In this document: piece by piece, positions 1-64,000 of the stretch
Layout: the number at the start of each line of letters is the position of its first letter
Position numbering within the stretch: the stretch's first letter is position 1
Assembly: GCF_015687155.1 (NCBI RefSeq)
Contig: NZ_JADPQF010000003.1
Span: 186,001 to 250,000, forward strand
Direction of reading: 5' to 3'
From: Aliikangiella sp. G2MR2-5
Lineage (GTDB): Bacteria > Pseudomonadota > Gammaproteobacteria > Enterobacterales > Kangiellaceae
Length of the DNA: 64,000 nucleotides
Made by a program: the position numbers and the translations under genes
The notes under the pieces: model-generated
Database searches by the model: none
The model's input: only the letters and a program-made list of their open reading frames with translations
What the model was told of the DNA's origin: nothing

Positions 1-1
1 C

Positions 2-313
2 AACCTAACCCTGGATTGGGCTCAAGGTAGTTGGGGAGCAACACTAAGAATGAATTTTGTGGATGAGATGGCTGGTGCCTATTGTTTCGAATGTGGCAAA
101 GATGAGTATATCGATTCTTGGACGATTTTCAGTTTAAGTGGACGTTATAATTATTCTGATTTCACCAGAATACGATTTGGAATCAATAACTTAACTAATG
201 AAGAGCCGCCGACAGATCCAACACTAACCAATTGGCCGTGGTTTAATAATGCCGGAGGCTATTACAGTGCTGTTGGCCGAGAATATTATTTACAGCTGGA
301 AACTCGCTTCTAG
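2..313 (+). CDS. TonB-dependent receptor, C-terminal end (partial)
   Basis: The reading frame is already open at the left edge, so only about the last 103 residues are present. The sequence alternates short polar and aromatic strands typical of an outer-membrane beta-barrel. It contains the RFGINNLTNE strand-turn motif common near the end of TonB-dependent receptors and finishes in YYLQLETRF, with the terminal Phe of a BAM-recognised beta-signal. The substrate cannot be told from this fragment. The first in-frame ATG at 50 is internal and not the start. Confidence 0.8.
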   Translation, partial: NLTLDWAQGSWGATLRMNFVDEMAGAYCFECGKDEYIDSWTIFSLSGRYNYSDFTRIRFGINNLTNEEPPTDPTLTNWPWFNNAGGYYSAVGREYYLQLETRF

Positions 314-464
314 GGACGAAATTTATTCTGCAAAACTTGCCTGTATCCCACGGCTTGTGTACAATTCGCCCGTCCTGACATGGCTGAATTAGTGATCGGC
401 TATGTTGTTGTATCAACACTGGTATTAATCGTTGGATATATCAGTTACTTTATTGGAGTAAGAA

Positions 465-734
465 ATGTCACTAACTGCTGAAGCAAAAGCTAAGATTATT
501 GCAGAATATGCACGTGGAGAAGGCGATACAGGGTCTCCTGAAGTTCAGGTTGCTTTATTGAGCCACCAAATTAACCACTTGCAAAGCCATTTTAAAGAGC
601 ATATTCACGACCATCACTCTCGTCGTGGTCTGCTAAGAATGGTAAGCCAACGTCGTAAGCTTCTCGACTATTTGAAAGGTAAGGATGCAGATCGTTACAC
701 TTCTCTCATCGGTCGATTAGGATTACGTCGATAA
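465..734 (+). CDS. rpsO: 30S ribosomal protein S15
   Basis: An 89-residue protein, the usual S15 length. It shows the S15 signatures [32 protein letters not shown] and [13 protein letters not shown]15 binds the central domain of 16S rRNA and bridges to the large subunit. The ATG at 465 is preceded by GGAG at 455-458. As in most gammaproteobacteria it lies directly upstream of pnp, but a strong terminator (748-773) and a 440-bp gap separate them, so pnp probably receives only part of its transcription from rpsO. Confidence 0.97.
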
Positions 735-747
735 GCGATGAATCTTT

Positions 748-773
748 AAAAAGGGGCCTAGCGCCCCTTTTTG
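748..773 (+). terminator. Rho-independent terminator after rpsO
   Basis: GGGGC (753-757) pairs with GCCCC (763-767) across a CTAGC loop. The stem is extended by A-T pairs and is followed by a T-run, 14 nt after the rpsO stop. Confidence 0.9.
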
Positions 774-1174
774 TCTTTCTGGGTTCGCTTGTAGAGATAA
801 AACTTAGATTGTTACTCGCAAGCTTTTCCCTGCAAAATAAAGACCTTTTGCTATAAAATATTAATGCATTCTTTGGCGGACAAACTAGTATTGTGTTTGC
901 GCTGTCGAAGACTATAAAGAGCCTAGGTTATTCAATTGAGCTTTTAAGCATTGTACTTGAATAGGAAGAGAGTTAGACGAGTATCTTGATTTAGATTAGA
1001 AACTTAATTTGGGAAACTATAGATAAATGTTTCAAAATCAGGTTTTGTTTAAGTTTTACTCGACCTGTCATTCTCAATTCTTTAAAGAACTCAGTTGAAT
1101 AGTCTAGGCAAACACTAACGCCAGACTACCCATGCATTTATGCAGGTGTCTGAAAATTTAATAAGGAAAACTTT
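774..1174 (+). promoter_or_regulatory. pnp leader region with two hairpins
   Basis: Four hundred bases without a recognisable gene. Near pnp there is a perfect palindrome TTCTTTAAAGAA at 1078-1089, and a hairpin in which TAGTCT (1100-1105) and GG (1107-1108) pair with CC (1121-1122) and AGACTA (1123-1128). In enteric bacteria the pnp leader carries RNase III-cleaved stem-loops through which PNPase represses itself. The position here fits that role, but equivalence is inferred. An AT-rich TATAAAAT near 851 could be a -10 box; no convincing -35 was seen. Confidence 0.4.
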
Positions 1175-3322
1175 GTGAATCCGATTAAAAAATCATTCCA
1201 ATTTGGTGGCCGTACGGTCACTCTAGAAAATGGTGAAGTAGCTCGCCAAGCTTCAGGTTCTGTCATTATTGATGTCGAAGGAACAACTATACTAACAACT
1301 GTAGTTGGTAAAAAAGAAGTTAAAGAAGGTCAGGACTTCTTTCCGCTAACTGTTAACTATATGGAAAAGCGTTATGCTGCTGGTAAGATCCCTAGTGGAT
1401 TTATTAAGCGTGAAAATCGTCCATCTGACGCTGAAACTTTAACGGCACGATTGATTGATCGTCCGCTTCGCCCGTTGTTCCCAAAAGGTTTTAAAAATGA
1501 AGTGCAGGTGATCTGTACTGTAATCTCGGTCAATCCAGAAGTTGATCCGCAGTTAGTTGCTTTACTCGGCGCATCGGCAGCAATTTCTGTATCAGGTATT
1601 CCATTTAACGGACCAGTCGGTGCAGCTCGTGTTGGTTATAAAAATGGTGAGTACATCTTAAATGGTTCGATTTCTGAAATGGAATCTTCTGAGCTGGATC
1701 TAACTGTTGCTGGTACTGAAAATGCGGTATTGATGGTTGAGTCGGAAGCCAAAGAATTATCCGAGTCAATCATGCTGGGAGCAGTCATGTTTGGTCACGC
1801 TGAAATGCAGGTTGCGATTAAAGCTATCAGTGAATTTGCTGAAACTGTTGGAGTAGAAGCATGGGACTGGACTGCACCTGAAGAAAATACTGCAGTGATT
1901 GAACTGGTAGAGTCAAAAGCAAAAGATTCGATCACTCAAGCTTACACCATTGCCGATAAAATTGAACGTCAGAATAAATTAGGTGAAATCCGAGAAGCAT
2001 TGGTAGCTGAGTTAGCGACTGATGAAGAAAATGCTCCTGCTGAAGCCGATATCCGAGCAGCATTTTCTAAAACTGAGAAGTCTGTTGTTCGTAGTCGCGT
2101 TATTGCCGGAGAGCCACGTATTGATGGTCGTGAGCATGATATGGTTCGTGCACTATATGTTCGTACGGGTGTTCTACCAAGAACTCATGGTTCTGCTCTT
2201 TTCACTCGTGGTGAAACTCAGGCATTGGTTGTTGCGACTTTGGGTACTGAAAAAGACGCTCAGATTCAAGACGGTATTCTTGGCGAAAGCAAAGAAACAT
2301 TCATGTTGCACTATAACTTCCCTCCATATAGTGTGGGCGAAGCTGGTTTCATGGGGGCGCCAAAGCGTCGTGAAATTGGTCATGGAAAGTTGGCAAAGCG
2401 TGGTGTTCAGGCCATGATTCCAAGTCAGGCTGATTTCCCGTACACAATCCGTGTTGTTTCTGAAATTACGGAGTCAAACGGATCGAGCTCTATGGCTTCT
2501 GTTTGTGGTACCAGCTTAGCATTGATGGATGCAGGTGTTCCGGTAAAAGCTCCGGTTGCTGGCATTGCAATGGGACTTGTTAAGGAAGGTGAGAGCTACG
2601 TTGTTCTTTCCGATATTCTGGGTGATGAAGATCATCTTGGTGATATGGACTTTAAAGTTGCAGGTAGTGAAAACGGTATCACTGCGTTGCAAATGGATAT
2701 CAAAATTGAAGGTATCAATCAGGAGATTATGGAAAAAGCGCTTCACCAGGCAAAAGGTGGTCGTTTACATATTCTTAAAGTAATGAATGAAGCGATTGGT
2801 ACTGCACGTGAAGATATTTCTCAGTATGCTCCAAGAATTTCAACTATCAAAATTGACCCTCAGAAAATAGGTGACGTTATCGGTAAAGGTGGTGCGACTA
2901 TTCGCGGTCTTACTGAAGAAACGGGCGCGACCATTGAAATTGAAGAAGATGGCACAGTTAAAATTGCTGCGGTTGAAAAGACTGCGTCAGATCTTGCTAT
3001 ACAGCGAATTAAAGAGCTGACTGAAGAGGTTGAAGAAGGCAAAGTATATAAAGGTACTGTAGCTAAAATAGCCGACTTTGGTGCTTTTGTTGATTTCATG
3101 GGTAACAAAACCGGTCTGGTTCATATCTCGCAAATTGCTCATGAAAGAGTCAACAAAGTTTCAGATTATCTTGAAGTTGGTCAAGAAATCGAAGTGAAGG
3201 TTCTCGAGGTTGACCGTCAGGGACGTATTCGTCTGAGTCGTAAAGTATTGCTTGATCCTCCGGCGCCAAAAGAGGAAGAAGTACAAGAAGAAAGTGCTCC
3301 AGAGCAACCAGCTGAAGAGTAA
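1175..3322 (+). CDS. pnp: Polyribonucleotide nucleotidyltransferase (PNPase)
   Basis: A 715-residue 3'-5' phosphorolytic exoribonuclease and degradosome component. Two RNase PH domains (about 1-225 and 310-545, the second with the [17 protein letters not shown] and [15 protein letters not shown] family signatures spread over both halves) flank an all-alpha linker. A KH domain with [14 protein letters not shown] sits near residues 565-580 and an S1 domain begins at about 620 ([15 protein letters not shown]). The tail is acidic. The start is GTG, with AAGGA at 1163-1167 upstream. It lies downstream of rpsO and converges on ppnN, sharing a bidirectional terminator. Confidence 0.98.
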
Positions 3323-3344
3323 TCTTACAGTTAAGAGCAAAGGT

Positions 3345-3375
3345 AAAAAAACGCGGCAACTGCCGCGTTTTTTTT
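3345..3375. terminator. Bidirectional terminator between pnp and ppnN
   Basis: ACGCGGCA and TGCCGCGT form an uninterrupted stem with a 2-nt AC loop. It is flanked by an A-run on the left and a T-run on the right, so it can stop transcription of pnp (+) and ppnN (-). It ends at the ppnN stop codon. Confidence 0.9.
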
Positions 3376-4774
3376 AATTATTTTTCAGCTCATAGCAGGG
3401 GATGTAAGTTTCGCCAGGCAATTTCATACGTTGCTGGTCGACGAAAGCATTTAGTAAGTTATCAAGAGGTTGCATTATTTCTTTTTCTCCATCTATTTTG
3501 TAGACGCCGAACTTCTCAATAGCTCTTATCCCACTATCTTTCACATTGCCAGCGACAATTCCTGAAAAAATTCTTCTCAAATTAGCCGCCAGTTTATGTG
3601 TAGGAAGACTTCTACTGAGCTCCAGGCTCGCCATATTTTTATGGGTCGGCTCGAAGGGCCTCTGAAAGTCCTCCTGTATCTTTAGGCTCCAGTTAAAATA
3701 AAAGGCATCATTTGCTTTCTGTCTAAAGTTGAGAATATCCTTTGTGCCTTGAATCATTGTTCTTGCTACTTCCTCTGGGTCGTCAATTATTATTTTATAT
3801 TTTTGCTGTGCCTCGAACCCTAAAGTTTTATTGATAAAATTATGTAGCTGTTGAAAGTAAGCTTCGCTCGACTTGGGACCAGTTAATACTAATGGAAAAG
3901 GGATTTCTCTATTCTCTGGGTCCAGCAAAATACCCAGTAGATAAAGTAACTCTTCTGCTGTTCCTGCACCGCCCGGAAAAATGACAATACCATGTGCGAC
4001 GCGCACAAAAGATTCGAGTCGTTTTTCAATATCAGGCATGATAACAAGTTCATTGACGATCGGATTTGGAGCTTCCGCTGCAATGATGCCAGGTTCAGTT
4101 AAACCGAGAAACCTTGATTCAGATATTTTTTGTTTAGCATGGGCAATGGTTGCTCCTTTCATTGGGCCCTTCATTGCTCCTGGTCCGCAGCCAGTGCAGA
4201 TATCGAGTCCTCTCAATCCGAGAGAGTGGCCAACATCTTTAGTGTACTTATATTCGATATCAGAAATTGAGTGACCTCCCCAGCAAACTACCATATTTGG
4301 ATGTTCACCACTGCGAAATATATTGGCATTCCTCAGTAAATGAAAAACATAATCTGTTATGCCGACGCCAACTGATAGGTCGCTCTGTTTTCTGAGTCTT
4401 TCCGCTTCCGAATAAACGATGTCTCGCATCGCACTGAAAAGCATCTCTCGACTTGAAGCAATCATTTCTCCATCGACGAAAGCATTCGCTGGCGCATTAA
4501 ACAGGTTAAGCCGAATTCCGCGTTCCTGTTGTACAATTTCAATATGAAAGTCCGGGTAAGCTTCCATAATTGTTTTTGCGTTATCACTATCAGAACCGGT
4601 ATTCAGTATTGCCAGTGCACACTGTCTGAACAGGGCGTATAGGCCATTTTCGCCAACTTCCTTGAGCATCTCAACTTCAAGTTGAGAGAGTATTTCCAGA
4701 CTACCTTTTGGGGTGACCGAGGCATTAATTGTGGATCGTGATGAAATATTTTGAGCTTGTTGTTTATCTAACAT
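3374..4774 (-). CDS. ppnN: Pyrimidine/purine nucleotide 5'-monophosphate nucleosidase
   Basis: A 466-residue protein of the YgdH/PpnN family (E. coli PpnN is about 454), which hydrolyses nucleoside monophosphates to base and ribose-5-phosphate. The central LOG/lysine-decarboxylase-like Rossmann domain carries the nucleotide-binding and catalytic PGGAGTAEELLY motif (about residues 263-274), plus GGHSISDIEY and GPGAMKGPMKGA. The N- and C-terminal extensions match the long PpnN form that binds (p)ppGpp in E. coli, not the short LOG proteins. ATG start at 4774; transcribed convergently with pnp. Confidence 0.93.
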   Translation of the reverse strand: MLDKQQAQNISSRSTINASVTPKGSLEILSQLEVEMLKEVGENGLYALFRQCALAILNTGSDSDNAKTIMEAYPDFHIEIVQQERGIRLNLFNAPANAFVDGEMIASSREMLFSAMRDIVYSEAERLRKQSDLSVGVGITDYVFHLLRNANIFRSGEHPNMVVCWGGHSISDIEYKYTKDVGHSLGLRGLDICTGCGPGAMKGPMKGATIAHAKQKISESRFLGLTEPGIIAAEAPNPIVNELVIMPDIEKRLESFVRVAHGIVIFPGGAGTAEELLYLLGILLDPENREIPFPLVLTGPKSSEAYFQQLHNFINKTLGFEAQQKYKIIIDDPEEVARTMIQGTKDILNFRQKANDAFYFNWSLKIQEDFQRPFEPTHKNMASLELSRSLPTHKLAANLRRIFSGIVAGNVKDSGIRAIEKFGVYKIDGEKEIMQPLDNLLNAFVDQQRMKLPGETYIPCYELKNN

Positions 4775-4974
4775 TTTCTACCTTCTACTACTGCTCCTTT
4801 AATTATAGACATTATTGTGACAACAGAGTTTCAAACAATTACCTTATACGAATTTGCTACTTAAAGTTGCAATATATAAGCTTTCTTACATTTTAATTCT
4901 TTAAATCAGTGGCTTTGGTTAATATCGTGACACCAAAAGAATGCAAAATCTTGATTAAAGAGTAGAAAAATTAC

Positions 4975-6165
4975 ATGAAGGTGATCAATCGACTAAAAGA
5001 TAAAGTGAAACGACACAAGGAAAGAAATACGCCGCTTGGATTTAAACTGGTTCTTTCTGACAGTATTAATTTTGTGAATGAAGGTGACTGGGAAAAGGTC
5101 GCTGAACAGGGAAGCGTGTTTCTAAGTAAGGCCTATCTATCGACAATCGAAAGGTTCTCTCCTGCTAATACTGAACAACGCTACGCCATTGCCTATAGAG
5201 AAAATCAACCACAGGTTATAGTGGCATGTCAGATAGCCGAAATCAGTGGACTAAATTTTATTCATCCATGTAATGACTTAAAAGAAAAAGTAGCGGCAAA
5301 CGTCAAGGAAAGGCTAATTGTTTGCGGCAATCTGGTTTCCAGTGGCTTACATGGCGTTGCTTTCGATGAGTCGATTGACATGGAAACCGCATGGCGGTTG
5401 GTTGCTGAGATTACTTATCGTATTCGTAAAGCAGAGCATTTAAATGGTGCTGTTGATTTTGCCATGATAAAGGATATCAAGGGAGAACAGCTGAGCTCTT
5501 CAAGCGTTGTTGAAAGGTATAGCTATCGAAAAATCAAAACCGATCCTGATATGGTTTTGAATCTGGATGAGTCGGTTCAGTCATTTGAAGACTACCTGGG
5601 TATATTAACTTCCAAATATCGTAGCAAGGTTAAAAAAATTGCAAATACTGTGGAGAAAGCTGGATACAAATGCGAGCAGGTTGAAGTCGGTTACGCTCTG
5701 GATAAGCTGCTACACCCTTTGTATCTTAATGTTGAAAACAAATCATCAACTCGACTCGCTACTTTGCCGGAGGGGTATTTTGCAGGATTAGCCAGTGCGT
5801 TAGGCGATAAATTTGTTTGCTATGTTATCCACAATGAGGAAAAAATCGCTGGGTTTATTTCTATTATTATCGATGGGCAAAAAGCACTGGCTTATTATGT
5901 TGGTGTTGATTACGAAGTCAATAAAGAAATCCCGATTTATTTTCGCCTGCTTCAGCTGGTTATCGAGTGCGCCGTCGAACGAGGTATTAAAACGATTTCT
6001 TTTGGTAGGACCGCGCTTGAACCAAAGGCTAGCCTGGGAGCAAAACCAGTCGAAGCCTATGTGTGGGCAAGACATCGAGTTCCGGTTGTTAACTTTATGC
6101 TGCGACAGCTTTTTGGACACATTCCATATGAAGAAGCACCAGAAAGAAATGTGGTCAAGACTTAA
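4975..6165 (+). CDS. GNAT/FemAB-like acyltransferase domain protein
   Basis: A 396-residue cytosolic protein; no signal peptide or membrane segment is visible. The C-terminal half (from about 200) resembles the Acetyltransf_6/BioF2-like GNAT fold of FemAB-related proteins: YRSKVKKIANTVEKAGY, a central EEKIAGFISIII strand, then ISFGRTALEPKASLGAKP followed by a VWARHR strand. This last block is characteristic of the family, whose members transfer acyl or aminoacyl groups in cell-envelope or unknown pathways. The specific substrate is not known. It stands alone between ppnN (divergent, 200 bp away) and the ilv leader. Confidence 0.65.
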   Translation: MKVINRLKDKVKRHKERNTPLGFKLVLSDSINFVNEGDWEKVAEQGSVFLSKAYLSTIERFSPANTEQRYAIAYRENQPQVIVACQIAEISGLNFIHPCNDLKEKVAANVKERLIVCGNLVSSGLHGVAFDESIDMETAWRLVAEITYRIRKAEHLNGAVDFAMIKDIKGEQLSSSSVVERYSYRKIKTDPDMVLNLDESVQSFEDYLGILTSKYRSKVKKIANTVEKAGYKCEQVEVGYALDKLLHPLYLNVENKSSTRLATLPEGYFAGLASALGDKFVCYVIHNEEKIAGFISIIIDGQKALAYYVGVDYEVNKEIPIYFRLLQLVIECAVERGIKTISFGRTALEPKASLGAKPVEAYVWARHRVPVVNFMLRQLFGHIPYEEAPERNVVKT

Positions 6166-6670
6166 CGTTTTGACCATAAATTACTGAAAATTTTTGCGTC
6201 TGCTTTTTGAATCGGGTCAAGCTTATTGCTCCGGACTTTGTGAGTTCTAATTAAAAGTAGCACTGTTTTGGTATTACTCGAGTGACTGAAACTGCTATTA
6301 CCATTACGTAAACGTAAGACTTGAAAGCCTTTATTTCCGTAGCGTAAAACTGGGTTTTCTGCTATATAACTAAAAGTTAGTATGGGGGCAGTTTGGCTCG
6401 GTTTTTTACTCGTACCTTTACTTGCAGATATTCACTATCTCTTTGTTTTGTATTCGTTTTATGAAAATTTTGAGTGTATAGTTTTAGAGAACTGGTGCGT
6501 GTCAGTTTTAGTATTAAACCGGCTATTTGGGAGTAGCTCTCAAAAAGTTATTTGTATTAATTTCAAACTCTATGATACTTATATGCACATCAGTTGATTG
6601 TACTGGGAAAATTCCTGTGCAATTGAAAAACGAATTAAATAGACCAATAGCTAAATAGAAATCCGTTTTT
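6166..6670. other. Intergenic region upstream of the ilv leader
   Basis: About 500 AT-rich bases with no recognisable gene. The + strand open frame at 6382-6597 has no homology I recognise and no good ribosome site, so it is not called. The ilv promoter should lie in the right part. A TTGAAA at 6623-6628 is a possible -35 element, but no good -10 sits at 17 bp, so I do not place it. Confidence 0.4.
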
Positions 6671-6757
6671 ATGAACAAACTTATTTCAAAATTTCATAAC
6701 ATTATTGTCCTCGTCGTGGTGATTATTATTTCTCCGCGGGGGACGGCTATTGTTTAA
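6671..6757 (+). CDS. ilvL: ilv operon leader peptide (IlvL-like)
   Basis: A 28-codon ORF starting ATG AAC AAA and ending ATT GTT TAA. Residues 11-19 are IIVLVVVII, so it carries a run of Ile, Val and Leu codons. The segment VVVIIISPRGTA closely resembles VVVIIIPPCGAA of the E. coli IlvL leader as I remember it. It is followed 17 nt later by a strong Rho-independent terminator (6774-6808) and then ilvG. This is the classical layout for attenuation: stalling at Ile/Val/Leu codons when charged tRNA is scarce prevents terminator formation. Too short for routine ORF calling. Confidence 0.9.
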   Translation: MNKLISKFHNIIVLVVVIIISPRGTAIV

Positions 6758-6773
6758 ATAAAACAAACGCTGG

Positions 6774-6808
6774 AAAAACCCCCGCTTCGAAAGAACCGGG
6801 GGTTTTTT
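6774..6808 (+). terminator. ilv attenuator terminator
   Basis: CCCCCG (6779-6784) pairs with CGGGGG (6797-6802), extended by A-T pairs, with a T6 tract at 6803-6808. It lies between the leader peptide stop and ilvG, 76 nt before the ilvG ATG, where an attenuator is expected. Confidence 0.92.
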
Positions 6809-6884
6809 ACTAATCAGGGTTTAAGAAAGTTAATCGGGACAAGAAATTGAAAAATCAAATTAAAAATAGTAGGGCTGCTACCAG

Positions 6885-8537
6885 ATGAATGGCGCAAAAT
6901 TAACTCTGGAAGTATTAAGGCGTTATGGTGTCAACACAGTGTTTGGATATCCTGGTGGTGCAATTATGCCGCTTTATGATGCTCTCTATGACAGTGAAGT
7001 TGAACACTATCTTTGTCGCCATGAACAAGGCGCTGCATTTTCTGCATTGGGCTATGCCAAAGCGAGTGGAAAAGTCGGAGTTTGTTTTGCAACCTCTGGA
7101 CCAGGAGTAACTAATTTAATCACTGGACTTGCTGATGCAACGGCTGACTCAGTCCCTGTTGTAGCGATTACTGGGCAGGTTGCTTCTCCCTTAATGGGAA
7201 CTGACGCTTTTCAGGAAATTGATGTAATTGGTCTTTCTTTGGCAGTGACCAAGCACTCATTTCAGGTAACTGATATTAATGAGCTGGAAGCAACTTTACA
7301 TAAAGCTTTTGAAATCGCGACGGCGGGTCGTCCCGGTGCAGTCATCGTGGATATTCCAAAAGATCTTCAACTTTCGGAGATTTACTCAAAGCCTGTTCTG
7401 TTGAATACACAAAGCCTTCCTGTAGCCGATGAAGATTCGTTAGCGCAAGCAAGAGCCTTGATGCATCAGTCCAGAAAGCCGATGCTTTATGTCGGTGGAG
7501 GGGTCAGTCTGGGGAACGCGGTTGAAGAGTTACGTTACTTTGCTCAACAAACAGGAATGCCTAGTGTTTCAACGCTAAAAGGCCTTGGCTCGATCGATCC
7601 TGAAGATGCTGCCTATCTGGGAATGATCGGAATGCATGGTACCAAGGCGGCGAATCTGGCGGTGCAGGATTGTGATTTATTAATTGCTGTTGGTGCGCGC
7701 TTTGATGACCGGGTGACCGGCAAACTGAATGAATTTGCTCCGGAAGCTAAAGTAATTCACCTGGATATTGATCAGGCCGAAGTAAGCAAGCTACGCCCCG
7801 CAGATGTTACTGTTTTGGGAGATTTTAAGCAAAGCCTACCGAAGCTTGCAGTCGAGTTATCAATTGAAAACTGGAGAGAAAAATGTATTCAGCTTTCAAT
7901 ACAAACTCAGTTTCGTTATTTGCCAAACAACGAGAACGCAACCGGATTTATCGATCCAACTTCAATGCTTAATGAGTTAAGTCGTCAGATGAATAACTCA
8001 ACCGTTATAACTACAGATGTTGGCCAGCACCAAATGTGGGTTGCTCAGCATATGCGATTTGCTGAACCGAGGAATCTGCTTACCAGTGGAGCTTTAGGCA
8101 CAATGGGATTCGGTTTACCTGCTGCTATTGGCGCACAAATGTCGAGACCTGAAGATGTAGTCATTGCCATCAGCGGTGATGGTTCTTTTATGATGAATGT
8201 GCAGGAGCTGGGTACAATAAAACGTTTTAAATTACCGGTAAAAATTTTGCTAATAGACAATACCAAGTTGGGCATGGTTCGCCAATGGCAGCGGCTGTTT
8301 TTTGATGAGAGGTTTAGTGAAACTGATCTATCAGATAACCCAGACTTTATTCAATTGGCCCAAGCTTTTGAGATCGAAGCAGAATCCATAAATCAGCCGG
8401 CGGAAGTTTCGGGGGCGCTTGAGAGAATGCTGAATTCGACAAACGCCTATTTACTTCATGTAAGAATAAATCAAGACCATAGCGTGTGGCCTTTAGTGCC
8501 ACCTAATACAGCCAATCAAGCGATGCTGGAGGGATAG
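6885..8537 (+). CDS. ilvG: Acetolactate synthase II, large (catalytic) subunit
   Basis: A 550-residue ThDP enzyme that condenses pyruvate with pyruvate or 2-ketobutyrate, the first common step of Val/Leu/Ile synthesis. The N-terminal ThDP domain shows [14 protein letters not shown] with the catalytic Glu in HEQGAAF. The middle FAD domain has [13 protein letters not shown]. The C-terminal ThDP domain has [14 protein letters not shown] through [10 protein letters not shown], the GDG-N metal/ThDP motif. The frame is intact, unlike ilvG of E. coli K-12. First gene of ilvGMEDA, controlled by the upstream attenuator; the ilvM start is 3 nt past its stop. Confidence 0.96.
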
Positions 8538-8540
8538 AAA

Positions 8541-8801
8541 ATGAAATGTCATTTACTCAAAATCAGAGCAAATAATGAACCTGCGACCATGGAGCAATTA
8601 CTCCGCGTAGTTCGTTTTAGAGGATTTAAAGTGGATAAAATTTCTATGAGTATTCTACCGCAAGAGCATGTGATGGATGTACAGGTAAGTGTAAAGAGTT
8701 TACGTCCAATACATTTATTGGAAAATCAATTAAAGAAACTGGTTGATGTTAATCAGGTATTTGTAGAACAAGCGACAGCTGCACAAGCCAGCGTACAGTA
8801 A
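8541..8801 (+). CDS. ilvM: Acetolactate synthase II, small (regulatory) subunit
   Basis: An 86-residue single ACT-domain protein (RVVRFRGFKVDKISM, then VSVKSLRPIHLLENQLKKL). The IlvM type is much shorter than IlvN or IlvH, and activates the IlvG catalytic subunit. It starts 3 nt after ilvG, so the two are translationally linked in equal dosage. Confidence 0.9.
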   Translation: MKCHLLKIRANNEPATMEQLLRVVRFRGFKVDKISMSILPQEHVMDVQVSVKSLRPIHLLENQLKKLVDVNQVFVEQATAAQASVQ

Positions 8802-8848
8802 CAAAATAAAATTTTTAGTTTTTAAGTTTATCATTTGAGGATGAAGTA

Positions 8849-9832
8849 ATGGCGACAAACACCCCTGAAAAAATTTGGTTTAACGGAAACATGATCCCCT
8901 GGCAAGATGCACAGGTGCATGTTCTGACTCATGCAATTCATTATGGTTCATCAGTATTTGAAGGGGTACGAGTTTATGATACGCCTGACGGACCGCAGGT
9001 TTTTCGATTGAAAGATCACACTCAGCGGTTATTCGACTCGGCTAAAATCTATCGCATGGATATTCCTTTTTCTCAAGATGATATTAATAGCGCCTGTAAA
9101 TCAGCTGTAGCCGACAATAATCTGAAAAGTGCTTATCTTCGTCCAATTGCTTTTTATGGCAACGTAGGTCTGGGATTAACCCCGCCGCGTGTTCCGGTTG
9201 AAGTTGCCGTTGCTGCTTTTGAATGGGGAGCTTATTTAGGAGAAGACGGATTAGCTAATGGTGTTGATGTGTGTGTTACGTCGTGGAACCGGCTAGCGCC
9301 TAATACAATGCCAACCGGCGCAAAAGCCGGTGGAAATTACTTGTGCTCACAGTTGATTTCAATGGAAGCAAAGCGACATGGTTACCATGAAGGGATAGCA
9401 ATGGATGTTAACGGCATGATAAGTGAAGGTGCTGGAGAGAATCTGTTTGTTATTCGAAACGGAGTAATTTTCACTCCACCTCTTTCAGGGTGTATTTTGC
9501 CAGGACTTACCAGAGATACTTTGATTACTTTTGCCAAAGCACATGGTTATGAAGTTCGTGAAGAAAATATTGCTCGCGAATCTTTGTATCTGGCTGATGA
9601 AATTTTTATGACAGGAACTGCTGCCGAAGTCGTACCGGTAAGAAGTGTTGATCAGATTCAGGTTGGCAATGGAGCGCGTGGTCCTATCACTGAGAAACTA
9701 CAAAAAGCTTTCTTTGGTTTGTTCGATGGTACAACCAAAGACGAGTGGGGATGGTTAGAGTCTGTTTATGAGTCTGCAGAAGTTACCCCTTTAGTAACTG
9801 GCGCTAAAAGTGCTGAGGTCGCTAATGCCTAA
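8849..9832 (+). CDS. ilvE: Branched-chain amino acid aminotransferase
   Basis: A 327-residue fold-type IV PLP aminotransferase performing the last step of Val, Leu and Ile synthesis. Visible motifs include [14 protein letters not shown], the PLP-lysine region [14 protein letters not shown], the class-IV signature [12 protein letters not shown] and [16 protein letters not shown]. About 18 residues longer than the E. coli enzyme, mainly at the C-terminus. The stop overlaps the ilvD start by 8 nt (ATGCCTAA). Confidence 0.96.
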
Positions 9833-11663
9833 GTTACGTTCAGCCACCAGCACACAGGGTCGAAGAATGGCCGGAGCAAGAGCGCTCTGGCGTGCCACTG
9901 GAATGAAAGAAAGCGATTTCGGCAAACCGATCATCGCGGTGGTTAATTCCTACACCCAATTTGTACCGGGACATGTACATCTTGCACCGATTGGTGAACT
10001 GGTAGCGGAACAAATCGAAAAAGCCGGCGGTGTACCCAGAGAGTTCAACACCATAGCGATCGACGACGGCATCGCTATGGGGCATGACGGTATGCTCTAC
10101 AGCTTGCCGTCACGAGACCTTATTGCCGATTCGGTTGAATATATGGTCAATGCGCATTGCGCTGATGCGATGGTATGTATTTCTAACTGTGACAAGATCA
10201 CGCCGGGTATGCTGATGGCTGCTCTGCGTCTTAACATTCCGGTGATTTTTGTTTCCGGTGGGCCTATGGAGGCCGGTAAAACCAAACTTTCGGATCAGTT
10301 GATTAAACTTGATCTGGTTGATGCAATGGTTGAAGCAGTCAATACCAATACCAGTGATGAGCAAGTTAAAAAAGTCGAGGAGTCTGCTTGCCCCACCTGT
10401 GGCTCTTGCTCAGGTATGTTTACCGCTAATTCTATGAACTGCCTGACCGAAGCTCTTGGCTTAGCTCTACCTGGCAATGGCAGTATGCTGGCAACTCATG
10501 CTGATCGTAAAAAGCTATTTGAATCCGCCGGTCAAAAAATTGTCGAGCTTTGCAATCAGTATTATCAAAAAGACGATGAGTCGGTTTTGCCGCGCTCAAT
10601 AGCGAACAAGGCGGCCTTTGAAAATGCCATGGTACTGGATATAGCTATGGGCGGTTCAACTAATACCGTGCTTCACCTGTTGGCTGCTGCTCAGGAAGCA
10701 GAAGTCAATTTTGATATGACAGATATCGATCGTTTATCGCGTGAAGTTCCACATCTGTGCAAAGTCGCTCCGTCTGGTAATCAATATCACATGGAAGATG
10801 TGCATAGAGCCGGAGGTGTTGTAGGTATTCTCGGAGAACTTGCCAGAGCAAACTTGTTACATACAGACTGCTTGAACGTTTCTGATGGTTCTCTGCAAGC
10901 AACACTTGCTAAGTGGGATATCAAAGTGACGCAGGATGAGTCGGTAAAAGAATTTTTTAAAGCTGGTCCAGCTGGTATTCGAACGACCAGAGCGATGAGT
11001 CAGTCCTGCCGTTATGATTCTCTGGATGATGACCGGGAAAAAGGATGCATTCGAACTTTGGAAAACGCTTATCGTAAAGATGGTGGGCTCGCGGTGCTGA
11101 AAGGAAACCTGGCTGAAAAAGGTTGTATTGTTAAAACTGCGGGAGTTGCTGATAGCTGTCTAACCTTTGCCGGTCCGGCAAGAGTTTTTGAAAGTCAGGA
11201 TAGTGCGGTCGATGCCATCATCAATGATCAAATTAATGAAGGCGATGTAGTTGTCATTCGATATGAAGGACCCAAAGGTGGACCCGGAATGCAGGAAATG
11301 CTTTATCCTACCAGTTACCTGAAAGGAAAAGGGCTCGGAGAAAAGTGCGCGCTGATTACAGATGGTCGCTTCTCAGGTGGAACATCCGGTTTATCTATCG
11401 GCCATGTTTCTCCAGAGGCCGCCAATCAGGGAACTATCGGGTTGATCGAAGAAGGTGATCTCATCTCGATTGATATTCCTTCGCGAGAAATCAGCCTGAA
11501 AGTATCCGAGCAGGAATTAGTACAGAGGCGTGAACAAAGAAATCGACTTGGGTGGAAGCCTCAAGAAATTCGCTCACGCAATGTTTCTGCAGCCCTTAAA
11601 GCGTATGCTATGTTAGCGACCAGTGCGGATCAGGGTGCTGTCAGAGATTTGAGTAAGCTTTAA
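9825..11663 (+). CDS. ilvD: Dihydroxy-acid dehydratase
   Basis: A 612-residue Fe-S dehydratase converting 2,3-dihydroxy acids to 2-keto acids. Cysteine motifs are [12 protein letters not shown] and [18 protein letters not shown], and the C-terminal region has [21 protein letters not shown]. The ATG at 9825 is chosen over one at 9810 because the [13 protein letters not shown] start matches the family N-terminus and gives an 8-nt overlap with ilvE, consistent with translational coupling. Confidence 0.97.
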
Positions 11664-11716
11664 TTCAAGCAAGTACAAAATAAATAAATTCTCAGAAAAT
11701 AAGTAGGAGATTAACC

Positions 11717-13249
11717 GTGCAAAACGCAACTGCAAAACAGCTCGATATCGGAATGGATTATTTGCGAAGAATTTTGCTGGCTCCCATTTATGATGTTGCG
11801 AAAGAAACAGATTTGAATTTTCTTTCTCGTTTGTCCAAAGAGCACGGCAATCAAATCTACTTGAAGCGAGAAGATCAGCAGCCGGTTCACTCTTTTAAAT
11901 TACGAGGAGCTTATAATCGACTTGCAAGTCTGAACTCAGAAAGGAAAGCACGTGGTGTTGTTGCGGCTTCAGCCGGTAATCATGCACAGGGAGTTGCGCT
12001 TTCCGCACAAAAACTGGGTATAAAGGCAACGATTGTCATGCCCATCACTACCCCCGATATTAAAGCCCAGAGCGTTAGTCGTTTGGGAGCTGAAGTCAAA
12101 TTAGTAGGAAAAAGTTTTAACGAAGCAAACACTGCAGCTATCGAAATGGCAAAGCAGAGTGGTGCCGTTTTTATTCCTCCATTTGATGACAAAGATGTTA
12201 TCGCCGGACAGGGAACTTTAGGAAAGGAATTATTGCAGCAGCTGCCCGATATGGATGTGGTATTTGTACCTGTTGGTGGTGGTGGATTGCTTGCCGGAGT
12301 AGCTACCTATCTGAAGCAACTGAAACCCACAATTAAAATCGTTGGCGTTGAAGCAGAAGATTCAGCCTGTTTGACTGCGGCGCTTGCTGAAGGAAAACCG
12401 GTAGACTTACCACAAGTAGGACTTTTTGCTGATGGCGTCGCGGTTAAACGAATCGGCGAAGAAACATTTCCGTTGATACGTGCTTTTTGCGATCAGGTGA
12501 TCACCGTTAGCAATGATGAAATATGCGGTGCGATTAAAGAGATCTTCGAGCATACCCGTGTGATTGCCGAGCCTGCAGGTGCTTTGTCATTGGCAGGATG
12601 TATTCGATATACCCAAACCAGTAATGGAAATCAAAAGTTAGCAGCGATTCTAAGTGGTGCTAATATGAACTTTCACACACTTCGTTATGTTTCCGAGAGG
12701 TGCGAGCTTGCAGAGAAAAAAGAAGCCGTTCTCTCTGTCACAATCCCTGAAGAAAAAGGAAGCTTTAAAAAGTTTTGCCAGATAATCGGCGGTAAAGTCA
12801 TTACAGAATTTAATTACCGTTTTAGTCACAATGAAAAAGCTAATATTTTCGTTGGTGTGAAGTTAAATGATGGAGAAGCGGAGCTAGAAGAGCTAACTTC
12901 CAACTTAAAAAAACATTATCCGGTGTCAGATTTTACCGATAATGAATTGGCGAAACTTCATGTTCGCTATATGGTTGGAGGTCAAAGTCCGGTTGAACTC
13001 AGTGAGAGAGTATTCCAATTTGAATTTCCCGAATATCCGGGAGCGCTTGAAAAATTTCTGGAAACACTGGGTGAAGACTGGAATATAACGCTATTTCATT
13101 ACCGCAATCATGGGAGTGCTATTGGACAGGTTCTCGCCGGATTTGATGTGCCGGAAACCGAACAGCTGGATTTTTTCAGACATTTAAAAGCATTGGGGTA
13201 TAGCTTTAAGGAAGAAACCAGCAATCCCGCATTCCGACAGTTTTTATAG
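11717..13249 (+). CDS. ilvA: Threonine ammonia-lyase (biosynthetic threonine deaminase)
   Basis: A 510-residue PLP enzyme making 2-ketobutyrate for isoleucine. Motifs are the PLP-lysine segment HSFKLRGAYNRL, the glycine loop PVGGGGLLAGV and SAGNHAQGVA. The C-terminal 180 residues carry the two ACT-like domains through which isoleucine inhibits the enzyme (E. coli 514 residues). GTG start with GTAGGAG upstream. It ends the ilv operon with no obvious terminator. The final 35 bp before the stop recur exactly at 26660-26694 (see findings). Confidence 0.96.
   Translation: MQNATAKQLDIGMDYLRRILLAPIYDVAKETDLNFLSRLSKEHGNQIYLKREDQQPVHSFKLRGAYNRLASLNSERKARGVVAASAGNHAQGVALSAQKLGIKATIVMPITTPDIKAQSVSRLGAEVKLVGKSFNEANTAAIEMAKQSGAVFIPPFDDKDVIAGQGTLGKELLQQLPDMDVVFVPVGGGGLLAGVATYLKQLKPTIKIVGVEAEDSACLTAALAEGKPVDLPQVGLFADGVAVKRIGEETFPLIRAFCDQVITVSNDEICGAIKEIFEHTRVIAEPAGALSLAGCIRYTQTSNGNQKLAAILSGANMNFHTLRYVSERCELAEKKEAVLSVTIPEEKGSFKKFCQIIGGKVITEFNYRFSHNEKANIFVGVKLNDGEAELEELTSNLKKHYPVSDFTDNELAKLHVRYMVGGQSPVELSERVFQFEFPEYPGALEKFLETLGEDWNITLFHYRNHGSAIGQVLAGFDVPETEQLDFFRHLKALGYSFKEETSNPAFRQFL
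13211..13245 (+). repeat. 35-bp direct repeat, left copy (end of ilvA)
   Basis: The run from GAAGAAACCAGC to CGACAGTTTTT is identical to 26660-26694. Both copies continue with one mismatch and then TAGA, so both keep the ilvA reading frame and TAG stop. The pair brackets the 13.4-kb accessory island. Confidence 0.9.
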
Positions 13250-13651
13250 AAAACAATTAACAACACTTACCAAATGACCCGTAAAACGCTAAATAAAGAA
13301 CACGCAAAAACGAATACTGCGAGATGATTTATGTGAGACGACAATTAATTTAGCTATTTTCCATTGAACTTTTAGTAAACATTACAGAGTCTCTAGTAAA
13401 TATTTACATTATATGACATTAATCAATATTTGAGATTGAAGATATTTTAACAGTGACTTAAAATCGCGCTTCAGAAACGCAAAGGGAGTTTGCTTATTAC
13501 GGTTTGTCCTTTCCTCGCACCTTCCTATTGTGGGTTTAAACAACCTGTTTGATTGTTAAACAAACAAATAACTGAACAGTTATTAATGCTCCGTATTCCA
13601 GAGTGCTCGCTGTTTGAATAAAAAATTAAGATTATTTTGGGGACTAGTAAA
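13250..13651 (+). promoter_or_regulatory. Promoter and leader of the first RHS gene
   Basis: A 400-bp AT-rich gap. A good sigma-70-type promoter is visible: TTGAAG at 13436-13441, a 17-bp spacer, then TAAAAT at 13459-13464. It leaves a leader of roughly 180 nt. The leader contains an inverted repeat, AATAACTG (13567-13574) and CAGTTATT (13577-13584), separated by AA, which could be an operator or an RNA hairpin. Nothing else was recognised. Confidence 0.5.
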
Positions 13652-16600
13652 GTGCAGTTTAAGTCGCTTGTTCTATGTATTGTAATGTCACTGGCGGGAG
13701 GTTTTTCCACTGTTGTAAAGGCCGTCTGTACAGAACCGCTGGCTTTATCAACCGGCAGTGATCCACTGTTAACAGATTCAGAGTTGCAAGAAAACGGTAA
13801 CTCTGCAGGAAATGCTAACGCTTCGGGAAATGGTAATTCTGGAGCTAATCCCTCAGATAGTAGCACTTCAGAGTCATCATCTACCCTGGCTTTTACCGGG
13901 CCAGGAGGTGGCTGTACCGGAGGTTCAACCCCGAATACGCCAAGCAGTATCTCCTATCCATCAACCTCAACTTCAGGAAGCTTTACCGTTAGTTGGGGCG
14001 CATCTGAAGGATTTACCGGGGTTATTGCCAAGTATCATCTTGAGCAGTCGAAAAACGGTGGTGGGTATACTGAAATCGCAACAATCGCGGCGACCACCAC
14101 CTCCTATAGTTTAACCGGACGAGGATATGGAGATTACCGTTATCGTGTACGCGCCTGTAAAGATGGCTTGTGTTCTGGTTATCGAACAGGAGGCACTATT
14201 TTAGTCAGGCCTAAGCCGGCAAAGCCTGCGACTCCGGTAAACGTTAACTCTACTGCTACCAGTTATCGGGTTTCATGGACAAAACCATCCGGAACGGTAT
14301 CTTACTATCAGGTTCAGGAAAAGTTGGTTAGTGGTAACTGGGCCACCATATCCAGTAAGCATACAGCAACCTATATAGACCTGTCGGGTAAGTTAAATAA
14401 TCAGGCATGGAACTATCGAGTTCGTGCGTGTAATGGCTACAACTGGGCATGCTCTTCCTACAGTAGTGCCAATACGGTCAGGGTTGAGTTAAAGCCGTCC
14501 GTGCCGACTGCACCACTCAATGTAAACTCGGCTTCTTCTTCTTTTTCTATAAGTTGGACCAAGCCTTCCGGGTCGGTAAACTTTTATAAGGTTCAGGAAA
14601 GAGTGGCCGGTGGAAGTTGGTCGACGGTTTCCTCGAATAATACGACTACTTCGCTTTCATTCAGTGGTAGAGCTAACAATACCAATTACGAGTACAAGGT
14701 AGCAGCCTGTAACAGTTATGACTGGGCCTGTTCCGATTTTTCTCCTGTCAATCTGGTAAGAGTTGAGGTCAAACCTGAAGCACCTGCCAAGCCGACAGAC
14801 ATTAATTCGACTTCGACCATCTTTTCTGTTGCCTGGAGTAAGCCGTCAGGCACTGCGGATTACTACTACATCCGCGAAAGAACTTTAGGGGGAAGCTGGA
14901 GTCCTGAAGTGAAGTTAACCGCTGCCAGTTACCCCAGAACTCATTCTGATGGTTCGACCTGGGAGTATCAGGTAAAAGCATGTAATTCATTTGACTGGGC
15001 CTGTTCTTCTTTTAGTCCCACTGCTGTTGCAAAGGTTCGTATTCCTGCCGAGATACCTGGCAAGCAGGATAATGTTTATTCGAATACTTCCAGTTATAGT
15101 GTCGAGTGGACTGCTGCAGCCAGGGCAACCTACTATTATGTTCAAGAGAGAGCGGTAGGCAGCACCTGGGGACCGCTAAATAAAACATCTGCTACCAGCC
15201 AAACTTTTACCAATAATAACAACACCTACTGGGAATATCAGGTTAAAGCGTGTAATGGTGAAGACTGGGCTTGTTCAAGTTTCGGTCCGACCATTTCTGC
15301 CACTGTCCGATTCAAACCGGGAACCCCGGCAGCACCAACGACATCGGTCACTCAATCGATAACAGGTAGTTACTCCATCAATTGGACGGCGCCGACTGGC
15401 ACCACCACCAAGTATGATTTACAACAACGCAAAGATAATGGAGGCTGGGCGACGATTGCCAATAACACAACGTCGACCACCAAAGCCGTGTCTGGTTTGA
15501 GTAGTGGAGACTACCAATATCGTGTTCGAGCCTGTAATACTTACGACTGGGCCTGTTCCAGTTATTCTGTGATATCGAACAATGTCATGGTGAGGTTAAC
15601 ACCTGGTAAGCCATCAATTACTCAACCTACGGGAAATATCGTTAAGTATGCCCAGTTCCCGATAAAATGGGGTGCGGATGCAGAAGCTACCTACTACGTA
15701 GTAGAAGAGTTAACAGGGTCGGGGGCATGGGATGTATTAGCCAATAATCTGGCGGCTACCACCTATGAAATTTCCAAATCCGCAAGCGGAACTTATAACT
15801 TCCGTGTTAAAGCGTGTAACGAGTTGTCCTGCTCGGCTTACAGCAATACCAAGACGATAACACTTGTTTTACCGCCAACCTACGGCGAAGTCACACTCCA
15901 GCCGGTTGCTGATGCTATTTTTAGCCCACTAGGTAATATTCCGGCACAACAAAATGTTGGTGCGCTGGAAGGTCAGGCTGGTGTGTCCGGTGGTGCTGCA
16001 ACCTATAGTGTACCGATAGCTATTCCTCCGGGGCGTGCCGGGATGCAGCCAAACGTTTCTCTTAATTATTCGTCGCGTTCAGGCAATGGCATAGTCGGTG
16101 TCGGCTGGAGTTTAGGTGTTGGTTCGAGTATTCATCGTTGCGGACCTAGCCGAGCAGTTGATGGGCAAAATGTGGGTGTGACTTACAATGCAACCATGGA
16201 CAAATTATGTCTGGATGGTCAAAGGTTAATACTTGCTAATAGTGCGGCTTATGGCGAACCTGGTGCTCAATATCATACAGAGTTGGATCAGTTCCTTCGA
16301 GTAACCCAACTTGACGGAAGCATGAATAGTGGCTCTACCAATTTTAAAGTTGAATATAAAAATGGAACCCTTGCCTATTACGGTAACTCAAGTGATTCAA
16401 GACACTCTGCAGGTGGAATTTCAGAAACACTCAGCTGGGCGATAAAACAGAAAGAAGACCGCACTCCGTTACGCAATAATATTCGTTATTACTATGAGAC
16501 TTACGGGCAAGGTGAACACTTGCTCAGGCAAATCAAATATACCGGCGAAAACGACTCTTACGGTGACCGTCAGGTAGAGTTTGTCTATGAAAATCGCCCT

Positions 16601-19600
16601 GATAAAGATTTTAAAATGCTGGCGGGTGGCAAAACTGAGTCGACTAAGCGGCTATCTCATATTAAGACCTACCTGAATAACGGCAATTTGCTAATCCGGG
16701 ACTATGCCATTAATTATCAAAATACCACTAAAACGGTAAGTGAGGTATCTCGACGTAGTCTGGTGCGAAACATTGTGGAGTGTTCACAAAACCAGTGCTT
16801 ACCGGCAACCAATTTCACCTGGGAAGATGTTGCGCCTTCCATGGGAGCGAAGAAACAGTTCAATACCTACACCGGGGACTATAATCTCGCGCTATTTGGA
16901 AGAGATGCGCTAAACCTGACGGATGTAAATGGCGATGGGATCAAAGATGCCGTTATCTATGATCACCTTAATCCTAACTCTACTACCTGGGAAAGAAAAG
17001 TTACTGTCCGATTGCTTAATGCGGCGGGAGAACTCGATACTGAAAAGTACTACGATAATCCCATTGACTTGGGTACAACCAATTTCAACACTGTGGGTGC
17101 TGATTTCAATTTAGATGGCTATAAAGATTTCATTTATTACGATTATAGTAGTGACCAAACCAAAGCTCGCTCGTTTAAGAAAAGCATCGTCGGGGGTAAA
17201 GAAAAGTGGACCTATAGTGGTGAGGTTGTAACGCTTATTACCGGACCGGTTAAAAACGTTATCGACCTAAACGGTGATGGAAAAGAGGATCTTATAACCA
17301 CTGATGGAACGAATTATTTCGCACATTTCAATACCTCTAAAATGACCGGTGGGGTAGCGAGTATTTCGTTTAGTGCGCCGCAAGTGATGACACATGTTAA
17401 CCCCAACGTGCGGGGGCATGCTTACCTCTCAGTAATGAACATTGATATGTCATCACTTTTTGCTTTTGGCGCACCACCACCACCAGTAGTGCCTTTCGGC
17501 CCTGTTCTGGAACAGGAGAGCATGGGGACGAGTGATATTAATGGTGATGGACTGGTTGACCTTATTTTTACTCGAGAGAAAAACAAAGAAGTTACCTTCA
17601 ACTACGAGAAAAGTGAATTTTATCCTGATGGCCTGGTTCAAAAAACTGCTGTACCGGAACGAATTTACCACGAGATAGTTTTTGCAAGGCCTAATGGCAG
17701 TGGGGGAGTCAGTTACGATGCGCGAGTTCCTGGTGAACAGCTAGGTTTACCCTATAACATTGCATTTAATCAGGGGGTATTTGCAGATATAAATGGTGAT
17801 GGTTTAGCTGACTATGCTTCTGCAGAGGTGATCTCAGGTCAGTATCGCTGGATGGTCCGCTATAACAATGGCAACGGGACTTTTGCCAATAGCGTAAATA
17901 CCGGAATTGCCACCGGTATTCACACTCAAACCTACGATGATGACCCCTTAAACGATGATATTTTCAAACATCGTGTACAGGCAGTTAATGGCGGTTTGAT
18001 GGTAATGGATATCGATCAGGATGGCGATGATGAGCTTCTGGTTGCAGAGTTCCCGATTGGTTCAGTGACATATCAAAGCAGTCACTATAACTCGATGAAC
18101 ATTCGCAGAACAGGTACTGGCTTGCATCGTTTTGGCGATAAGTCAGTCGAGCCCTATGCTTTTCATTCAACCTATAGCGCTTACGATATTCGTCCTTACA
18201 ACTATTCGGTCGTCGATATTCGCTCCGGTAGCAATCGAGTGATCTCAAATTATCTGAAAGCGCCATTACCCTATAGCGTTCAGGGTGGCTTAGAAATTGG
18301 GGATGTAAACTCGGATGGTTATACCGACATCAGTTATAAACAGGCTAAATATTTCTGTGTGGATTCGCTGGATTTAAACTGTGACAATATCGACAAAGGC
18401 GATAGCTGGAAGACTGAAACGCGTATTGAAGTTTCTTCATCCTTCAGTGATACAGCGGCGCTTTATTACCACCAGGGAGAAAAAGCATCACCAGATTTAC
18501 TGCAGGAAGTTGAAAATGGACTAGGCGTGCATAGTCGTTGGAACTACGCGCCACTCGTTTCTGATGGCGGACGTTCAGCGCAAGATCCCAAATTTTATGA
18601 AATTCCTACTGATCGTTACGTGATGAGGAATGGATTTAATTACTCCGAAGATTATCTGTACTTCGCTTCCAGCATGTATGTGGTCAGTGACTTCGAACAA
18701 AGTAACGGGATTGGTGAATTTAACAAAACTGCCTACTCTTATCGAGAAGCGATTTACAACCGGGAAGGACGTGGATTTCAGGGATTTCGAACCATCATTG
18801 TCGATAACCCGGATGGAACACGTGCGGTGACCGATTTCCACCAGGTTTTTCCTCTTGCCGGGAAGATTGAAGAAGTTCGTACCTGTATGGCGAACGACGA
18901 TAATTACGGTCATCAAAGCGAAGACAATTCTAACGTGAATGTGGAGTGTAACAACTCTCCATTGAGTAAAAACGCTTTCGAATACTTTGTATTCAAGAAA
19001 AAATATTCTGAACCGACTTCAGGCTTTTCCGGACGCACCAGAATCTGTCCGGAAGGTGATCTGGAAGGGGACGAATGTCCAAGCGGTGACGATGACACAT
19101 TAAGGGCAAGCTACAATAATTACTGGTGGGTTGTACCGACGGAGTCCACAGAGTTATCGTATGACTTTAACGATCGTGACAGTGTTTTACCTTTGTTAAA
19201 TAAAAAGGTCACTCTGGATCCATTACAAGATGTTGATGCTGCTTTTGGTAATATCTTAAAAACGACCCAAGTGATTGACGACGGTTATAGTCAACGTCAG
19301 ACGGTTACCGAAAATAGTTATTATCCTGAAAATATAGAAGGCTGGTGGATAAATAAACTGGAGTGGACCAAAGTTACCTCTCAAACGCTTTCCGGGAGCA
19401 AAAATGCTGTTTACGACGCGACACTTGATCCGGTTAAGTGGACCAAAACGACGATCAACAGTTATGACCCGTTAGGTAGCCGTCATCCGGCTAGTATTAC
19501 TACGACTGCGATTGATGCTAAATCGGTTACAGTAAATAGCATTTATAACAACACTGGTTTACCAACAAAGGTGACGACAACCGCCGATGGCGAGTCGCGT

Positions 19601-22600
19601 GAAGTTAACACTGGTTACTCGAGTGATGGCTACTTTGTCGAGTGGGTAAACAGCGGATTAGGACGAGCCTATAGTTACGCTGATCCCATTCATGGTCAAC
19701 CGGAGCGTACAAAAGATATTAATAGTCTCGAAACCAACTATAAATACGATGCATTCGGTCGCGCTGAACAGGTAACGCCTCCTAACGGCAGCGGTCAGCC
19801 GGTTTATACGCGCTTTGCCTGGTGTGAAAATGATTGTGACGGTCGTGGTTTCCCAACGGATGTTGCTTCGCGCATGGTTTACAAGCAGACCAGCTATTCG
19901 GCAGGTACTCCGGAAAGTATTGTTTATAAAGATCAATTCAACCGGGTCGTTGCCAGTGCTACAAAAGCTTTTGATGGTAGTAACTATGTGTACACTACCG
20001 CAGTGTATGACGCGCTGGGTCGCAAGGTAAGAGAAACCAATCCATCGCATGATGCATCTTTTGCAAAGGGCGTCCACTTTGACAAATATGATGAAATTGG
20101 CCGTTTAACAGAAAAGCGGGTTGATCAGGCTGACAATCAGGAGATGGCGGTGAGCTATATCTACGCCGGCCATGATACGACCATTAAAGCGTCCGGGCTG
20201 ATAATGCACCGCACTTATTCCGGTAACGGTCAGCTGATGAAAACTGTGGATGCAGAAAGCGGTGTGACCCAATACGCATACGATGCAATGGGTAATCCGA
20301 TTGTCTTGCAAGATGCTAACGGCAGTCCGATTACAGCCTCCTACAATGGACTGGGTCAGAAAAAATATGTGATTGATCCCAACATGGGGCGCAAAGATTT
20401 TACCTACACCGGGTTTGGTGAAGTAAAAACAGAGACCGATGCTAACGGCAATAGCTACCGTTACAAATATGATACGCAAGGACGATTAACGCATCGTTAT
20501 TTAAACGGTTGGGACTATGGCGATCTCGAAGCGCGCTTCCTGTTTGATAGCGCAAACCAGGGAACGACCGGAGCAAAATGTAAAGGTCTGCCTGAAAGTG
20601 AACTGTCAAAGAATGGCAATAATTTTGCTCGAAGCTATGCTTACGATAGTCTATGTCGTCCGCTGCAAACAACTACCAGCATTGATGGCAGGAGTTTCGT
20701 ACAAACTACCCACTACGATACCAACTATGGGCGGGTGAAAGGTGTTACTTATCCAACCGGTACCACACTTGAAAACTGGTATAACAGCGATGGTTATCTG
20801 ACTCATCAGGTGAACGCGGCCAACGATTATGTTTACCATGAAGTAACTGCAGCTGATGCTAGAGGACAGGTGCTGAGAGCTCTGAAAGCCAATGGTAATT
20901 TAACGGAAAAACGAGTTTTTGATGATGTTTCCGGTCAGATGCTGGAAGTTTACACTTATTCCAACACTGTGCTCGATCAGCGTCACCGTATTGTTTACAC
21001 ATATGATAACGGTTTTGGCAATTTGAGATCCCAGGATGTAGAGTCAATTGATACAAACGGCGTTGTTAGCAGTTTAACCGAAACTTATCGTTACGATGAT
21101 CTTCACCGATTGGTTGAGTCGACTTTAAATGGTGTATCAACTGGATACGATTACGACAAAGTCGGTAACCTTTTGTACAAAGATGATTTTGCCAGTAATT
21201 ATCTCTACGGTGATATCGCGAGAACTTACAATAACGCCGGACCCAATGCGGTAAGACAGGTGACTAAAGCCGGTGGTGGTACAGTTACTTATAGTTATGA
21301 TGCCAACGGGAATTTGCTATCTGATGGTGAAAAAACGCTGACCTACAATGCGTTTAACAAGCCAACGAAAATTACCAAAAGCGGTATAACCAGTAATTTC
21401 TATTACGGCTCCGATCAGATGCGCTTCAAGCAGGTGAAAACCGGGAAAGCCGGCGGCACAGAAACGACTTATTATGTCGGCAAGGCTTATGAAGAAATTC
21501 ATTACAATGGCGAGATCATCAAAAAGTCTTATATGGGGGATACCATCCTCACCGAGACTGAACGGAATAACAATTTGGATTTCAAAATTGGCTTTGTTCA
21601 TCGTGATCGTTTGAATTCGGTGGTGACCATTACTGATGAGAACGGCAGAATAGTCGATAACAAAAGCTATGATCCGTTCGGTAAGCCGCGCAAAGCAAGT
21701 ATGGAAAAAGTCGACCTGGCTAGTCCGGCTAGACTTGATCAGATTGCCTGGATGGAAAATTATATTCCGACCAAAGAGTCTACGGAACTGCATACACGTC
21801 GTGGGTTTACTGATCATGAGCATCTGGATGATGCTGAGCTCATTCATATGAATGGACGGGTTTACGATTATAACCTAGGGAGATTCTTGTCGGTTGACCC
21901 GTTTATTCAGGAGCCGGGGAATTCGCAGTCGATGAATCCTTACAGCTACATTATGAATAATCCGTTGGCTGGGACTGATCCTAGTGGTTACACGGCCTGT
22001 GACGCTGGCGATGATAGCTGTGATAAACCAAAAGAAAAACCTAAGCGGAAAAAGCGAGACCATCGACGTGGTAAAGGCTTTGGATGGAAAACTGTATATG
22101 TAGCTGGTAACAACGGTTCCGATACAACTAATGCAACTGTAGTTGTAAAACACAAAGGTAAGGCCCCAGAGAACATTGGCGATATAAAAACGGAAGATGT
22201 AATCAGTATTACAATTATCAGTGATACTGCGACTGAGGCTGACTTAGTTGCTGCTTATTCGGGCGGGACAGAAGAAGAGTCATTTGATTTTGACTGTGAT
22301 GGATGCAAATTTACTCCGGGACAGTATGGGCTATCGGGAAAACGAGGCGGTAAGCCTCGAAGAGTTAGACCTCAATCCCAAGAAACTCAAGAAATTTTTA
22401 ATATTCATCAGTACGAGATGCTGGTATCTCAAATTCAATTAATTAACCCTCATTACAGGCCTCCTCCAAATGCTAGTAGTTACAATTCTCCGCTAGTTAC
22501 TCAGCAGACGCTTTCAAATTTGAGAGTTGTTCTACAAAACTCTATTAATGCACTTGCTGGTAGAGCGCCAATACAAATAGGCAATACTACGGGTAGGATG

Positions 22601-22897
22601 CAGCCCAAAAGTGGATATACTCAAGTTCAATACACTTGGGTAGGCTCTGATAACTTGGTTTATATTGCAAGATGGCACGGGCGCACGGGCGAATGGGGGC
22701 CAGCTCACTCGTGGCGTGTAACAAGAGGTACTTCTAAAAACCAAATCAATAGAGGTAATGGCGAAGAAATGTATAATGTTTTCGGAGCTCACCGATGGGT
22801 TTCCACTAGAGAATACAGAAGTGCGATTAGGGCTCGGAGAGCAGGAACTGCTACGGGTCATCAAAGATTCATTCTAAAGAGGTCACATATGCCATGA
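13652..22897 (+). CDS. Giant secreted SpvB/RHS protein with FnIII-like domains and a polymorphic C-terminal tip
   Basis: About 3081 residues. GTG at 13652 is chosen: it gives a clean signal peptide (QFKSLVLCIVMSLAGGF, then cleavage near VKA) and has GGGGA upstream, while the TTG at 13637 has none. Order: a low-complexity Ser/Asn/Gly stretch; seven tandem FnIII-like domains of about 93 residues (about 90-745), each ending in a Cys-pair motif such as RACNGYNWACSS; an SpvB/TcdB-type N-domain from about 765 (VPIAIPPGRAGMQPNVSLNY); at least seven FG-GAP/VCBS calcium repeats (DVNGDGIKDAV type); YD repeats; and the RHS core end GRFLSVDPFIQ to NPLAGTDPSGY (about 2750-2776). The last 300 residues, after a Lys-rich linker, are AT-richer and unlike the rest, as expected of a toxin tip. 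The tip is rich in Trp, His and Arg, and I do not recognise its family. A cognate immunity candidate overlaps the end. Confidence 0.85.
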   Translation: MQFKSLVLCIVMSLAGGFSTVVKAVCTEPLALSTGSDPLLTDSELQENGNSAGNANASGNGNSGANPSDSSTSESSSTLAFTGPGGGCTGGSTPNTPSSISYPSTSTSGSFTVSWGASEGFTGVIAKYHLEQSKNGGGYTEIATIAATTTSYSLTGRGYGDYRYRVRACKDGLCSGYRTGGTILVRPKPAKPATPVNVNSTATSYRVSWTKPSGTVSYYQVQEKLVSGNWATISSKHTATYIDLSGKLNNQAWNYRVRACNGYNWACSSYSSANTVRVELKPSVPTAPLNVNSASSSFSISWTKPSGSVNFYKVQERVAGGSWSTVSSNNTTTSLSFSGRANNTNYEYKVAACNSYDWACSDFSPVNLVRVEVKPEAPAKPTDINSTSTIFSVAWSKPSGTADYYYIRERTLGGSWSPEVKLTAASYPRTHSDGSTWEYQVKACNSFDWACSSFSPTAVAKVRIPAEIPGKQDNVYSNTSSYSVEWTAAARATYYYVQERAVGSTWGPLNKTSATSQTFTNNNNTYWEYQVKACNGEDWACSSFGPTISATVRFKPGTPAAPTTSVTQSITGSYSINWTAPTGTTTKYDLQQRKDNGGWATIANNTTSTTKAVSGLSSGDYQYRVRACNTYDWACSSYSVISNNVMVRLTPGKPSITQPTGNIVKYAQFPIKWGADAEATYYVVEELTGSGAWDVLANNLAATTYEISKSASGTYNFRVKACNELSCSAYSNTKTITLVLPPTYGEVTLQPVADAIFSPLGNIPAQQNVGALEGQAGVSGGAATYSVPIAIPPGRAGMQPNVSLNYSSRSGNGIVGVGWSLGVGSSIHRCGPSRAVDGQNVGVTYNATMDKLCLDGQRLILANSAAYGEPGAQYHTELDQFLRVTQLDGSMNSGSTNFKVEYKNGTLAYYGNSSDSRHSAGGISETLSWAIKQKEDRTPLRNNIRYYYETYGQGEHLLRQIKYTGENDSYGDRQVEFVYENRPDKDFKMLAGGKTESTKRLSHIKTYLNNGNLLIRDYAINYQNTTKTVSEVSRRSLVRNIVECSQNQCLPATNFTWEDVAPSMGAKKQFNTYTGDYNLALFGRDALNLTDVNGDGIKDAVIYDHLNPNSTTWERKVTVRLLNAAGELDTEKYYDNPIDLGTTNFNTVGADFNLDGYKDFIYYDYSSDQTKARSFKKSIVGGKEKWTYSGEVVTLITGPVKNVIDLNGDGKEDLITTDGTNYFAHFNTSKMTGGVASISFSAPQVMTHVNPNVRGHAYLSVMNIDMSSLFAFGAPPPPVVPFGPVLEQESMGTSDINGDGLVDLIFTREKNKEVTFNYEKSEFYPDGLVQKTAVPERIYHEIVFARPNGSGGVSYDARVPGEQLGLPYNIAFNQGVFADINGDGLADYASAEVISGQYRWMVRYNNGNGTFANSVNTGIATGIHTQTYDDDPLNDDIFKHRVQAVNGGLMVMDIDQDGDDELLVAEFPIGSVTYQSSHYNSMNIRRTGTGLHRFGDKSVEPYAFHSTYSAYDIRPYNYSVVDIRSGSNRVISNYLKAPLPYSVQGGLEIGDVNSDGYTDISYKQAKYFCVDSLDLNCDNIDKGDSWKTETRIEVSSSFSDTAALYYHQGEKASPDLLQEVENGLGVHSRWNYAPLVSDGGRSAQDPKFYEIPTDRYVMRNGFNYSEDYLYFASSMYVVSDFEQSNGIGEFNKTAYSYREAIYNREGRGFQGFRTIIVDNPDGTRAVTDFHQVFPLAGKIEEVRTCMANDDNYGHQSEDNSNVNVECNNSPLSKNAFEYFVFKKKYSEPTSGFSGRTRICPEGDLEGDECPSGDDDTLRASYNNYWWVVPTESTELSYDFNDRDSVLPLLNKKVTLDPLQDVDAAFGNILKTTQVIDDGYSQRQTVTENSYYPENIEGWWINKLEWTKVTSQTLSGSKNAVYDATLDPVKWTKTTINSYDPLGSRHPASITTTAIDAKSVTVNSIYNNTGLPTKVTTTADGESREVNTGYSSDGYFVEWVNSGLGRAYSYADPIHGQPERTKDINSLETNYKYDAFGRAEQVTPPNGSGQPVYTRFAWCENDCDGRGFPTDVASRMVYKQTSYSAGTPESIVYKDQFNRVVASATKAFDGSNYVYTTAVYDALGRKVRETNPSHDASFAKGVHFDKYDEIGRLTEKRVDQADNQEMAVSYIYAGHDTTIKASGLIMHRTYSGNGQLMKTVDAESGVTQYAYDAMGNPIVLQDANGSPITASYNGLGQKKYVIDPNMGRKDFTYTGFGEVKTETDANGNSYRYKYDTQGRLTHRYLNGWDYGDLEARFLFDSANQGTTGAKCKGLPESELSKNGNNFARSYAYDSLCRPLQTTTSIDGRSFVQTTHYDTNYGRVKGVTYPTGTTLENWYNSDGYLTHQVNAANDYVYHEVTAADARGQVLRALKANGNLTEKRVFDDVSGQMLEVYTYSNTVLDQRHRIVYTYDNGFGNLRSQDVESIDTNGVVSSLTETYRYDDLHRLVESTLNGVSTGYDYDKVGNLLYKDDFASNYLYGDIARTYNNAGPNAVRQVTKAGGGTVTYSYDANGNLLSDGEKTLTYNAFNKPTKITKSGITSNFYYGSDQMRFKQVKTGKAGGTETTYYVGKAYEEIHYNGEIIKKSYMGDTILTETERNNNLDFKIGFVHRDRLNSVVTITDENGRIVDNKSYDPFGKPRKASMEKVDLASPARLDQIAWMENYIPTKESTELHTRRGFTDHEHLDDAELIHMNGRVYDYNLGRFLSVDPFIQEPGNSQSMNPYSYIMNNPLAGTDPSGYTACDAGDDSCDKPKEKPKRKKRDHRRGKGFGWKTVYVAGNNGSDTTNATVVVKHKGKAPENIGDIKTEDVISITIISDTATEADLVAAYSGGTEEESFDFDCDGCKFTPGQYGLSGKRGGKPRRVRPQSQETQEIFNIHQYEMLVSQIQLINPHYRPPPNASSYNSPLVTQQTLSNLRVVLQNSINALAGRAPIQIGNTTGRMQPKSGYTQVQYTWVGSDNLVYIARWHGRTGEWGPAHSWRVTRGTSKNQINRGNGEEMYNVFGAHRWVSTREYRSAIRARRAGTATGHQRFILKRSHMP

Positions 22898-23328
22898 TAG
22901 ATGACAGGCTGTTAAAAGATATAGGGTTGTTGGTCGGTAATGTTTCGTTGTTAGTAAAAGATGACCCTGTGCCGAGAGAGTGGGCTGACTTGGCAGACAA
23001 ATCTGGTGTGCTAGAAGGGTGGAGAAGCCAAGAAAAACTAACTCCGCTGCAAATAGGAATTCTGGTTAAACTTGCATCAATTACTAATGAGGAAGAAGTC
23101 GCTGGAGCTATACTTGATATTTTGGATACCAAAGTAGGAAGCTCAGCTGCTATTAATATTGCTTATACTTTAATTATTAGCGATTATTCAGAAATTAGAG
23201 AGTTAGCGTTAGAGTTTTTATATGAAGACTATAATAGTGACTGTTTGGATGCGGCAATAATACTTCAGCATGATGAATGTGATTATGTCTCTCAGTTAGC
23301 AGCAAGGATATTAAAAGAAAACAACTAA
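22894..23328 (+). CDS. Probable immunity protein for the RHS tip
   Basis: A 144-residue acidic, helix-rich, soluble protein with no signal peptide and no family I recognise. Its ATG overlaps the RHS stop (ATGA, 4 nt). That is the usual position and coupling of an immunity gene directly behind a polymorphic toxin. The repeated hydrophobic helical pattern (INIAYTLIISDYSEIRELAL, then AAIILQHDECDYVSQLAARI) suggests HEAT-like helical repeats. The immunity role rests on position only. Confidence 0.55.
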   Translation: MIDDRLLKDIGLLVGNVSLLVKDDPVPREWADLADKSGVLEGWRSQEKLTPLQIGILVKLASITNEEEVAGAILDILDTKVGSSAAINIAYTLIISDYSEIRELALEFLYEDYNSDCLDAAIILQHDECDYVSQLAARILKENN

Positions 23329-23330
23329 AA

Positions 23331-23487
23331 AAACAGATGAACACAGGCGGCTAACCCAAAGCAAGTTACCGGGACACCCATCCAAATAAAAACAGATGAC
23401 CACAGGCGGCTAACCCAAAGCAAGTTACCGGGACACCCATCCAAATAAAAACAGATGACCACAGGCGGCTAACCCTGAGTAACCGCC
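23331..23487 (+). repeat. 59-bp tandem repeats (2.6 copies)
   Basis: Units begin AAACAGATG at 23331, 23390 and 23449 (period 59) and are nearly identical. Each full unit contains GGCGGCTAACCC, GCAAGTTACC and GGGACACCCATCC. The third is cut after GGCGGCTAACCC. A decayed relative (AAACAGATGG then AGAGACACGCATCC) lies at 23549-23577. It sits immediately after the immunity gene. Confidence 0.85.
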
Positions 23488-23504
23488 AGTTCCACCTTAA
23501 GTCC

Positions 23505-23536
23505 AGCCTGAGGTTCCCCCCCTCGGGCTTTTCTTT
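23505..23536 (+). terminator. Rho-independent terminator of the RHS-immunity operon
   Basis: AGCCTGAGG (23505-23513) pairs with CCTCGGGCT (23521-23529), with one G-T wobble, a 7-nt loop and a T-rich tail TTTTCTTT. A second hairpin (GGCGGCTA with TAACCGCC) lies just upstream at about 23464-23487. Confidence 0.75.
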
Positions 23537-23601
23537 GTCTACTTGATAAAAACAGATGGTGCCAGAGACACGCATCCGTGAAGAGCTGTAGTTCGTTTAA
23601 T

Positions 23602-23745
23602 CTACAAGATAGCTAACGCTAGAAGAGCTCCAGATAGACCTGAGCAGACCATAGTTAGAATTATGTAGTTGATTGTAGAGAGCTTATCGAGGACGTTGAG
23701 TTGAGCTTCGAGGGACTTACAGTTGGTGCATTCGTTGTGAGGCAT
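23602..23745 (-). CDS. Small membrane protein, 47 residues
   Basis: Not recognised as a family. Reads MPHNECTNCKSLEAQLNVL, then one hydrophobic segment (INYIILTMVCSGLSG and following residues) ending in AILAL-type residues. An N-terminal CxxC pair and one transmembrane helix are visible. AAGGA lies 8 nt upstream of the ATG, a good ribosome site. It starts 21 nt after the end of the helicase-like remnant on the same strand, so the two probably formed one operon of a former plasmid or phage. Confidence 0.5.
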   Translation of the reverse strand: MPHNECTNCKSLEAQLNVLDKLSTINYIILTMVCSGLSGALLALAIL

Positions 23746-23766
23746 TGGGTTTCCTTAGGTTGTTCG

Positions 23767-24534
23767 TTAGGCTGCTTGCTGATTATCGACAAGCTGCAAT
23801 AGGTGTTGGCACTGAGGGTAAGTCTCAGCGAGTTCAATAGCATTTCTACGTAGCTTGGCTGATAGTTGCTTACCACTTTCAACCGCTTTCATGATTCGAC
23901 TTTTCTTTTTTCTGTCTTTGCAGGAGAGCGGGATAGCAACTTCTCGCTTGTCCTGCTTCTCGAAGCCTACAAGTTGACTTAAGGTCGACTGAGGGAATAG
24001 CTCGTGAAGCGCTTCAGCTAATACCCTTGAACCGACAATGATATTTCTTGTGGCTTTGACCTGAGGTTTTCTCAATGAAGTTCGACACACAACTTGATAG
24101 GCATCAGGTAATACGAAAGTCTCAAAGATATCCTTGTTCGTAAATCCGTAGCGAGCCTTAAGAGCATTGATAAACTGTGTGTCAGGGTTGGTAGCCGCTA
24201 AGTAAGCAATGTTGTCGATATGCGAGTAACAATTCATACCTAAAGACTTGATGCTAAGGGTGGTGCAAAGCTTATCCTCAGGTGCAGCAACATAGTTGTT
24301 ACGAGCCAGTAGATAGCGATTACTATCAAACGCTTCAGGCAACGCTGAGATTATCGACGCCATGTAATCCTTATCGCCAGTATGAGTACATCGAGTCCAG
24401 TTACGGTCAGTTAGGTATTGAATGTTGATTTGGCCGTTGATGTGTCGATGAGCATCTTGTTTACCAATCTTGCCTGTTACTGGTTTAAATAAAAAGATCA
24501 AGGACACCCACTCGAAAATACAAATATATCTCAA
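23767..24534 (-). pseudogene. C-terminal remnant of a phage/plasmid-type SF2 helicase (tentative)
   Basis: A 255-codon frame. The motif sequence KSLGMNCYSHIDNIAYLAATNP followed by YQVVCRTSLRKP (split here: LGMNCYSHID, AYLAATNP, YQVVCRTSLR) resembles helicase motifs V and VI. The upstream part has no Walker motifs, so the ATP-binding half is missing. The first codons (IFEWVS) are read out of the GGACACCCA repeat flank at 24501-24547. This suggests that the repeat unit cut off the 5' end and supplied a fortuitous start. The C-terminal basic region (CKDRKKKSRIMKAVE) may bind nucleic acid. The family assignment is from pattern only. Confidence 0.4.
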
Positions 24535-24547
24535 ATTCGATTTGACT
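24501..24547 (+). repeat. Duplicate of the transposase 5' flank
   Basis: AGGACACCCACTCG, then TATCTCAAATTCGATTTGACT. The same elements (GGGGACACCCAC, then TATCTCAAAATCGATTTGACT) stand at 25031-25078 just before the intact transposase gene. This marks a second, decayed left edge. Confidence 0.75.
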
Positions 24548-24548
24548 T

Positions 24549-24726
24549 AAGATGCAGGACACCCATCCAAACGGCTATTGGTTTATTTGACCAGCAGGCT
24601 ACGCAGCGATTTGCAGCAGAAATGATCAGTTGTGAGATTATAAGATGCAGGACACCCATCCAAACGGCTATTGGTTTATTTGACCTGCAGGCTACGCAGC
24701 GATTTGCAGCAGAAATGATCAGTTGT
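24549..24726 (+). repeat. 93-bp-period tandem duplication
   Basis: Two 85-bp copies at 24549-24633 and 24642-24726 differ at a single base (ACCAGCAGG versus ACCTGCAGG). An 8-bp spacer separates them. Each carries GGACACCCATCC near its start. Near identity implies recent duplication. Confidence 0.9.
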
Positions 24727-24740
24727 TGCCGGCAAGGAAG

Positions 24741-24759
24741 CCTCGATTGAAAATCGAGG
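24741..24759 (+). repeat. Perfect hairpin
   Basis: CCTCGATT and AATCGAGG with a GAA loop, followed by TTATTCTTCGTTTTG. It could act as a weak terminator or a structured repeat of the mobile element. Confidence 0.5.
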
Positions 24760-24836
24760 TTATTCTTCGTTTTGTGTACTTGGAGGTACTGCCTAAGTTC
24801 TTTTCTAGTATTTAATTAGAGGAGAGAGGAATAACA

Positions 24837-24875
24837 AAAGCCCCATTGAGGGGGCTTTCGCCAGATAAAATCTGG
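24837..24875 (+). repeat. Two adjacent hairpins
   Basis: AAAGCCCC (24837-24844) pairs with GGGGCTTT (24851-24858). Three bases later CCAGAT-AAA-ATCTGG (24861-24875) forms a second perfect stem. No T-run follows on the + strand. Back-to-back short hairpins resemble REP/BIME-like structures near a transposase of this type. The rest of 24535-25135 contains no gene I can support. Confidence 0.5.
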
Positions 24876-25082
24876 TATCCAGAATCGCCTTTACCGGCAC
24901 AGCCTAGACCATCAGAGATGGTAGCGGGACGATGCTTTATTCAAGCCTCTGTATCATCCAAGAGTAATTCTATGAAACTTTTCAATGGGGATCAATGTGT
25001 CAATCTTAGCTCTGCATCGATCAAAATTAAGGGGACACCCACAATAAACTAATTTTATATCTCAAAATCGATTTGACTGGGG

Positions 25083-25098
25083 CTACTTATATAAGTAG
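25083..25098 (+). promoter_or_regulatory. 16-bp palindrome upstream of the transposase
   Basis: CTACTTATATAAGTAG is a perfect palindrome 38 bp before the transposase ATG. It includes a TATATAAG core. It may be an operator over the promoter or a transposase recognition hairpin. Confidence 0.45.
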
Positions 25099-25135
25099 TC
25101 TTGTTTTATGTGCTGCTTGAAAAGGAATTTCAATC

Positions 25136-26113
25136 ATGACTCGCGCTCGTGAAAGCATTATCGATTTGGAATCGACGCCTTATTACCACTGTATATCTCG
25201 TTGTGTGAGACGAGCCTTTCTTTGTGGTGAAGACCACTTTTCCGGTAAAAATTATGAACATCGCCGTGACTGGATAGTTGAACGCATTGCCTATCAGGTT
25301 GTATCGTTTGCTATAGAAGTCGCAAGCTATGCGGTGATGTCCAATCATTATCATCTGGTACTCAGAGTGGATGTTGAAAAGGCACACAGTTGGAGTGAAG
25401 CCAACATTATTCGACGCTGGAAAAGACTCTATAAAATCCCCGAAGTTGTTAAACAGTATCAAAAGAATCCACAGGCAAATGGCATTGCAGAAGTCGCTCA
25501 AGACATTATCGAAGAATGGCGAAATCGCCTAATGGATATTTCCTGGTTTATGCGAGGATTGAATGAATATTTAGCCAGAGAAGCGAATAAAGAAGATAAC
25601 TGTAAGGGGAGGTTCTGGGAAGGACGATTTAAATCCCAGCCGCTGCTTGATGAGGCTGCTGTATTAACTGCTATGAGTTACGTTGACCTTAACCCCATTC
25701 GTGCAAAAATGGCGAAGACTCCTGAGCAATCGAACTACACATCCATTCAACAGCGAATCAAACAATCGTTAAATTCAAACCATACCTTGCCAGTTCCACT
25801 CATTGAACTCACACAATCGGAACAAAAGCATAAAAACGCCATTCACTTTGCCCAGGTCGATTACCTACAACTAGTTGACTGGTTGGGTAGAGCAATACTG
25901 CCAAGTAAACGCGGTTTTATCGAAGAGGCTATCCCACCCATTTTGAACCGGCTTAACTTGCAAAGCGATGAATTTATCAATCTAATGAAAAGAAAAGACG
26001 ATTTATCCGGATTAACAGCCATCGGCTCACCTGGCGTTTTGACGCATTACTTTGAAAAACTGGGCTATCGGCGAGTTAGAGGAAAATCCATAGCACAAAA
26101 AGTTTTCACCTAA
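25136..26113 (+). CDS. REP-associated-type tyrosine (Y1, IS200-like) transposase
   Basis: A 325-residue single-strand DNA transposase of the TnpA-REP/RAYT type. N-terminal YYHCISRCVRRAF is followed by the HUH motif SNHYHLVLRV (His-x-His) at about residues 72-80. Catalytic-region signatures are WFMRGLNEYLAREANKE, GRFWEGRFKSQPLLDE and YVDLNPIRAKMA. AAGGAA precedes the ATG. Such proteins are usually single-copy domesticated transposases that move short palindromic repeats and not themselves. The frame is intact. The GGACACCCA motif 100 bp upstream and the many copies nearby may be its substrate, which is inferred. Confidence 0.88.
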   Translation: MTRARESIIDLESTPYYHCISRCVRRAFLCGEDHFSGKNYEHRRDWIVERIAYQVVSFAIEVASYAVMSNHYHLVLRVDVEKAHSWSEANIIRRWKRLYKIPEVVKQYQKNPQANGIAEVAQDIIEEWRNRLMDISWFMRGLNEYLAREANKEDNCKGRFWEGRFKSQPLLDEAAVLTAMSYVDLNPIRAKMAKTPEQSNYTSIQQRIKQSLNSNHTLPVPLIELTQSEQKHKNAIHFAQVDYLQLVDWLGRAILPSKRGFIEEAIPPILNRLNLQSDEFINLMKRKDDLSGLTAIGSPGVLTHYFEKLGYRRVRGKSIAQKVFT

Positions 26114-26308
26114 TCTGCTAAAAATCACTTCTGAAAGCTAATCATCATCACTGGTGAGAACTTGTCTCGCTCCAAAACTGACCAAACAATAAATTTGCTT
26201 CCATCTCGTTGTCTCATTCTTAAAGACACTATGGATAACTCAAAATCCAGGACTCGTCGGCGCTGATTATTTTTGTTAGTATGAAGTTATCATTAAGTTG
26301 GCTGTCCC

Positions 26309-26430
26309 GGTACTTGGGTACTTGGCGCCGGTACTTGGCGGTACTTGTCGTCCCGGTACTTGTCCCGGTACTTTGCCGGTACTTTGCCGGTACTTTTGGT
26401 ACTTTGTGGTCCCCGGTACTTTCGGGTACT
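26309..26430 (+). repeat. Degenerate GGTACT array, 11 copies
   Basis: GGTACT begins at 26309, 26317, 26330, 26340, 26355, 26367, 26378, 26389, 26398, 26415 and 26425, mostly extended to GGTACTT and joined by G/C-rich linkers of varying length (spacing 8-17). The last copy reads straight into the transposase fragment, whose first six bases in the intact gene (25357) are also GGTACT. No coding function is likely. Confidence 0.9.
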
Positions 26431-26664
26431 CAGAGTGGATGTTGAAAAGGCACGCAGTTGGAGTGAAGCCAACATTATTCGACGCTGGAAAAGACTCTAT
26501 AAAATCCCCGAAGTTGTTAAACAGTATCAAAAAAATCCACAGGCAGATGGCATTGCAGAAGTAGCGCAAGATATCATTGAAGAATGGCGAAATCGATTAA
26601 TGGACATCTCCTGGTTTATGCGAGGATTGAATGAATATTTAGCCAGAGAAGCGAATAAAGAAGA
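26425..26664 (+). pseudogene. Internal transposase fragment
   Basis: Exactly 240 bp colinear with 25357-25596 of the intact transposase, with no gaps. Reading by eye there are 12 base differences, only two of which change residues (His to Arg in KAHSW; Asn to Asp in QANGI). It therefore descends from a related functional gene, not from a local neutral copy. It is bounded on the left by GGTACT and on the right by GAAGA, which overlaps the start of the ilvA-end repeat. Confidence 0.9.
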
Positions 26665-26694
26665 AACCAGCAATCCCGCATTCCGACAGTTTTT
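26660..26694 (+). repeat. 35-bp direct repeat, right copy (ilvA end)
   Basis: Identical to 13211-13245, the last coding bases of ilvA. It is in frame with the transposase fragment, giving a chimera ending EETSNPAFRQFL and TAG. It marks the right edge of the island. Confidence 0.9.
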
Positions 26695-26698
26695 GTAG

Positions 26699-27148
26699 AG
26701 ATTCTTTAAAACAACGAATAAAAATTAAACAAAAGTATAGAATCTAAACATCAATGTAAGCTATTTCTTACAATGACTTAAGACTTTTACCGTTTATTCT
26801 CCACGTAAAAATAATCTATCATAGTGTAACCACTCACTGGTTTGAAGGATAAAACCATGACGCTATTACCTTTCTCTATTCCCTAGAAAAGCAACTTACC
26901 TTCTGTCTAAAAAATAAACGCCACTTTGTATTAAAGACCATCAAAGTTTTCAGGCTATACCATTTCGGGTTTTTAGTTCGAATAACTTTGAAATAATACG
27001 GTGACCTAGTGGCTATTGATATATATCCAACTTTTATTGTCTTTACCGACTCTTAAAAGCGCGAAGAGAATAAGTCCACAACGCTTATCGATAATTGTCG
27101 CTTAACAGTCTGTGCATGGAAAGTAACTAAAATAACGGAGTTTTAAAA
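26699..27148. other. Intergenic region right of the island
   Basis: About 450 AT-rich bases. A micro-ORF MTLLPFSIP (ATG at about 26857, with AAGGAT upstream) ends after nine codons. A frame beside it stays open for about 50 codons but has no start. I consider these decayed sequence, not genes. The promoter of the next gene should lie in the last 150 bp; none is clear. Confidence 0.4.
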
Positions 27149-28456
27149 ATGTTAAAGAAAATTCTATTGTCGGCAGGATTACTTACTGCTTCTTCTTTTG
27201 TAAACGCAACCGGCAGTGTGGTTTTATGGGAGTATGAGTTGGGATTGATGAATTCACACCCTAGCTTATTCGGGTTGAAAGACAGTGCCGGTAATTGGTA
27301 CCTCGACAATAGTGGAAAAAAAATTGAATACGTTGGTAAAAAATGGAATGTGTTTGATGGCGCCGGAAAATACCAGAATAAAGTTTATTGGGGGTGGAGC
27401 GGGCCGGAAACTTATACCGTTGACGGTGGTGGAGATGCCAATCATCGCTATGTCACTTACGGCTACTGGAAGGACAATCTTGACAACGAAACATCTGGCG
27501 GAGCCTATGACCAGGCGGTCAATGACGGTAACATTGCGACTAAAGCGGAAGAGCGTTGGTCATTGGATGCCGTGAAAAATTTTGATCACAGATGGACCGG
27601 GATGTATGAAAATGACTACTACGATGACAATGCAAAAGATAATCGAAATCTGCAGCATAGACTCGGTTTTGCTCACGCAACCCATAAAAAGGATGCATTT
27701 GTAAATGATGATACCGTTGATACTCACTTAAAAGCCAAGGTAGCGCGCTTCACCAGACATAATGATTCCAATTGCCAGGATAGAGGCGTTGCCTGGCCGA
27801 CGTTGTTTTTTAGCGAAAGCGCTTCCTGGCCTGGCAGCGAACTGAATCCCACCGCAATGTCGAGTGTTTACGTCTATTCGAAAGAGCAGAATAAATGCAT
27901 GAATAAACATGCCAACGGCAGTTATATCAGAAACAACAAGGGTGAAATTGTTTCGCCAGGATATATCTATATTACTGCGGAAGAAAATGGTCGAGTAAGC
28001 GACTGGGGAATACCTGGAACTCCGATAAGAAATAATAAGTGTGATGCGGAGTTTCCAATAGGTTCCAGTAAGTATTCTGAGCATAAGAACAAAGCGGTAA
28101 CGGCGAATAAAATTTGTAAATTGGCTCCCAATGTGATGACTGTCCATCAGCGATACACTATGTACAATTATATCGAATCTACAAATGGTAATGGTTGGAA
28201 TGTGGGCTGTGAAAATATTACTTACGTCTGGGGATATGATAAAGCAAGCGAGCACAATAATGCTCACCAAAACTTCTTTCGCGCAGGCGAGTTGCGCTGG
28301 ACTATCTGGCAAAGTACAACTAGCAACTCATATATTGAGCCAACCGCTCCTGTCTGGGATACGCTATGTAACAAGAATAATGGTACCAACGTAATCTATT
28401 CCGGAATTTATAAACTGAACGAATCGATTGAGGAAGATGACTACTATCAGGAGTGA
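27149..28456 (+). CDS. Secreted protein of unknown function
   Basis: Not recognised. 435 residues with a clear signal peptide (MLKKILLSAGLLTASSFVNA). The mature protein is rich in Trp, Tyr, Asn and Asp and has several cysteines (CQDRG, NKCMNKH, NNKCDAEF, KICKLAP, VGCENITYVWGYD, DTLCNK) consistent with disulfides in the periplasm or outside. Aromatic-rich repeats such as YWGWSGPETYTV and YGYWKDNLDN suggest a beta-sheet, possibly carbohydrate-binding or structural, fold. It precedes the hybrid sensor gene on the same strand; a hairpin separates them. A good ribosome site (ACGGAG) precedes the ATG. Confidence 0.55.
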   Translation: MLKKILLSAGLLTASSFVNATGSVVLWEYELGLMNSHPSLFGLKDSAGNWYLDNSGKKIEYVGKKWNVFDGAGKYQNKVYWGWSGPETYTVDGGGDANHRYVTYGYWKDNLDNETSGGAYDQAVNDGNIATKAEERWSLDAVKNFDHRWTGMYENDYYDDNAKDNRNLQHRLGFAHATHKKDAFVNDDTVDTHLKAKVARFTRHNDSNCQDRGVAWPTLFFSESASWPGSELNPTAMSSVYVYSKEQNKCMNKHANGSYIRNNKGEIVSPGYIYITAEENGRVSDWGIPGTPIRNNKCDAEFPIGSSKYSEHKNKAVTANKICKLAPNVMTVHQRYTMYNYIESTNGNGWNVGCENITYVWGYDKASEHNNAHQNFFRAGELRWTIWQSTTSNSYIEPTAPVWDTLCNKNNGTNVIYSGIYKLNESIEEDDYYQE

Positions 28457-28468
28457 GTTTTTTAGTGT

Positions 28469-28500
28469 GTAAGGATGTTGGTTGCGGCCTTAATCCTTAC
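28469..28500 (+). terminator. Hairpin after the secreted protein gene
   Basis: GTAAGGAT (28469-28476) pairs with ATCCTTAC (28493-28500) across a 16-nt loop. It is followed after six bases by TTTTAATTTTT. A weak terminator is likely. Confidence 0.45.
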
Positions 28501-28636
28501 GCTATCTTTTAATTTTTGTGCTAGTTGAGATATTAATGGATTAAATAATTACCAATTATCTGCTACCTGTCGAAAGTCAATGTTTGCCCTGTTCTCTTCA
28601 ATCTACACTACTGAAAAATGAAACGGAATTTAGCTA

Positions 28637-31600
28637 ATGCAAGTTAAGAGTAGTCAACGAAATTTTTTATTAGGCCTGGTGTTGTTTTTGACAAGCTTTA
28701 ACCTCTTTGCTGATAGTGAGCGAGGTCGTTCTTTTTTTTCTGAGTATCCTCCGGAGATATATGGAGGTGGATATCAAATCTGGAATTTTACCCAGGATTC
28801 TCAGGGCGTGATATACGCAGCAAATAACGGTGGAGTATTCTCCTTTGATAGTCATCAGTGGAAGAACATTGAGAATACTAACCGACTGTTGGTCATATCG
28901 CTAGACGTTGATCCTGATGACTCGATACTCGTCGGCGCTGCAGGTGACTTTGGACTTGTTTCTACTGCTGAAAACGGAAAGAAAATTTTTCGTTCTTTAA
29001 AAGATGACTTTGTAGATGCAGGGCTTATCAGTTCTTCCCAGCAAATAACAGAAATATTGGATGTCGTCTTTTTTGAAGATAAATACTATTTTCTTTCTCC
29101 ATCACATATCTATCGCTGGCAAGCTGATGGAGAATTGGCTGTATTTCAAGGAAATGAACTTTCTTCTTTTGCCATATTTAAGGGAGAGCTTTTTGTATAT
29201 GACAACAAAAAAGGATTAGAGCGAATCTCGGATACTGGACTACAACTGATTATTGATGAGATAGAGTTTGAGTCCAGCCCAGTTGTCTTTATGCTAAATG
29301 ACAATGACTTGCGGCTTCTTGTTGGTAGCAAGGAAAATGGAATATATGTCGTCCAAAATAATTCAGTTTCAAAATTAGAAAGCCAATATCTTGAAAAAAA
29401 TAAAAATTTTGGATTGATGCATGGTGTACTTTCACTGGATGGCGCTTTGGTTTTAGGCTTCGAAAAGAAATCAGGGGTAGCGATTCTGGATAACGAAGGT
29501 CGTTTGATTCAAAAGCATAGCAAGGCCAGTGGACTAAGTTCCGATGACATATTGACTAGTTTTATTGATGCCAACAATACCTTGTGGTTGGGAAGTAATA
29601 ACGGTGTCTTGCGAATAGAAGCTTTTTCACCGTTAACTACTTTTGATGTTAAAACAGGATTGGTTGGTGTTGTTCATCGTATTGTTCGATTTGATGGACA
29701 GCTCTATGTCGCGACGAGTGAAGGAGTCTTTTATTTAAATAAAGGTATCTCTCCTGCATTCCACCGAATGAACAGGGTTAAAGCTCAATGCTTTAGTTTG
29801 ATCGCAACAGATAACGGAATTTTGGCGGGTTGCGAAGATCGTGTTTATCAAATTGTTGGCGATAGTATCAATTTGCTTGATATTGAAAAGGATCTTAAAG
29901 TTTATGCATTACAGCAATTGAAAAAACATCCTGATATTATCCTGATTGGACTTTCAAATGGTCTCGCCTATTTACAGCGTGTTCAAAATCAATGGCATTA
30001 TAAAGGACGCTTGCTTGACTCAACTCCACCATTTAGAGAAATAAAGCAAGATGATAATAATATTATCTGGATGAATACTTTTTATGAGGGTATTTATCGC
30101 GCAAATTTTGACTACGAATCGAAAAGCGTGACAACTCAAATTGTGACTGCCGAACAGGGACTACCTTCAGGCTATCCTTTCCTTATGCTTGTAGATGGTA
30201 AAATACTGTTTGGTACAAATGATGGTGTGCTTGAGATTGAAGAAGGAAATATTAAAAATAAAAAAATGTTGAGTCGCGATCCGCGTTTTGTCCAATTTAT
30301 TAACGAAAATGGCTATCTCCTTGAAACTTTTCATCAGTCTGAAAATGGAAAACTATGGTTTACCGGTTCTGGGCTGAAGTTACTGGGTGGGATGAAGTTA
30401 ACTAATGGTGTGTATATGATCGATTCAACTCACTTCGACAGGCGCGCAGATTTTTATACAAACATTATTTACGCAGAGAATAATGCGGTTTGGGCTGGCG
30501 GCCTTAACGGTTTATTAAAGCTTGATCTGATGAGCCAGAATCATGAAAAGACTTCAAAGTTAATGATTAGTAAAACTGTCGATATTTATCGACAGACGGA
30601 ACTTTTTGGCGGAGGAAAACAAACGCTAATTCCAGAAATTGAGTACATGCAAAATTCCCTTCGTTTTGAATTTGCCTTAACAAGTTTTGATGCGCCAGAT
30701 AAAACTTTGTACCAGTACAGACTGGAAGGCTTTAATGATAGTTGGTCTGATTGGTCATCGGAAACGTATCGTGAATTTACCAATCTTGATGAAGGTAGCT
30801 ATGTTTTTAGCGTTCGAGCAAAGGACCTTTACCATCAGTCTGAAGCAGCAGAATTTCGATTTGTTATTCTCGCTCCCTGGTATCGAAGCTGGTGGGCTTA
30901 TATTGTCTATGGGGTGATATTTTTGATGCTTGCACAGCTTTGGACTCGATGGAAGTCTCAAAGCATTCAGAGAAAAAATCGTCTGCTGGAAAAGAGAATC
31001 GGCGAAAAAACTACGGAAATTCAGCTGCAAAAGCATCAGCTGGAAATGCAGAATATACAGCTTGTGGAAATGAGTAACTATAAATCAAGGTTCTATACAA
31101 ACATTTCTCACGAATTACGAACGCCCCTTAGTTTGTCGATTGCACCGGTTGCAGATATCCTCGAAGGAAAACTGGGGCAGGTTTCATCAGAAATTTATGA
31201 AAGGCTTACGCTCGTCCAGAAAAACTCCAGACATTTATTAAATTACATCAACCAACTTTTGGATATGACAAGAGAAGACAGCCTTCACTATGAGCTTAAG
31301 GTTGAGCTCGTTAATCTATTACCAATAGTCCGGTCTCGTTATGATGCATTTTATGCCCTGTCTAAAAGAAAGGAAGTTAGCTTTACCGTAGAAATTCCCG
31401 AGACGCCGGTAGAAATATTGATTGATCGGCAAATGTTTATTCATGCTCTGGATAACTTACTCAACAATGCCTTCAAATTTACTGACAAGGGTGGGGCCGT
31501 TCATTTAAAAGTGAAAAATTCTAGCGACAGTATTTTTGTGGAGGTCATTGATACGGGCATCGGTATTGACAATGAAAGATTGTCGAAAATATTTGATCGT

Positions 31601-32701
31601 TACTTTCAAGTTGGCGCTTCCGGAATTTCGAAGAAAAAAGGAATTGGCGTTGGCTTAAATTTTGTACAGGAAATTATGAAGCAGCATCATGGTCAGGTTA
31701 ATGTCGAAAGTGAGGTTGGAAGTGGGAGTCATTTCTCGCTGCTATTCCAGAAAGGTACAGAGCATTTTTCCGAAGAACTGGCAAAGCAAGAACGATATGG
31801 TTCAGCTCAAAAAGTAGGTGAGCCTCAGGATTACGATACATTATGTCATATCGATAATTTAAGTCATTCTGATAATTTAAATCATTCCGATAAAACTGGC
31901 CGCACAGATAAAGAAGATATAATTCGTGTGAAAGATGGAAGACGCGAAAAGTTCCATATCCTGGTAGTTGAAGATAACAGAGAACTTCAGAACTATCTGG
32001 TGGAAAGGTTGGGGCTGGATTATCAGGTCTCTGGTGCAGACAATGGAAAGGAAGCGCTAGCTATCGCGCAAAGCTCACTTCCCGATATTATTTTAAGTGA
32101 CATTGCCATGCCACAGATGGATGGAAAACAACTTTGTCAGGCGATTAAGTCCGATCCACTAACCAGCCATATTGCCGTGATATTACTAACGGCACAAACT
32201 TCTCAGGAACAAATTGTGAGCGGATTGGAGTCTGGTGCTGATGATTATCTGGTCAAGCCTTTCGAACCCCACTCCCTAGAGCTTAAGTTGGCTAACCTGG
32301 TGAACACGCGGCAGCAATTACATGCTCGATATAACCAGACTCTGGGAATCAAGACCGTTGACTTACCGCTTCGGTCGGCGAACGATGTCTTCATGAAGCG
32401 AGTGTTAGAGGTGATTGACTTATCGCTCGATAGTTCTGATTTTACTGTCGAAACATTGGCTTTACAGATCGGACTGGGTAGAAGACAGCTTTTGCGCAAA
32501 ATTAAGGCTCTTACGAACAAGAGCCCGAGTGAGCTTATCAAGGAGAGGCGACTGCATACGGCGGCGGATCTCTTAAAGGCAAAAGTAGGCAATGTTTCAG
32601 AGGTAGCCTATCGGTGCGGATTTGAAGACCCGGCCTACTTCAGCAAAGAGTTCAAACTATTTATGGGGGTTCCTCCAAGTGAATACTCCAGAGCAAACTA
32701 A
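28637..32701 (+). CDS. Hybrid two-component system regulator (sensor, kinase, receiver and AraC HTH in one protein)
   Basis: 1354 residues. Order: signal peptide or anchor (1-26); a periplasmic two-propeller sensor of Reg_prop-type repeats (about 40-660; DANNTLWLGSNNGVLRIE, EQGLPSGYPFLM); a Y_Y_Y domain (about 665-745; YQYRLEGFNDSWSDWS); one transmembrane helix (about 755-775); HisKA with ISHELRTPLSL, phospho-His about 825; HATPase with NNAFKFT and DTGIGIDNERLSKIFDRYF; a receiver with phospho-Asp about 1155 in IILSDIAMPQMDG; and an AraC-type double HTH at the end (VAYRCGFEDPAYFSKEFK). This architecture is best known from Bacteroidetes glycan-utilisation systems. Its HTH should bind direct repeats, and such repeats occur upstream of the next two genes. 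Confidence 0.93.
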   Translation: MQVKSSQRNFLLGLVLFLTSFNLFADSERGRSFFSEYPPEIYGGGYQIWNFTQDSQGVIYAANNGGVFSFDSHQWKNIENTNRLLVISLDVDPDDSILVGAAGDFGLVSTAENGKKIFRSLKDDFVDAGLISSSQQITEILDVVFFEDKYYFLSPSHIYRWQADGELAVFQGNELSSFAIFKGELFVYDNKKGLERISDTGLQLIIDEIEFESSPVVFMLNDNDLRLLVGSKENGIYVVQNNSVSKLESQYLEKNKNFGLMHGVLSLDGALVLGFEKKSGVAILDNEGRLIQKHSKASGLSSDDILTSFIDANNTLWLGSNNGVLRIEAFSPLTTFDVKTGLVGVVHRIVRFDGQLYVATSEGVFYLNKGISPAFHRMNRVKAQCFSLIATDNGILAGCEDRVYQIVGDSINLLDIEKDLKVYALQQLKKHPDIILIGLSNGLAYLQRVQNQWHYKGRLLDSTPPFREIKQDDNNIIWMNTFYEGIYRANFDYESKSVTTQIVTAEQGLPSGYPFLMLVDGKILFGTNDGVLEIEEGNIKNKKMLSRDPRFVQFINENGYLLETFHQSENGKLWFTGSGLKLLGGMKLTNGVYMIDSTHFDRRADFYTNIIYAENNAVWAGGLNGLLKLDLMSQNHEKTSKLMISKTVDIYRQTELFGGGKQTLIPEIEYMQNSLRFEFALTSFDAPDKTLYQYRLEGFNDSWSDWSSETYREFTNLDEGSYVFSVRAKDLYHQSEAAEFRFVILAPWYRSWWAYIVYGVIFLMLAQLWTRWKSQSIQRKNRLLEKRIGEKTTEIQLQKHQLEMQNIQLVEMSNYKSRFYTNISHELRTPLSLSIAPVADILEGKLGQVSSEIYERLTLVQKNSRHLLNYINQLLDMTREDSLHYELKVELVNLLPIVRSRYDAFYALSKRKEVSFTVEIPETPVEILIDRQMFIHALDNLLNNAFKFTDKGGAVHLKVKNSSDSIFVEVIDTGIGIDNERLSKIFDRYFQVGASGISKKKGIGVGLNFVQEIMKQHHGQVNVESEVGSGSHFSLLFQKGTEHFSEELAKQERYGSAQKVGEPQDYDTLCHIDNLSHSDNLNHSDKTGRTDKEDIIRVKDGRREKFHILVVEDNRELQNYLVERLGLDYQVSGADNGKEALAIAQSSLPDIILSDIAMPQMDGKQLCQAIKSDPLTSHIAVILLTAQTSQEQIVSGLESGADDYLVKPFEPHSLELKLANLVNTRQQLHARYNQTLGIKTVDLPLRSANDVFMKRVLEVIDLSLDSSDFTVETLALQIGLGRRQLLRKIKALTNKSPSELIKERRLHTAADLLKAKVGNVSEVAYRCGFEDPAYFSKEFKLFMGVPPSEYSRAN

Positions 32702-32732
32702 CTAGAAAACTCGATACGTTCCTTTCTTAATT

Positions 32733-32769
32733 GGCAAGAGATGTGGCTTTACTATACTCCTCTCTTGCC
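32733..32769 (+). terminator. Long-loop hairpin after the hybrid regulator
   Basis: GGCAAGAGA (32733-32741) pairs perfectly with TCTCTTGCC (32761-32769) across 19 nt. There is no T-run, so transcript termination or 3'-end protection is only likely. Confidence 0.45.
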
Positions 32770-32826
32770 GAGACTCCTTTATACAATGCGTTTTTAACTT
32801 CTTGTTATTTAAGCTGATTTTTTTAA

Positions 32827-32860
32827 TGTCTCATATCTCCATATAAAATGTCCCATATAT
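32827..32860 (+). promoter_or_regulatory. Direct-repeat operator A (upstream of YD-repeat protein gene)
   Basis: TGTCTCATAT at 32827 and TGTCCCATAT at 32849 are 22 bp apart, about two helical turns on the same face. The same two-part element occurs at 39418-39449 before the TSP3/propeller gene. Direct repeats at this spacing are what a dimer of AraC-type HTH domains binds. The hybrid regulator gene lies immediately upstream. Confidence 0.6.
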
Positions 32861-32997
32861 ATCCTTAAGCTTTTGTTACTCGGTGATAACTTTGTTGGGC
32901 CTAAAAATCACTTAGGAGCCAGTCGATTTTTATGCCCTTTCTAATAAGGAACAATCCAGTTTAATTTACACAAGGAAAATCATAGAGGACCTATGAA

Positions 32998-35900
32998 ATG
33001 AAGCTTAAAACACCAATATACAAGGTGGTTATTCCTCTCTTCGGGTTGAGTGCAATAACTACGCTAAGCCAGGCCAATATACCTGGAGAGCTTACTAACG
33101 GAGCCGGTGGTTCAGTTAGTGCCGATCAGCACCTCGCCAAGTCTAACCAGCAGGTTGGCAACAGTGGTGCGGTTAACTATTCCTTTCCGCTGGGTCAGCA
33201 TGTGAGCGCTAGCTACTCTTCCAACGGCGGATGGTCTGTTGGCCAGGTCAGCCATATTTCTCGTTCCACCAGGTTCGGACTGCCCAAATATAATGAAAAC
33301 GATATTTTCACCCTAAACGGCCAGGAGCTGGTGTGTGCAACCAACTGCGAAGCAGTGTCAGGCGATAGAATTTATCACTTAAGCAATGAAAACTATCAGA
33401 AGATTGAGTTTATTAACATTGATAGTGAAGACTCTTACTGGCAAGTCACCGATAAAAATGGTGGGGTAACGCGCTACGGTGCCAGCGACGATTCTCGAAT
33501 TGAAGCGGTTGATATTGAAGCTGCACATCCGAGAGTTTGGGCTATCACGGACAAAAAGGATGCAGCCAATACTGAATTGACCAAATACCTTTATTCAGAG
33601 ATCCCGGAAGCAGGAAACTACTATCTTCACTTTGTAATCAGCGGCAAAGTTAATGCTGCAATTAATGGATATAGCTGCGCCGAGCTGGAGTATGAGTGGT
33701 TACCTGCTAACAATCGCAAAGTAAGCTATCAGGATGGAAGCTATGTAGAAGAGCAGTTTCATGTGATCAACGTTTATAACAAGATAGGTTGTGAGCTATC
33801 AGGTAGCGGCGGTATGCAAACCAGCCGTAACCAGCTTTTGTGGGAAAGCGCGCCTTTTGGTGAATTACAACGAATTTCTGCAATACGGAGTTACGGCTCG
33901 GGTGATGTTGCCAAACCCGACACTTTATTCGAATATTACGAATTGGCCCCCGGGTTTGGCGAAGCGGAAAACTGGGGAAATCCGGAAGGAGACTTCGGGT
34001 TTACTGATGCGATACAGGAGTACTCGAACAGTCGCACCAAGGCTGAACTTCTGGATATGAACGGCGATGCGCTACCTGATCGTGTGAGAAAAGATGAAGA
34101 AGAAAATTTTCGTATCTGGCTAAATAATGGGGACGGATTTGCCAACAATGCTTTGAACTGGGGCAATCCTGCTTCGGATGCGATAAGAGAAGGAGACGAT
34201 ACCAAAGCGGATCTAATTGATATGGATGCCGATGGTAAACTGGATCGAGTTCGAAAAAACAATAATGAAGATATGGTTGTACGCAGAAACAAGGGTAACG
34301 GATTCTCTGAGCCCGACGGCTGCACCTGGGGAAATCCAGAAGGACGTTATTCGGCAAATCTTGATATTCGAGTGAGCGTTAATGGTATTAATACACATGA
34401 ATCTGACCCCTGGGGAACCATTATTGATCTGGTGGATATGAATGGTGATGGCTATCCTGACCGAGTTTACAAAGGTTCACCGGATAACGATGGCGAACAT
34501 AACTACGACAACTATCATTTCAAAGTCTGGTTAAATGATGGCTGCGGCTTCGATCGCAATTTGGTCCAAGACTGGGGGAGTCCGGAAGATTCCCTGTTTG
34601 GTGAACCAGGTAACATCAGACATATGGGGTCGAAAACCATAACCCAGCTTGAATTAATGGATATCAATGGAGATGGTCTGCCTGACCGCCTGCTGAAAAG
34701 AGCATCAGAGCCTCTCTATGTCTGGCTGAATACTGGCAGTGGTTTTGAGAATGAACATCTCATTTGGGAAAATTCTACAGACGGTCACGCTTTACGACAA
34801 ACCGTTAAATCCGGTGAAACTAATTACACTGTCAGAGATCTGGTTGATATGAATGGTGACGGGTTGCCAGATAGAGTTTACAAGCGTCAGGATTCACCTT
34901 CTAGCGGGTTAGCCGACCTTAAAGTTTATCTTAATACCGGGAGAGGCTTCAGTACTGTCGAGACTAATTGGGGCAGTCCTGATAATCAATTTTTACGTAA
35001 AGTGGAATCGAACGAAAGTAGTTTCGCTCTAATTGATATGAACGGTGATCGCTTACCTGACCGTGTAATCAAATGCGACACCAGTTGTGCACAAACTGAC
35101 TTTAGTGTGCGTTTAAATTTAGCAAAGCCCGGTGAAATGCTGCTGAAAAAAGTGACCAACCATTTGGGTGGACAGACTTCCTACGTTTACCAGCCGCTCG
35201 ATCTCAGCCCGACAGGCTACAATCCTGACTATGGTCAAAAGCGTTGGGTTGTCTCTAAAAAAATTATTTCAGATGGCTTTGGTGACAACGGGACCGGCGA
35301 AGAAAAGAGAACGACTACTTATGAGTTTCATGGAGGCGTTTACGATAAAAATCACAGACAAGATTTAGGGTTTGAAAAAATGTTTCAAATTGAGCCAACA
35401 GGGGATGTCAGAGAAACGCATTTTTATCAACTCATAAATCTATCCGGTGTGGTCAAGAAAAGCTTACTTCGCCAAGGCGCTATTGACGGGCCGATCCATG
35501 AGTATCGCTACGATTACTATGAAGATCGCGCTGAAGATCCGAATGATTATTCTTATGGAATTCAGCAGGCTCGACCTAATCCAGGACCAGACGCAGAAGT
35601 TTACTCACCCAAAATTCATACGGTTCACAACTTTATTGTTAGTGGCTCTACCTCAGTTGATTTAGGCGGTATGCCGGAGTACTCAGGGTTAGGTTTCAAG
35701 CGAACCAAGCAAACATATGAGTATGATTCTTTTGGCAATGTAAAAAGTGAAATTAACTATGGTCTGGTTGACTCTCAAGAACACACTGACGTAGGCATTG
35801 ATAAAGTAACCAATGATACCCGTTGGGGATATTACTTATCCAAGTGGATAATGAAGCCTATTCTTAAAGAGAGCCTGGAATGGAATGTCGATACCCAAAG

Positions 35901-38900
35901 CTATCAACTTTCCGCCAAAACACAATTTATCTATGATGATAGTGAGTCCGGTGTCGGTGAGAATGGCTGGTTAACAACCAAAAGAATCTTTCAGGATGAA
36001 AGTAATTCTTACGACATTAACTATCGCTATGACACTGATGGCAATCTGGAAAGAGAGCAAAATGGAAGAGGCTTCTGGACAATCTATACTTTTGAACCTC
36101 GTTATAAACGGTATCAGCAAAGTGTCGAATTGCCGTCGCCGGTTGATAAAGCCAACATAACCACAAGTCATTATGACAGCCTGATGCGTTTGACTTCCAC
36201 TGTTGATGGTAACGAAAATACTACGAGCTATGGCTATGATTCATTTGGTCGCGTTTCCTATATTGTTAAACCATTAGATGAATTAGCCTATCCGACTATT
36301 CGTTATTTCTATACCGATTGGGAGCCAGTCAAGAACACGCCTTCCTATGTGCAAAAGCAAGTCAAAGATGAAGCTGCTGCCAGTATTATCAGCCGAACCT
36401 ACTATGATGGTTTTGGACAAGTTATAGAAACAAAGACCGAGGCTCCCGCTTATGGTGATAATGGCCAGATCAGGTACAGAACTGTTGATAGCTGGCAGTT
36501 TGTTGAGGGTAACAAGAAGGTCAGGCAAACATCTATTCCTTATTTTACAACCGGTGCTGAATATAGCCGTAATCTGACGCCCGATAAAAAGGAGAGTCGA
36601 AGTGAAACCTATCTTAATGCTGATTCCAGTATTTCGAGTGACTATCTGGGAACGGTGATTAAAACAACGTCGGCTTCAGAAAGGCCTACTTATCAGCGAG
36701 ATTTTCATTTCACAACTTATAATCTCGATGCCAGTTTTCATTTCACTTCGACGGTGAAACAACCGGAAAGTCTTAAACGTAGCATCTATCAGTATACCGG
36801 AGTATTTCCTGCCAATAGTTTTTATGCGAGAACTGAAATACATGACTATTTCCACAAACAGCAAATTTTTGATCATCATGGTAACACTACTGTGAAGCAT
36901 AAAAATTTTCTGGGTCAAACTGTTAGGGAAGAAGATATGGACAGAGGCATCTGGCAATATTCTTACGACAAAAACGGTAACCTGAAAACACAAACTGACG
37001 CAAAAAATGTACTCATTGTATTTGATTATGATGTGCTGGACAGAATTCAGAGCAAAACTTATCCGGATGGCAGCACCATTGAATACTATTACGATGGGGA
37101 CGAGGACCGGGATGGTGAAATTGACTCAGGCCGCAGACATATTCTTGGGCAGTTAGCCAAGGTTAGCGATTTTAGTGGCTATACTCGCTTTTGGTATGAC
37201 GAGCGCTATCGGATTACCAGAGAGCAAAAGAAAATAAATGGACTTAGTACCAGAAATATCTACTTCCGATATGATTCGATGGATAGAATTTCAGGGATCA
37301 AATATCCTGCTGATGATAATTATACGGTAATAGGTTATGACCGAGGCGGCGCAATGCTGTCAATTACTGCTGACGGTATGGATCAAGTAATAAGCCAGGT
37401 CAATTATAGTGAGCAGGGCCAAGTCAAAGATATTTTCTTTAATGGAAGTAGTCAGCATTTCGAATACTGGGATGAAAGCCGAGATTATCGTCTCAAGTCT
37501 AACTACAGCCTGAAAACTCAAGACACCAGCGAGCTTATCCGGTATGAATACGATTATGATGCTGTCGGCAACATTGAAAAAATTGATGGTTATCTTGATT
37601 CGGTGCTAACACCGCAGTATTCCCGCACATTTACCTATGATGACTTGAGCCGGCTAAAAACTCAGTCTAATGTCGATTATTTTGGTGGCAGCGAACTATT
37701 TAGCTACGATGAAATTGGCAACATTACCGAACGTAATGGTGTCAAGTATGTATATCCGGAAAAAGGAAAAGCTCGTCCTCATGCCGTAACAAGCGTTGGC
37801 AGCAAAGCTTATCAATACAATGACAATGGTGATATGTTCGATCGAAATGGTGATCTGATTGATTATGATTTTGATCGTCAGATGGTTCAGTACAAGGACG
37901 AAAGCTACCTGTATGACTACGCTGGACGTCGAGTGAAAAAGTGGACGAGTGAGGATACTATTTACTACCCCAATAAATATTATGAAATTCGTAATGACAA
38001 ACCAATCAAGTTCTATTATCTGAATGGGGTAAAGATCGCCAGACACAAAAGGAAGGAATATAGCTTTATACACAATGACCATTTACAAGGAAGCAGTATC
38101 ATAACAGATATTTCTGGAGTAAAAACTCGGGAGCTTCTTTATAACAGTTTCGGTGAAGTGAAGCGAAATGTTGGCTCAGGGGAGTCTCCGGACTATAAAT
38201 ACACTGGTAAAGAAGAGGATAGCTCAGGGCTAAACTATTTTGGTGCTCGTTATTATGACCCTGGTATCGGCAAGTTCATTCAAGCGGATACATTATATGA
38301 TGGAGCTTCGGGGCCAGAAGGACTAAACCTCTACGCCTACTCAGCAAATAACCCGATTAAGTTTAATGATCCGTCAGGCAATAGCGCAGGAGATCCAATC
38401 GCATGGTTGAAAGCAATTAAAGATACCTATTCCGGGATCAACAACTACAATAGCGGTAATGCCCGAGACGGTGTTCTTCAGGTGACTGGTTCGGTAGCCT
38501 TTGCTGTTCAGGCTGTAGCGGAAAGCGCGACCAACAGTTTGGCAAAAGCGTCTGAGAAATACGCTCGTTCTGCCGTAGTTAACAGTGCCAAAGCTGTTGT
38601 TCGGGGTCGCAGTGTAAATCCTTTTACGCGTTTGTCGGGAACAGGTGCAGCAGTTAAAGCGGATATTGCAAATTCTGCTTCAAAAACCATGAGCAAAGGA
38701 AGCAAGATGGCGGGCAGATATGCTAAAGCTGCTGGAAGAGTTGGTGTGGGCTTAACTGTTATTTCACTGGCGCCTGATGCATATAATGCTGCCTCTTCTT
38801 ATTACAATGGGAGTACTACAAAAGGCAATTACTATGCAGCTAAAGTCGGAATGGGTGGTGCAATGGCTGCGGCCGAAACAACTCCCCTTGGACTCGGTGT

Positions 38901-39228
38901 TTCCATGATGATATCTGTGTCAGAAGCTGGTGCGCAAAACTTTCTTGCTCAGCATACAGGAGAGACAACTGCTGGATTCATCGATACCATGGCTATGGGG
39001 ACAGCAATACTCTCTGTTGATGGCGGAGGACAAATGATTGTCGACGCTCTACAGGAAAGTAATACTGGTTATCAACCAATCGATAGTGCCCGGCATGCGC
39101 TTGGAAACGGGATCGAGGCTGTCCCGGGAATTATGAATAACGCTTCGATTATCGCTGATCATGTTGGAGACTCTGTTAGCAGTGCGTGGAACAACTTCTG
39201 GAGTAGTGATGAACAGGGAAATAATTAA
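32998..39228 (+). CDS. Giant secreted YD-repeat (RHS-like) protein
   Basis: 2076 residues with a signal peptide (KVVIPLFGLSAITTLSQA). AGAGGA at 32984-32989 supports the ATG at 32998. Residues from about 35 form an SpvB-like opening (NSGAVNYSFPLGQHVS). Next come six FG-GAP-like calcium repeats of the form D-x-N-G-D-x-x-P-D-R-V spaced about 60-85 residues apart (about 350-700), then a long YD-repeat shell. The RHS core end is GLNYFGARYYDPGIGKFIQ to NPIKFNDPSGN (about 1740-1795). The last 280 residues are Ala/Gly/Ser-rich with hydrophobic stretches (GVGLTVISLAPDAYNAA, MGGAMAAAETTPLGLGVSMM). They resemble a membrane-active or packing region more than a nuclease, and no immunity-like gene follows. 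Likely controlled by the upstream hybrid regulator through operator A. Confidence 0.85.
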   Translation: MKLKTPIYKVVIPLFGLSAITTLSQANIPGELTNGAGGSVSADQHLAKSNQQVGNSGAVNYSFPLGQHVSASYSSNGGWSVGQVSHISRSTRFGLPKYNENDIFTLNGQELVCATNCEAVSGDRIYHLSNENYQKIEFINIDSEDSYWQVTDKNGGVTRYGASDDSRIEAVDIEAAHPRVWAITDKKDAANTELTKYLYSEIPEAGNYYLHFVISGKVNAAINGYSCAELEYEWLPANNRKVSYQDGSYVEEQFHVINVYNKIGCELSGSGGMQTSRNQLLWESAPFGELQRISAIRSYGSGDVAKPDTLFEYYELAPGFGEAENWGNPEGDFGFTDAIQEYSNSRTKAELLDMNGDALPDRVRKDEEENFRIWLNNGDGFANNALNWGNPASDAIREGDDTKADLIDMDADGKLDRVRKNNNEDMVVRRNKGNGFSEPDGCTWGNPEGRYSANLDIRVSVNGINTHESDPWGTIIDLVDMNGDGYPDRVYKGSPDNDGEHNYDNYHFKVWLNDGCGFDRNLVQDWGSPEDSLFGEPGNIRHMGSKTITQLELMDINGDGLPDRLLKRASEPLYVWLNTGSGFENEHLIWENSTDGHALRQTVKSGETNYTVRDLVDMNGDGLPDRVYKRQDSPSSGLADLKVYLNTGRGFSTVETNWGSPDNQFLRKVESNESSFALIDMNGDRLPDRVIKCDTSCAQTDFSVRLNLAKPGEMLLKKVTNHLGGQTSYVYQPLDLSPTGYNPDYGQKRWVVSKKIISDGFGDNGTGEEKRTTTYEFHGGVYDKNHRQDLGFEKMFQIEPTGDVRETHFYQLINLSGVVKKSLLRQGAIDGPIHEYRYDYYEDRAEDPNDYSYGIQQARPNPGPDAEVYSPKIHTVHNFIVSGSTSVDLGGMPEYSGLGFKRTKQTYEYDSFGNVKSEINYGLVDSQEHTDVGIDKVTNDTRWGYYLSKWIMKPILKESLEWNVDTQSYQLSAKTQFIYDDSESGVGENGWLTTKRIFQDESNSYDINYRYDTDGNLEREQNGRGFWTIYTFEPRYKRYQQSVELPSPVDKANITTSHYDSLMRLTSTVDGNENTTSYGYDSFGRVSYIVKPLDELAYPTIRYFYTDWEPVKNTPSYVQKQVKDEAAASIISRTYYDGFGQVIETKTEAPAYGDNGQIRYRTVDSWQFVEGNKKVRQTSIPYFTTGAEYSRNLTPDKKESRSETYLNADSSISSDYLGTVIKTTSASERPTYQRDFHFTTYNLDASFHFTSTVKQPESLKRSIYQYTGVFPANSFYARTEIHDYFHKQQIFDHHGNTTVKHKNFLGQTVREEDMDRGIWQYSYDKNGNLKTQTDAKNVLIVFDYDVLDRIQSKTYPDGSTIEYYYDGDEDRDGEIDSGRRHILGQLAKVSDFSGYTRFWYDERYRITREQKKINGLSTRNIYFRYDSMDRISGIKYPADDNYTVIGYDRGGAMLSITADGMDQVISQVNYSEQGQVKDIFFNGSSQHFEYWDESRDYRLKSNYSLKTQDTSELIRYEYDYDAVGNIEKIDGYLDSVLTPQYSRTFTYDDLSRLKTQSNVDYFGGSELFSYDEIGNITERNGVKYVYPEKGKARPHAVTSVGSKAYQYNDNGDMFDRNGDLIDYDFDRQMVQYKDESYLYDYAGRRVKKWTSEDTIYYPNKYYEIRNDKPIKFYYLNGVKIARHKRKEYSFIHNDHLQGSSIITDISGVKTRELLYNSFGEVKRNVGSGESPDYKYTGKEEDSSGLNYFGARYYDPGIGKFIQADTLYDGASGPEGLNLYAYSANNPIKFNDPSGNSAGDPIAWLKAIKDTYSGINNYNSGNARDGVLQVTGSVAFAVQAVAESATNSLAKASEKYARSAVVNSAKAVVRGRSVNPFTRLSGTGAAVKADIANSASKTMSKGSKMAGRYAKAAGRVGVGLTVISLAPDAYNAASSYYNGSTTKGNYYAAKVGMGGAMAAAETTPLGLGVSMMISVSEAGAQNFLAQHTGETTAGFIDTMAMGTAILSVDGGGQMIVDALQESNTGYQPIDSARHALGNGIEAVPGIMNNASIIADHVGDSVSSAWNNFWSSDEQGNN

Positions 39229-39707
39229 TCATGTTAGTTGACTAGTTGTCCACTTGAATGTCTGCCATCATAAAGCTCGCTAATTCATTGCAGTGGCTTT
39301 ATGGTGGCTTCTACTCTCAAGCCTTCTTGCATTACATCAGAGGTTCAGTAACAGGAAGGACCTAAACTCTCTATATTTAGTATAAATAATATTCAAATTC
39401 GTGTTTTTTCATAAAGATGTCGTATTTCTTCATAAGATTGTCCCAAATTGTTCCTGCTCTTTTTGTAAGATATCCCGATGGGCATTGAAGCTCTTATTAA
39501 TATCTAGTCTTTCTTATTTTAGTTTTGTTATAGGGACTGCAATAGATTGAATTTAGATTTTATTTCGGTGTAATAAAAAAAATGGTCGCTCAGTTTTTGT
39601 AAGTATTTAATATAGTGAGTCACTGTTAAAGGCTTTTTGCATTCAACATGAGTATCTTGCCGATACAAAAAATTATATTTAGTGGAATGAGAAGAAGGAG
39701 TTCCTAC
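39229..39707 (+). promoter_or_regulatory. Intergenic region with operator B and leader of the TSP3 gene
   Basis: About 480 AT-rich bases. Operator B consists of TGTCGTATTT at 39418 and TGTCCCAAAT at 39439, 21 bp apart. Each half is preceded by TTCATAA (about 39408 and 39428), so the repeated unit is about 20 bp: TTCATAA, two to three bases, TGTC, AT-rich. It matches operator A at 32827-32860. It lies about 270 bp before the ATG, leaving a long leader. No gene was seen. Confidence 0.6.
39264..39308 (+). terminator. Long-loop hairpin after the YD-repeat gene
   Basis: GCCATCATAAAGC (39264-39276) pairs with GCTTTATGGTGGC (39296-39308), 13 bp with one wobble and a 19-nt loop. There is no strong T-run. 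Architecture resembles the hairpin after the hybrid regulator. Confidence 0.5.
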
Positions 39708-42440
39708 ATGGTTTTAAAGGTTCGTAATGGAAAAACAACGCGCATACGCAGGGCAATTTATAAGGCGCTATTTTGTAGTTCAATAATATTAACTACCACG
39801 AATGTTATGGCGATTGAAGGCGATCAAGACAATGATGGTATGCCGGATGAGTGGGAGCTAGTCAACGGCCTTAATCCTATGGACCCTTCCGATGCCAGTA
39901 CTGATCTGGATTGGGATACCTTGAGCAACTTAACTGAGTATGGCTTGGGAACGGATCCGAACAACTTTGATAGTGACAGTGATGAGCTCGATGATGGTAT
40001 GGAAGTCAGTCTTAATATTGATCCGACAAAACCCGATAGTGATGGTGACCAACTACCTGATGGCTGGGAATATTTTAATAGTTTGAATCCAGCTGATGCG
40101 AGTGACGCTTCGCTAGATGCTGATTTTGATGGGCTCAATAATTTAGAAGAATATTTATTGGGGTCATTTCCGCAAGACCCGGACACAGATGATGATTCGA
40201 TTCTTGATGGCGATGAAGAAATGAATGGTACCAGTGCGCTGGATTATGATACCGACAATGATGGTCTTTCTGATAATGAAGCCAGTGAGTTTGGTACCAA
40301 CCAACTAAACAGGGACTCAGACTCTGACGGTATTATTGATGGTTTTCAGTTTGGCTCTGTTTTACCTCTGGATCCTTTACAAGAGTTAAACAGTGGAACC
40401 GGAGAAAGTTCCGGCGCCGCCTTGTCAGCCGATGGTCGCTTTGCCGTCTTTGTATCAGAGCGCAGTGGACTGGTTTCAAATGATAACAATAACTTTATCG
40501 ATGTATTCTGGCACGACACGCTAACCGGAGAAGTGAGAAAAATCAGTAATGCCTGGGATGGCGGTGATGCTAATGGTTGGAGCGGTCGTATTGTTAACGG
40601 CATCGGTATTGATATCTCTGCAGACGGTCGATATGTGGTTTTCCAGTCCGGAGCCAGCAATATAATACCCTCGGACTTAAATGGTGGGAGCAGCGACATA
40701 TATCTTCATGATACGCAAACAGGAAAAACAAGTTTAGTGAGTGTAACCAGCGATGGCGTACAGGCTAGCGGTAGCAGCTGGAGTCCAAGGATTTCGAATG
40801 ATGGACGTAAAATAGTATTTCGCTCAAGCGCCACTGAGCTATTACCTGGCGCTGACAATAACTCCTACAACAGTGATATCTTTTTGCATGATCTTGACAC
40901 AGGAGTAACTGAGCTTATCAGTAAAAATTCACAGGGAGTGCAGGGAAATGGCAATAGCGAAGGCGCTGATATTTCTTCGGACGGACGTTATGTTTCATTT
41001 CTATCAAAATCAGATAACTTGGTGATAGACGACAATAATAGTCCGACTCTTTCTAAAAATGATTTGTTTGTACATGATCGTGTTGAAGGTAAGACTGCCC
41101 GGGTTAATCTAAACAACGATGGAACTGAATTTCCTACTGAATACACCTATGGGGGCTCGCTCTCTGGTGATGGCCGATTTATAGCATTTTCTACAACGGC
41201 TGATATTGATAACGCGGATAGTAATAACGGGTTCGATTGTTATATCAGAGACTTGCAGTCAGGGAATAATATTCTGGTGAGTGCGGGTGAGAGTAACATC
41301 AAATGTGTGACACCATCACTTTCTGAAAGCGGTCGATTTGTCGCTTATGAGTTGTTGCGTGGAGCGAGTAATTCTGGGGATGGAATTTATCTTAAAGATA
41401 TGCAGTCGGGCCAGGTTAAAGTCATTTCAAAAACAGAGCAAGCGGCTGAATCGTTTTCTTATGGTCGTGGTATAGGGTTGGATGTTTCTGATGACGGACA
41501 ATTTGTTCAGTATGCGCTAAGACCTTATTATCTTGGAGGAACTATTTACGCTGGACATCAGAATTTCTTGTCTAAAACGGATATGCCAAAAGAAGTAAAA
41601 GGCCCAAAATTGACAACTGATTTTCTCTCCAATGTAAGCAGTAGCGAGTGGACAACAGTTACACTGCCTCATCATTATCAGTCTATGGTGGTTGTGGCTA
41701 CGCCTCAGTATGATCAGAATTCTGTACCCATGGTTGTTAGAATTCGAAATTCAGAAGGCAATCAGTTCGAAATTAAATTAGATCGGACCGATGGCTTGAG
41801 TGCAGAAGTGTTTGGCGACGTTCATTATTTCGTGGTCGAAGAAGGCGTTTATACGGTAGAGAATGATGGTCTAAAAATGGAGGCGGTCAAATTTACTTCT
41901 TCTGTTACCGACTCTAAATCTTTTTGGAGTGGTGAAGCGAGGAGTTACCAAAATAATTATCAGGCACCTGTGGTACTGGGGCAGGTTATGACCGCAAATG
42001 ATCCCGCATTTTCTGTTTTCTGGTCTTACGGCGCTAGCCGGGGAGCAGCGGCTAACGCTTCTTTCTTAAATGTTGGTAAACATGTCGGTGAAGATCCTGA
42101 TATTCAACGCCAGGATGAAACCATAGGCTATGTTGTTTTCGAGCAAGGAGCTGGTAGTGTTAATGGCTTGAATTACATTGCCAGGCTTGGTGGCGACACT
42201 ATTCGAGGAGTACAAAATGGTCTATACAATTATTCACTGTCTGGTTTGACAAATCCCAAGTCAGCGGTTTGCTCACAAGCGGCTATGGATGGCGGAAATG
42301 GCGGCTGGGCTGTTTTACTTGGTGAGATTAATGCTGACAGACTGACTTTGGGAATTGATGAAGATCGTATGAAGGATAGCGAGCGAAATCATACAACAGA
42401 ACAAGTGGGATACATTGTTTTTGAAAATGCCGAAAACTAA
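39708..42440 (+). CDS. Secreted TSP3-repeat / beta-propeller protein with lectin-like C-terminus
   Basis: 910 residues. The ATG at 39708 is preferred to 39648 because AAGGAG (39695-39700) precedes it and a signal peptide then follows (basic N-region, then ALFCSSIILTTTNVMA). Next are seven thrombospondin type 3-like calcium repeats (DQDNDGMPDEWE, DSDGDQLPDGWE, DTDNDGLSDNEA and relatives; about 20-210). A WD40/PD40-type propeller follows with recurring SADGRFAVFVS, SADGRYVVFQS, SNDGRKIVFRS, SSDGRYVSFLS and SGDGRFIAFST blades (about 220-620). The C-terminal 270 residues are beta-rich with two similar halves, each ending in a GYVVFE or GYIVFE strand. They resemble H-type lectin-like modules, a tentative reading. 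Probably surface or secreted adhesion or glycan binding; shares the operator with the YD-repeat gene. Confidence 0.75.
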   Translation: MVLKVRNGKTTRIRRAIYKALFCSSIILTTTNVMAIEGDQDNDGMPDEWELVNGLNPMDPSDASTDLDWDTLSNLTEYGLGTDPNNFDSDSDELDDGMEVSLNIDPTKPDSDGDQLPDGWEYFNSLNPADASDASLDADFDGLNNLEEYLLGSFPQDPDTDDDSILDGDEEMNGTSALDYDTDNDGLSDNEASEFGTNQLNRDSDSDGIIDGFQFGSVLPLDPLQELNSGTGESSGAALSADGRFAVFVSERSGLVSNDNNNFIDVFWHDTLTGEVRKISNAWDGGDANGWSGRIVNGIGIDISADGRYVVFQSGASNIIPSDLNGGSSDIYLHDTQTGKTSLVSVTSDGVQASGSSWSPRISNDGRKIVFRSSATELLPGADNNSYNSDIFLHDLDTGVTELISKNSQGVQGNGNSEGADISSDGRYVSFLSKSDNLVIDDNNSPTLSKNDLFVHDRVEGKTARVNLNNDGTEFPTEYTYGGSLSGDGRFIAFSTTADIDNADSNNGFDCYIRDLQSGNNILVSAGESNIKCVTPSLSESGRFVAYELLRGASNSGDGIYLKDMQSGQVKVISKTEQAAESFSYGRGIGLDVSDDGQFVQYALRPYYLGGTIYAGHQNFLSKTDMPKEVKGPKLTTDFLSNVSSSEWTTVTLPHHYQSMVVVATPQYDQNSVPMVVRIRNSEGNQFEIKLDRTDGLSAEVFGDVHYFVVEEGVYTVENDGLKMEAVKFTSSVTDSKSFWSGEARSYQNNYQAPVVLGQVMTANDPAFSVFWSYGASRGAAANASFLNVGKHVGEDPDIQRQDETIGYVVFEQGAGSVNGLNYIARLGGDTIRGVQNGLYNYSLSGLTNPKSAVCSQAAMDGGNGGWAVLLGEINADRLTLGIDEDRMKDSERNHTTEQVGYIVFENAEN

Positions 42441-42464
42441 TCCCGCGTTATAAAGAGAAATTTT

Positions 42465-42501
42465 AGGATGCATTACCATTAGTTAACCGGTGATGCATCC
42501 T
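42465..42501 (+). terminator. Hairpin after the TSP3/propeller gene
   Basis: AGGATGCATTACC (42465-42477) pairs with GGTGATGCATCCT (42489-42501), 13 bp with one G-T pair and an 11-nt loop, 25 nt after the stop. No T-run, so termination is probable but not certain. Confidence 0.5.
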
Positions 42502-42720
42502 ATACATGCCCAGTTAATTATTTACTGATATTTTTATTCACTCATCTTAGTTAGTTGCAATTTTAAAATTACCCCTTATTCGATCCTGATTGCAGTATCA
42601 ACTTTGTTACCATCACCAGGTAGAATGTAGTTAACCTGCCTCTTGATCCAATCCTTATACTGGTCGGCACATAAAAGCTGGGCTATTATTGTGCCAAACG
42701 ACTTAACAGGCCAGAGAAAA

Positions 42721-43554
42721 ATGGAAAAAGAAATCAAACAGGAAATCGCTCAGTTACAGGTTATCTACGATACCATCGCTAATTTTTTTGTTAACTACAG
42801 TTTTCAGTTGATAGGCGCTTTGCTGATACTAATTATCGGGATGCTTATTGCCAAAAAGGTTTCAAACGGAGTGAACAAATTATGTATTAAAAAAGGTATC
42901 GACGTAACTCTCTCTCGCTTTATCAGTAATATTGTCAAAATAACAATTGTGGTGATGGTTGCGATTATCTGCTTGAATAAGCTCGGGATAAGCATTACGC
43001 CCCTAATCGCTGCTATAGGCGCAATTTCCCTCGGAGCAGGACTTGCCGTTCAGGGGCTTCTTTCAAATTATGGCGCAGGTTTAAATATTGTACTTACACG
43101 ACCATTTATCGTCGGGGATACGATTAGTGTGCAGGGAGTGAGTGGCATTGTTAAGGATATTCTTCTGGCTCATACTATTATCGTGACAGAAGACGATGTC
43201 GAAATAACTATTCCCAATAAGCACATCATCGGTGAAATTATTCATAACTCTCAGGAAAACTCGCTGATTGAACTCGAAGTGGGAGTGTCTTATGCGAGCA
43301 ATATGGACAAAGTCACTCAGATATTACTTGGCGCAATTCAGGATAATTCTTTCTTTGATTGCAAAAATGATCCTCAAGTTGGAATAAGCAGTTTTGGCGA
43401 TAGTAGCGTCAATTTTGAAGTCAGAGTATGGGTCGCATCCAACCAGCTAAATGCAGCCCGCTTTTCCCTGAACAAATCAATTTGGGATGCGCTGAAAGCG
43501 GAACAGATAGATATTCCTTTCCCGCAAAGAGAAGTAAAAATCATAGCCAAATAA
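42721..43554 (+). CDS. Small-conductance mechanosensitive channel (MscS family)
   Basis: 277 residues with the E. coli MscS-sized architecture: three transmembrane helices (LIGALLILIIGMLIAKKV, then VKITIVVMVAIICLNKL, then the Gly/Ala-rich pore helix ISLGAGLAVQGLLSNYGAG). These are followed by the beta domain (RPFIVGDTISVQGVSGIV, VEITIPNKHIIGEII) and the alpha/beta C-terminal domain. It protects against hypo-osmotic shock. The ATG at 42721 (MEKEIKQ) is preferred; the frame extends to a TTG at 42643 without a ribosome site. Confidence 0.93.
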   Translation: MEKEIKQEIAQLQVIYDTIANFFVNYSFQLIGALLILIIGMLIAKKVSNGVNKLCIKKGIDVTLSRFISNIVKITIVVMVAIICLNKLGISITPLIAAIGAISLGAGLAVQGLLSNYGAGLNIVLTRPFIVGDTISVQGVSGIVKDILLAHTIIVTEDDVEITIPNKHIIGEIIHNSQENSLIELEVGVSYASNMDKVTQILLGAIQDNSFFDCKNDPQVGISSFGDSSVNFEVRVWVASNQLNAARFSLNKSIWDALKAEQIDIPFPQREVKIIAK

Positions 43555-43670
43555 TTTTCATTTCATGACTGCTGGACAAAGTGTACATATTTACTATTGT
43601 GTTGTACGATTGTTTTCGTATATCGTCTTCTCTTTAGAAAAATTAGTAAAACAATTTAAGGGGAAACATT

Positions 43671-43883
43671 ATGAAATTGAAAATTATCTTTATTGGGATA
43701 TTTAGTGGGATTTTACTGTCCGCATGCGCTTCAAGCCCGGTTGAACAAACCAAAGTTGCTGTGCAATCTGAGTCAGAATCAAAATCTGAGTCAGAATCAA
43801 AGAATGTACAGGAAGATTTATCAAAGAGGCGCAGAACTTGCAAATCATCTCGCTCTACCGGTTCTCGTCTAGGCCGCTGCTAG
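43671..43883 (+). CDS. Small lipoprotein with Ser/Glu repeats
   Basis: 70 residues. AAGGGG precedes the ATG. Signal and lipobox are IFSGILLSACAS, so Cys19 is the expected lipid site. A Ser-Glu-Ser repeat follows, encoded by a duplicated 18-bp unit (CTGAGTCAGAATCAAAAT). The C-terminus RRRTCKSSRSTGSRLGRC, with two cysteines and a TGSR motif, resembles the end of small exported proteins common in marine gammaproteobacteria, though I cannot name a family. Function unknown. Confidence 0.65.
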   Translation: MKLKIIFIGIFSGILLSACASSPVEQTKVAVQSESESKSESESKNVQEDLSKRRRTCKSSRSTGSRLGRC

Positions 43884-43936
43884 TCGAGCCAAGGGTAGAA
43901 ACTGTCCGGTTAATCAGGTTGTTTTACATCAAACAT

Positions 43937-43977
43937 AAAAAAGAAGCTACCACCGTTAGGAGGCAGGAGGTAGCTTC
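43937..43977 (-). terminator. Terminator of the minus-strand monooxygenase operon
   Basis: Read on the minus strand, GAAGCTACC (43943-43951 complement) and GGTAGCTTC (43969-43977) form a stem with extra inner pairs, followed by TTTTTT. It lies 49 nt past the stop of the DsbA-like gene. Confidence 0.8.
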
Positions 43978-44025
43978 AAGTCGGGCAACGAACCCAATTC
44001 TTAATTTTCTTGAGACAGTATAGGC

Positions 44026-44952
44026 TTATGTTTTTACACTTTTATTATGTTCGAACCAGACTGTGTTTCCACTATTCACACCGCCATTGACTTTCACAGG
44101 CTCGAGCCCTTGGGTCGCTAAAAAAGACTCTACTTCCGATATACTGAGTTGAAAAACTTCACTAGCTTCCTGACTGGTCCAACTATTGAACGCGGCTAGC
44201 TTTTCGATGTTACTTAGATTTTTTCTGGCTGGCTTCCTGCTTCCCATTGAAGCAATTGCTGCTTCTAACTGCAAATAGCTACGAGACCCGGACAAAGAAC
44301 TAATTGAGTCGCCAAGAAATAGCAAAGAAGGAAAGCCTTTGGCGCCAAGGCGAACCATTTCAGCTTGCTCAAGAGAAAAAGTGTGTTTTAAGTTCTGGCT
44401 ATCAAGAGTCTCGAAAAATAATTCTGTATTTAGCCCCAGATCACTCACTAATCGAGTCAGTAGTTCGATTTTTGACGGGTTTTTTCCAAATAAAAATATT
44501 TGTTCGCGCATAAGCCTGACAAAAACCGATTCCAGTTCGGGACGCAACTGTCTGACGGTAATCGCTGCCTGACAGAGAACATAAGAGTTATCAATCGGAT
44601 CATTTATCCAAACCGATGGATCTATTGGCTGACCATAATGAGCCGCCACTTGTTGCCAGTGAGGAATAACATCTTCAGGTTTGCTTATGCCATTGCCGGG
44701 ATCACCGAAGTTTTTCCAGCCCGGTAGTAAGCCTCCATGGATATATCGAACATTAATTTCATAGTTTAATGTTAATCGACGCCAGACCGGTTCTATGGCC
44801 CAACAATGAGAACAAATCGGGTCGGTGACAAAAATTACATTTATTTTCCGGGGCTGGGTAGCATCTGTCTCAAGTCCATCTATCCTGAATCCATCTGTCG
44901 AGCTATTTATTGATGGAATCGCGCAGCCGTTTTGTTGATCGCAGCTTTCCAT
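44026..44952 (-). CDS. DsbA-family thioredoxin-fold protein
   Basis: 308 residues. Near residue 47 is FVTDPICSHCWAIEPVWRR, an active-site CxxC (CSHC) in the form typical of cytosolic DsbA/FrnE/SpxH-like proteins. No signal peptide, so probably cytoplasmic. A later GAKGFPSLLFLGD is the cis-Pro strand (GFPS). The last 80 residues are an extra helical domain. The ATG at 44952 is chosen because GGAG lies 9 nt upstream; the GTG at 44961 overlaps the previous stop. Third gene of an operon with an aminotransferase and FAD monooxygenase, suggesting a redox or isomerase step in a small-molecule pathway. Confidence 0.75.
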   Translation of the reverse strand: MESCDQQNGCAIPSINSSTDGFRIDGLETDATQPRKINVIFVTDPICSHCWAIEPVWRRLTLNYEINVRYIHGGLLPGWKNFGDPGNGISKPEDVIPHWQQVAAHYGQPIDPSVWINDPIDNSYVLCQAAITVRQLRPELESVFVRLMREQIFLFGKNPSKIELLTRLVSDLGLNTELFFETLDSQNLKHTFSLEQAEMVRLGAKGFPSLLFLGDSISSLSGSRSYLQLEAAIASMGSRKPARKNLSNIEKLAAFNSWTSQEASEVFQLSISEVESFLATQGLEPVKVNGGVNSGNTVWFEHNKSVKT

Positions 44953-44957
44953 ATAAA

Positions 44958-46178
44958 TCACTCCGCGCCTGATTTTGAGTTATTATCAATTTCCTTGAAA
45001 GCCTGTTCCATTCGATCCAGACCAGCGGCCAAAATTTCAAAACTGGTCGCAAAGCAAATGCGGATATGGCCTTTCGCGCCTGGACCAAAGAAGCGTTCAT
45101 TTCCCGGAACAACGGCGACTTTGTTTTCGAGTAGTTTCTCTACTACTGCTTCCGCATCCAGTCCAGTTGCTTCGATGTTGGGGAAAAGCAAATAGGTCGC
45201 CTCAGGTACAGAACAAGTGACACCTGGAAACTGATTGAGTCGCTCAACTGCGTAGTCTCGCAATCTTGTCAGGTGATTTTTAAATTCATCGACCCAGTAC
45301 CAGCACTTTTCCAACGCACAAATAGCTGCGATTTGCGAAAGCGTGGATACTCCACCAGCCGTAGTCATAACATAGGCGGCATCGACTATTTTTTGATAAA
45401 CCTCATTATTCGGTGCTATTACAGCACCTACTCTTAATCCTGCAAGCCCAAATGCTTTAGAGAAACCGTAAACGGTGATTACATTTTTAGTAAGCTCCGG
45501 AGGTAGATGATGGAAGCTTTGAAATGGCTTTTCCGGAAAGACAATGTCGGACCAAATCTCATCATTCATTATCCAGAGGTCATTCTCGTTAGCAAAATGG
45601 GCGATGGTTTCCAACTCGTTTCTGCTAATTAAACGTCCAAGAGGATTATGAGGGTTACAGACACCGATCAATTTCGTTTTCTCTGAAACCAGATTAGGAA
45701 GCAGGTCGAGACGAAATTCGCCTGTTGCCTTGTCATAAGGACAGCGAACGACTTTTGCTCCTGCCGCTGAGACAGATTGCTCAAACAAAAAATCTACCGG
45801 ATCAAAAATAATCGCTTCGTCGCCAGGAGATAAAATAGCCCGCGCGATCGAATACATTCCGCTCGCAGCGCTATCAATTGGCAGAATATTTTGCGGATCA
45901 ATTCGATAGTCTTTGCGTAGTGCAAAAGCATCTGAAAGGGTTTGTTTAAACTGCGGTAGCCCTTGATGAGGACCATACGAATAGACACCACTTTGAGCAT
46001 AATTACTGATAGCGTCTCTGATTTCTGTAGCCACCGCAAAATCAGGATCGGCTGCTGTCAAAGGGATAATTTCTTTTTCCGTTTCCGCCCAGCGAAAATT
46101 GAATGCTCTTTGTTTCAATAGTTCCAGAGGAACCTGCTCGTTACTAAATAGAGAGTTCGACATTTTTCTATCCGTCAT
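44958..46178 (-). CDS. PLP-dependent class I/II aminotransferase
   Basis: 406 residues, fold-type I. Motifs are the substrate-pocket SYGPHQGLPQFK, CNPHNPLGRLIS (Asn of the NP motif), MNDEIWSDIVF (PLP Asp) and the Schiff-base Lys in VYGFSKAFGLAGLRVG. C-terminal Arg region is HIRICFATS. Resembles aspartate-aminotransferase-type and MalY/PatB-type enzymes; the substrate cannot be told. Starts 26 nt after the monooxygenase stop. Its stop lies 6 nt before the DsbA-like ATG, so the three are one transcript. Confidence 0.88.
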   Translation of the reverse strand: MTDRKMSNSLFSNEQVPLELLKQRAFNFRWAETEKEIIPLTAADPDFAVATEIRDAISNYAQSGVYSYGPHQGLPQFKQTLSDAFALRKDYRIDPQNILPIDSAASGMYSIARAILSPGDEAIIFDPVDFLFEQSVSAAGAKVVRCPYDKATGEFRLDLLPNLVSEKTKLIGVCNPHNPLGRLISRNELETIAHFANENDLWIMNDEIWSDIVFPEKPFQSFHHLPPELTKNVITVYGFSKAFGLAGLRVGAVIAPNNEVYQKIVDAAYVMTTAGGVSTLSQIAAICALEKCWYWVDEFKNHLTRLRDYAVERLNQFPGVTCSVPEATYLLFPNIEATGLDAEAVVEKLLENKVAVVPGNERFFGPGAKGHIRICFATSFEILAAGLDRMEQAFKEIDNNSKSGAE

Positions 46179-46204
46179 AATTCAAATTTGAGGTCGACCT
46201 TTGT

Positions 46205-47293
46205 TTAAAAAGCAAAAGGAATTTTCTGTTCTGCATGATGGGCCTGAAGAAACTCTTCCTGCAATGCGATCCCCTGATCCAGATACTGATTCACAATACT
46301 TCGACGCATAGCGGAATAATGTTCAAGACCGATAGCGGTGTAACCTTCTTGTGCTTTGTCAAAAACTCGGCAAAGCTCTATCGCATCTTCAATTGCCGAG
46401 TTCACACCCTGACTGGTAAAGGGTAAGAGAGCATGAGCAGCATCGCCCAGAAGAACGACATTGTTTTTGTGGAATTTTTCTAGTGGCAGTAGATAGCAAG
46501 TTTGCCATATATGAGACAGATCGAAATTTGTATTTTCGATAAGTGAACTGATAGGTGCTGGCCAGTGATTAACAAGCTTTTCAGCAAACGCTTTTTTTCC
46601 TTCAAAACTCAGGTTTTCAATATCGAATCGTTGGCAATCATATTGTACAAACCAGATCACACGCTTATCGTCAGCAGGAACCATCCCAACCGCCAGTCCA
46701 CCCTCAAGTTGCTTGAATTTAATGAATCTTCTGCCGAGGCTATTAACCAGCGCTTCGCTCTCTACGATTGAGACGAGTTCTTTTACACGAACTTCAGAGC
46801 GCTTAGCGTTGGGAAATATCTGATTTCTCACGGCAGAGCGGCCACCGTCACAACCCAGGAAGAAATCTGCCGAGACTTTATTACCGTTGCTAAAGCATGC
46901 ATAACTGGCGCTATTATTATCAGACCACTCAAAGTGTGAAAACTGATGATCAAAATGCAACCAGTCAGCTGGTATCTGAGCAAGCAGTAAGTCGATAAAA
47001 GCCTTACGGGTTACTCCGTAACTTCCTTGAAGAGGCTCATCCGTAAGCAAGTTATTTGTGTTATCAATAATATGGCAGGCATCCAGAGAATAACCTATTT
47101 TGGATGCTTCTTGGTCAAGCGACAGTTTGGAAAGGGCACGCATACCATTTTCCAACATAATAAAACCTAAACCTTCACGACCTGATAGCGGACTGCGTTC
47201 GTATATATCGACGCGACCTCCAAGCTTTTTGTAATGGATTGCAAATGCTAATCCGGCAATACCGCCGCCAATAATTGCAATGCTTGGTCTCAT
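46205..47293 (-). CDS. FAD-dependent aromatic-type monooxygenase
   Basis: 362 residues of the group A flavoprotein hydroxylase fold (salicylate/kynurenine hydroxylase and UbiH relatives). N-terminal GGGIAGLAFAIHYKKLGG dinucleotide fold, the DG motif FLGCDGGRSAVRNQ near residue 165, and VVLLGDAAHALLPFTSQGVNSAIEDA binding the flavin ribityl near 290. ATG at 47293 chosen: GAGGA lies 8 nt upstream and the Rossmann fold begins directly. First gene of the operon, divergent from a LysR gene across about 230 bp. The substrate is unknown. Confidence 0.88.
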   Translation of the reverse strand: MRPSIAIIGGGIAGLAFAIHYKKLGGRVDIYERSPLSGREGLGFIMLENGMRALSKLSLDQEASKIGYSLDACHIIDNTNNLLTDEPLQGSYGVTRKAFIDLLLAQIPADWLHFDHQFSHFEWSDNNSASYACFSNGNKVSADFFLGCDGGRSAVRNQIFPNAKRSEVRVKELVSIVESEALVNSLGRRFIKFKQLEGGLAVGMVPADDKRVIWFVQYDCQRFDIENLSFEGKKAFAEKLVNHWPAPISSLIENTNFDLSHIWQTCYLLPLEKFHKNNVVLLGDAAHALLPFTSQGVNSAIEDAIELCRVFDKAQEGYTAIGLEHYSAMRRSIVNQYLDQGIALQEEFLQAHHAEQKIPFAF

Positions 47294-47463
47294 AGTTTTT
47301 CCTCGGCTAATTTCCACAAAAACGTTTGTGCTCTTTAGAAATGTGATAAATACATTCGTACTATGGTCGCAGGATTGATGTTCATGACCTAAACACTGAG
47401 CCCTCTGCGTCCATGCTATATAAAGGGCGATCCTAACTTTTACTTGTTAGTCAGATAATGCTT

Positions 47464-47498
47464 AAATATGCATAATAGATATGCATAAGTGCATATTT
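47464..47498. promoter_or_regulatory. Palindromic operator-like site between monooxygenase operon and lysR
   Basis: Outer arms AAATATGCA (47464-47472) and TGCATATTT (47490-47498) are perfect inverted repeats. Two TATGCATA palindromes (47467-47474 and 47480-47487) lie inside, 13 bp apart. It ends 23 bp before the LysR ATG, where a LysR-type regulator commonly binds to repress itself and activate the divergent operon. Confidence 0.6.
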
Positions 47499-47521
47499 GA
47501 TAGATCGAAAATGGAGGGGGC

Positions 47522-48424
47522 ATGAAAGATGTAAACTGGGATGATCTCAAAGCGGCATATCGAATCGCTGCTCATGGTTCCATAGCACTGGCAGCAACAG
47601 ATATCGGAGTCAATTACTCAACGTTGTTGCGAAGAATAGACCGACTGGAACGAAGTCTTGGTATCAAGTTATTTATTCGTCACCAGCGTGGATACAAGCT
47701 TACGGATAGTGGTAAGCACTTACTGGTTGATATGCCGGCTATTGAGCAAAAGCTTGACGCTCTACAGTCTCGAATCGTTTCAGAAGCAACCGCCGTTGCC
47801 GGAATGGTCAGAATTACAACTTTGCCGGAATATTCATCTTTTCTTCACCCAATACTTAGAAAAACGCAAGAGTCGTTTCCCGACTTAAAAGTAAGTGTCG
47901 ATGTGAGTGATGAGATAATTCCCTTGGAAAGTGGTCAGGCACATATCTCTATCAGAGCCGGCAAACAGCCTGATCAGCCAGACCTGATAGCGATAAAAAT
48001 TAGTGAAATCAAGTTTAAATACTATATGTCAAAAGATTATCTGACGCGCTTTGGGATGCCAGCAAAGCGTCAGGAGTTCGACTTGCATCAATGGGTGATG
48101 CCTAGTGGCAAAAAACGGAATCTGTCCTTCGTAAAAAGATTAATTCGGCAACTAAATCCTCACTCCATTCGGTATCAAAGCAACAGCTTCTTTGATGTAC
48201 AACTGGCAATTGAAAATGGGTTTGGCATTGGGCCCGTGGATGAAGAGAAAGCCTGCCACAAAGACAATCTTGTTCAGGTACCTTGTATCAAAGAAAGTAA
48301 TGATAATTCTCTCTGGTTTGTTTTTCACCGAGAGCTCAGGGAAGATCGCCGGATACAAGCCATTATTCGCTTCGGAAAGCAATATAACCGAAAGCTTGCT
48401 AAATTTATTGATATTGAAGACTAG
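47522..48424 (+). CDS. LysR-family transcriptional regulator
   Basis: 300 residues. N-terminal winged HTH: LKAAYRIAAHGSIALAATDIGVNYSTLLRRIDRLERSLGIKLF (read in parts: HGSIALAATDIG, NYSTLLRRIDRLE). The periplasmic-binding-type effector domain follows. AGGGGG precedes the ATG. Divergent from the monooxygenase-aminotransferase-DsbA operon, which it probably regulates. The effector is unknown. Confidence 0.88.
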   Translation: MKDVNWDDLKAAYRIAAHGSIALAATDIGVNYSTLLRRIDRLERSLGIKLFIRHQRGYKLTDSGKHLLVDMPAIEQKLDALQSRIVSEATAVAGMVRITTLPEYSSFLHPILRKTQESFPDLKVSVDVSDEIIPLESGQAHISIRAGKQPDQPDLIAIKISEIKFKYYMSKDYLTRFGMPAKRQEFDLHQWVMPSGKKRNLSFVKRLIRQLNPHSIRYQSNSFFDVQLAIENGFGIGPVDEEKACHKDNLVQVPCIKESNDNSLWFVFHRELREDRRIQAIIRFGKQYNRKLAKFIDIED

Positions 48425-48563
48425 ACTGCATGCACTATACTTCAGCAGAATTTAATTCATTACTCTAAATATGTAACTTGATTTGTTTTTTTATACAGGA
48501 CACTTTACTTTGTCGCGCGAGATGTTTATAAGATTGCGCTTAAACCAAACAGATGGAATCAAG

Positions 48564-49085
48564 ATGAAACCTTCAAGAACTTTACCCTATGTGCTTTTTT
48601 TTGCGTCCTTGTTGCTCAATGCCTGTGTGACGTCTCAATCCGGGAAGATATCACTGGAATCTCAAAAGCCTAAATACGAAGAGTTTGTTAAAAGTGGGGA
48701 AGCATTGCCAATTGAGTCAGTGATCACTATTGACGGAGAAAAAGTCGATCTGGCAAATCCAGAAAAGAAAAAGCTCGTGGTTTTATTTGCTACCTGGTGT
48801 TCAGACTCAAATCGAGCACTTAAAGCATTGAATCAGTCGGCAATTTTGAATGATGACTCAATTGAGCTAGTGGCTATCGCTCGTGAAGAAAAAGAAGAGG
48901 TGGTTAAAGCCTGGCGTGATAAAAATGGGATTAAAGTTCCGTTGGCGGCAGATCCGGATCGGAGTATATACAAAAAGTTTGCCGCAGCAGGAATCCCTCG
49001 CCTGATTACGGTAGCGAAAGATGGCAAGATTATTAAAATGAACCTTGCCGAAGGTGAGAACCAACTGAAGCTGATTCAGTGGTAG
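48564..49085 (+). CDS. TlpA-like thioredoxin-fold lipoprotein
   Basis: 173 residues. ATG at 48564 (MKPSRTLPYVLFF) chosen over 48483: it follows GGAA and opens a lipoprotein signal with lipobox LLLNACV. The fold follows the TlpA/AhpC pattern: LVVLFATWCSDSN, then AAAGIPRLITVAKDGKI with the GIP cis-Pro. The active site reads CSDS, so the second Cys of CxxC is missing. It may act as a monothiol reductase or peroxidase-like protein, or have lost redox activity. Monocistronic. Confidence 0.7.
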   Translation: MKPSRTLPYVLFFASLLLNACVTSQSGKISLESQKPKYEEFVKSGEALPIESVITIDGEKVDLANPEKKKLVVLFATWCSDSNRALKALNQSAILNDDSIELVAIAREEKEEVVKAWRDKNGIKVPLAADPDRSIYKKFAAAGIPRLITVAKDGKIIKMNLAEGENQLKLIQW

Positions 49086-49513
49086 CTATTTTTTACCTTT
49101 TCGTCAACCCGGCCGTTATCGGTCGGGTAGCCCTTACCCGGAACTTTCGGTTTGCTGAAGCGGCCTAATCTTAAGACATACTTCATTCAGGCAAATCACA
49201 ACGGCAGTAGGCTTTAAAGCAAGTAATATTTCTGGACCTTGACCGGGGAAGCGGTTCAGTGGTTTGTTGAAAAGTGAGGACTTGTGCTCCCCTAACTGGT
49301 TCAAAGTCATCTCTTGGCCGGAAAATACTAGTCCGGATGACCCTAATTCAAGGTTTTCCTTCCAATATACCCCCGAAAGTCGTTAAAATTGCGCCAATAA
49401 TTGCCACGACCTCAACCTGCTTGGCTAGAGAGTTTGTGGAGAGTATTTGTCAATAATTACCTGCCTGCCTATATAAAAGAGGCAGGCTTGTCATTTTAGA
49501 GATCTATAGATTC
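49086..49513. other. Intergenic region before leuS with hairpins
   Basis: About 430 bases. CCCGGCCG-TTAT-CGGTCGGG near 49108-49127 is a stable hairpin shortly after the preceding stop. GCCTGCCT (49463-49470) pairs with AGGCAGGC (49480-49487) in the leuS leader, 27 nt before its ATG. The minus strand holds an 80-codon stop-free stretch whose first ATG gives 58 codons (49134-49310). There is no ribosome site or homology, so I do not call it a gene. Confidence 0.45.
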
Positions 49514-52096
49514 ATGCAGCACGAATATAATCCGTCGGAAGTTGAAAGTAGCGTTCAGTCTATCTGGGATGAAAACAAGGTTTTCAAAGCGATAAAAGAT
49601 ACCAGCAAAGAAAAGTTCTATTGCTTGTCAATGCTCCCTTATCCAAGTGGTCGACTGCACATGGGACATGTGCGTAACTACACCATCGGGGATGTGATTT
49701 CTCGCCACCAGAGAATGCTCGGAAAGAATGTGCTGCAACCGATGGGGTGGGATGCTTTTGGTTTGCCTGCCGAAAATGCAGCGATCAAAAACAAGGCACA
49801 GCCGAGTGCCTGGACCGAAGAAAACATCGCTTATATGAAAAATCAGCTGAAAAGTCTGGGGTTTGCCTACGATTGGGAACGTGAAGTTACTACCTGTAAG
49901 CCAGAATACTATAAGTGGGAACAGTGGTTTTTCACCAAGCTGGTTGAAAAAGATTTAGCTTATAAGAAGACATCAGCGGTCAACTGGTGTCCGAATGATG
50001 AAACGGTGCTAGCCAACGAGCAGGTGCATGACGGGCTTTGCTGGCGCTGTGATACCCCGGTGGAAAAGAAAGAAATCGACCAGTGGTTCATTCGTATCAC
50101 TGCTTATGCTGAAGAGCTGCTTAACTGCATTGATGACCTTGAGGGGTGGCCCGATAGTGTTAAAACCCAGCAACGGAACTGGATTGGACGCAGTGAAGGT
50201 CTGGAAATGACTTTTAAGCTAAAGGACTGCGATGAGTCAGTATCTATTTATACCACCCGCCCTGATACGCTTATGGGGGTCACCTATGTCGCTGTGGCGG
50301 CGAGACATCCTGTGGCAGAAAAAGCAGCAGAAAATAATCCGGAGCTGGCAGCATTCATCAAGGAATGTAACCAGTCGACAACTGCAGAAGCTGATATTGC
50401 CACTATGGAAAAGAAAGGTATGGCCACAGGCGTTAAAGCATTGCACCCGGTAACCGGGGATGAGGTTGATGTCTGGGTAGCCAATTTTGTTTTGATGGAT
50501 TACGGTTCAGGTGCCGTTATGGCCGTTCCCGGACACGACCAGCGTGATTGGGAGTTTGCGCACAAGTATGGTATCGAGATTAAACAAGTCATCGAACCAG
50601 CCAAAGACTGTGATGTAGTGTGTGACTTGAGTAAAGAAGCTTTTACCGAAAAGGGGCTACTGGTTAATTCCGGAGAGTTTGACGGGTTAACTTCAAGTGA
50701 AGCTTTCGAACGTATTGCCAGCTGGTTAGAGAGTAAAGGGCTGGGCCAAAAGCAGGTAAACTACCGTATGCGTGACTGGGGGGTTTCCCGTCAGCGCTTC
50801 TGGGGAGCACCTATTCCGATGATTAAGCTGGAAACCGGCGAGATGATTACCGCGAAAGAGTTTCCTGTGGAGTTACCAACTCACCTGAAACTTGAAGGGG
50901 CTAATTCTCCACTAGTGGATAACCCGGAGTTTCAGAATGTCGTTATTGACGGGGTCAAGGGCAAGCGAGAGACCGATACCTTTGATACCTTTATGGAGTC
51001 GAGCTGGTATTACGCGCGCTATACCTGTCCTGAGTCAGACGACGCTATGCTCGATAGCGATGAAGCCAATTACTGGTTACCGGTTGATCAATATATCGGA
51101 GGTATCGAACATGCAACAATGCACTTACTGTATTTCCGTTTTTTCCATAAGCTGATGCGTGATGCCGGACTGGTTGACTCTGACGAGCCAGCTAGAAAGC
51201 TTTTGACTCAAGGTATGGTGTTGTCTGAAACTTTTGTTACTAAAGACGACAAAGGCGGCAAGAACTATCACACCATTGAAGAAGTGGATGTCGAAAAGGA
51301 CAGCAAAGGTAAAGCTATTCGGGCGACACTCAAAAGTACGGGCGAAGAAGTTATTCTGGCGGGTATGGAAAAGATGTCCAAGTCAAAAATGAATGGGGTC
51401 GATCCTCAGGCATTGATTGACCAGTATGGTGCAGATACCGCCAGACTTTACACTATGTTCGCCGCGCCACCGGAACAGTCACTTGAATGGCGTGAAGATG
51501 GCGTCAATGGCGCAAGTAAATTTATAAAGCGTCTTTGGAAGCTTTATGTTGATCATGCGCTTTGTGACGATGCAAATATCGAATTGAGCAGTTTGAACAA
51601 AGAACAGAAGGCACTTTACGGAAAGACGCACGAAACTATTCAGAAAGTTAGTGACGACTATGGACGCCGACATTCTTTCAATACTGCGATTGCCGCAATT
51701 ATGGAATTGACCAACGCCATCACCAAATTTGCCGTAAAAGACGAGCAAGATCAGGCGGTGATTAAACATGCTCTCGACCATGCCGTTATTTTATTATCGC
51801 CAGTAACCCCTCATATGGCGCAGGCACTTTGGCAATTAGCGGGTAAGGAAAAGCTGATTGTAGATGAAGCCTGGCCACAGGTAGACAAAGCTGCTTTAGT
51901 AAAAGATGAGATTGTAGTGGTTCTGCAGGTTAACGGCAAGGTGCGGAGCAAGATCAGTGTGGCAGCCGATGCATCGAAAGATGATATAGAAGCTATTGCT
52001 ATGAAGGATGAAAACGTAGCGCGATTTACTGAAGGCAAGACTATTCGTAAGGTCATAGTTGTTCCTGGTCGATTGGTCAATATCGTTGCTAACTAG
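49514..52096 (+). CDS. leuS: Leucyl-tRNA synthetase
   Basis: 860 residues, the standard bacterial LeuRS size. Class I signature HMGH in [15 protein letters not shown] near residue 52. Zinc-type [12 protein letters not shown] and CWRC segments follow. The CP1 editing domain includes [16 protein letters not shown] and the Asp-bearing [19 protein letters not shown] in [15 protein letters not shown] is near residue 621. The C-terminal anticodon-binding and [11 protein letters not shown] end are present. It starts the leuS-lptE-holA block. Confidence 0.98.
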
Positions 52097-52106
52097 GGTC
52101 CGGACG

Positions 52107-52598
52107 ATGCCTAACCTATTAAGACTATTTCTCTGGTTTGCTTTGTCCGGTATGTTGCTCGGTTGCGGTTATCAGCTTCGCGGGAGCAGCACCAAGCTAA
52201 AAGACCAGTCGATCTTTGTGCAGGCGGATGTTGTTCATCCTGCATTTAAACGATTGCTAGAAAAAAAGTTCGGTAGTTACGGTAGTCAACTGGTTGGCTC
52301 CAGTGACCAGGCTAATCGACAACTTCAGGTAATCTCATTGGAGTTTTTTGAACGGGGCGTAAGTCGTGATGAGACCGGGCGCGCTAGCGAGGCCGCTCTC
52401 TCTGTTGAGTTGAGCTACTATTGGCTGGCTGCTTCAGAAAGTATCGAAAATAGCACGCTCAGGTCACTTTCCGCGTCAACCACCTATACATTCGACTATC
52501 GAGATCCGGTCAGCAAGCGAGTCGCTCATCAGGATGCTCAGGAGTGGCTATACGATCAACTGGCCGAATCTCTGCTGGCACAGCTAAATCTTTTATAG
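52107..52598 (+). CDS. lptE: LPS-assembly lipoprotein LptE
   Basis: 163 residues. Signal with lipobox SGMLLGCGYQLRGS is typical of LptE, the outer-membrane lipoprotein that plugs LptD and delivers LPS. The ATG at 52107 gives a normal signal; the longer frame from 52059 overlaps leuS. It lies 10 nt after the leuS stop, as in other gammaproteobacteria. Confidence 0.92.
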   Translation: MPNLLRLFLWFALSGMLLGCGYQLRGSSTKLKDQSIFVQADVVHPAFKRLLEKKFGSYGSQLVGSSDQANRQLQVISLEFFERGVSRDETGRASEAALSVELSYYWLAASESIENSTLRSLSASTTYTFDYRDPVSKRVAHQDAQEWLYDQLAESLLAQLNLL

Positions 52599-52600
52599 GG

Positions 52601-53638
52601 ATGAGCACAATCAATTCGAGAAATATTTGTCCAGTCAATATTGTCATCAGTGAAGATCCGCTCTTGCTGCAGGAGGCTTGTGATCGCTTGATTGCCCAGG
52701 CTAAATCCATAGGTGTTGAGCAGCGGGAAATAGTCGATGTAGTGGACAAATATAACTGGACTGATTTACTGGCTTCGAGTTCCAGTATGGGATTGTTTTC
52801 GGAAATAAAGTTAACCGATATTCGATTTATTAAAGTTCCGAATAAGGAAGCTCAGGGAGCGCTCGTCGAACTAGCTATGAGTGCCAACCAAGAAAGCTTG
52901 TTGTTGGTGAGACTTCCTAAACTGGATAAGCGGCAAAAGTCCACTAAGTGGTTTAAAGCTCTGTCAAAGGATGCTCGGGTGCAGGAACTGTGGCCGCCCA
53001 AGCCATATGAATTTCCTGAGTGGGTCAGACAGCGGGCCGCCCAATTGCAGGTCAAGCTTTCTCCTGCGGCTAGCCAGATGTTAGCGGAACAAACTGAAGG
53101 CAATCTTCTAGCTGCAAAGCAGATGCTTGAAAAGCTCCAGCTCTTATATGGTGAGCAGCCCGTTGAAACCGAACAGCTGGCAGAAATGGTCTCCGACAAT
53201 GCGAAATATTCTGTCTTCCTCTGTCTTGATGAGGCTTTAGCCGGGAAGGGACAAAGGGCTGTAAGGATGTTACGAAAGTTCGAGCAGGAGGGGGTGGTAC
53301 CTATCTCTGTTTTGGTGAACTTAACCAGAGAAATTGAGCTATGTAATCTGGTTGCTGTTGCGACTGAGCGAGGGAGCTCTCCGATGCAGGCTTTGGCGAA
53401 AAGTTTTCTATGGGATAGTAAAAAGCGCCTTATTGTCAACGCAGCGCAGCGACTGCCTTTAATTATATGGCAACGTTTGCTTGTTCGCTGCGCCTATCTG
53501 GACCGAATGGTTAAGGGGCAGGAAAAAGGCGATATTTGGCAAGAACTTGAACAGTGTCTATGGATTTTAAGTGGTACTAAAATCTGGGGACAACAGGCAA
53601 GCCAGGGGGCGCGAGCTGTCGGACGCAATGTCCGATGA
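52601..53638 (+). CDS. holA: DNA polymerase III subunit delta
   Basis: 345 residues of the clamp loader. N-terminal fold with VIVISEDPLLLQEACD-like sequence (VNIVISEDPLLLQEA), then LLLVRLPKLDKRQKSTKWFKAL. The C-terminal collar region has RMVKGQEKGDIWQELEQCL. ATG at 52601 is 2 nt after the lptE stop. Confidence 0.94.
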   Translation: MSTINSRNICPVNIVISEDPLLLQEACDRLIAQAKSIGVEQREIVDVVDKYNWTDLLASSSSMGLFSEIKLTDIRFIKVPNKEAQGALVELAMSANQESLLLVRLPKLDKRQKSTKWFKALSKDARVQELWPPKPYEFPEWVRQRAAQLQVKLSPAASQMLAEQTEGNLLAAKQMLEKLQLLYGEQPVETEQLAEMVSDNAKYSVFLCLDEALAGKGQRAVRMLRKFEQEGVVPISVLVNLTREIELCNLVAVATERGSSPMQALAKSFLWDSKKRLIVNAAQRLPLIIWQRLLVRCAYLDRMVKGQEKGDIWQELEQCLWILSGTKIWGQQASQGARAVGRNVR

Positions 53639-53678
53639 TTAATATGATGCCTAATCAGTCATTGCAGAAGAGTTGTGA

Positions 53679-54353
53679 ATGAGCCCGTCAAGCAAGCAGA
53701 AAGCTGAAACCAAAAGGACCGGTTTGACTGAGTTTGTATTCGGGGGAACCTTTGATCCGGTTCATCGTGGACATCTGGCTATAATCAAAGCACTCAAAAG
53801 TCTCAAGTCTGAGTACCCTGTGCGCATTATTCCCTGCTCAACTCCTGCATTAAAGTCGGCTGCTGGTGCTACTTTTGCTGATAGAGTAGCGATGCTGCGT
53901 CTGGCTCTGACTGATTGTGGAAACTGGCTGATTGATGAGCGAGAAAGTGAACGTCCCGGGCCTTCTTACAGTGTGGATACTTTGGCTGAGCTGCAACTTG
54001 AGGAGCCAAAGGTTTCAAGAATTTTTGTTATGGGAGCTGACAGCGCGAAGAGTTTGTGCCAATGGCACCAATGGCACAAATTAGCGTCACTCTGTCATCT
54101 TATTGTGGTCAACCGCCCGGAATTTAGCTCCGAAGAAGCAGAAAGTTCGGTTGCCAAGGCTGGATTTGATGTTGTTGATAAGTTTTCACAACTAGAAAGA
54201 ACTCGGAGAGGGGCTGCATTTATCGTCAAGATGCAAGATTTTCCGGAATCATCCACAAAAATCAGGTGTTCTATTGCAAATGGCAAGCCTCTGGATTCAA
54301 TGCTGACGCAGAGTGTTATAGAATATATCCGTCAAAAACATTTATATGAGTGA
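53679..54353 (+). CDS. nadD: Nicotinate-nucleotide adenylyltransferase
   Basis: 224 residues. GGTFDPVHRGHLAII is the nucleotidyltransferase (H/T)xGH motif near residue 21. C-terminal SSTKIRCSIANGKPL carries the ISSTxIR motif. Makes NaAD in NAD synthesis. Starts 40 nt after holA and is followed by rsfS after 10 nt. Confidence 0.95.
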   Translation: MSPSSKQKAETKRTGLTEFVFGGTFDPVHRGHLAIIKALKSLKSEYPVRIIPCSTPALKSAAGATFADRVAMLRLALTDCGNWLIDERESERPGPSYSVDTLAELQLEEPKVSRIFVMGADSAKSLCQWHQWHKLASLCHLIVVNRPEFSSEEAESSVAKAGFDVVDKFSQLERTRRGAAFIVKMQDFPESSTKIRCSIANGKPLDSMLTQSVIEYIRQKHLYE

Positions 54354-54363
54354 AGAATTTTAA

Positions 54364-54681
54364 ATGCAAGGTGAACAACTTAAAGATTTTATCGTTGAAC
54401 AACTAGAGGAAATCAAAGCTCAGGATATCAAAATCCTGGAAATTTCCAAAAAGTCGAGTATCGCTGATTATATGGTTATTTGTAGCGGTACTTCTACTCG
54501 TCATGTCAAATCTATTGCTACCTTACTGGTAAAGGAACTAAAGGATAAAGAGTTACCTCCAATCGGCGTGGAAGGAGAAGATGCGGCTGAGTGGATTCTG
54601 GTCGACTCAGGCGACGTAATCGTCCACATCATGCTTCCGCAAACACGAGATTACTATCAACTGGAAAAGCTCTGGAGTTAG
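54364..54681 (+). CDS. rsfS: Ribosomal silencing factor RsfS
   Basis: 105 residues. Family signatures are MVICSGTSTRHVKSIA, GVEGEDAAEWILVDSGDVIVH and RDYYQLEKLW. Binds L14 and blocks subunit joining during starvation. Placed between nadD and rlmH as usual. Confidence 0.96.
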   Translation: MQGEQLKDFIVEQLEEIKAQDIKILEISKKSSIADYMVICSGTSTRHVKSIATLLVKELKDKELPPIGVEGEDAAEWILVDSGDVIVHIMLPQTRDYYQLEKLWS

Positions 54682-54744
54682 TTGCTTGAGCTTTAACCTC
54701 TCCACAACTCCTTTGTCATCAACACGGATAATTTAGGGGCGGCT

Positions 54745-55215
54745 ATGAAGATAAAACTGGTTGCCGTCGGAACTAAAATGCCCGACTGGGTGGAAAAAGG
54801 GTTTATCAACTACGCTCAACGGATGCCCCGAGACTGTTCATTGGAACTTATTGAGATTCCTGCAGCCAAACGTTCCAAGAATCAAAATTCGGCACAATGG
54901 ATGGAAAAGGAGGGGCAAGCGATTCTCAGATCGCTTGAGACTTCTGATTTCGTTGTCGCTCTGGATGTAAAGGGTAAAAACTGGAGCACCCAACAGTTGG
55001 CGGACAATATCAAACAATGGCAACTTGGCGGTTCAAATATCGCCCTCTTGGTAGGTGGTCCTGATGGATTATCTGAGGAGTGTCTCGCCCGCGCCAACGC
55101 GAAATGGTCGCTCTCTGCTCTAACCTTGCCTCACCCTTTGGTGAGAGTCATATTGGCAGAAACGATTTACCGCGCCTGGTCGGTAACGGTGAATCACCCT
55201 TATCACAGAGAGTAA
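54745..55215 (+). CDS. rlmH: 23S rRNA pseudouridine-1915 N3-methyltransferase
   Basis: 156 residues, SPOUT class. N-terminal MKIKLVAVGTKMPDWVEKG, SAM-binding LLVGGPDGLSEE, and C-terminal LTLPHPLVRVILAETIYRA ending in HPYHRE. Methylates Psi1915 of helix 69 on 70S ribosomes. Confidence 0.97.
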   Translation: MKIKLVAVGTKMPDWVEKGFINYAQRMPRDCSLELIEIPAAKRSKNQNSAQWMEKEGQAILRSLETSDFVVALDVKGKNWSTQQLADNIKQWQLGGSNIALLVGGPDGLSEECLARANAKWSLSALTLPHPLVRVILAETIYRAWSVTVNHPYHRE

Positions 55216-55229
55216 CTTGTGGTAATTCA

Positions 55230-57140
55230 ATGATCAAATCGGGCTCTCACATTAGAAATAAGCGATCATTCAAGGATCATTTTAAAGAAAGAAAGCTATT
55301 GATAAATCGAAGTATAGTTGCTTTCGTATTCGTTATTGTCATGATGCTCGCATTGGTGGTCAGAGCCTGGTATTTGCAAGTAGTCAAACATCAAGATTTT
55401 CAGACCCGGTCTAATGATAACCGTATCAGCGTTCAACCCATAGCGCCCAAACGGGGACTCATTTTTGATCGCAACGGGGTGTTGCTCGCGGAAAACCGCT
55501 CTATCTATTCGCTTGAAATTATTCCTGAGAAAGCAGGTGATATTGACCAGGTTCTTGAACGTTTGCTTGGGGCTGGTTTTATAGAGGAAAAGCACCAGGA
55601 AAAGTTTTTAAAGGATTTAAGAGGACAGCGACGCTTTAAGAGTATTACTGTTAAAAACCGCTTAACCGAAAAAGAAGTCGCGCGCTTTTCTGTTGTTCGT
55701 TACCAATATCCCGGGGTCAGCGTCGAAGCTAGACTGGTTCGCTATTATCCTTTTGGAGAGGTACTTGTCCATGCTTTAGGGTATGTAGGACGTATCAATG
55801 ATCGAGAATTGGCTCGAATTGACCAGGCCAACTATAAGGCGACCCGCCATATTGGTAAAGTCGGTCTGGAGAAACATTACGAGGACTTGCTTCATGGAAC
55901 CATCGGATTTCGCAGAGTGGAGACAGATGTTCAGGGAAGAGTAATCGGTGAACCTTTATTTGAGAAACCGCCAATACCGGGTAAGAATATTCGTTTGTCT
56001 CTAGACATTCGCTTGCAGCAAATTGCCGCAAAAGCAATGGGAGAAGAGCGGGGCTCAGTAATTGCGATTGATCCTCGCAATGGAGAAGTCCTTGCTCTGG
56101 TGAGCAACCCCGGTTACGACCCGAATGAGTTTGTTACCGGCATATCATCTGCCAGCTTCAGGGCTCTGATGGAATCAAAAGATAGACCTATGTTCAATCG
56201 CGCTTTGCGTGGTCTATATTCGCCAGGCTCAACCATTAAACCGCATATGGGCTGGATTGGACTAGAGCAAAAGTTGGTAACAACTAAAACAACGGTGCCA
56301 GATCCCGGTTATTGGGTAATACCAAATGAAGAAAAAAGAGTTTATCGAGACTGGAAAAGAGGGGGGCATGGTGAAAAGGTGGCATTGCTGACAGCCATCG
56401 TTAAGTCCTGTGATCCTTACTTTTATGACCTGGCATATAAAATGGGGATCGACACACTTTCGGCCAATATGAAGAAGTTCGGTTTTGGTGATTACACCGG
56501 AATAGATATGGGGGAAGAGGTGCCGGGAATAATGCCATCCCGCGAATGGAAAAGAAGTGCAAGAAAAATACCCTGGTTCCCCGGTGAAACGGTAATTACC
56601 GGAATTGGGCAAGGTTACTGGGTCGCAACTCCATTACAGCTAGCCAATGCAATAGGGCAGCTGGGAATGGGCAGCCTCCGTTATCAATTGCACCTGGTTA
56701 CCGCGACTCAGTCAAATGGAGATTGGTTAAGGGTACCTGCAAAAGTTGCTTCGACTCAGGCTGATTTCTCAAATAAAGACAATCTAAAGGCTGTCCAAAA
56801 AGCAATGCATAAAGTTACCCAGTGGGGAGGTACCGCGTTTGAGGCATTTAGAGAAGCTCCTTTTACTTCGGGTGGAAAAACCGGAACTGTTCAGTTGAGA
56901 GCTATGGGTGAAGAAAAGTACGACGAGTCAAAAATTGAGAAGCGCTTCAGGGACAATGCAGTATATGTAGGTTATGCACCTTTTGACTCTCCAGAAATAG
57001 CGATTGCGGTGGTCGTTGAAAATGCGGGTCATGGTGGAAGTGAAGCTGCGCCAATTGCGCGAGCGGTATTTGATGAATATTTTAAGAATCAGGTAGCTGA
57101 CATTAATCTGGAAAGAAAAGTTGCTGAGGGACGTAACTAG
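55230..57140 (+). CDS. mrdA: Penicillin-binding protein 2 (peptidoglycan transpeptidase)
   Basis: 636 residues (E. coli about 633). The ATG at 55230 opens a short cytoplasmic stretch and one transmembrane anchor ([21 protein letters not shown]). Then come the pedestal domain and the transpeptidase with SPGSTIKPH (SxxK near 332), SCD and GGKTGTVQ (near 549). Cross-links peptidoglycan during rod elongation with RodA; the stop codon overlaps the rodA start by 1 nt. The longer frame from 55080 runs inside rlmH and is not used. Confidence 0.95.
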
Positions 57141-58264
57141 TGGCGCTGATTGATATGGATAATTCTGACAGGCGAGGAAAGAGTCTCGCTCAGCAGCTGC
57201 ATGTGGATATGCCCTTAATAGCAGGTCTACTTGTTCTAATCGGTTTTGGACTGCTGGTACTTTATAGTGCTTCAGGAGAAAGTCAGGCGCAGCTTAATCG
57301 CCAGGTTGTTCGGCTGACTCTGGCTTTTGGTGCAATGTTTTTTCTGGCCTGGATCCCTCCACGAATTTATCAGAAGTGGACACCTTTTATTTACGCCTTT
57401 GGTGTGCTTTTATTAATCGGAGTGATTTTGTTTGGAGATAAGGGGAAAGGTGCTCAGCGCTGGCTTGACTTCGGTTTTTTCAGGTTTCAGCCTTCGGAGA
57501 TAATGAAACTGGCAGTCCCCATGATGTTGGCCTGGTACTTCTCGGAACGTTCACTACCGCCCAGATTTTCCGAGCTTCTGAGCGCGGCTTTTTTAATTGG
57601 AATGCCGACTTTGTTAATCATGATTCAGCCTGATTTGGGAACGTCAATACTTATCGCCAGTTCCGGACTGTTTGTTGTATTTCTTGCCGGAATGAGTTGG
57701 CGCATCATAGCCAGCTTTGTTTTTCTTATAGTTAGTTATGCGCCGATACACTGGTTTTTTGTGATGCAGGCCTATCAGAAACAGCGTGTACTTACTTTTT
57801 TAGATCCCGACAAAGATCCGCTTGGAAGCGGCTACCATATTATCCAGTCTCAAATAGCCATTGGTTCAGGTGGACTGAAAGGCAAAGGTTGGCTGGAAGG
57901 TACTCAGTCTCAATTGGAGTTTTTGCCAGAAAGAAATACAGATTTTATATTTGCGGTTTTAGGCGAGGAGTTCGGTTTTTACGGCATTATTATATTGCTG
58001 ACGATATATCTGGGAATTATCGCACGAGGCTTTTTTATCGCGGTAAAAGCACAGGATACTTACACCAGGCTACTCGCCGGCGCAATTACTCTGACGTTTT
58101 TTGTTTATGTTTTTGTCAATATTAGTATGGTTACCGGAATTTTACCTGTAGTTGGGTTACCTTTACCTCTGGTTAGCTATGGAGGAACCTCAATGGTAAC
58201 CTTGATGGCTTCTTTTGGAATATTGATGGGAATTCAAACTCACAAAAAGCTACTTCCGGGTTAA
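57140..58264 (+). CDS. mrdB: Peptidoglycan glycosyltransferase RodA (SEDS)
   Basis: 374 residues with about ten membrane helices. SEDS signatures include [20 protein letters not shown], the catalytic-loop region [16 protein letters not shown] and the C-terminal [21 protein letters not shown] (GxPLPxxSYGG). GTG start overlaps the mrdA TAG by one base, indicating coupled translation of the pair. Confidence 0.95.
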
Positions 58265-58285
58265 AACAAAACTTAAGGATAATAA

Positions 58286-59329
58286 ATGATTGCAACAGCG
58301 CGCTTACTTTTCAGGGGATTACTGGTTTTAGGTATCTTCGCGTATTTATGGTCAAATGAGCTTGCCGCCAAAGATGGAGAGCGAGCGATAACGTTAGCTG
58401 TTTCAAATGATGACGCACAAAAGGCGATTGCAAAATTTAGCAAGCAAATGGCGAAAAAGCACGGATTTGATGAGCAACAGTTATTTAGTAAGTTATCTTC
58501 ATTAAAGCCTGATAGGGGAATAATTGCTCGAATAACTCGTCCAGCAGAGTCTTTACCCTGGTACCGCTATCGAAAAATATTTATAACTGATAAACGCATC
58601 GAACAAGGTGTCCAGTTTTGGAACGATAATGCTGATACGCTAGACAAAGTGGCAAAACAGTTTGCTGTTGATCCAGAAATTATCGTTGGCATCATTGGAG
58701 TGGAAACTTTTTATGGAAGAATACAAGGTGACTTTTCTGTATTTTCAGCATTGCACACCCTTGGTTTTTACTACCCTAAGAGAGCAGGCTTTTTTCTGAA
58801 GGAGTTAGAGCAATATCTTATACTCGCCAGAGCGCAAGACTGGGAGCTTTTGGATATCAAGGGCTCATATGCAGGGGCTATGGGCATGGGGCAGTTCATT
58901 TCTAGTAGCTATACTAATTTTGGTGTTGACTATAATAATGATGGCCATGTGAATTTGTTCGATGACAAAGAAGATATGATAGCTAGTGTGGCCAATTACT
59001 TTAAACGACATGGGTGGGTTAGAGGCGGCTTTGTTGCTCAAAAAATTGAAGACTCTCACCCTTTAACTTCAATAAAACAACAGGAGTTAAAGCTTAGCCA
59101 TAGTGTTGCAAGTTTAAAGTCGAAAAAATTGATTGATAGCGACTGGGAAAAACAAAGTGAGCATCTAGGGGTTTTTGCTTTTGATGCGGATAACAAGCGC
59201 GAAGAATACTGGTTGGTCGGAGACAATTTTTACACCATTACCCGCTATAATCGTAGCTCTCTATATGCTTTGGCTGCGTATCAGCTTAGTCAATTGATTA
59301 AAGCGAAAAGAGAAAGTCGTGATTTATAA
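58286..59329 (+). CDS. mltB: Lytic murein transglycosylase B
   Basis: 347 residues. Signal-like N-terminus (LLVLGIFAYLWSNELAA). Family motifs are VGIIGVETFYGRIQGDF, with the catalytic Glu near residue 139, and YAGAMGMGQFISSSYTNFGVDYNNDGHVNLFDD. Cuts glycan strands to 1,6-anhydro ends. I do not see a lipobox, so it may be the soluble form. Sits in the mrdAB-mltB-rlpA block. Confidence 0.93.
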   Translation: MIATARLLFRGLLVLGIFAYLWSNELAAKDGERAITLAVSNDDAQKAIAKFSKQMAKKHGFDEQQLFSKLSSLKPDRGIIARITRPAESLPWYRYRKIFITDKRIEQGVQFWNDNADTLDKVAKQFAVDPEIIVGIIGVETFYGRIQGDFSVFSALHTLGFYYPKRAGFFLKELEQYLILARAQDWELLDIKGSYAGAMGMGQFISSSYTNFGVDYNNDGHVNLFDDKEDMIASVANYFKRHGWVRGGFVAQKIEDSHPLTSIKQQELKLSHSVASLKSKKLIDSDWEKQSEHLGVFAFDADNKREEYWLVGDNFYTITRYNRSSLYALAAYQLSQLIKAKRESRDL

Positions 59330-59404
59330 AGAGTGTTTTTAGGCAGGATTTAAATTTTGAAGTGCAGTCATTACTCTTATGAAAACAAACGAAGTGAGCC
59401 GCGA

Positions 59405-60208
59405 ATGTTAGCTGGTTTGCACACTTTGTTACGAAGCTCTTTTGTCGTTTTTGCCGGAATTATTCTATCAGCCTGCGCCACTATCGGGTTGGAAGAGAAA
59501 GATGCAGCTCCACCGGGAAAGTTTGATTGGGCAAAAGTGAAAGCGGTAACACCTAAAGATGAGCCTAGAAGTCGCTATGGTAATCCTGCTTCGTATGAGC
59601 AGGATGGGAGAACCTATCATGTTCTGGCATCCGCTGATGGCTTTACCCAGCGGGGTGTCGCCAGCTGGTATGGCACCAAGTTTCATGGTCGACGAACTTC
59701 CAGTGGTGAGTCCTATGACATGTTTAAAATGACCGCGGCTCATAAAACTTTGCCATTGCCAACCTATGCCAGGGTTACTAATCTGGATAATGGCAAGCAA
59801 ATTATTGTCAAAATAAATGACCGTGGCCCTTTTGCCAAGAATAGAATAATTGACCTCTCCTATGCCGCTGCTCACAAGCTTGAAATGGCACAAAAAGGAA
59901 CGGCTAATGTTCAAATTGAAGCTATTAATTTCAAGCAAAATACACCCTTCGTGCAATTAGAAGAGCCAGAAGGCAAGGTCCGCTACGTTCAGGTTGGGGC
60001 TTACTCTAACCATAAAACTGCGCAAAAGCTTGCGAAAGTTCTTGATCGCGAAATTCGTCTACCAGTTAAAATTACTTCGGTCAGAAGTGGCGGAAAAAAG
60101 CTTTATCGGGTCCGAATTGGTCCTGTACCGACTCAACCGCTTGCTCAAGAGTTGGTTTCAACATTGAGCATCGATGAACTTGGTAAACCAAAAATTGTCT
60201 ACGAATAG
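59405..60208 (+). CDS. rlpA: Rare lipoprotein A (septal peptidoglycan hydrolase)
   Basis: 267 residues from ATG 59405, giving a lipobox FAGIILSACAT. The longer frame starts at a TTG. The double-psi beta-barrel domain (about 80-180) shows GVASWYGTKFHGRRTSSGE and VKINDRGPFAKNRIIDLSYAAAHKL, with catalytic His and Asp. The C-terminal SPOR domain (about 195-267; YVQVGAYSNHKTAQKLA) binds denuded glycan at the septum. Confidence 0.93.
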   Translation: MLAGLHTLLRSSFVVFAGIILSACATIGLEEKDAAPPGKFDWAKVKAVTPKDEPRSRYGNPASYEQDGRTYHVLASADGFTQRGVASWYGTKFHGRRTSSGESYDMFKMTAAHKTLPLPTYARVTNLDNGKQIIVKINDRGPFAKNRIIDLSYAAAHKLEMAQKGTANVQIEAINFKQNTPFVQLEEPEGKVRYVQVGAYSNHKTAQKLAKVLDREIRLPVKITSVRSGGKKLYRVRIGPVPTQPLAQELVSTLSIDELGKPKIVYE

Positions 60209-60316
60209 TGTTTCTAATTGAGTTGTTTGGGCAAACGGTGAGTTATCCCATCATAGTTTCATTGTATAGAAAGATGTCACAAATCCCGGTGATAACTATC
60301 GATACGCCTGTCAGAG

Positions 60317-60325
60317 TGATATAAT
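60317..60325 (+). promoter_or_regulatory. Extended -10 promoter of dacA
   Basis: TGATATAAT, an extended -10 element (TGN then TATAAT at 60320-60325), lies 52 nt before the dacA ATG. No clear -35 is seen, which is normal for extended -10 promoters. Confidence 0.6.
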
Positions 60326-60377
60326 CGCGCTCAATTCGTTTGGTCTCCTTTTAACCAAAAAGTTTTCTGGATAAATC

Positions 60378-61550
60378 ATGCTAAGAAGTTCAAAAAATTT
60401 CTTTAAATATTTCTTACTAATAATCTTATCGATCTTCACCTATAGTCTTCAGGCGATTGTTCCTAAGGCTCCTGGTTTGGCCGCAAAATCTTATGTTTTG
60501 ATGGATTTCCACAGCGGTAAAATAATTGCTGAACACAACCCTGATATGCAAGTTGCGCCAGCAAGCTTAACCAAAATGATGACCGGATACGTCGTTTCAG
60601 CTGAGTTGGAAGCTGGTCGAATTTCGTTGGATGATGAAGTCCTTATCAGTGCAAATGCCTATGCCCAAAACCCGGTATTTAAAGGCAGTTCTTTGATGTG
60701 GCTTGAGGTTGGGAAGAGAGTTAAAGTTGAAGAGCTGATTAAAGGGTTGATTGTTTCATCTGGTAATGATGCAGCTGTTGCCCTGGCGGAGCATATAGCG
60801 GGAAGTGAAAGTGCATTTACCGAGTTGATGAATCATCATGCTGCGAAGCTGGGTCTGGTCAATACTCAGTTTGAAAATGCTCACGGTTTGTCGGCAACAT
60901 CACATAAAACAACGGCTCGCGATATGGCATTGTTAGGACAGGCATTAATCAGGGACTTTCCGGAAGAGTATAAGCTCTACAAGGAGCGTTCCTATAAATA
61001 CAATGGTATTGAAACTCCAAATCGACATCCGTTACTTTCTGACCCGACAATGATGGTTGACGGTATTAAGACTGGTCATACTGAAGAAGCTGGATATTGT
61101 CTTGTATCTTCCGCAATGAAAGGCAATATGCGTTTAATTTCGGTGGTAATGGGGACCGATAGTAAAAACTCGAGAAAAACAGAAAGTAAGAAAATACTTT
61201 CTCATGGATTTCGCTTCTATAAAACGGTTAAACCACTCCAGGCGGGCAAAGAGCTTACTCGTCCCAGAATCTGGATGGGAGAAAAAGATCAAGTTTCCTT
61301 GGGAATTGCCGAAGATATCTATGTAACCATTCCCAATAATAATGGTGAGCTAAAAGCACACTTTGTAGTTGAAGAAGATTTAAGTGCCCCCATTAACAGG
61401 GGACAACGGGCTGGAAAAGTATTCTTTGTTCTAGGTGATGAGACGGTTGCAGAATATCCGCTAGTTGCTCTGGAAGCTATTGAAGAGGCGGGCTTTTTTG
61501 GCAGAACTGCCGATTCAGTTAGTCGATGGTTCGATTCGTTATTTGACTGA
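60378..61550 (+). CDS. dacA: D-alanyl-D-alanine carboxypeptidase (PBP5/6 type)
   Basis: 390 residues. Signal peptide, then the serine hydrolase motifs ASLTKMM (SxxK near 62), SSGNDAAV (SxN near 127) and DGIKTGHTEEAGYC (KTG near 230). The C-terminal PBP5 beta domain and the final amphipathic membrane anchor (FGRTADSVSRWFDSLF) are present. Trims pentapeptides of peptidoglycan. Confidence 0.96.
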   Translation: MLRSSKNFFKYFLLIILSIFTYSLQAIVPKAPGLAAKSYVLMDFHSGKIIAEHNPDMQVAPASLTKMMTGYVVSAELEAGRISLDDEVLISANAYAQNPVFKGSSLMWLEVGKRVKVEELIKGLIVSSGNDAAVALAEHIAGSESAFTELMNHHAAKLGLVNTQFENAHGLSATSHKTTARDMALLGQALIRDFPEEYKLYKERSYKYNGIETPNRHPLLSDPTMMVDGIKTGHTEEAGYCLVSSAMKGNMRLISVVMGTDSKNSRKTESKKILSHGFRFYKTVKPLQAGKELTRPRIWMGEKDQVSLGIAEDIYVTIPNNNGELKAHFVVEEDLSAPINRGQRAGKVFFVLGDETVAEYPLVALEAIEEAGFFGRTADSVSRWFDSLFD

Positions 61551-61620
61551 CAAAGTGATTATTCATTAGATTGTCAGGTCAAGAGAAAGCCTGACTATGT
61601 CTATGTCGATAGTACCAAGG

Positions 61621-61649
61621 ACGCAGGCTAATGCCTGCGTTGTTATTTG
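61621..61649 (+). terminator. Terminator-like hairpin after dacA
   Basis: ACGCAGGC (61621-61628) and GCCTGCGT (61633-61640) form a perfect stem with a TAAT loop, followed by TGTTATTTG. A second inverted repeat (GTCAGG with CCTGAC) lies about 40 bp upstream. Confidence 0.6.
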
Positions 61650-61682
61650 TAGTAAGCGATTTTAAGGAATCCACCTTGGTTT

Positions 61683-61727
61683 CGGTGACTGAAGTTGCGG
61701 TAACTGAAGTTGGGGTGTTTGAAGTTG
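61683..61727 (+). repeat. 15-bp tandem repeat, three copies
   Basis: CGGTGACTGAAGTTG, CGGTAACTGAAGTTG and GGGTGTTTGAAGTTG follow each other without gaps just before ybeD. The period is a multiple of three and the frame would read VTEVAVTEVGVFEVE, but no convincing gene contains it. Confidence 0.8.
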
Positions 61728-61753
61728 AGTAGAAATAGAGTGAGAGATTATTT

Positions 61754-62038
61754 ATGAGTGATGATAAGCGAGCTGATGAGCAGAGTAGCGAAGCTCTGTG
61801 GGAGTTCCCCTGCCAGTTTCTTTTCAAAGCTATGGCTCACAATAAGCCTGGCGTTGACGAAGAAATTGTCACCGTCATCCAGAGATTTGTCCCAGGAGAT
61901 TATTCTCCCAAGGTGAACCAGAGCAAAAATGGTAACTATGTTTCTGTGAGTGTTAGTTTTACCGCCTCCTCGAAAGAGCTGTTAGATGAAATTTACATCG
62001 CTGTAAACGCGATAGAGCATGTTAAGTTTTGTTTATAA
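61754..62038 (+). CDS. ybeD: YbeD/DUF493 family protein
   Basis: 94 residues. Motifs WEFPCQFLFKAMAHN and YVSVSVSFTASSKELLDEIY fit the ACT-like DUF493 family that lies between dacA and lipB in gammaproteobacteria. Biochemical role unestablished. Confidence 0.9.
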   Translation: MSDDKRADEQSSEALWEFPCQFLFKAMAHNKPGVDEEIVTVIQRFVPGDYSPKVNQSKNGNYVSVSVSFTASSKELLDEIYIAVNAIEHVKFCL

Positions 62039-62066
62039 GTGTTAAAAAATAAGGGTTTTGTTTATA

Positions 62067-62750
62067 GTGAGTGCTTACATTGATTTTGACGAAAACATAT
62101 TGACCGAGCAGCTGTTTATTCGTCAGCTAAGCAGGCAGCCCTATGTTCCTGTTTGGCAAGCAATGCAGCGATTTGCTGACTCACGAGACAAAATGACCGC
62201 GGACGAACTTTGGTTAGTGGAGCATGATGCCGTGTTTACCCAAGGTCAGGCAGGGAAAGCAGAGCATATTTTAATGCCCGGTAATATTCCTGTCGTTCAG
62301 GTTGATCGCGGAGGTCAGGTGACCTATCACGGTCCGGGCCAGCAAGTCGCCTATTTTTTAATTGACTTACGTCGTAAAAAGCTAGGAGTGAGGCAGCTGG
62401 TTACGGCGATAGAACAGGCTGTTGTTGATACTTTGGCTGGATTTGGCATTAACAGTGCTCCTCGAGCCGATGCACCCGGAGTTTATGTTGAGGACAAAAA
62501 AGTCTGTTCACTCGGTCTTCGTATCCGTAAGGGCTCTTCATTTCATGGCCTGGCACTAAATGTTAATATGGATCTGGAGCCCTTTAAGAGAATCAACCCT
62601 TGCGGCTATGCCGGAATGGAAGTCACTCAGCTTGCTGCGCTCGGAGGACCGGAAAGTCTGGCGGAAATAGAAAATCCGCTAGTTACCGCAATTTGTCGGC
62701 AGTTGCAGTATTCTCACCCCAGGTGGTTAGAAAATAACCTTTTTGACTAG
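62067..62750 (+). CDS. lipB: Octanoyl-[ACP]:protein N-octanoyltransferase
   Basis: 227 residues. [20 protein letters not shown] is the family signature. The catalytic Lys lies in [13 protein letters not shown] and the catalytic Cys in [14 protein letters not shown] (near 178). The GTG at 62067 is preferred: AAGGG at 62051-62055 is too close to the TTG at 62058. Transfers octanoate from ACP to lipoyl domains, followed by LipA. Confidence 0.94.
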
Positions 62751-62840
62751 GCAGATAGCCTCCAAATGTGGATAATTGGCGCCGACCGGCAATGGCGGTG
62801 ATGTGCAGTGGGCCGGGTTGAATAGATTTAGAGGTGAAAT

Positions 62841-63860
62841 TTGGAAGACAATAAGCGTATTCCCATAGTATTCAAGCCTGAGGGTAAAGCAATAAAATCG
62901 GGAAGCAAGTTCGAAACAGAGCAGGGTTTTCGAGCGATAAAGAATGGCATAAAAGCTACCGCAAATTCGTCTTCCCGACCTATGGGGAGAAAGCCATCGT
63001 GGCTCAAAGTACAGCTACCCAATGGCGGCAAGTATCAGCAAATGAAAGCTAATGTTCGAACTAATCGCCTCGCGACTGTCTGTGAAGAGTCAATGTGCCC
63101 CAATATGGGAGAATGCTGGAGTCATGGCACCGCAACTATCATGTTAATGGGCTCTGTTTGTACTCGAGCTTGTAAGTTTTGCGCGGTAGATACCGGAAAC
63201 CCCAAAGGCTGGCTTGATAAAGACGAGCCACAAAATGCAGCAGATTCGGTTGCTGCTACTGGATTGAAATATGTTGTATTGACCTCGGTCGATCGCGATG
63301 ACCTCGAAGATGGTGGCGCTCAACATTATGCCGATTGTGTACGTGCCATCATCAAGGCTAGTCCTACCATTAATGTCGAGACCTTAACGCCCGATTTTAA
63401 GGGCAACTTGAATGACCTGGAAAAGGTTCTCGATTCAGGTATCAAAGTATTTGCACAGAACCTGGAAACAGTAAAAAGGCTAACCCATCCCGTTCGTGAT
63501 CCTCGGGCTAGCTATGAAACCACTATGAATCTATTGGCTCATTCGAAGAAGTATCGCCCGGATATTCTGACCAAAACCAGTCTGATGCTGGGTTTAGGCG
63601 AAACCGATGAGGAAATTATGCAAACCATGCGGGATTTGCGTGAAATTAACCTCGATATAGTGACTTTTGGGCAGTACCTACGCCCAACGGAAAACCATCT
63701 GCCGATTGAACGTTATGTGACTCCGGAAGAGTTTGATCGTTATCGACAATGGGGACTGGAGCTGGGATTTAAAGAAGTTGTTTCGGGTCCTTTTGTGCGA
63801 TCAAGCTATCGTGCAGAAAGAGCACTGGAAGGAAACAATGCTGGAATTAAAAATACTTAA
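62841..63860 (+). CDS. lipA: Lipoyl synthase (radical SAM)
   Basis: 339 residues. Two iron-sulfur sites: the auxiliary cluster [12 protein letters not shown] and the radical-SAM CTRACKFC. C-terminal SSYRAE ([11 protein letters not shown]) ligates the auxiliary cluster. Inserts two sulfurs into octanoyl groups. Starts at TTG with GAGGTGA at 62831-62837, 90 nt after lipB. Confidence 0.97.
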
Positions 63861-64000
63861 GAACACCAGATGCTGCTGAATCTTAATCGGTTTTTGTCTC
63901 TCCTAACGGGGGCGACACTCAATAGATTGAATTAGATAGACTTCATTCGACTGATTATCTACCCGTTTGATATAGCAGCTATCGCCAGCCTTGTACAACT

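Follow-up and report, generated by a model that had tools for sequence, protein, structure and literature searches.

The tandem repeats that precede a YD-repeat gene and a TSP3/propeller gene in the 64 kb window (the whole stretch of DNA that was analysed) are probably, with a rough probability of 0.8, operators of the adjacent hybrid two-component regulator (HTCS; 28637-32701), which would control both genes. We infer binding of the regulator to these sites from comparison of sequences within and beyond the window. The features concerned are as follows.

28637..32701, + strand: HTCS regulator of 1354 aa (Pfam matches above cut-off; translation)
32827..32836, + strand: putative distal half-site of operator 1, TGTCTCATAT (sequence; operator 1 ranks first with the outside matrix described below)
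32849..32858, + strand: putative proximal half-site of operator 1, TGTCCCATAT, 22 bp after the distal half-site
32887..32892, + strand: candidate -10 hexamer TAACTT, at offset 39 from the operator 1 proximal half-site
32998..39228, + strand: YD/RHS-repeat gene, 2076 aa, predicted target 1 (Pfam: SpvB, FG-GAP_3, TcdB_toxin_midN and RHS_repeat)
39397..39414, + strand: third, weaker putative half-site, ATTCGTGTTTTTTCATAA, 21 bp before 39418 (the 39397/39418 pair ranks second)
39418..39427, + strand: putative half-site of operator 2, TGTCGTATTT (sequence; strict-pattern match; outside matrix)
39439..39448, + strand: putative proximal half-site of operator 2, TGTCCCAAAT, 21 bp after 39418 (the 39418/39439 pair ranks third)
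39466..39471, + strand: TAAGAT, at offset 28 and not 38-39, the highest-scoring -10-like hexamer close to operator 2
39708..42440, + strand: DxDxDG-repeat (TSP3-like)/PD40 propeller gene, 910 aa, predicted target 2 (PD40 by Pfam; repeats by eye)

Two tandem repeats before two large genes

Both tandems are located exactly where the sequence-only reading had placed them, with a spacing of 22 bp before gene 32998 and of 21 bp before gene 39708, and their half-sites conform to the consensus TGTCnYAWWT. Direct repeats ∼21 bp apart (here 22 and 21) in front of neighbouring genes are a typical feature of HTCS operators; that operator 1 departs from 21 bp speaks against the operator reading. The same reading spoke of two giant surface-protein genes. 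The 2076-aa product of the YD-repeat gene displays a signal-like start in its translation; the second product, with 910 aa (930 aa in the longest ORF, which starts at 39648), is large rather than giant.

In a search for two tandem pairs of 10-mers (spacing 20-23) in the two intergenic regions, the best four 10-mers were precisely the four half-sites originally noted, and their score was equalled in 8/1000 of the dinucleotide shuffles that served as the control. By themselves the repeats of the window are moderately beyond chance, and comparison with other loci, presented below, strengthens the case over the shuffle test alone. In its strict form the element is not common genome-wide, matching at just two places in the 5.02 Mb genome, both adjoining the regulator, while the reversed control gave 0 matches. 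When up to three mismatches were allowed, the 22-bp form was found at 16 places in the genome (control 17) and the 21-bp form at 14 (control 15), and single loose matches are uninformative because they equal the control in number. One of the 14 loose 21-bp matches (C23:8078) directly follows a full-length HTCS paralogue. The window contains four exact TGTC pairs at 21/22 bp, two of which are operators 1 and 2. Counts of TGTCS pairs at 21 and 23 bp across 61 genomes were rejected as support because the 21-bp counts were of the same order as those of the reversed control.

The adjacent regulator and its relatives

The regulator comprises Reg_prop, Y_Y_Y, HisKA, HATPase_c, receiver and HTH_18 domains (Pfam, above cut-off); the propeller sensor, HisKA, HATPase, receiver and AraC-type HTH that characterize an HTCS are united in a single protein. 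The HTH_18 match agrees with the AraC-type C-terminal end attributed to the protein from its sequence. In the translated α3-β4 loop of the receiver the window regulator reads SHIA at the position of the S/CHIP motif, where the paralogue reads SHIP. Directly before the regulator lies a gene (27149-28456) for a protein of 435 aa, which begins with a signal-like segment and matches no Pfam family at E 0.001; among the best repeats before this gene and before the regulator, none is at 21 or 22 bp.

Protein searches revealed relatives of the regulator in 59/61 genomes. Among the matches listed for its own genome, nine places match the regulator, and 6/9 of these matches extend into the AraC end. 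No close orthologue was found by the protein search of the 61 genomes, by a contig scan or by sensor-profile searches of the family and order; the contig scan returned 29 relatives, the best at 31 percent over part of the protein only, and no named close relative. A full-length relative in the same genome, at 29 percent, is the paralogous HTCS C23:3815-7945 (locus L045). Searches with a profile that covered just the sensor region (alignment A1) defined a sensor subfamily with members in 6/40 genomes of the family, 16/394 of the order and 3/369 of the class, counts that each include the window's own genome and derive from few candidates scored per genome. This subfamily couples one sensor to three outputs (AraC domain, kinase/receiver and GGDEF), the close sensor relatives L042, L043, L044, L197-L201 and L203-L205 possessing either a kinase/receiver end (8) or a GGDEF end (3).

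Downstream of the paralogue are two secreted-protein genes, encoding PLD-like and S8 protease proteins, and a tandem stands before each of them (TGTCTCAAAA/TGTCCCTTTT and TGTCGTATTT/CGTCGTTATTT), the second having ten bases in common with operator 2. The locus is organized like the window, with an HTCS gene and then two secreted-protein genes each preceded by a 21-bp tandem, although the genes themselves are of other kinds and the half-sites differ in detail. Such similarity of the paralogue's sites, the ten bases of operator 2 in particular, would also be expected if the window tandems were real HTCS-type operators bound by, or shared with, another regulator, be it the paralogue or a further AraC-type protein, and the six own-genome matches that reach the AraC end likewise count in favour of this reading. 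The strict element, however, is found beside the regulator at 28637-32701 only, and control by another protein is considered unlikely.

TGTC tandems beside other HTCS genes

The discovery set consisted of 20 HTCS neighbourhoods, three of which (L042-L044) contain members lacking an AraC end. In the intergenic DNA of this set, together with part of the window, there are ten TGTC pairs at 21 bp against no more than two at any one of 37 other spacings, and TGTCG pairs number seven at 21 bp and 0 at other spacings. Under a stricter gene call, with the window left out, the discovery set retains nine TGTC pairs at 21 bp. The signal is far weaker in the held-out set of 20 further HTCS neighbourhoods, where TGTC pairs number four at 21 bp, three at 20 bp and ≤3 at other spacings; 20 random stretches gave one at 21 bp and up to three at other spacings. 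Beyond TGTC, a C and an A recur ∼13 bases into many half-sites of HTCS loci.

A matrix was built from 12 operators outside the window, of which 11 are near HTCS genes and one (L132) comes from a random stretch where no HTCS was seen; two of the 11 are from the window's own genome (L048). The preference of this outside matrix for TGTC is built in because its training sites were picked for exact 21-bp TGTC pairs. Among all 21/22-bp tandems on both strands of the 64 kb, the pairs at 32827, 39397 and 39418 rank 1, 2 and 3, the 39397/39418 pair being second even though it contains no exact TGTC pair. Over all 33 spacings in the window, operator 1 is only 11th and the 39418 pair only 25th. Clear operator-like 21-bp tandems are also present in two random stretches (L132 4735 and L126 11657) that showed no HTCS; these are perhaps distant regulon members.

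A natural control within the sensor subfamily

The sensor subfamily enables loci with and without an AraC end to be compared. The first group, apart from the window regulator, contains the HTH_18-ending members L045, L040, L041, L193 and L194, and the second 11 loci without this end (8 kinase/receiver and 3 GGDEF), all assigned by Pfam; subfamily loci cut by a contig end (G509, G008:C193 and G459) and training loci (L103, L109 and L132) were left out. When 33 spacings were scored with the outside matrix, 21 bp came out best in 4/5 AraC-ending loci and in 0/11 loci without that end, the exception among the former, L041, having a 26-bp pair that scores 8.3 compared with 7.9 at 21 bp. Scores at 21 bp range from 7.9 to 24.4 in the AraC-ending group and are ≤4.1 in the other, in which GC content is higher (0.459 vs 0.418). 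In each of the five AraC-ending loci a proposed site heads the 21/22-bp tandems, and 4/5 of these loci have TGGC or TGAC in at least one half-site; the second site of L045 (8078) is fifth. Counts of TG[TG]C pairs (6 in AraC-ending and 4 in other subfamily loci) did not discriminate between the groups, as the matrix did, and were rejected. The operator reading of the window pairs is favoured because such pairs accompany AraC-ending relatives and not relatives that lack this end.

Co-occurrence of operator and hybrid regulator, which the sequence-only reading proposed to compare across genomes, is seen in the sensor subfamily; 21 bp is, however, also the best of 33 spacings in 3/19 random loci. 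Among other HTCS loci the figure is 6/18. The random loci in question (L125, L126 and L127) are from one genome, and blastp found no HTCS in them; conversely, L131 (control) and L204 (group without AraC end) hold an AraC-ending HTCS, yet display no 21-bp site with the outside matrix. These loci speak against a simple rule of operator-regulator co-occurrence. Together with the shuffles that score as well and the loose matches that are as frequent as their control, the 3/19 random loci are what would be expected if the window repeats resembled one another by chance, in intergenic DNA rich in AT, and had caught the eye of a repeat-seeking reader. Such a coincidence is rendered very unlikely by the 21-bp spacing peak in HTCS neighbourhoods, by the subfamily control and by the ranking of the window pairs as first to third of the 21/22-bp tandems with a matrix from elsewhere.

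Leave-one-out matrices recovered the 21-bp site as the top tandem of its locus in G008, G039, G490 and G674. It was not recovered by these matrices for the window or for the paralogue locus, in our opinion because most of the remaining training sites read TGGC/TGAC. A profile of 17 operators from outside the window has its best match in the window at 39399-39432 (E 0.019), corresponding to the 39397/39418 pair, which is not one of the pairs originally noted, while operator 1 comes fourth (E 1.5). Applied to the genome of the window, the profile gave 19 matches at E ≤10, with the 39397/39418 pair last of the 19 and operator 1 absent. Nine of the 19 are within ∼7 kb of an HTCS gene; four of these nine are training sites, and 5/15 untrained matches are thus near an HTCS. 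Two untrained tandems lie on either side of the HTCS near C12:560000, each of them preceding an S8 protease gene. At L048 12532-15452, next to one HTCS, ∼3 kb of DNA contain four tandem profile matches; long ORFs between these are few, and the matches perhaps stand before small genes.

Promoter placement and the direction of control

The position of the -10 element was explored with 22 operators (23 minus one from L048 with a misaligned start) and a weighted hexamer score. The -10-like score is highest at offsets of 38-39 relative to the proximal half-site, a peak reached in 1/5000 permutations whether or not the window's two sites are included. This corresponds to the class II placement of AraC-type regulators (∼38 bases to the -10), with which the 22-operator set and operator 1 agree and operator 2 does not, having no suitable -10-like hexamer at offset 38-39. 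In E. coli K-12, TACTGT, which we take as the -10 of araBAD, occurs at offset 38 from I2 and coincides with the -10-like peak of the HTCS set; the I1-I2 half-sites are likewise 21 bp apart. AraC differs from HTCSs in that it senses arabinose itself and has no kinase. A resemblance between operator 2 and E. coli araI1 (15/21) was rejected as non-distinctive, being tied with four other places in the window.

A best hexamer at offset 28 near operator 2 would be compatible with a regulator that binds here but represses, the genes being held off until a signal arrives. The SHIA sequence of its receiver would be compatible as well, given that PMC11253607, which describes HTCS receiver-to-HTH inhibition and the S/CHIP motif, discusses possible repression by HTCSs departing from that motif. 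Repression is nevertheless very unlikely, as the set-wide -10 position fits activation and operator 1 has a -10 candidate at offset 39.

If the tandems are operators through which the adjacent HTCS activates, an outside signal would be sensed by the periplasmic propeller and phosphate would be handed from the His to the Asp of the receiver. The two half-sites, separated by about two turns of the helix, would then each be occupied by an AraC-type domain, both on the same face of the DNA. The promoter-proximal domain would overlap the -35 of the promoter and assist RNA polymerase there, such that the YD-repeat and TSP3/propeller genes would be switched on together. That a dimer binds, that phosphate is required and that the genes are activated is proposed here by analogy with the AraC family and with work on HTCSs.

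Relation to known HTCS systems

The HTCS operator kind is already known in Bacteroides; what is new is the host group and the non-glycan nature of the predicted targets. According to PMC3878776, the motifs of 16 Bacteroides HTCSs consist of directly repeated sites whose tandem distance averages 21 bp, likewise before neighbouring genes, and HTCS_Man, HTCS_Rgu and HTCS_Hep likewise combine sensor, kinase, receiver and AraC-type regulator in one protein. The Bacteroides regulons described there serve polysaccharide use, in contrast to the YD-repeat and TSP3/propeller proteins that are the likely targets here. The half-site here (TGTCnYAWWT) and the host group, presumably a Kangiellaceae-like gammaproteobacterium, also differ. 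Adjacent polysaccharide-utilization genes are usual for Bacteroides HTCSs but not defining. No polysaccharide-utilization Pfam families were found among the seven window proteins scanned. Titles and abstract openings returned by our literature searches contained no report of HTCS operators before YD-repeat or TSP3 genes, and passages of PMC12125979 mention HTCSs for other systems only.

The first recognition helix reads RRQL in the window regulator, L045 and L056, where it accompanies TGTC, and RRSL in L040, L041 and L193, where it accompanies TGGC or TGAC; L194 (TGTC/TGAC) was left out of this tabulation. The covariation is a lead only, because the numbers are small and follow descent. It is conceivable, although somewhat doubtful, that in this bacterial family the HTCS design has been redeployed from glycan use to large secreted or surface proteins (YD-repeat, TSP3/propeller, PLD-like and S8 proteases), the operator code changing in step with the recognition helix (RRQL-TGTC, RRSL-TGGC/TGAC).

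Being able to read the operator of a large regulator family beyond Bacteroides would make the targets of many unannotated HTCS genes predictable from sequence. The operator would also tie the YD-repeat and TSP3/propeller proteins to one signal, rendering their joint function testable, and the kinase- or GGDEF-ending sensor relatives constitute a natural test of operator gain and loss.

Neighbouring genes

An association between YD-repeat and HTCS genes was rejected as unproven, with blastp finding it in 6/20 discovery, 0/20 validation and 1/20 control loci, and phmmer in 2, 0 and 1, respectively. No orthology is claimed between a TSP3-bearing protein beside the G008 regulator and the window TSP3 protein, their match being chiefly in the repeats. 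Upstream in the window, on the same strand, is a second, larger YD/RHS-repeat gene (13637-22897, 3086 aa) with Pfam matches to fn3, SpvB, FG-GAP, TcdB_toxin_midN and RHS_repeat; it is preceded by a 21-bp repeat (11/14 bases) without TGTC that is absent from the top profile and matrix matches. Recurrent neighbours of HTCS genes in L047, L050, L051 and L058 are proteins of ∼300 aa that combine a signal-like start with a C-x-x-C segment.
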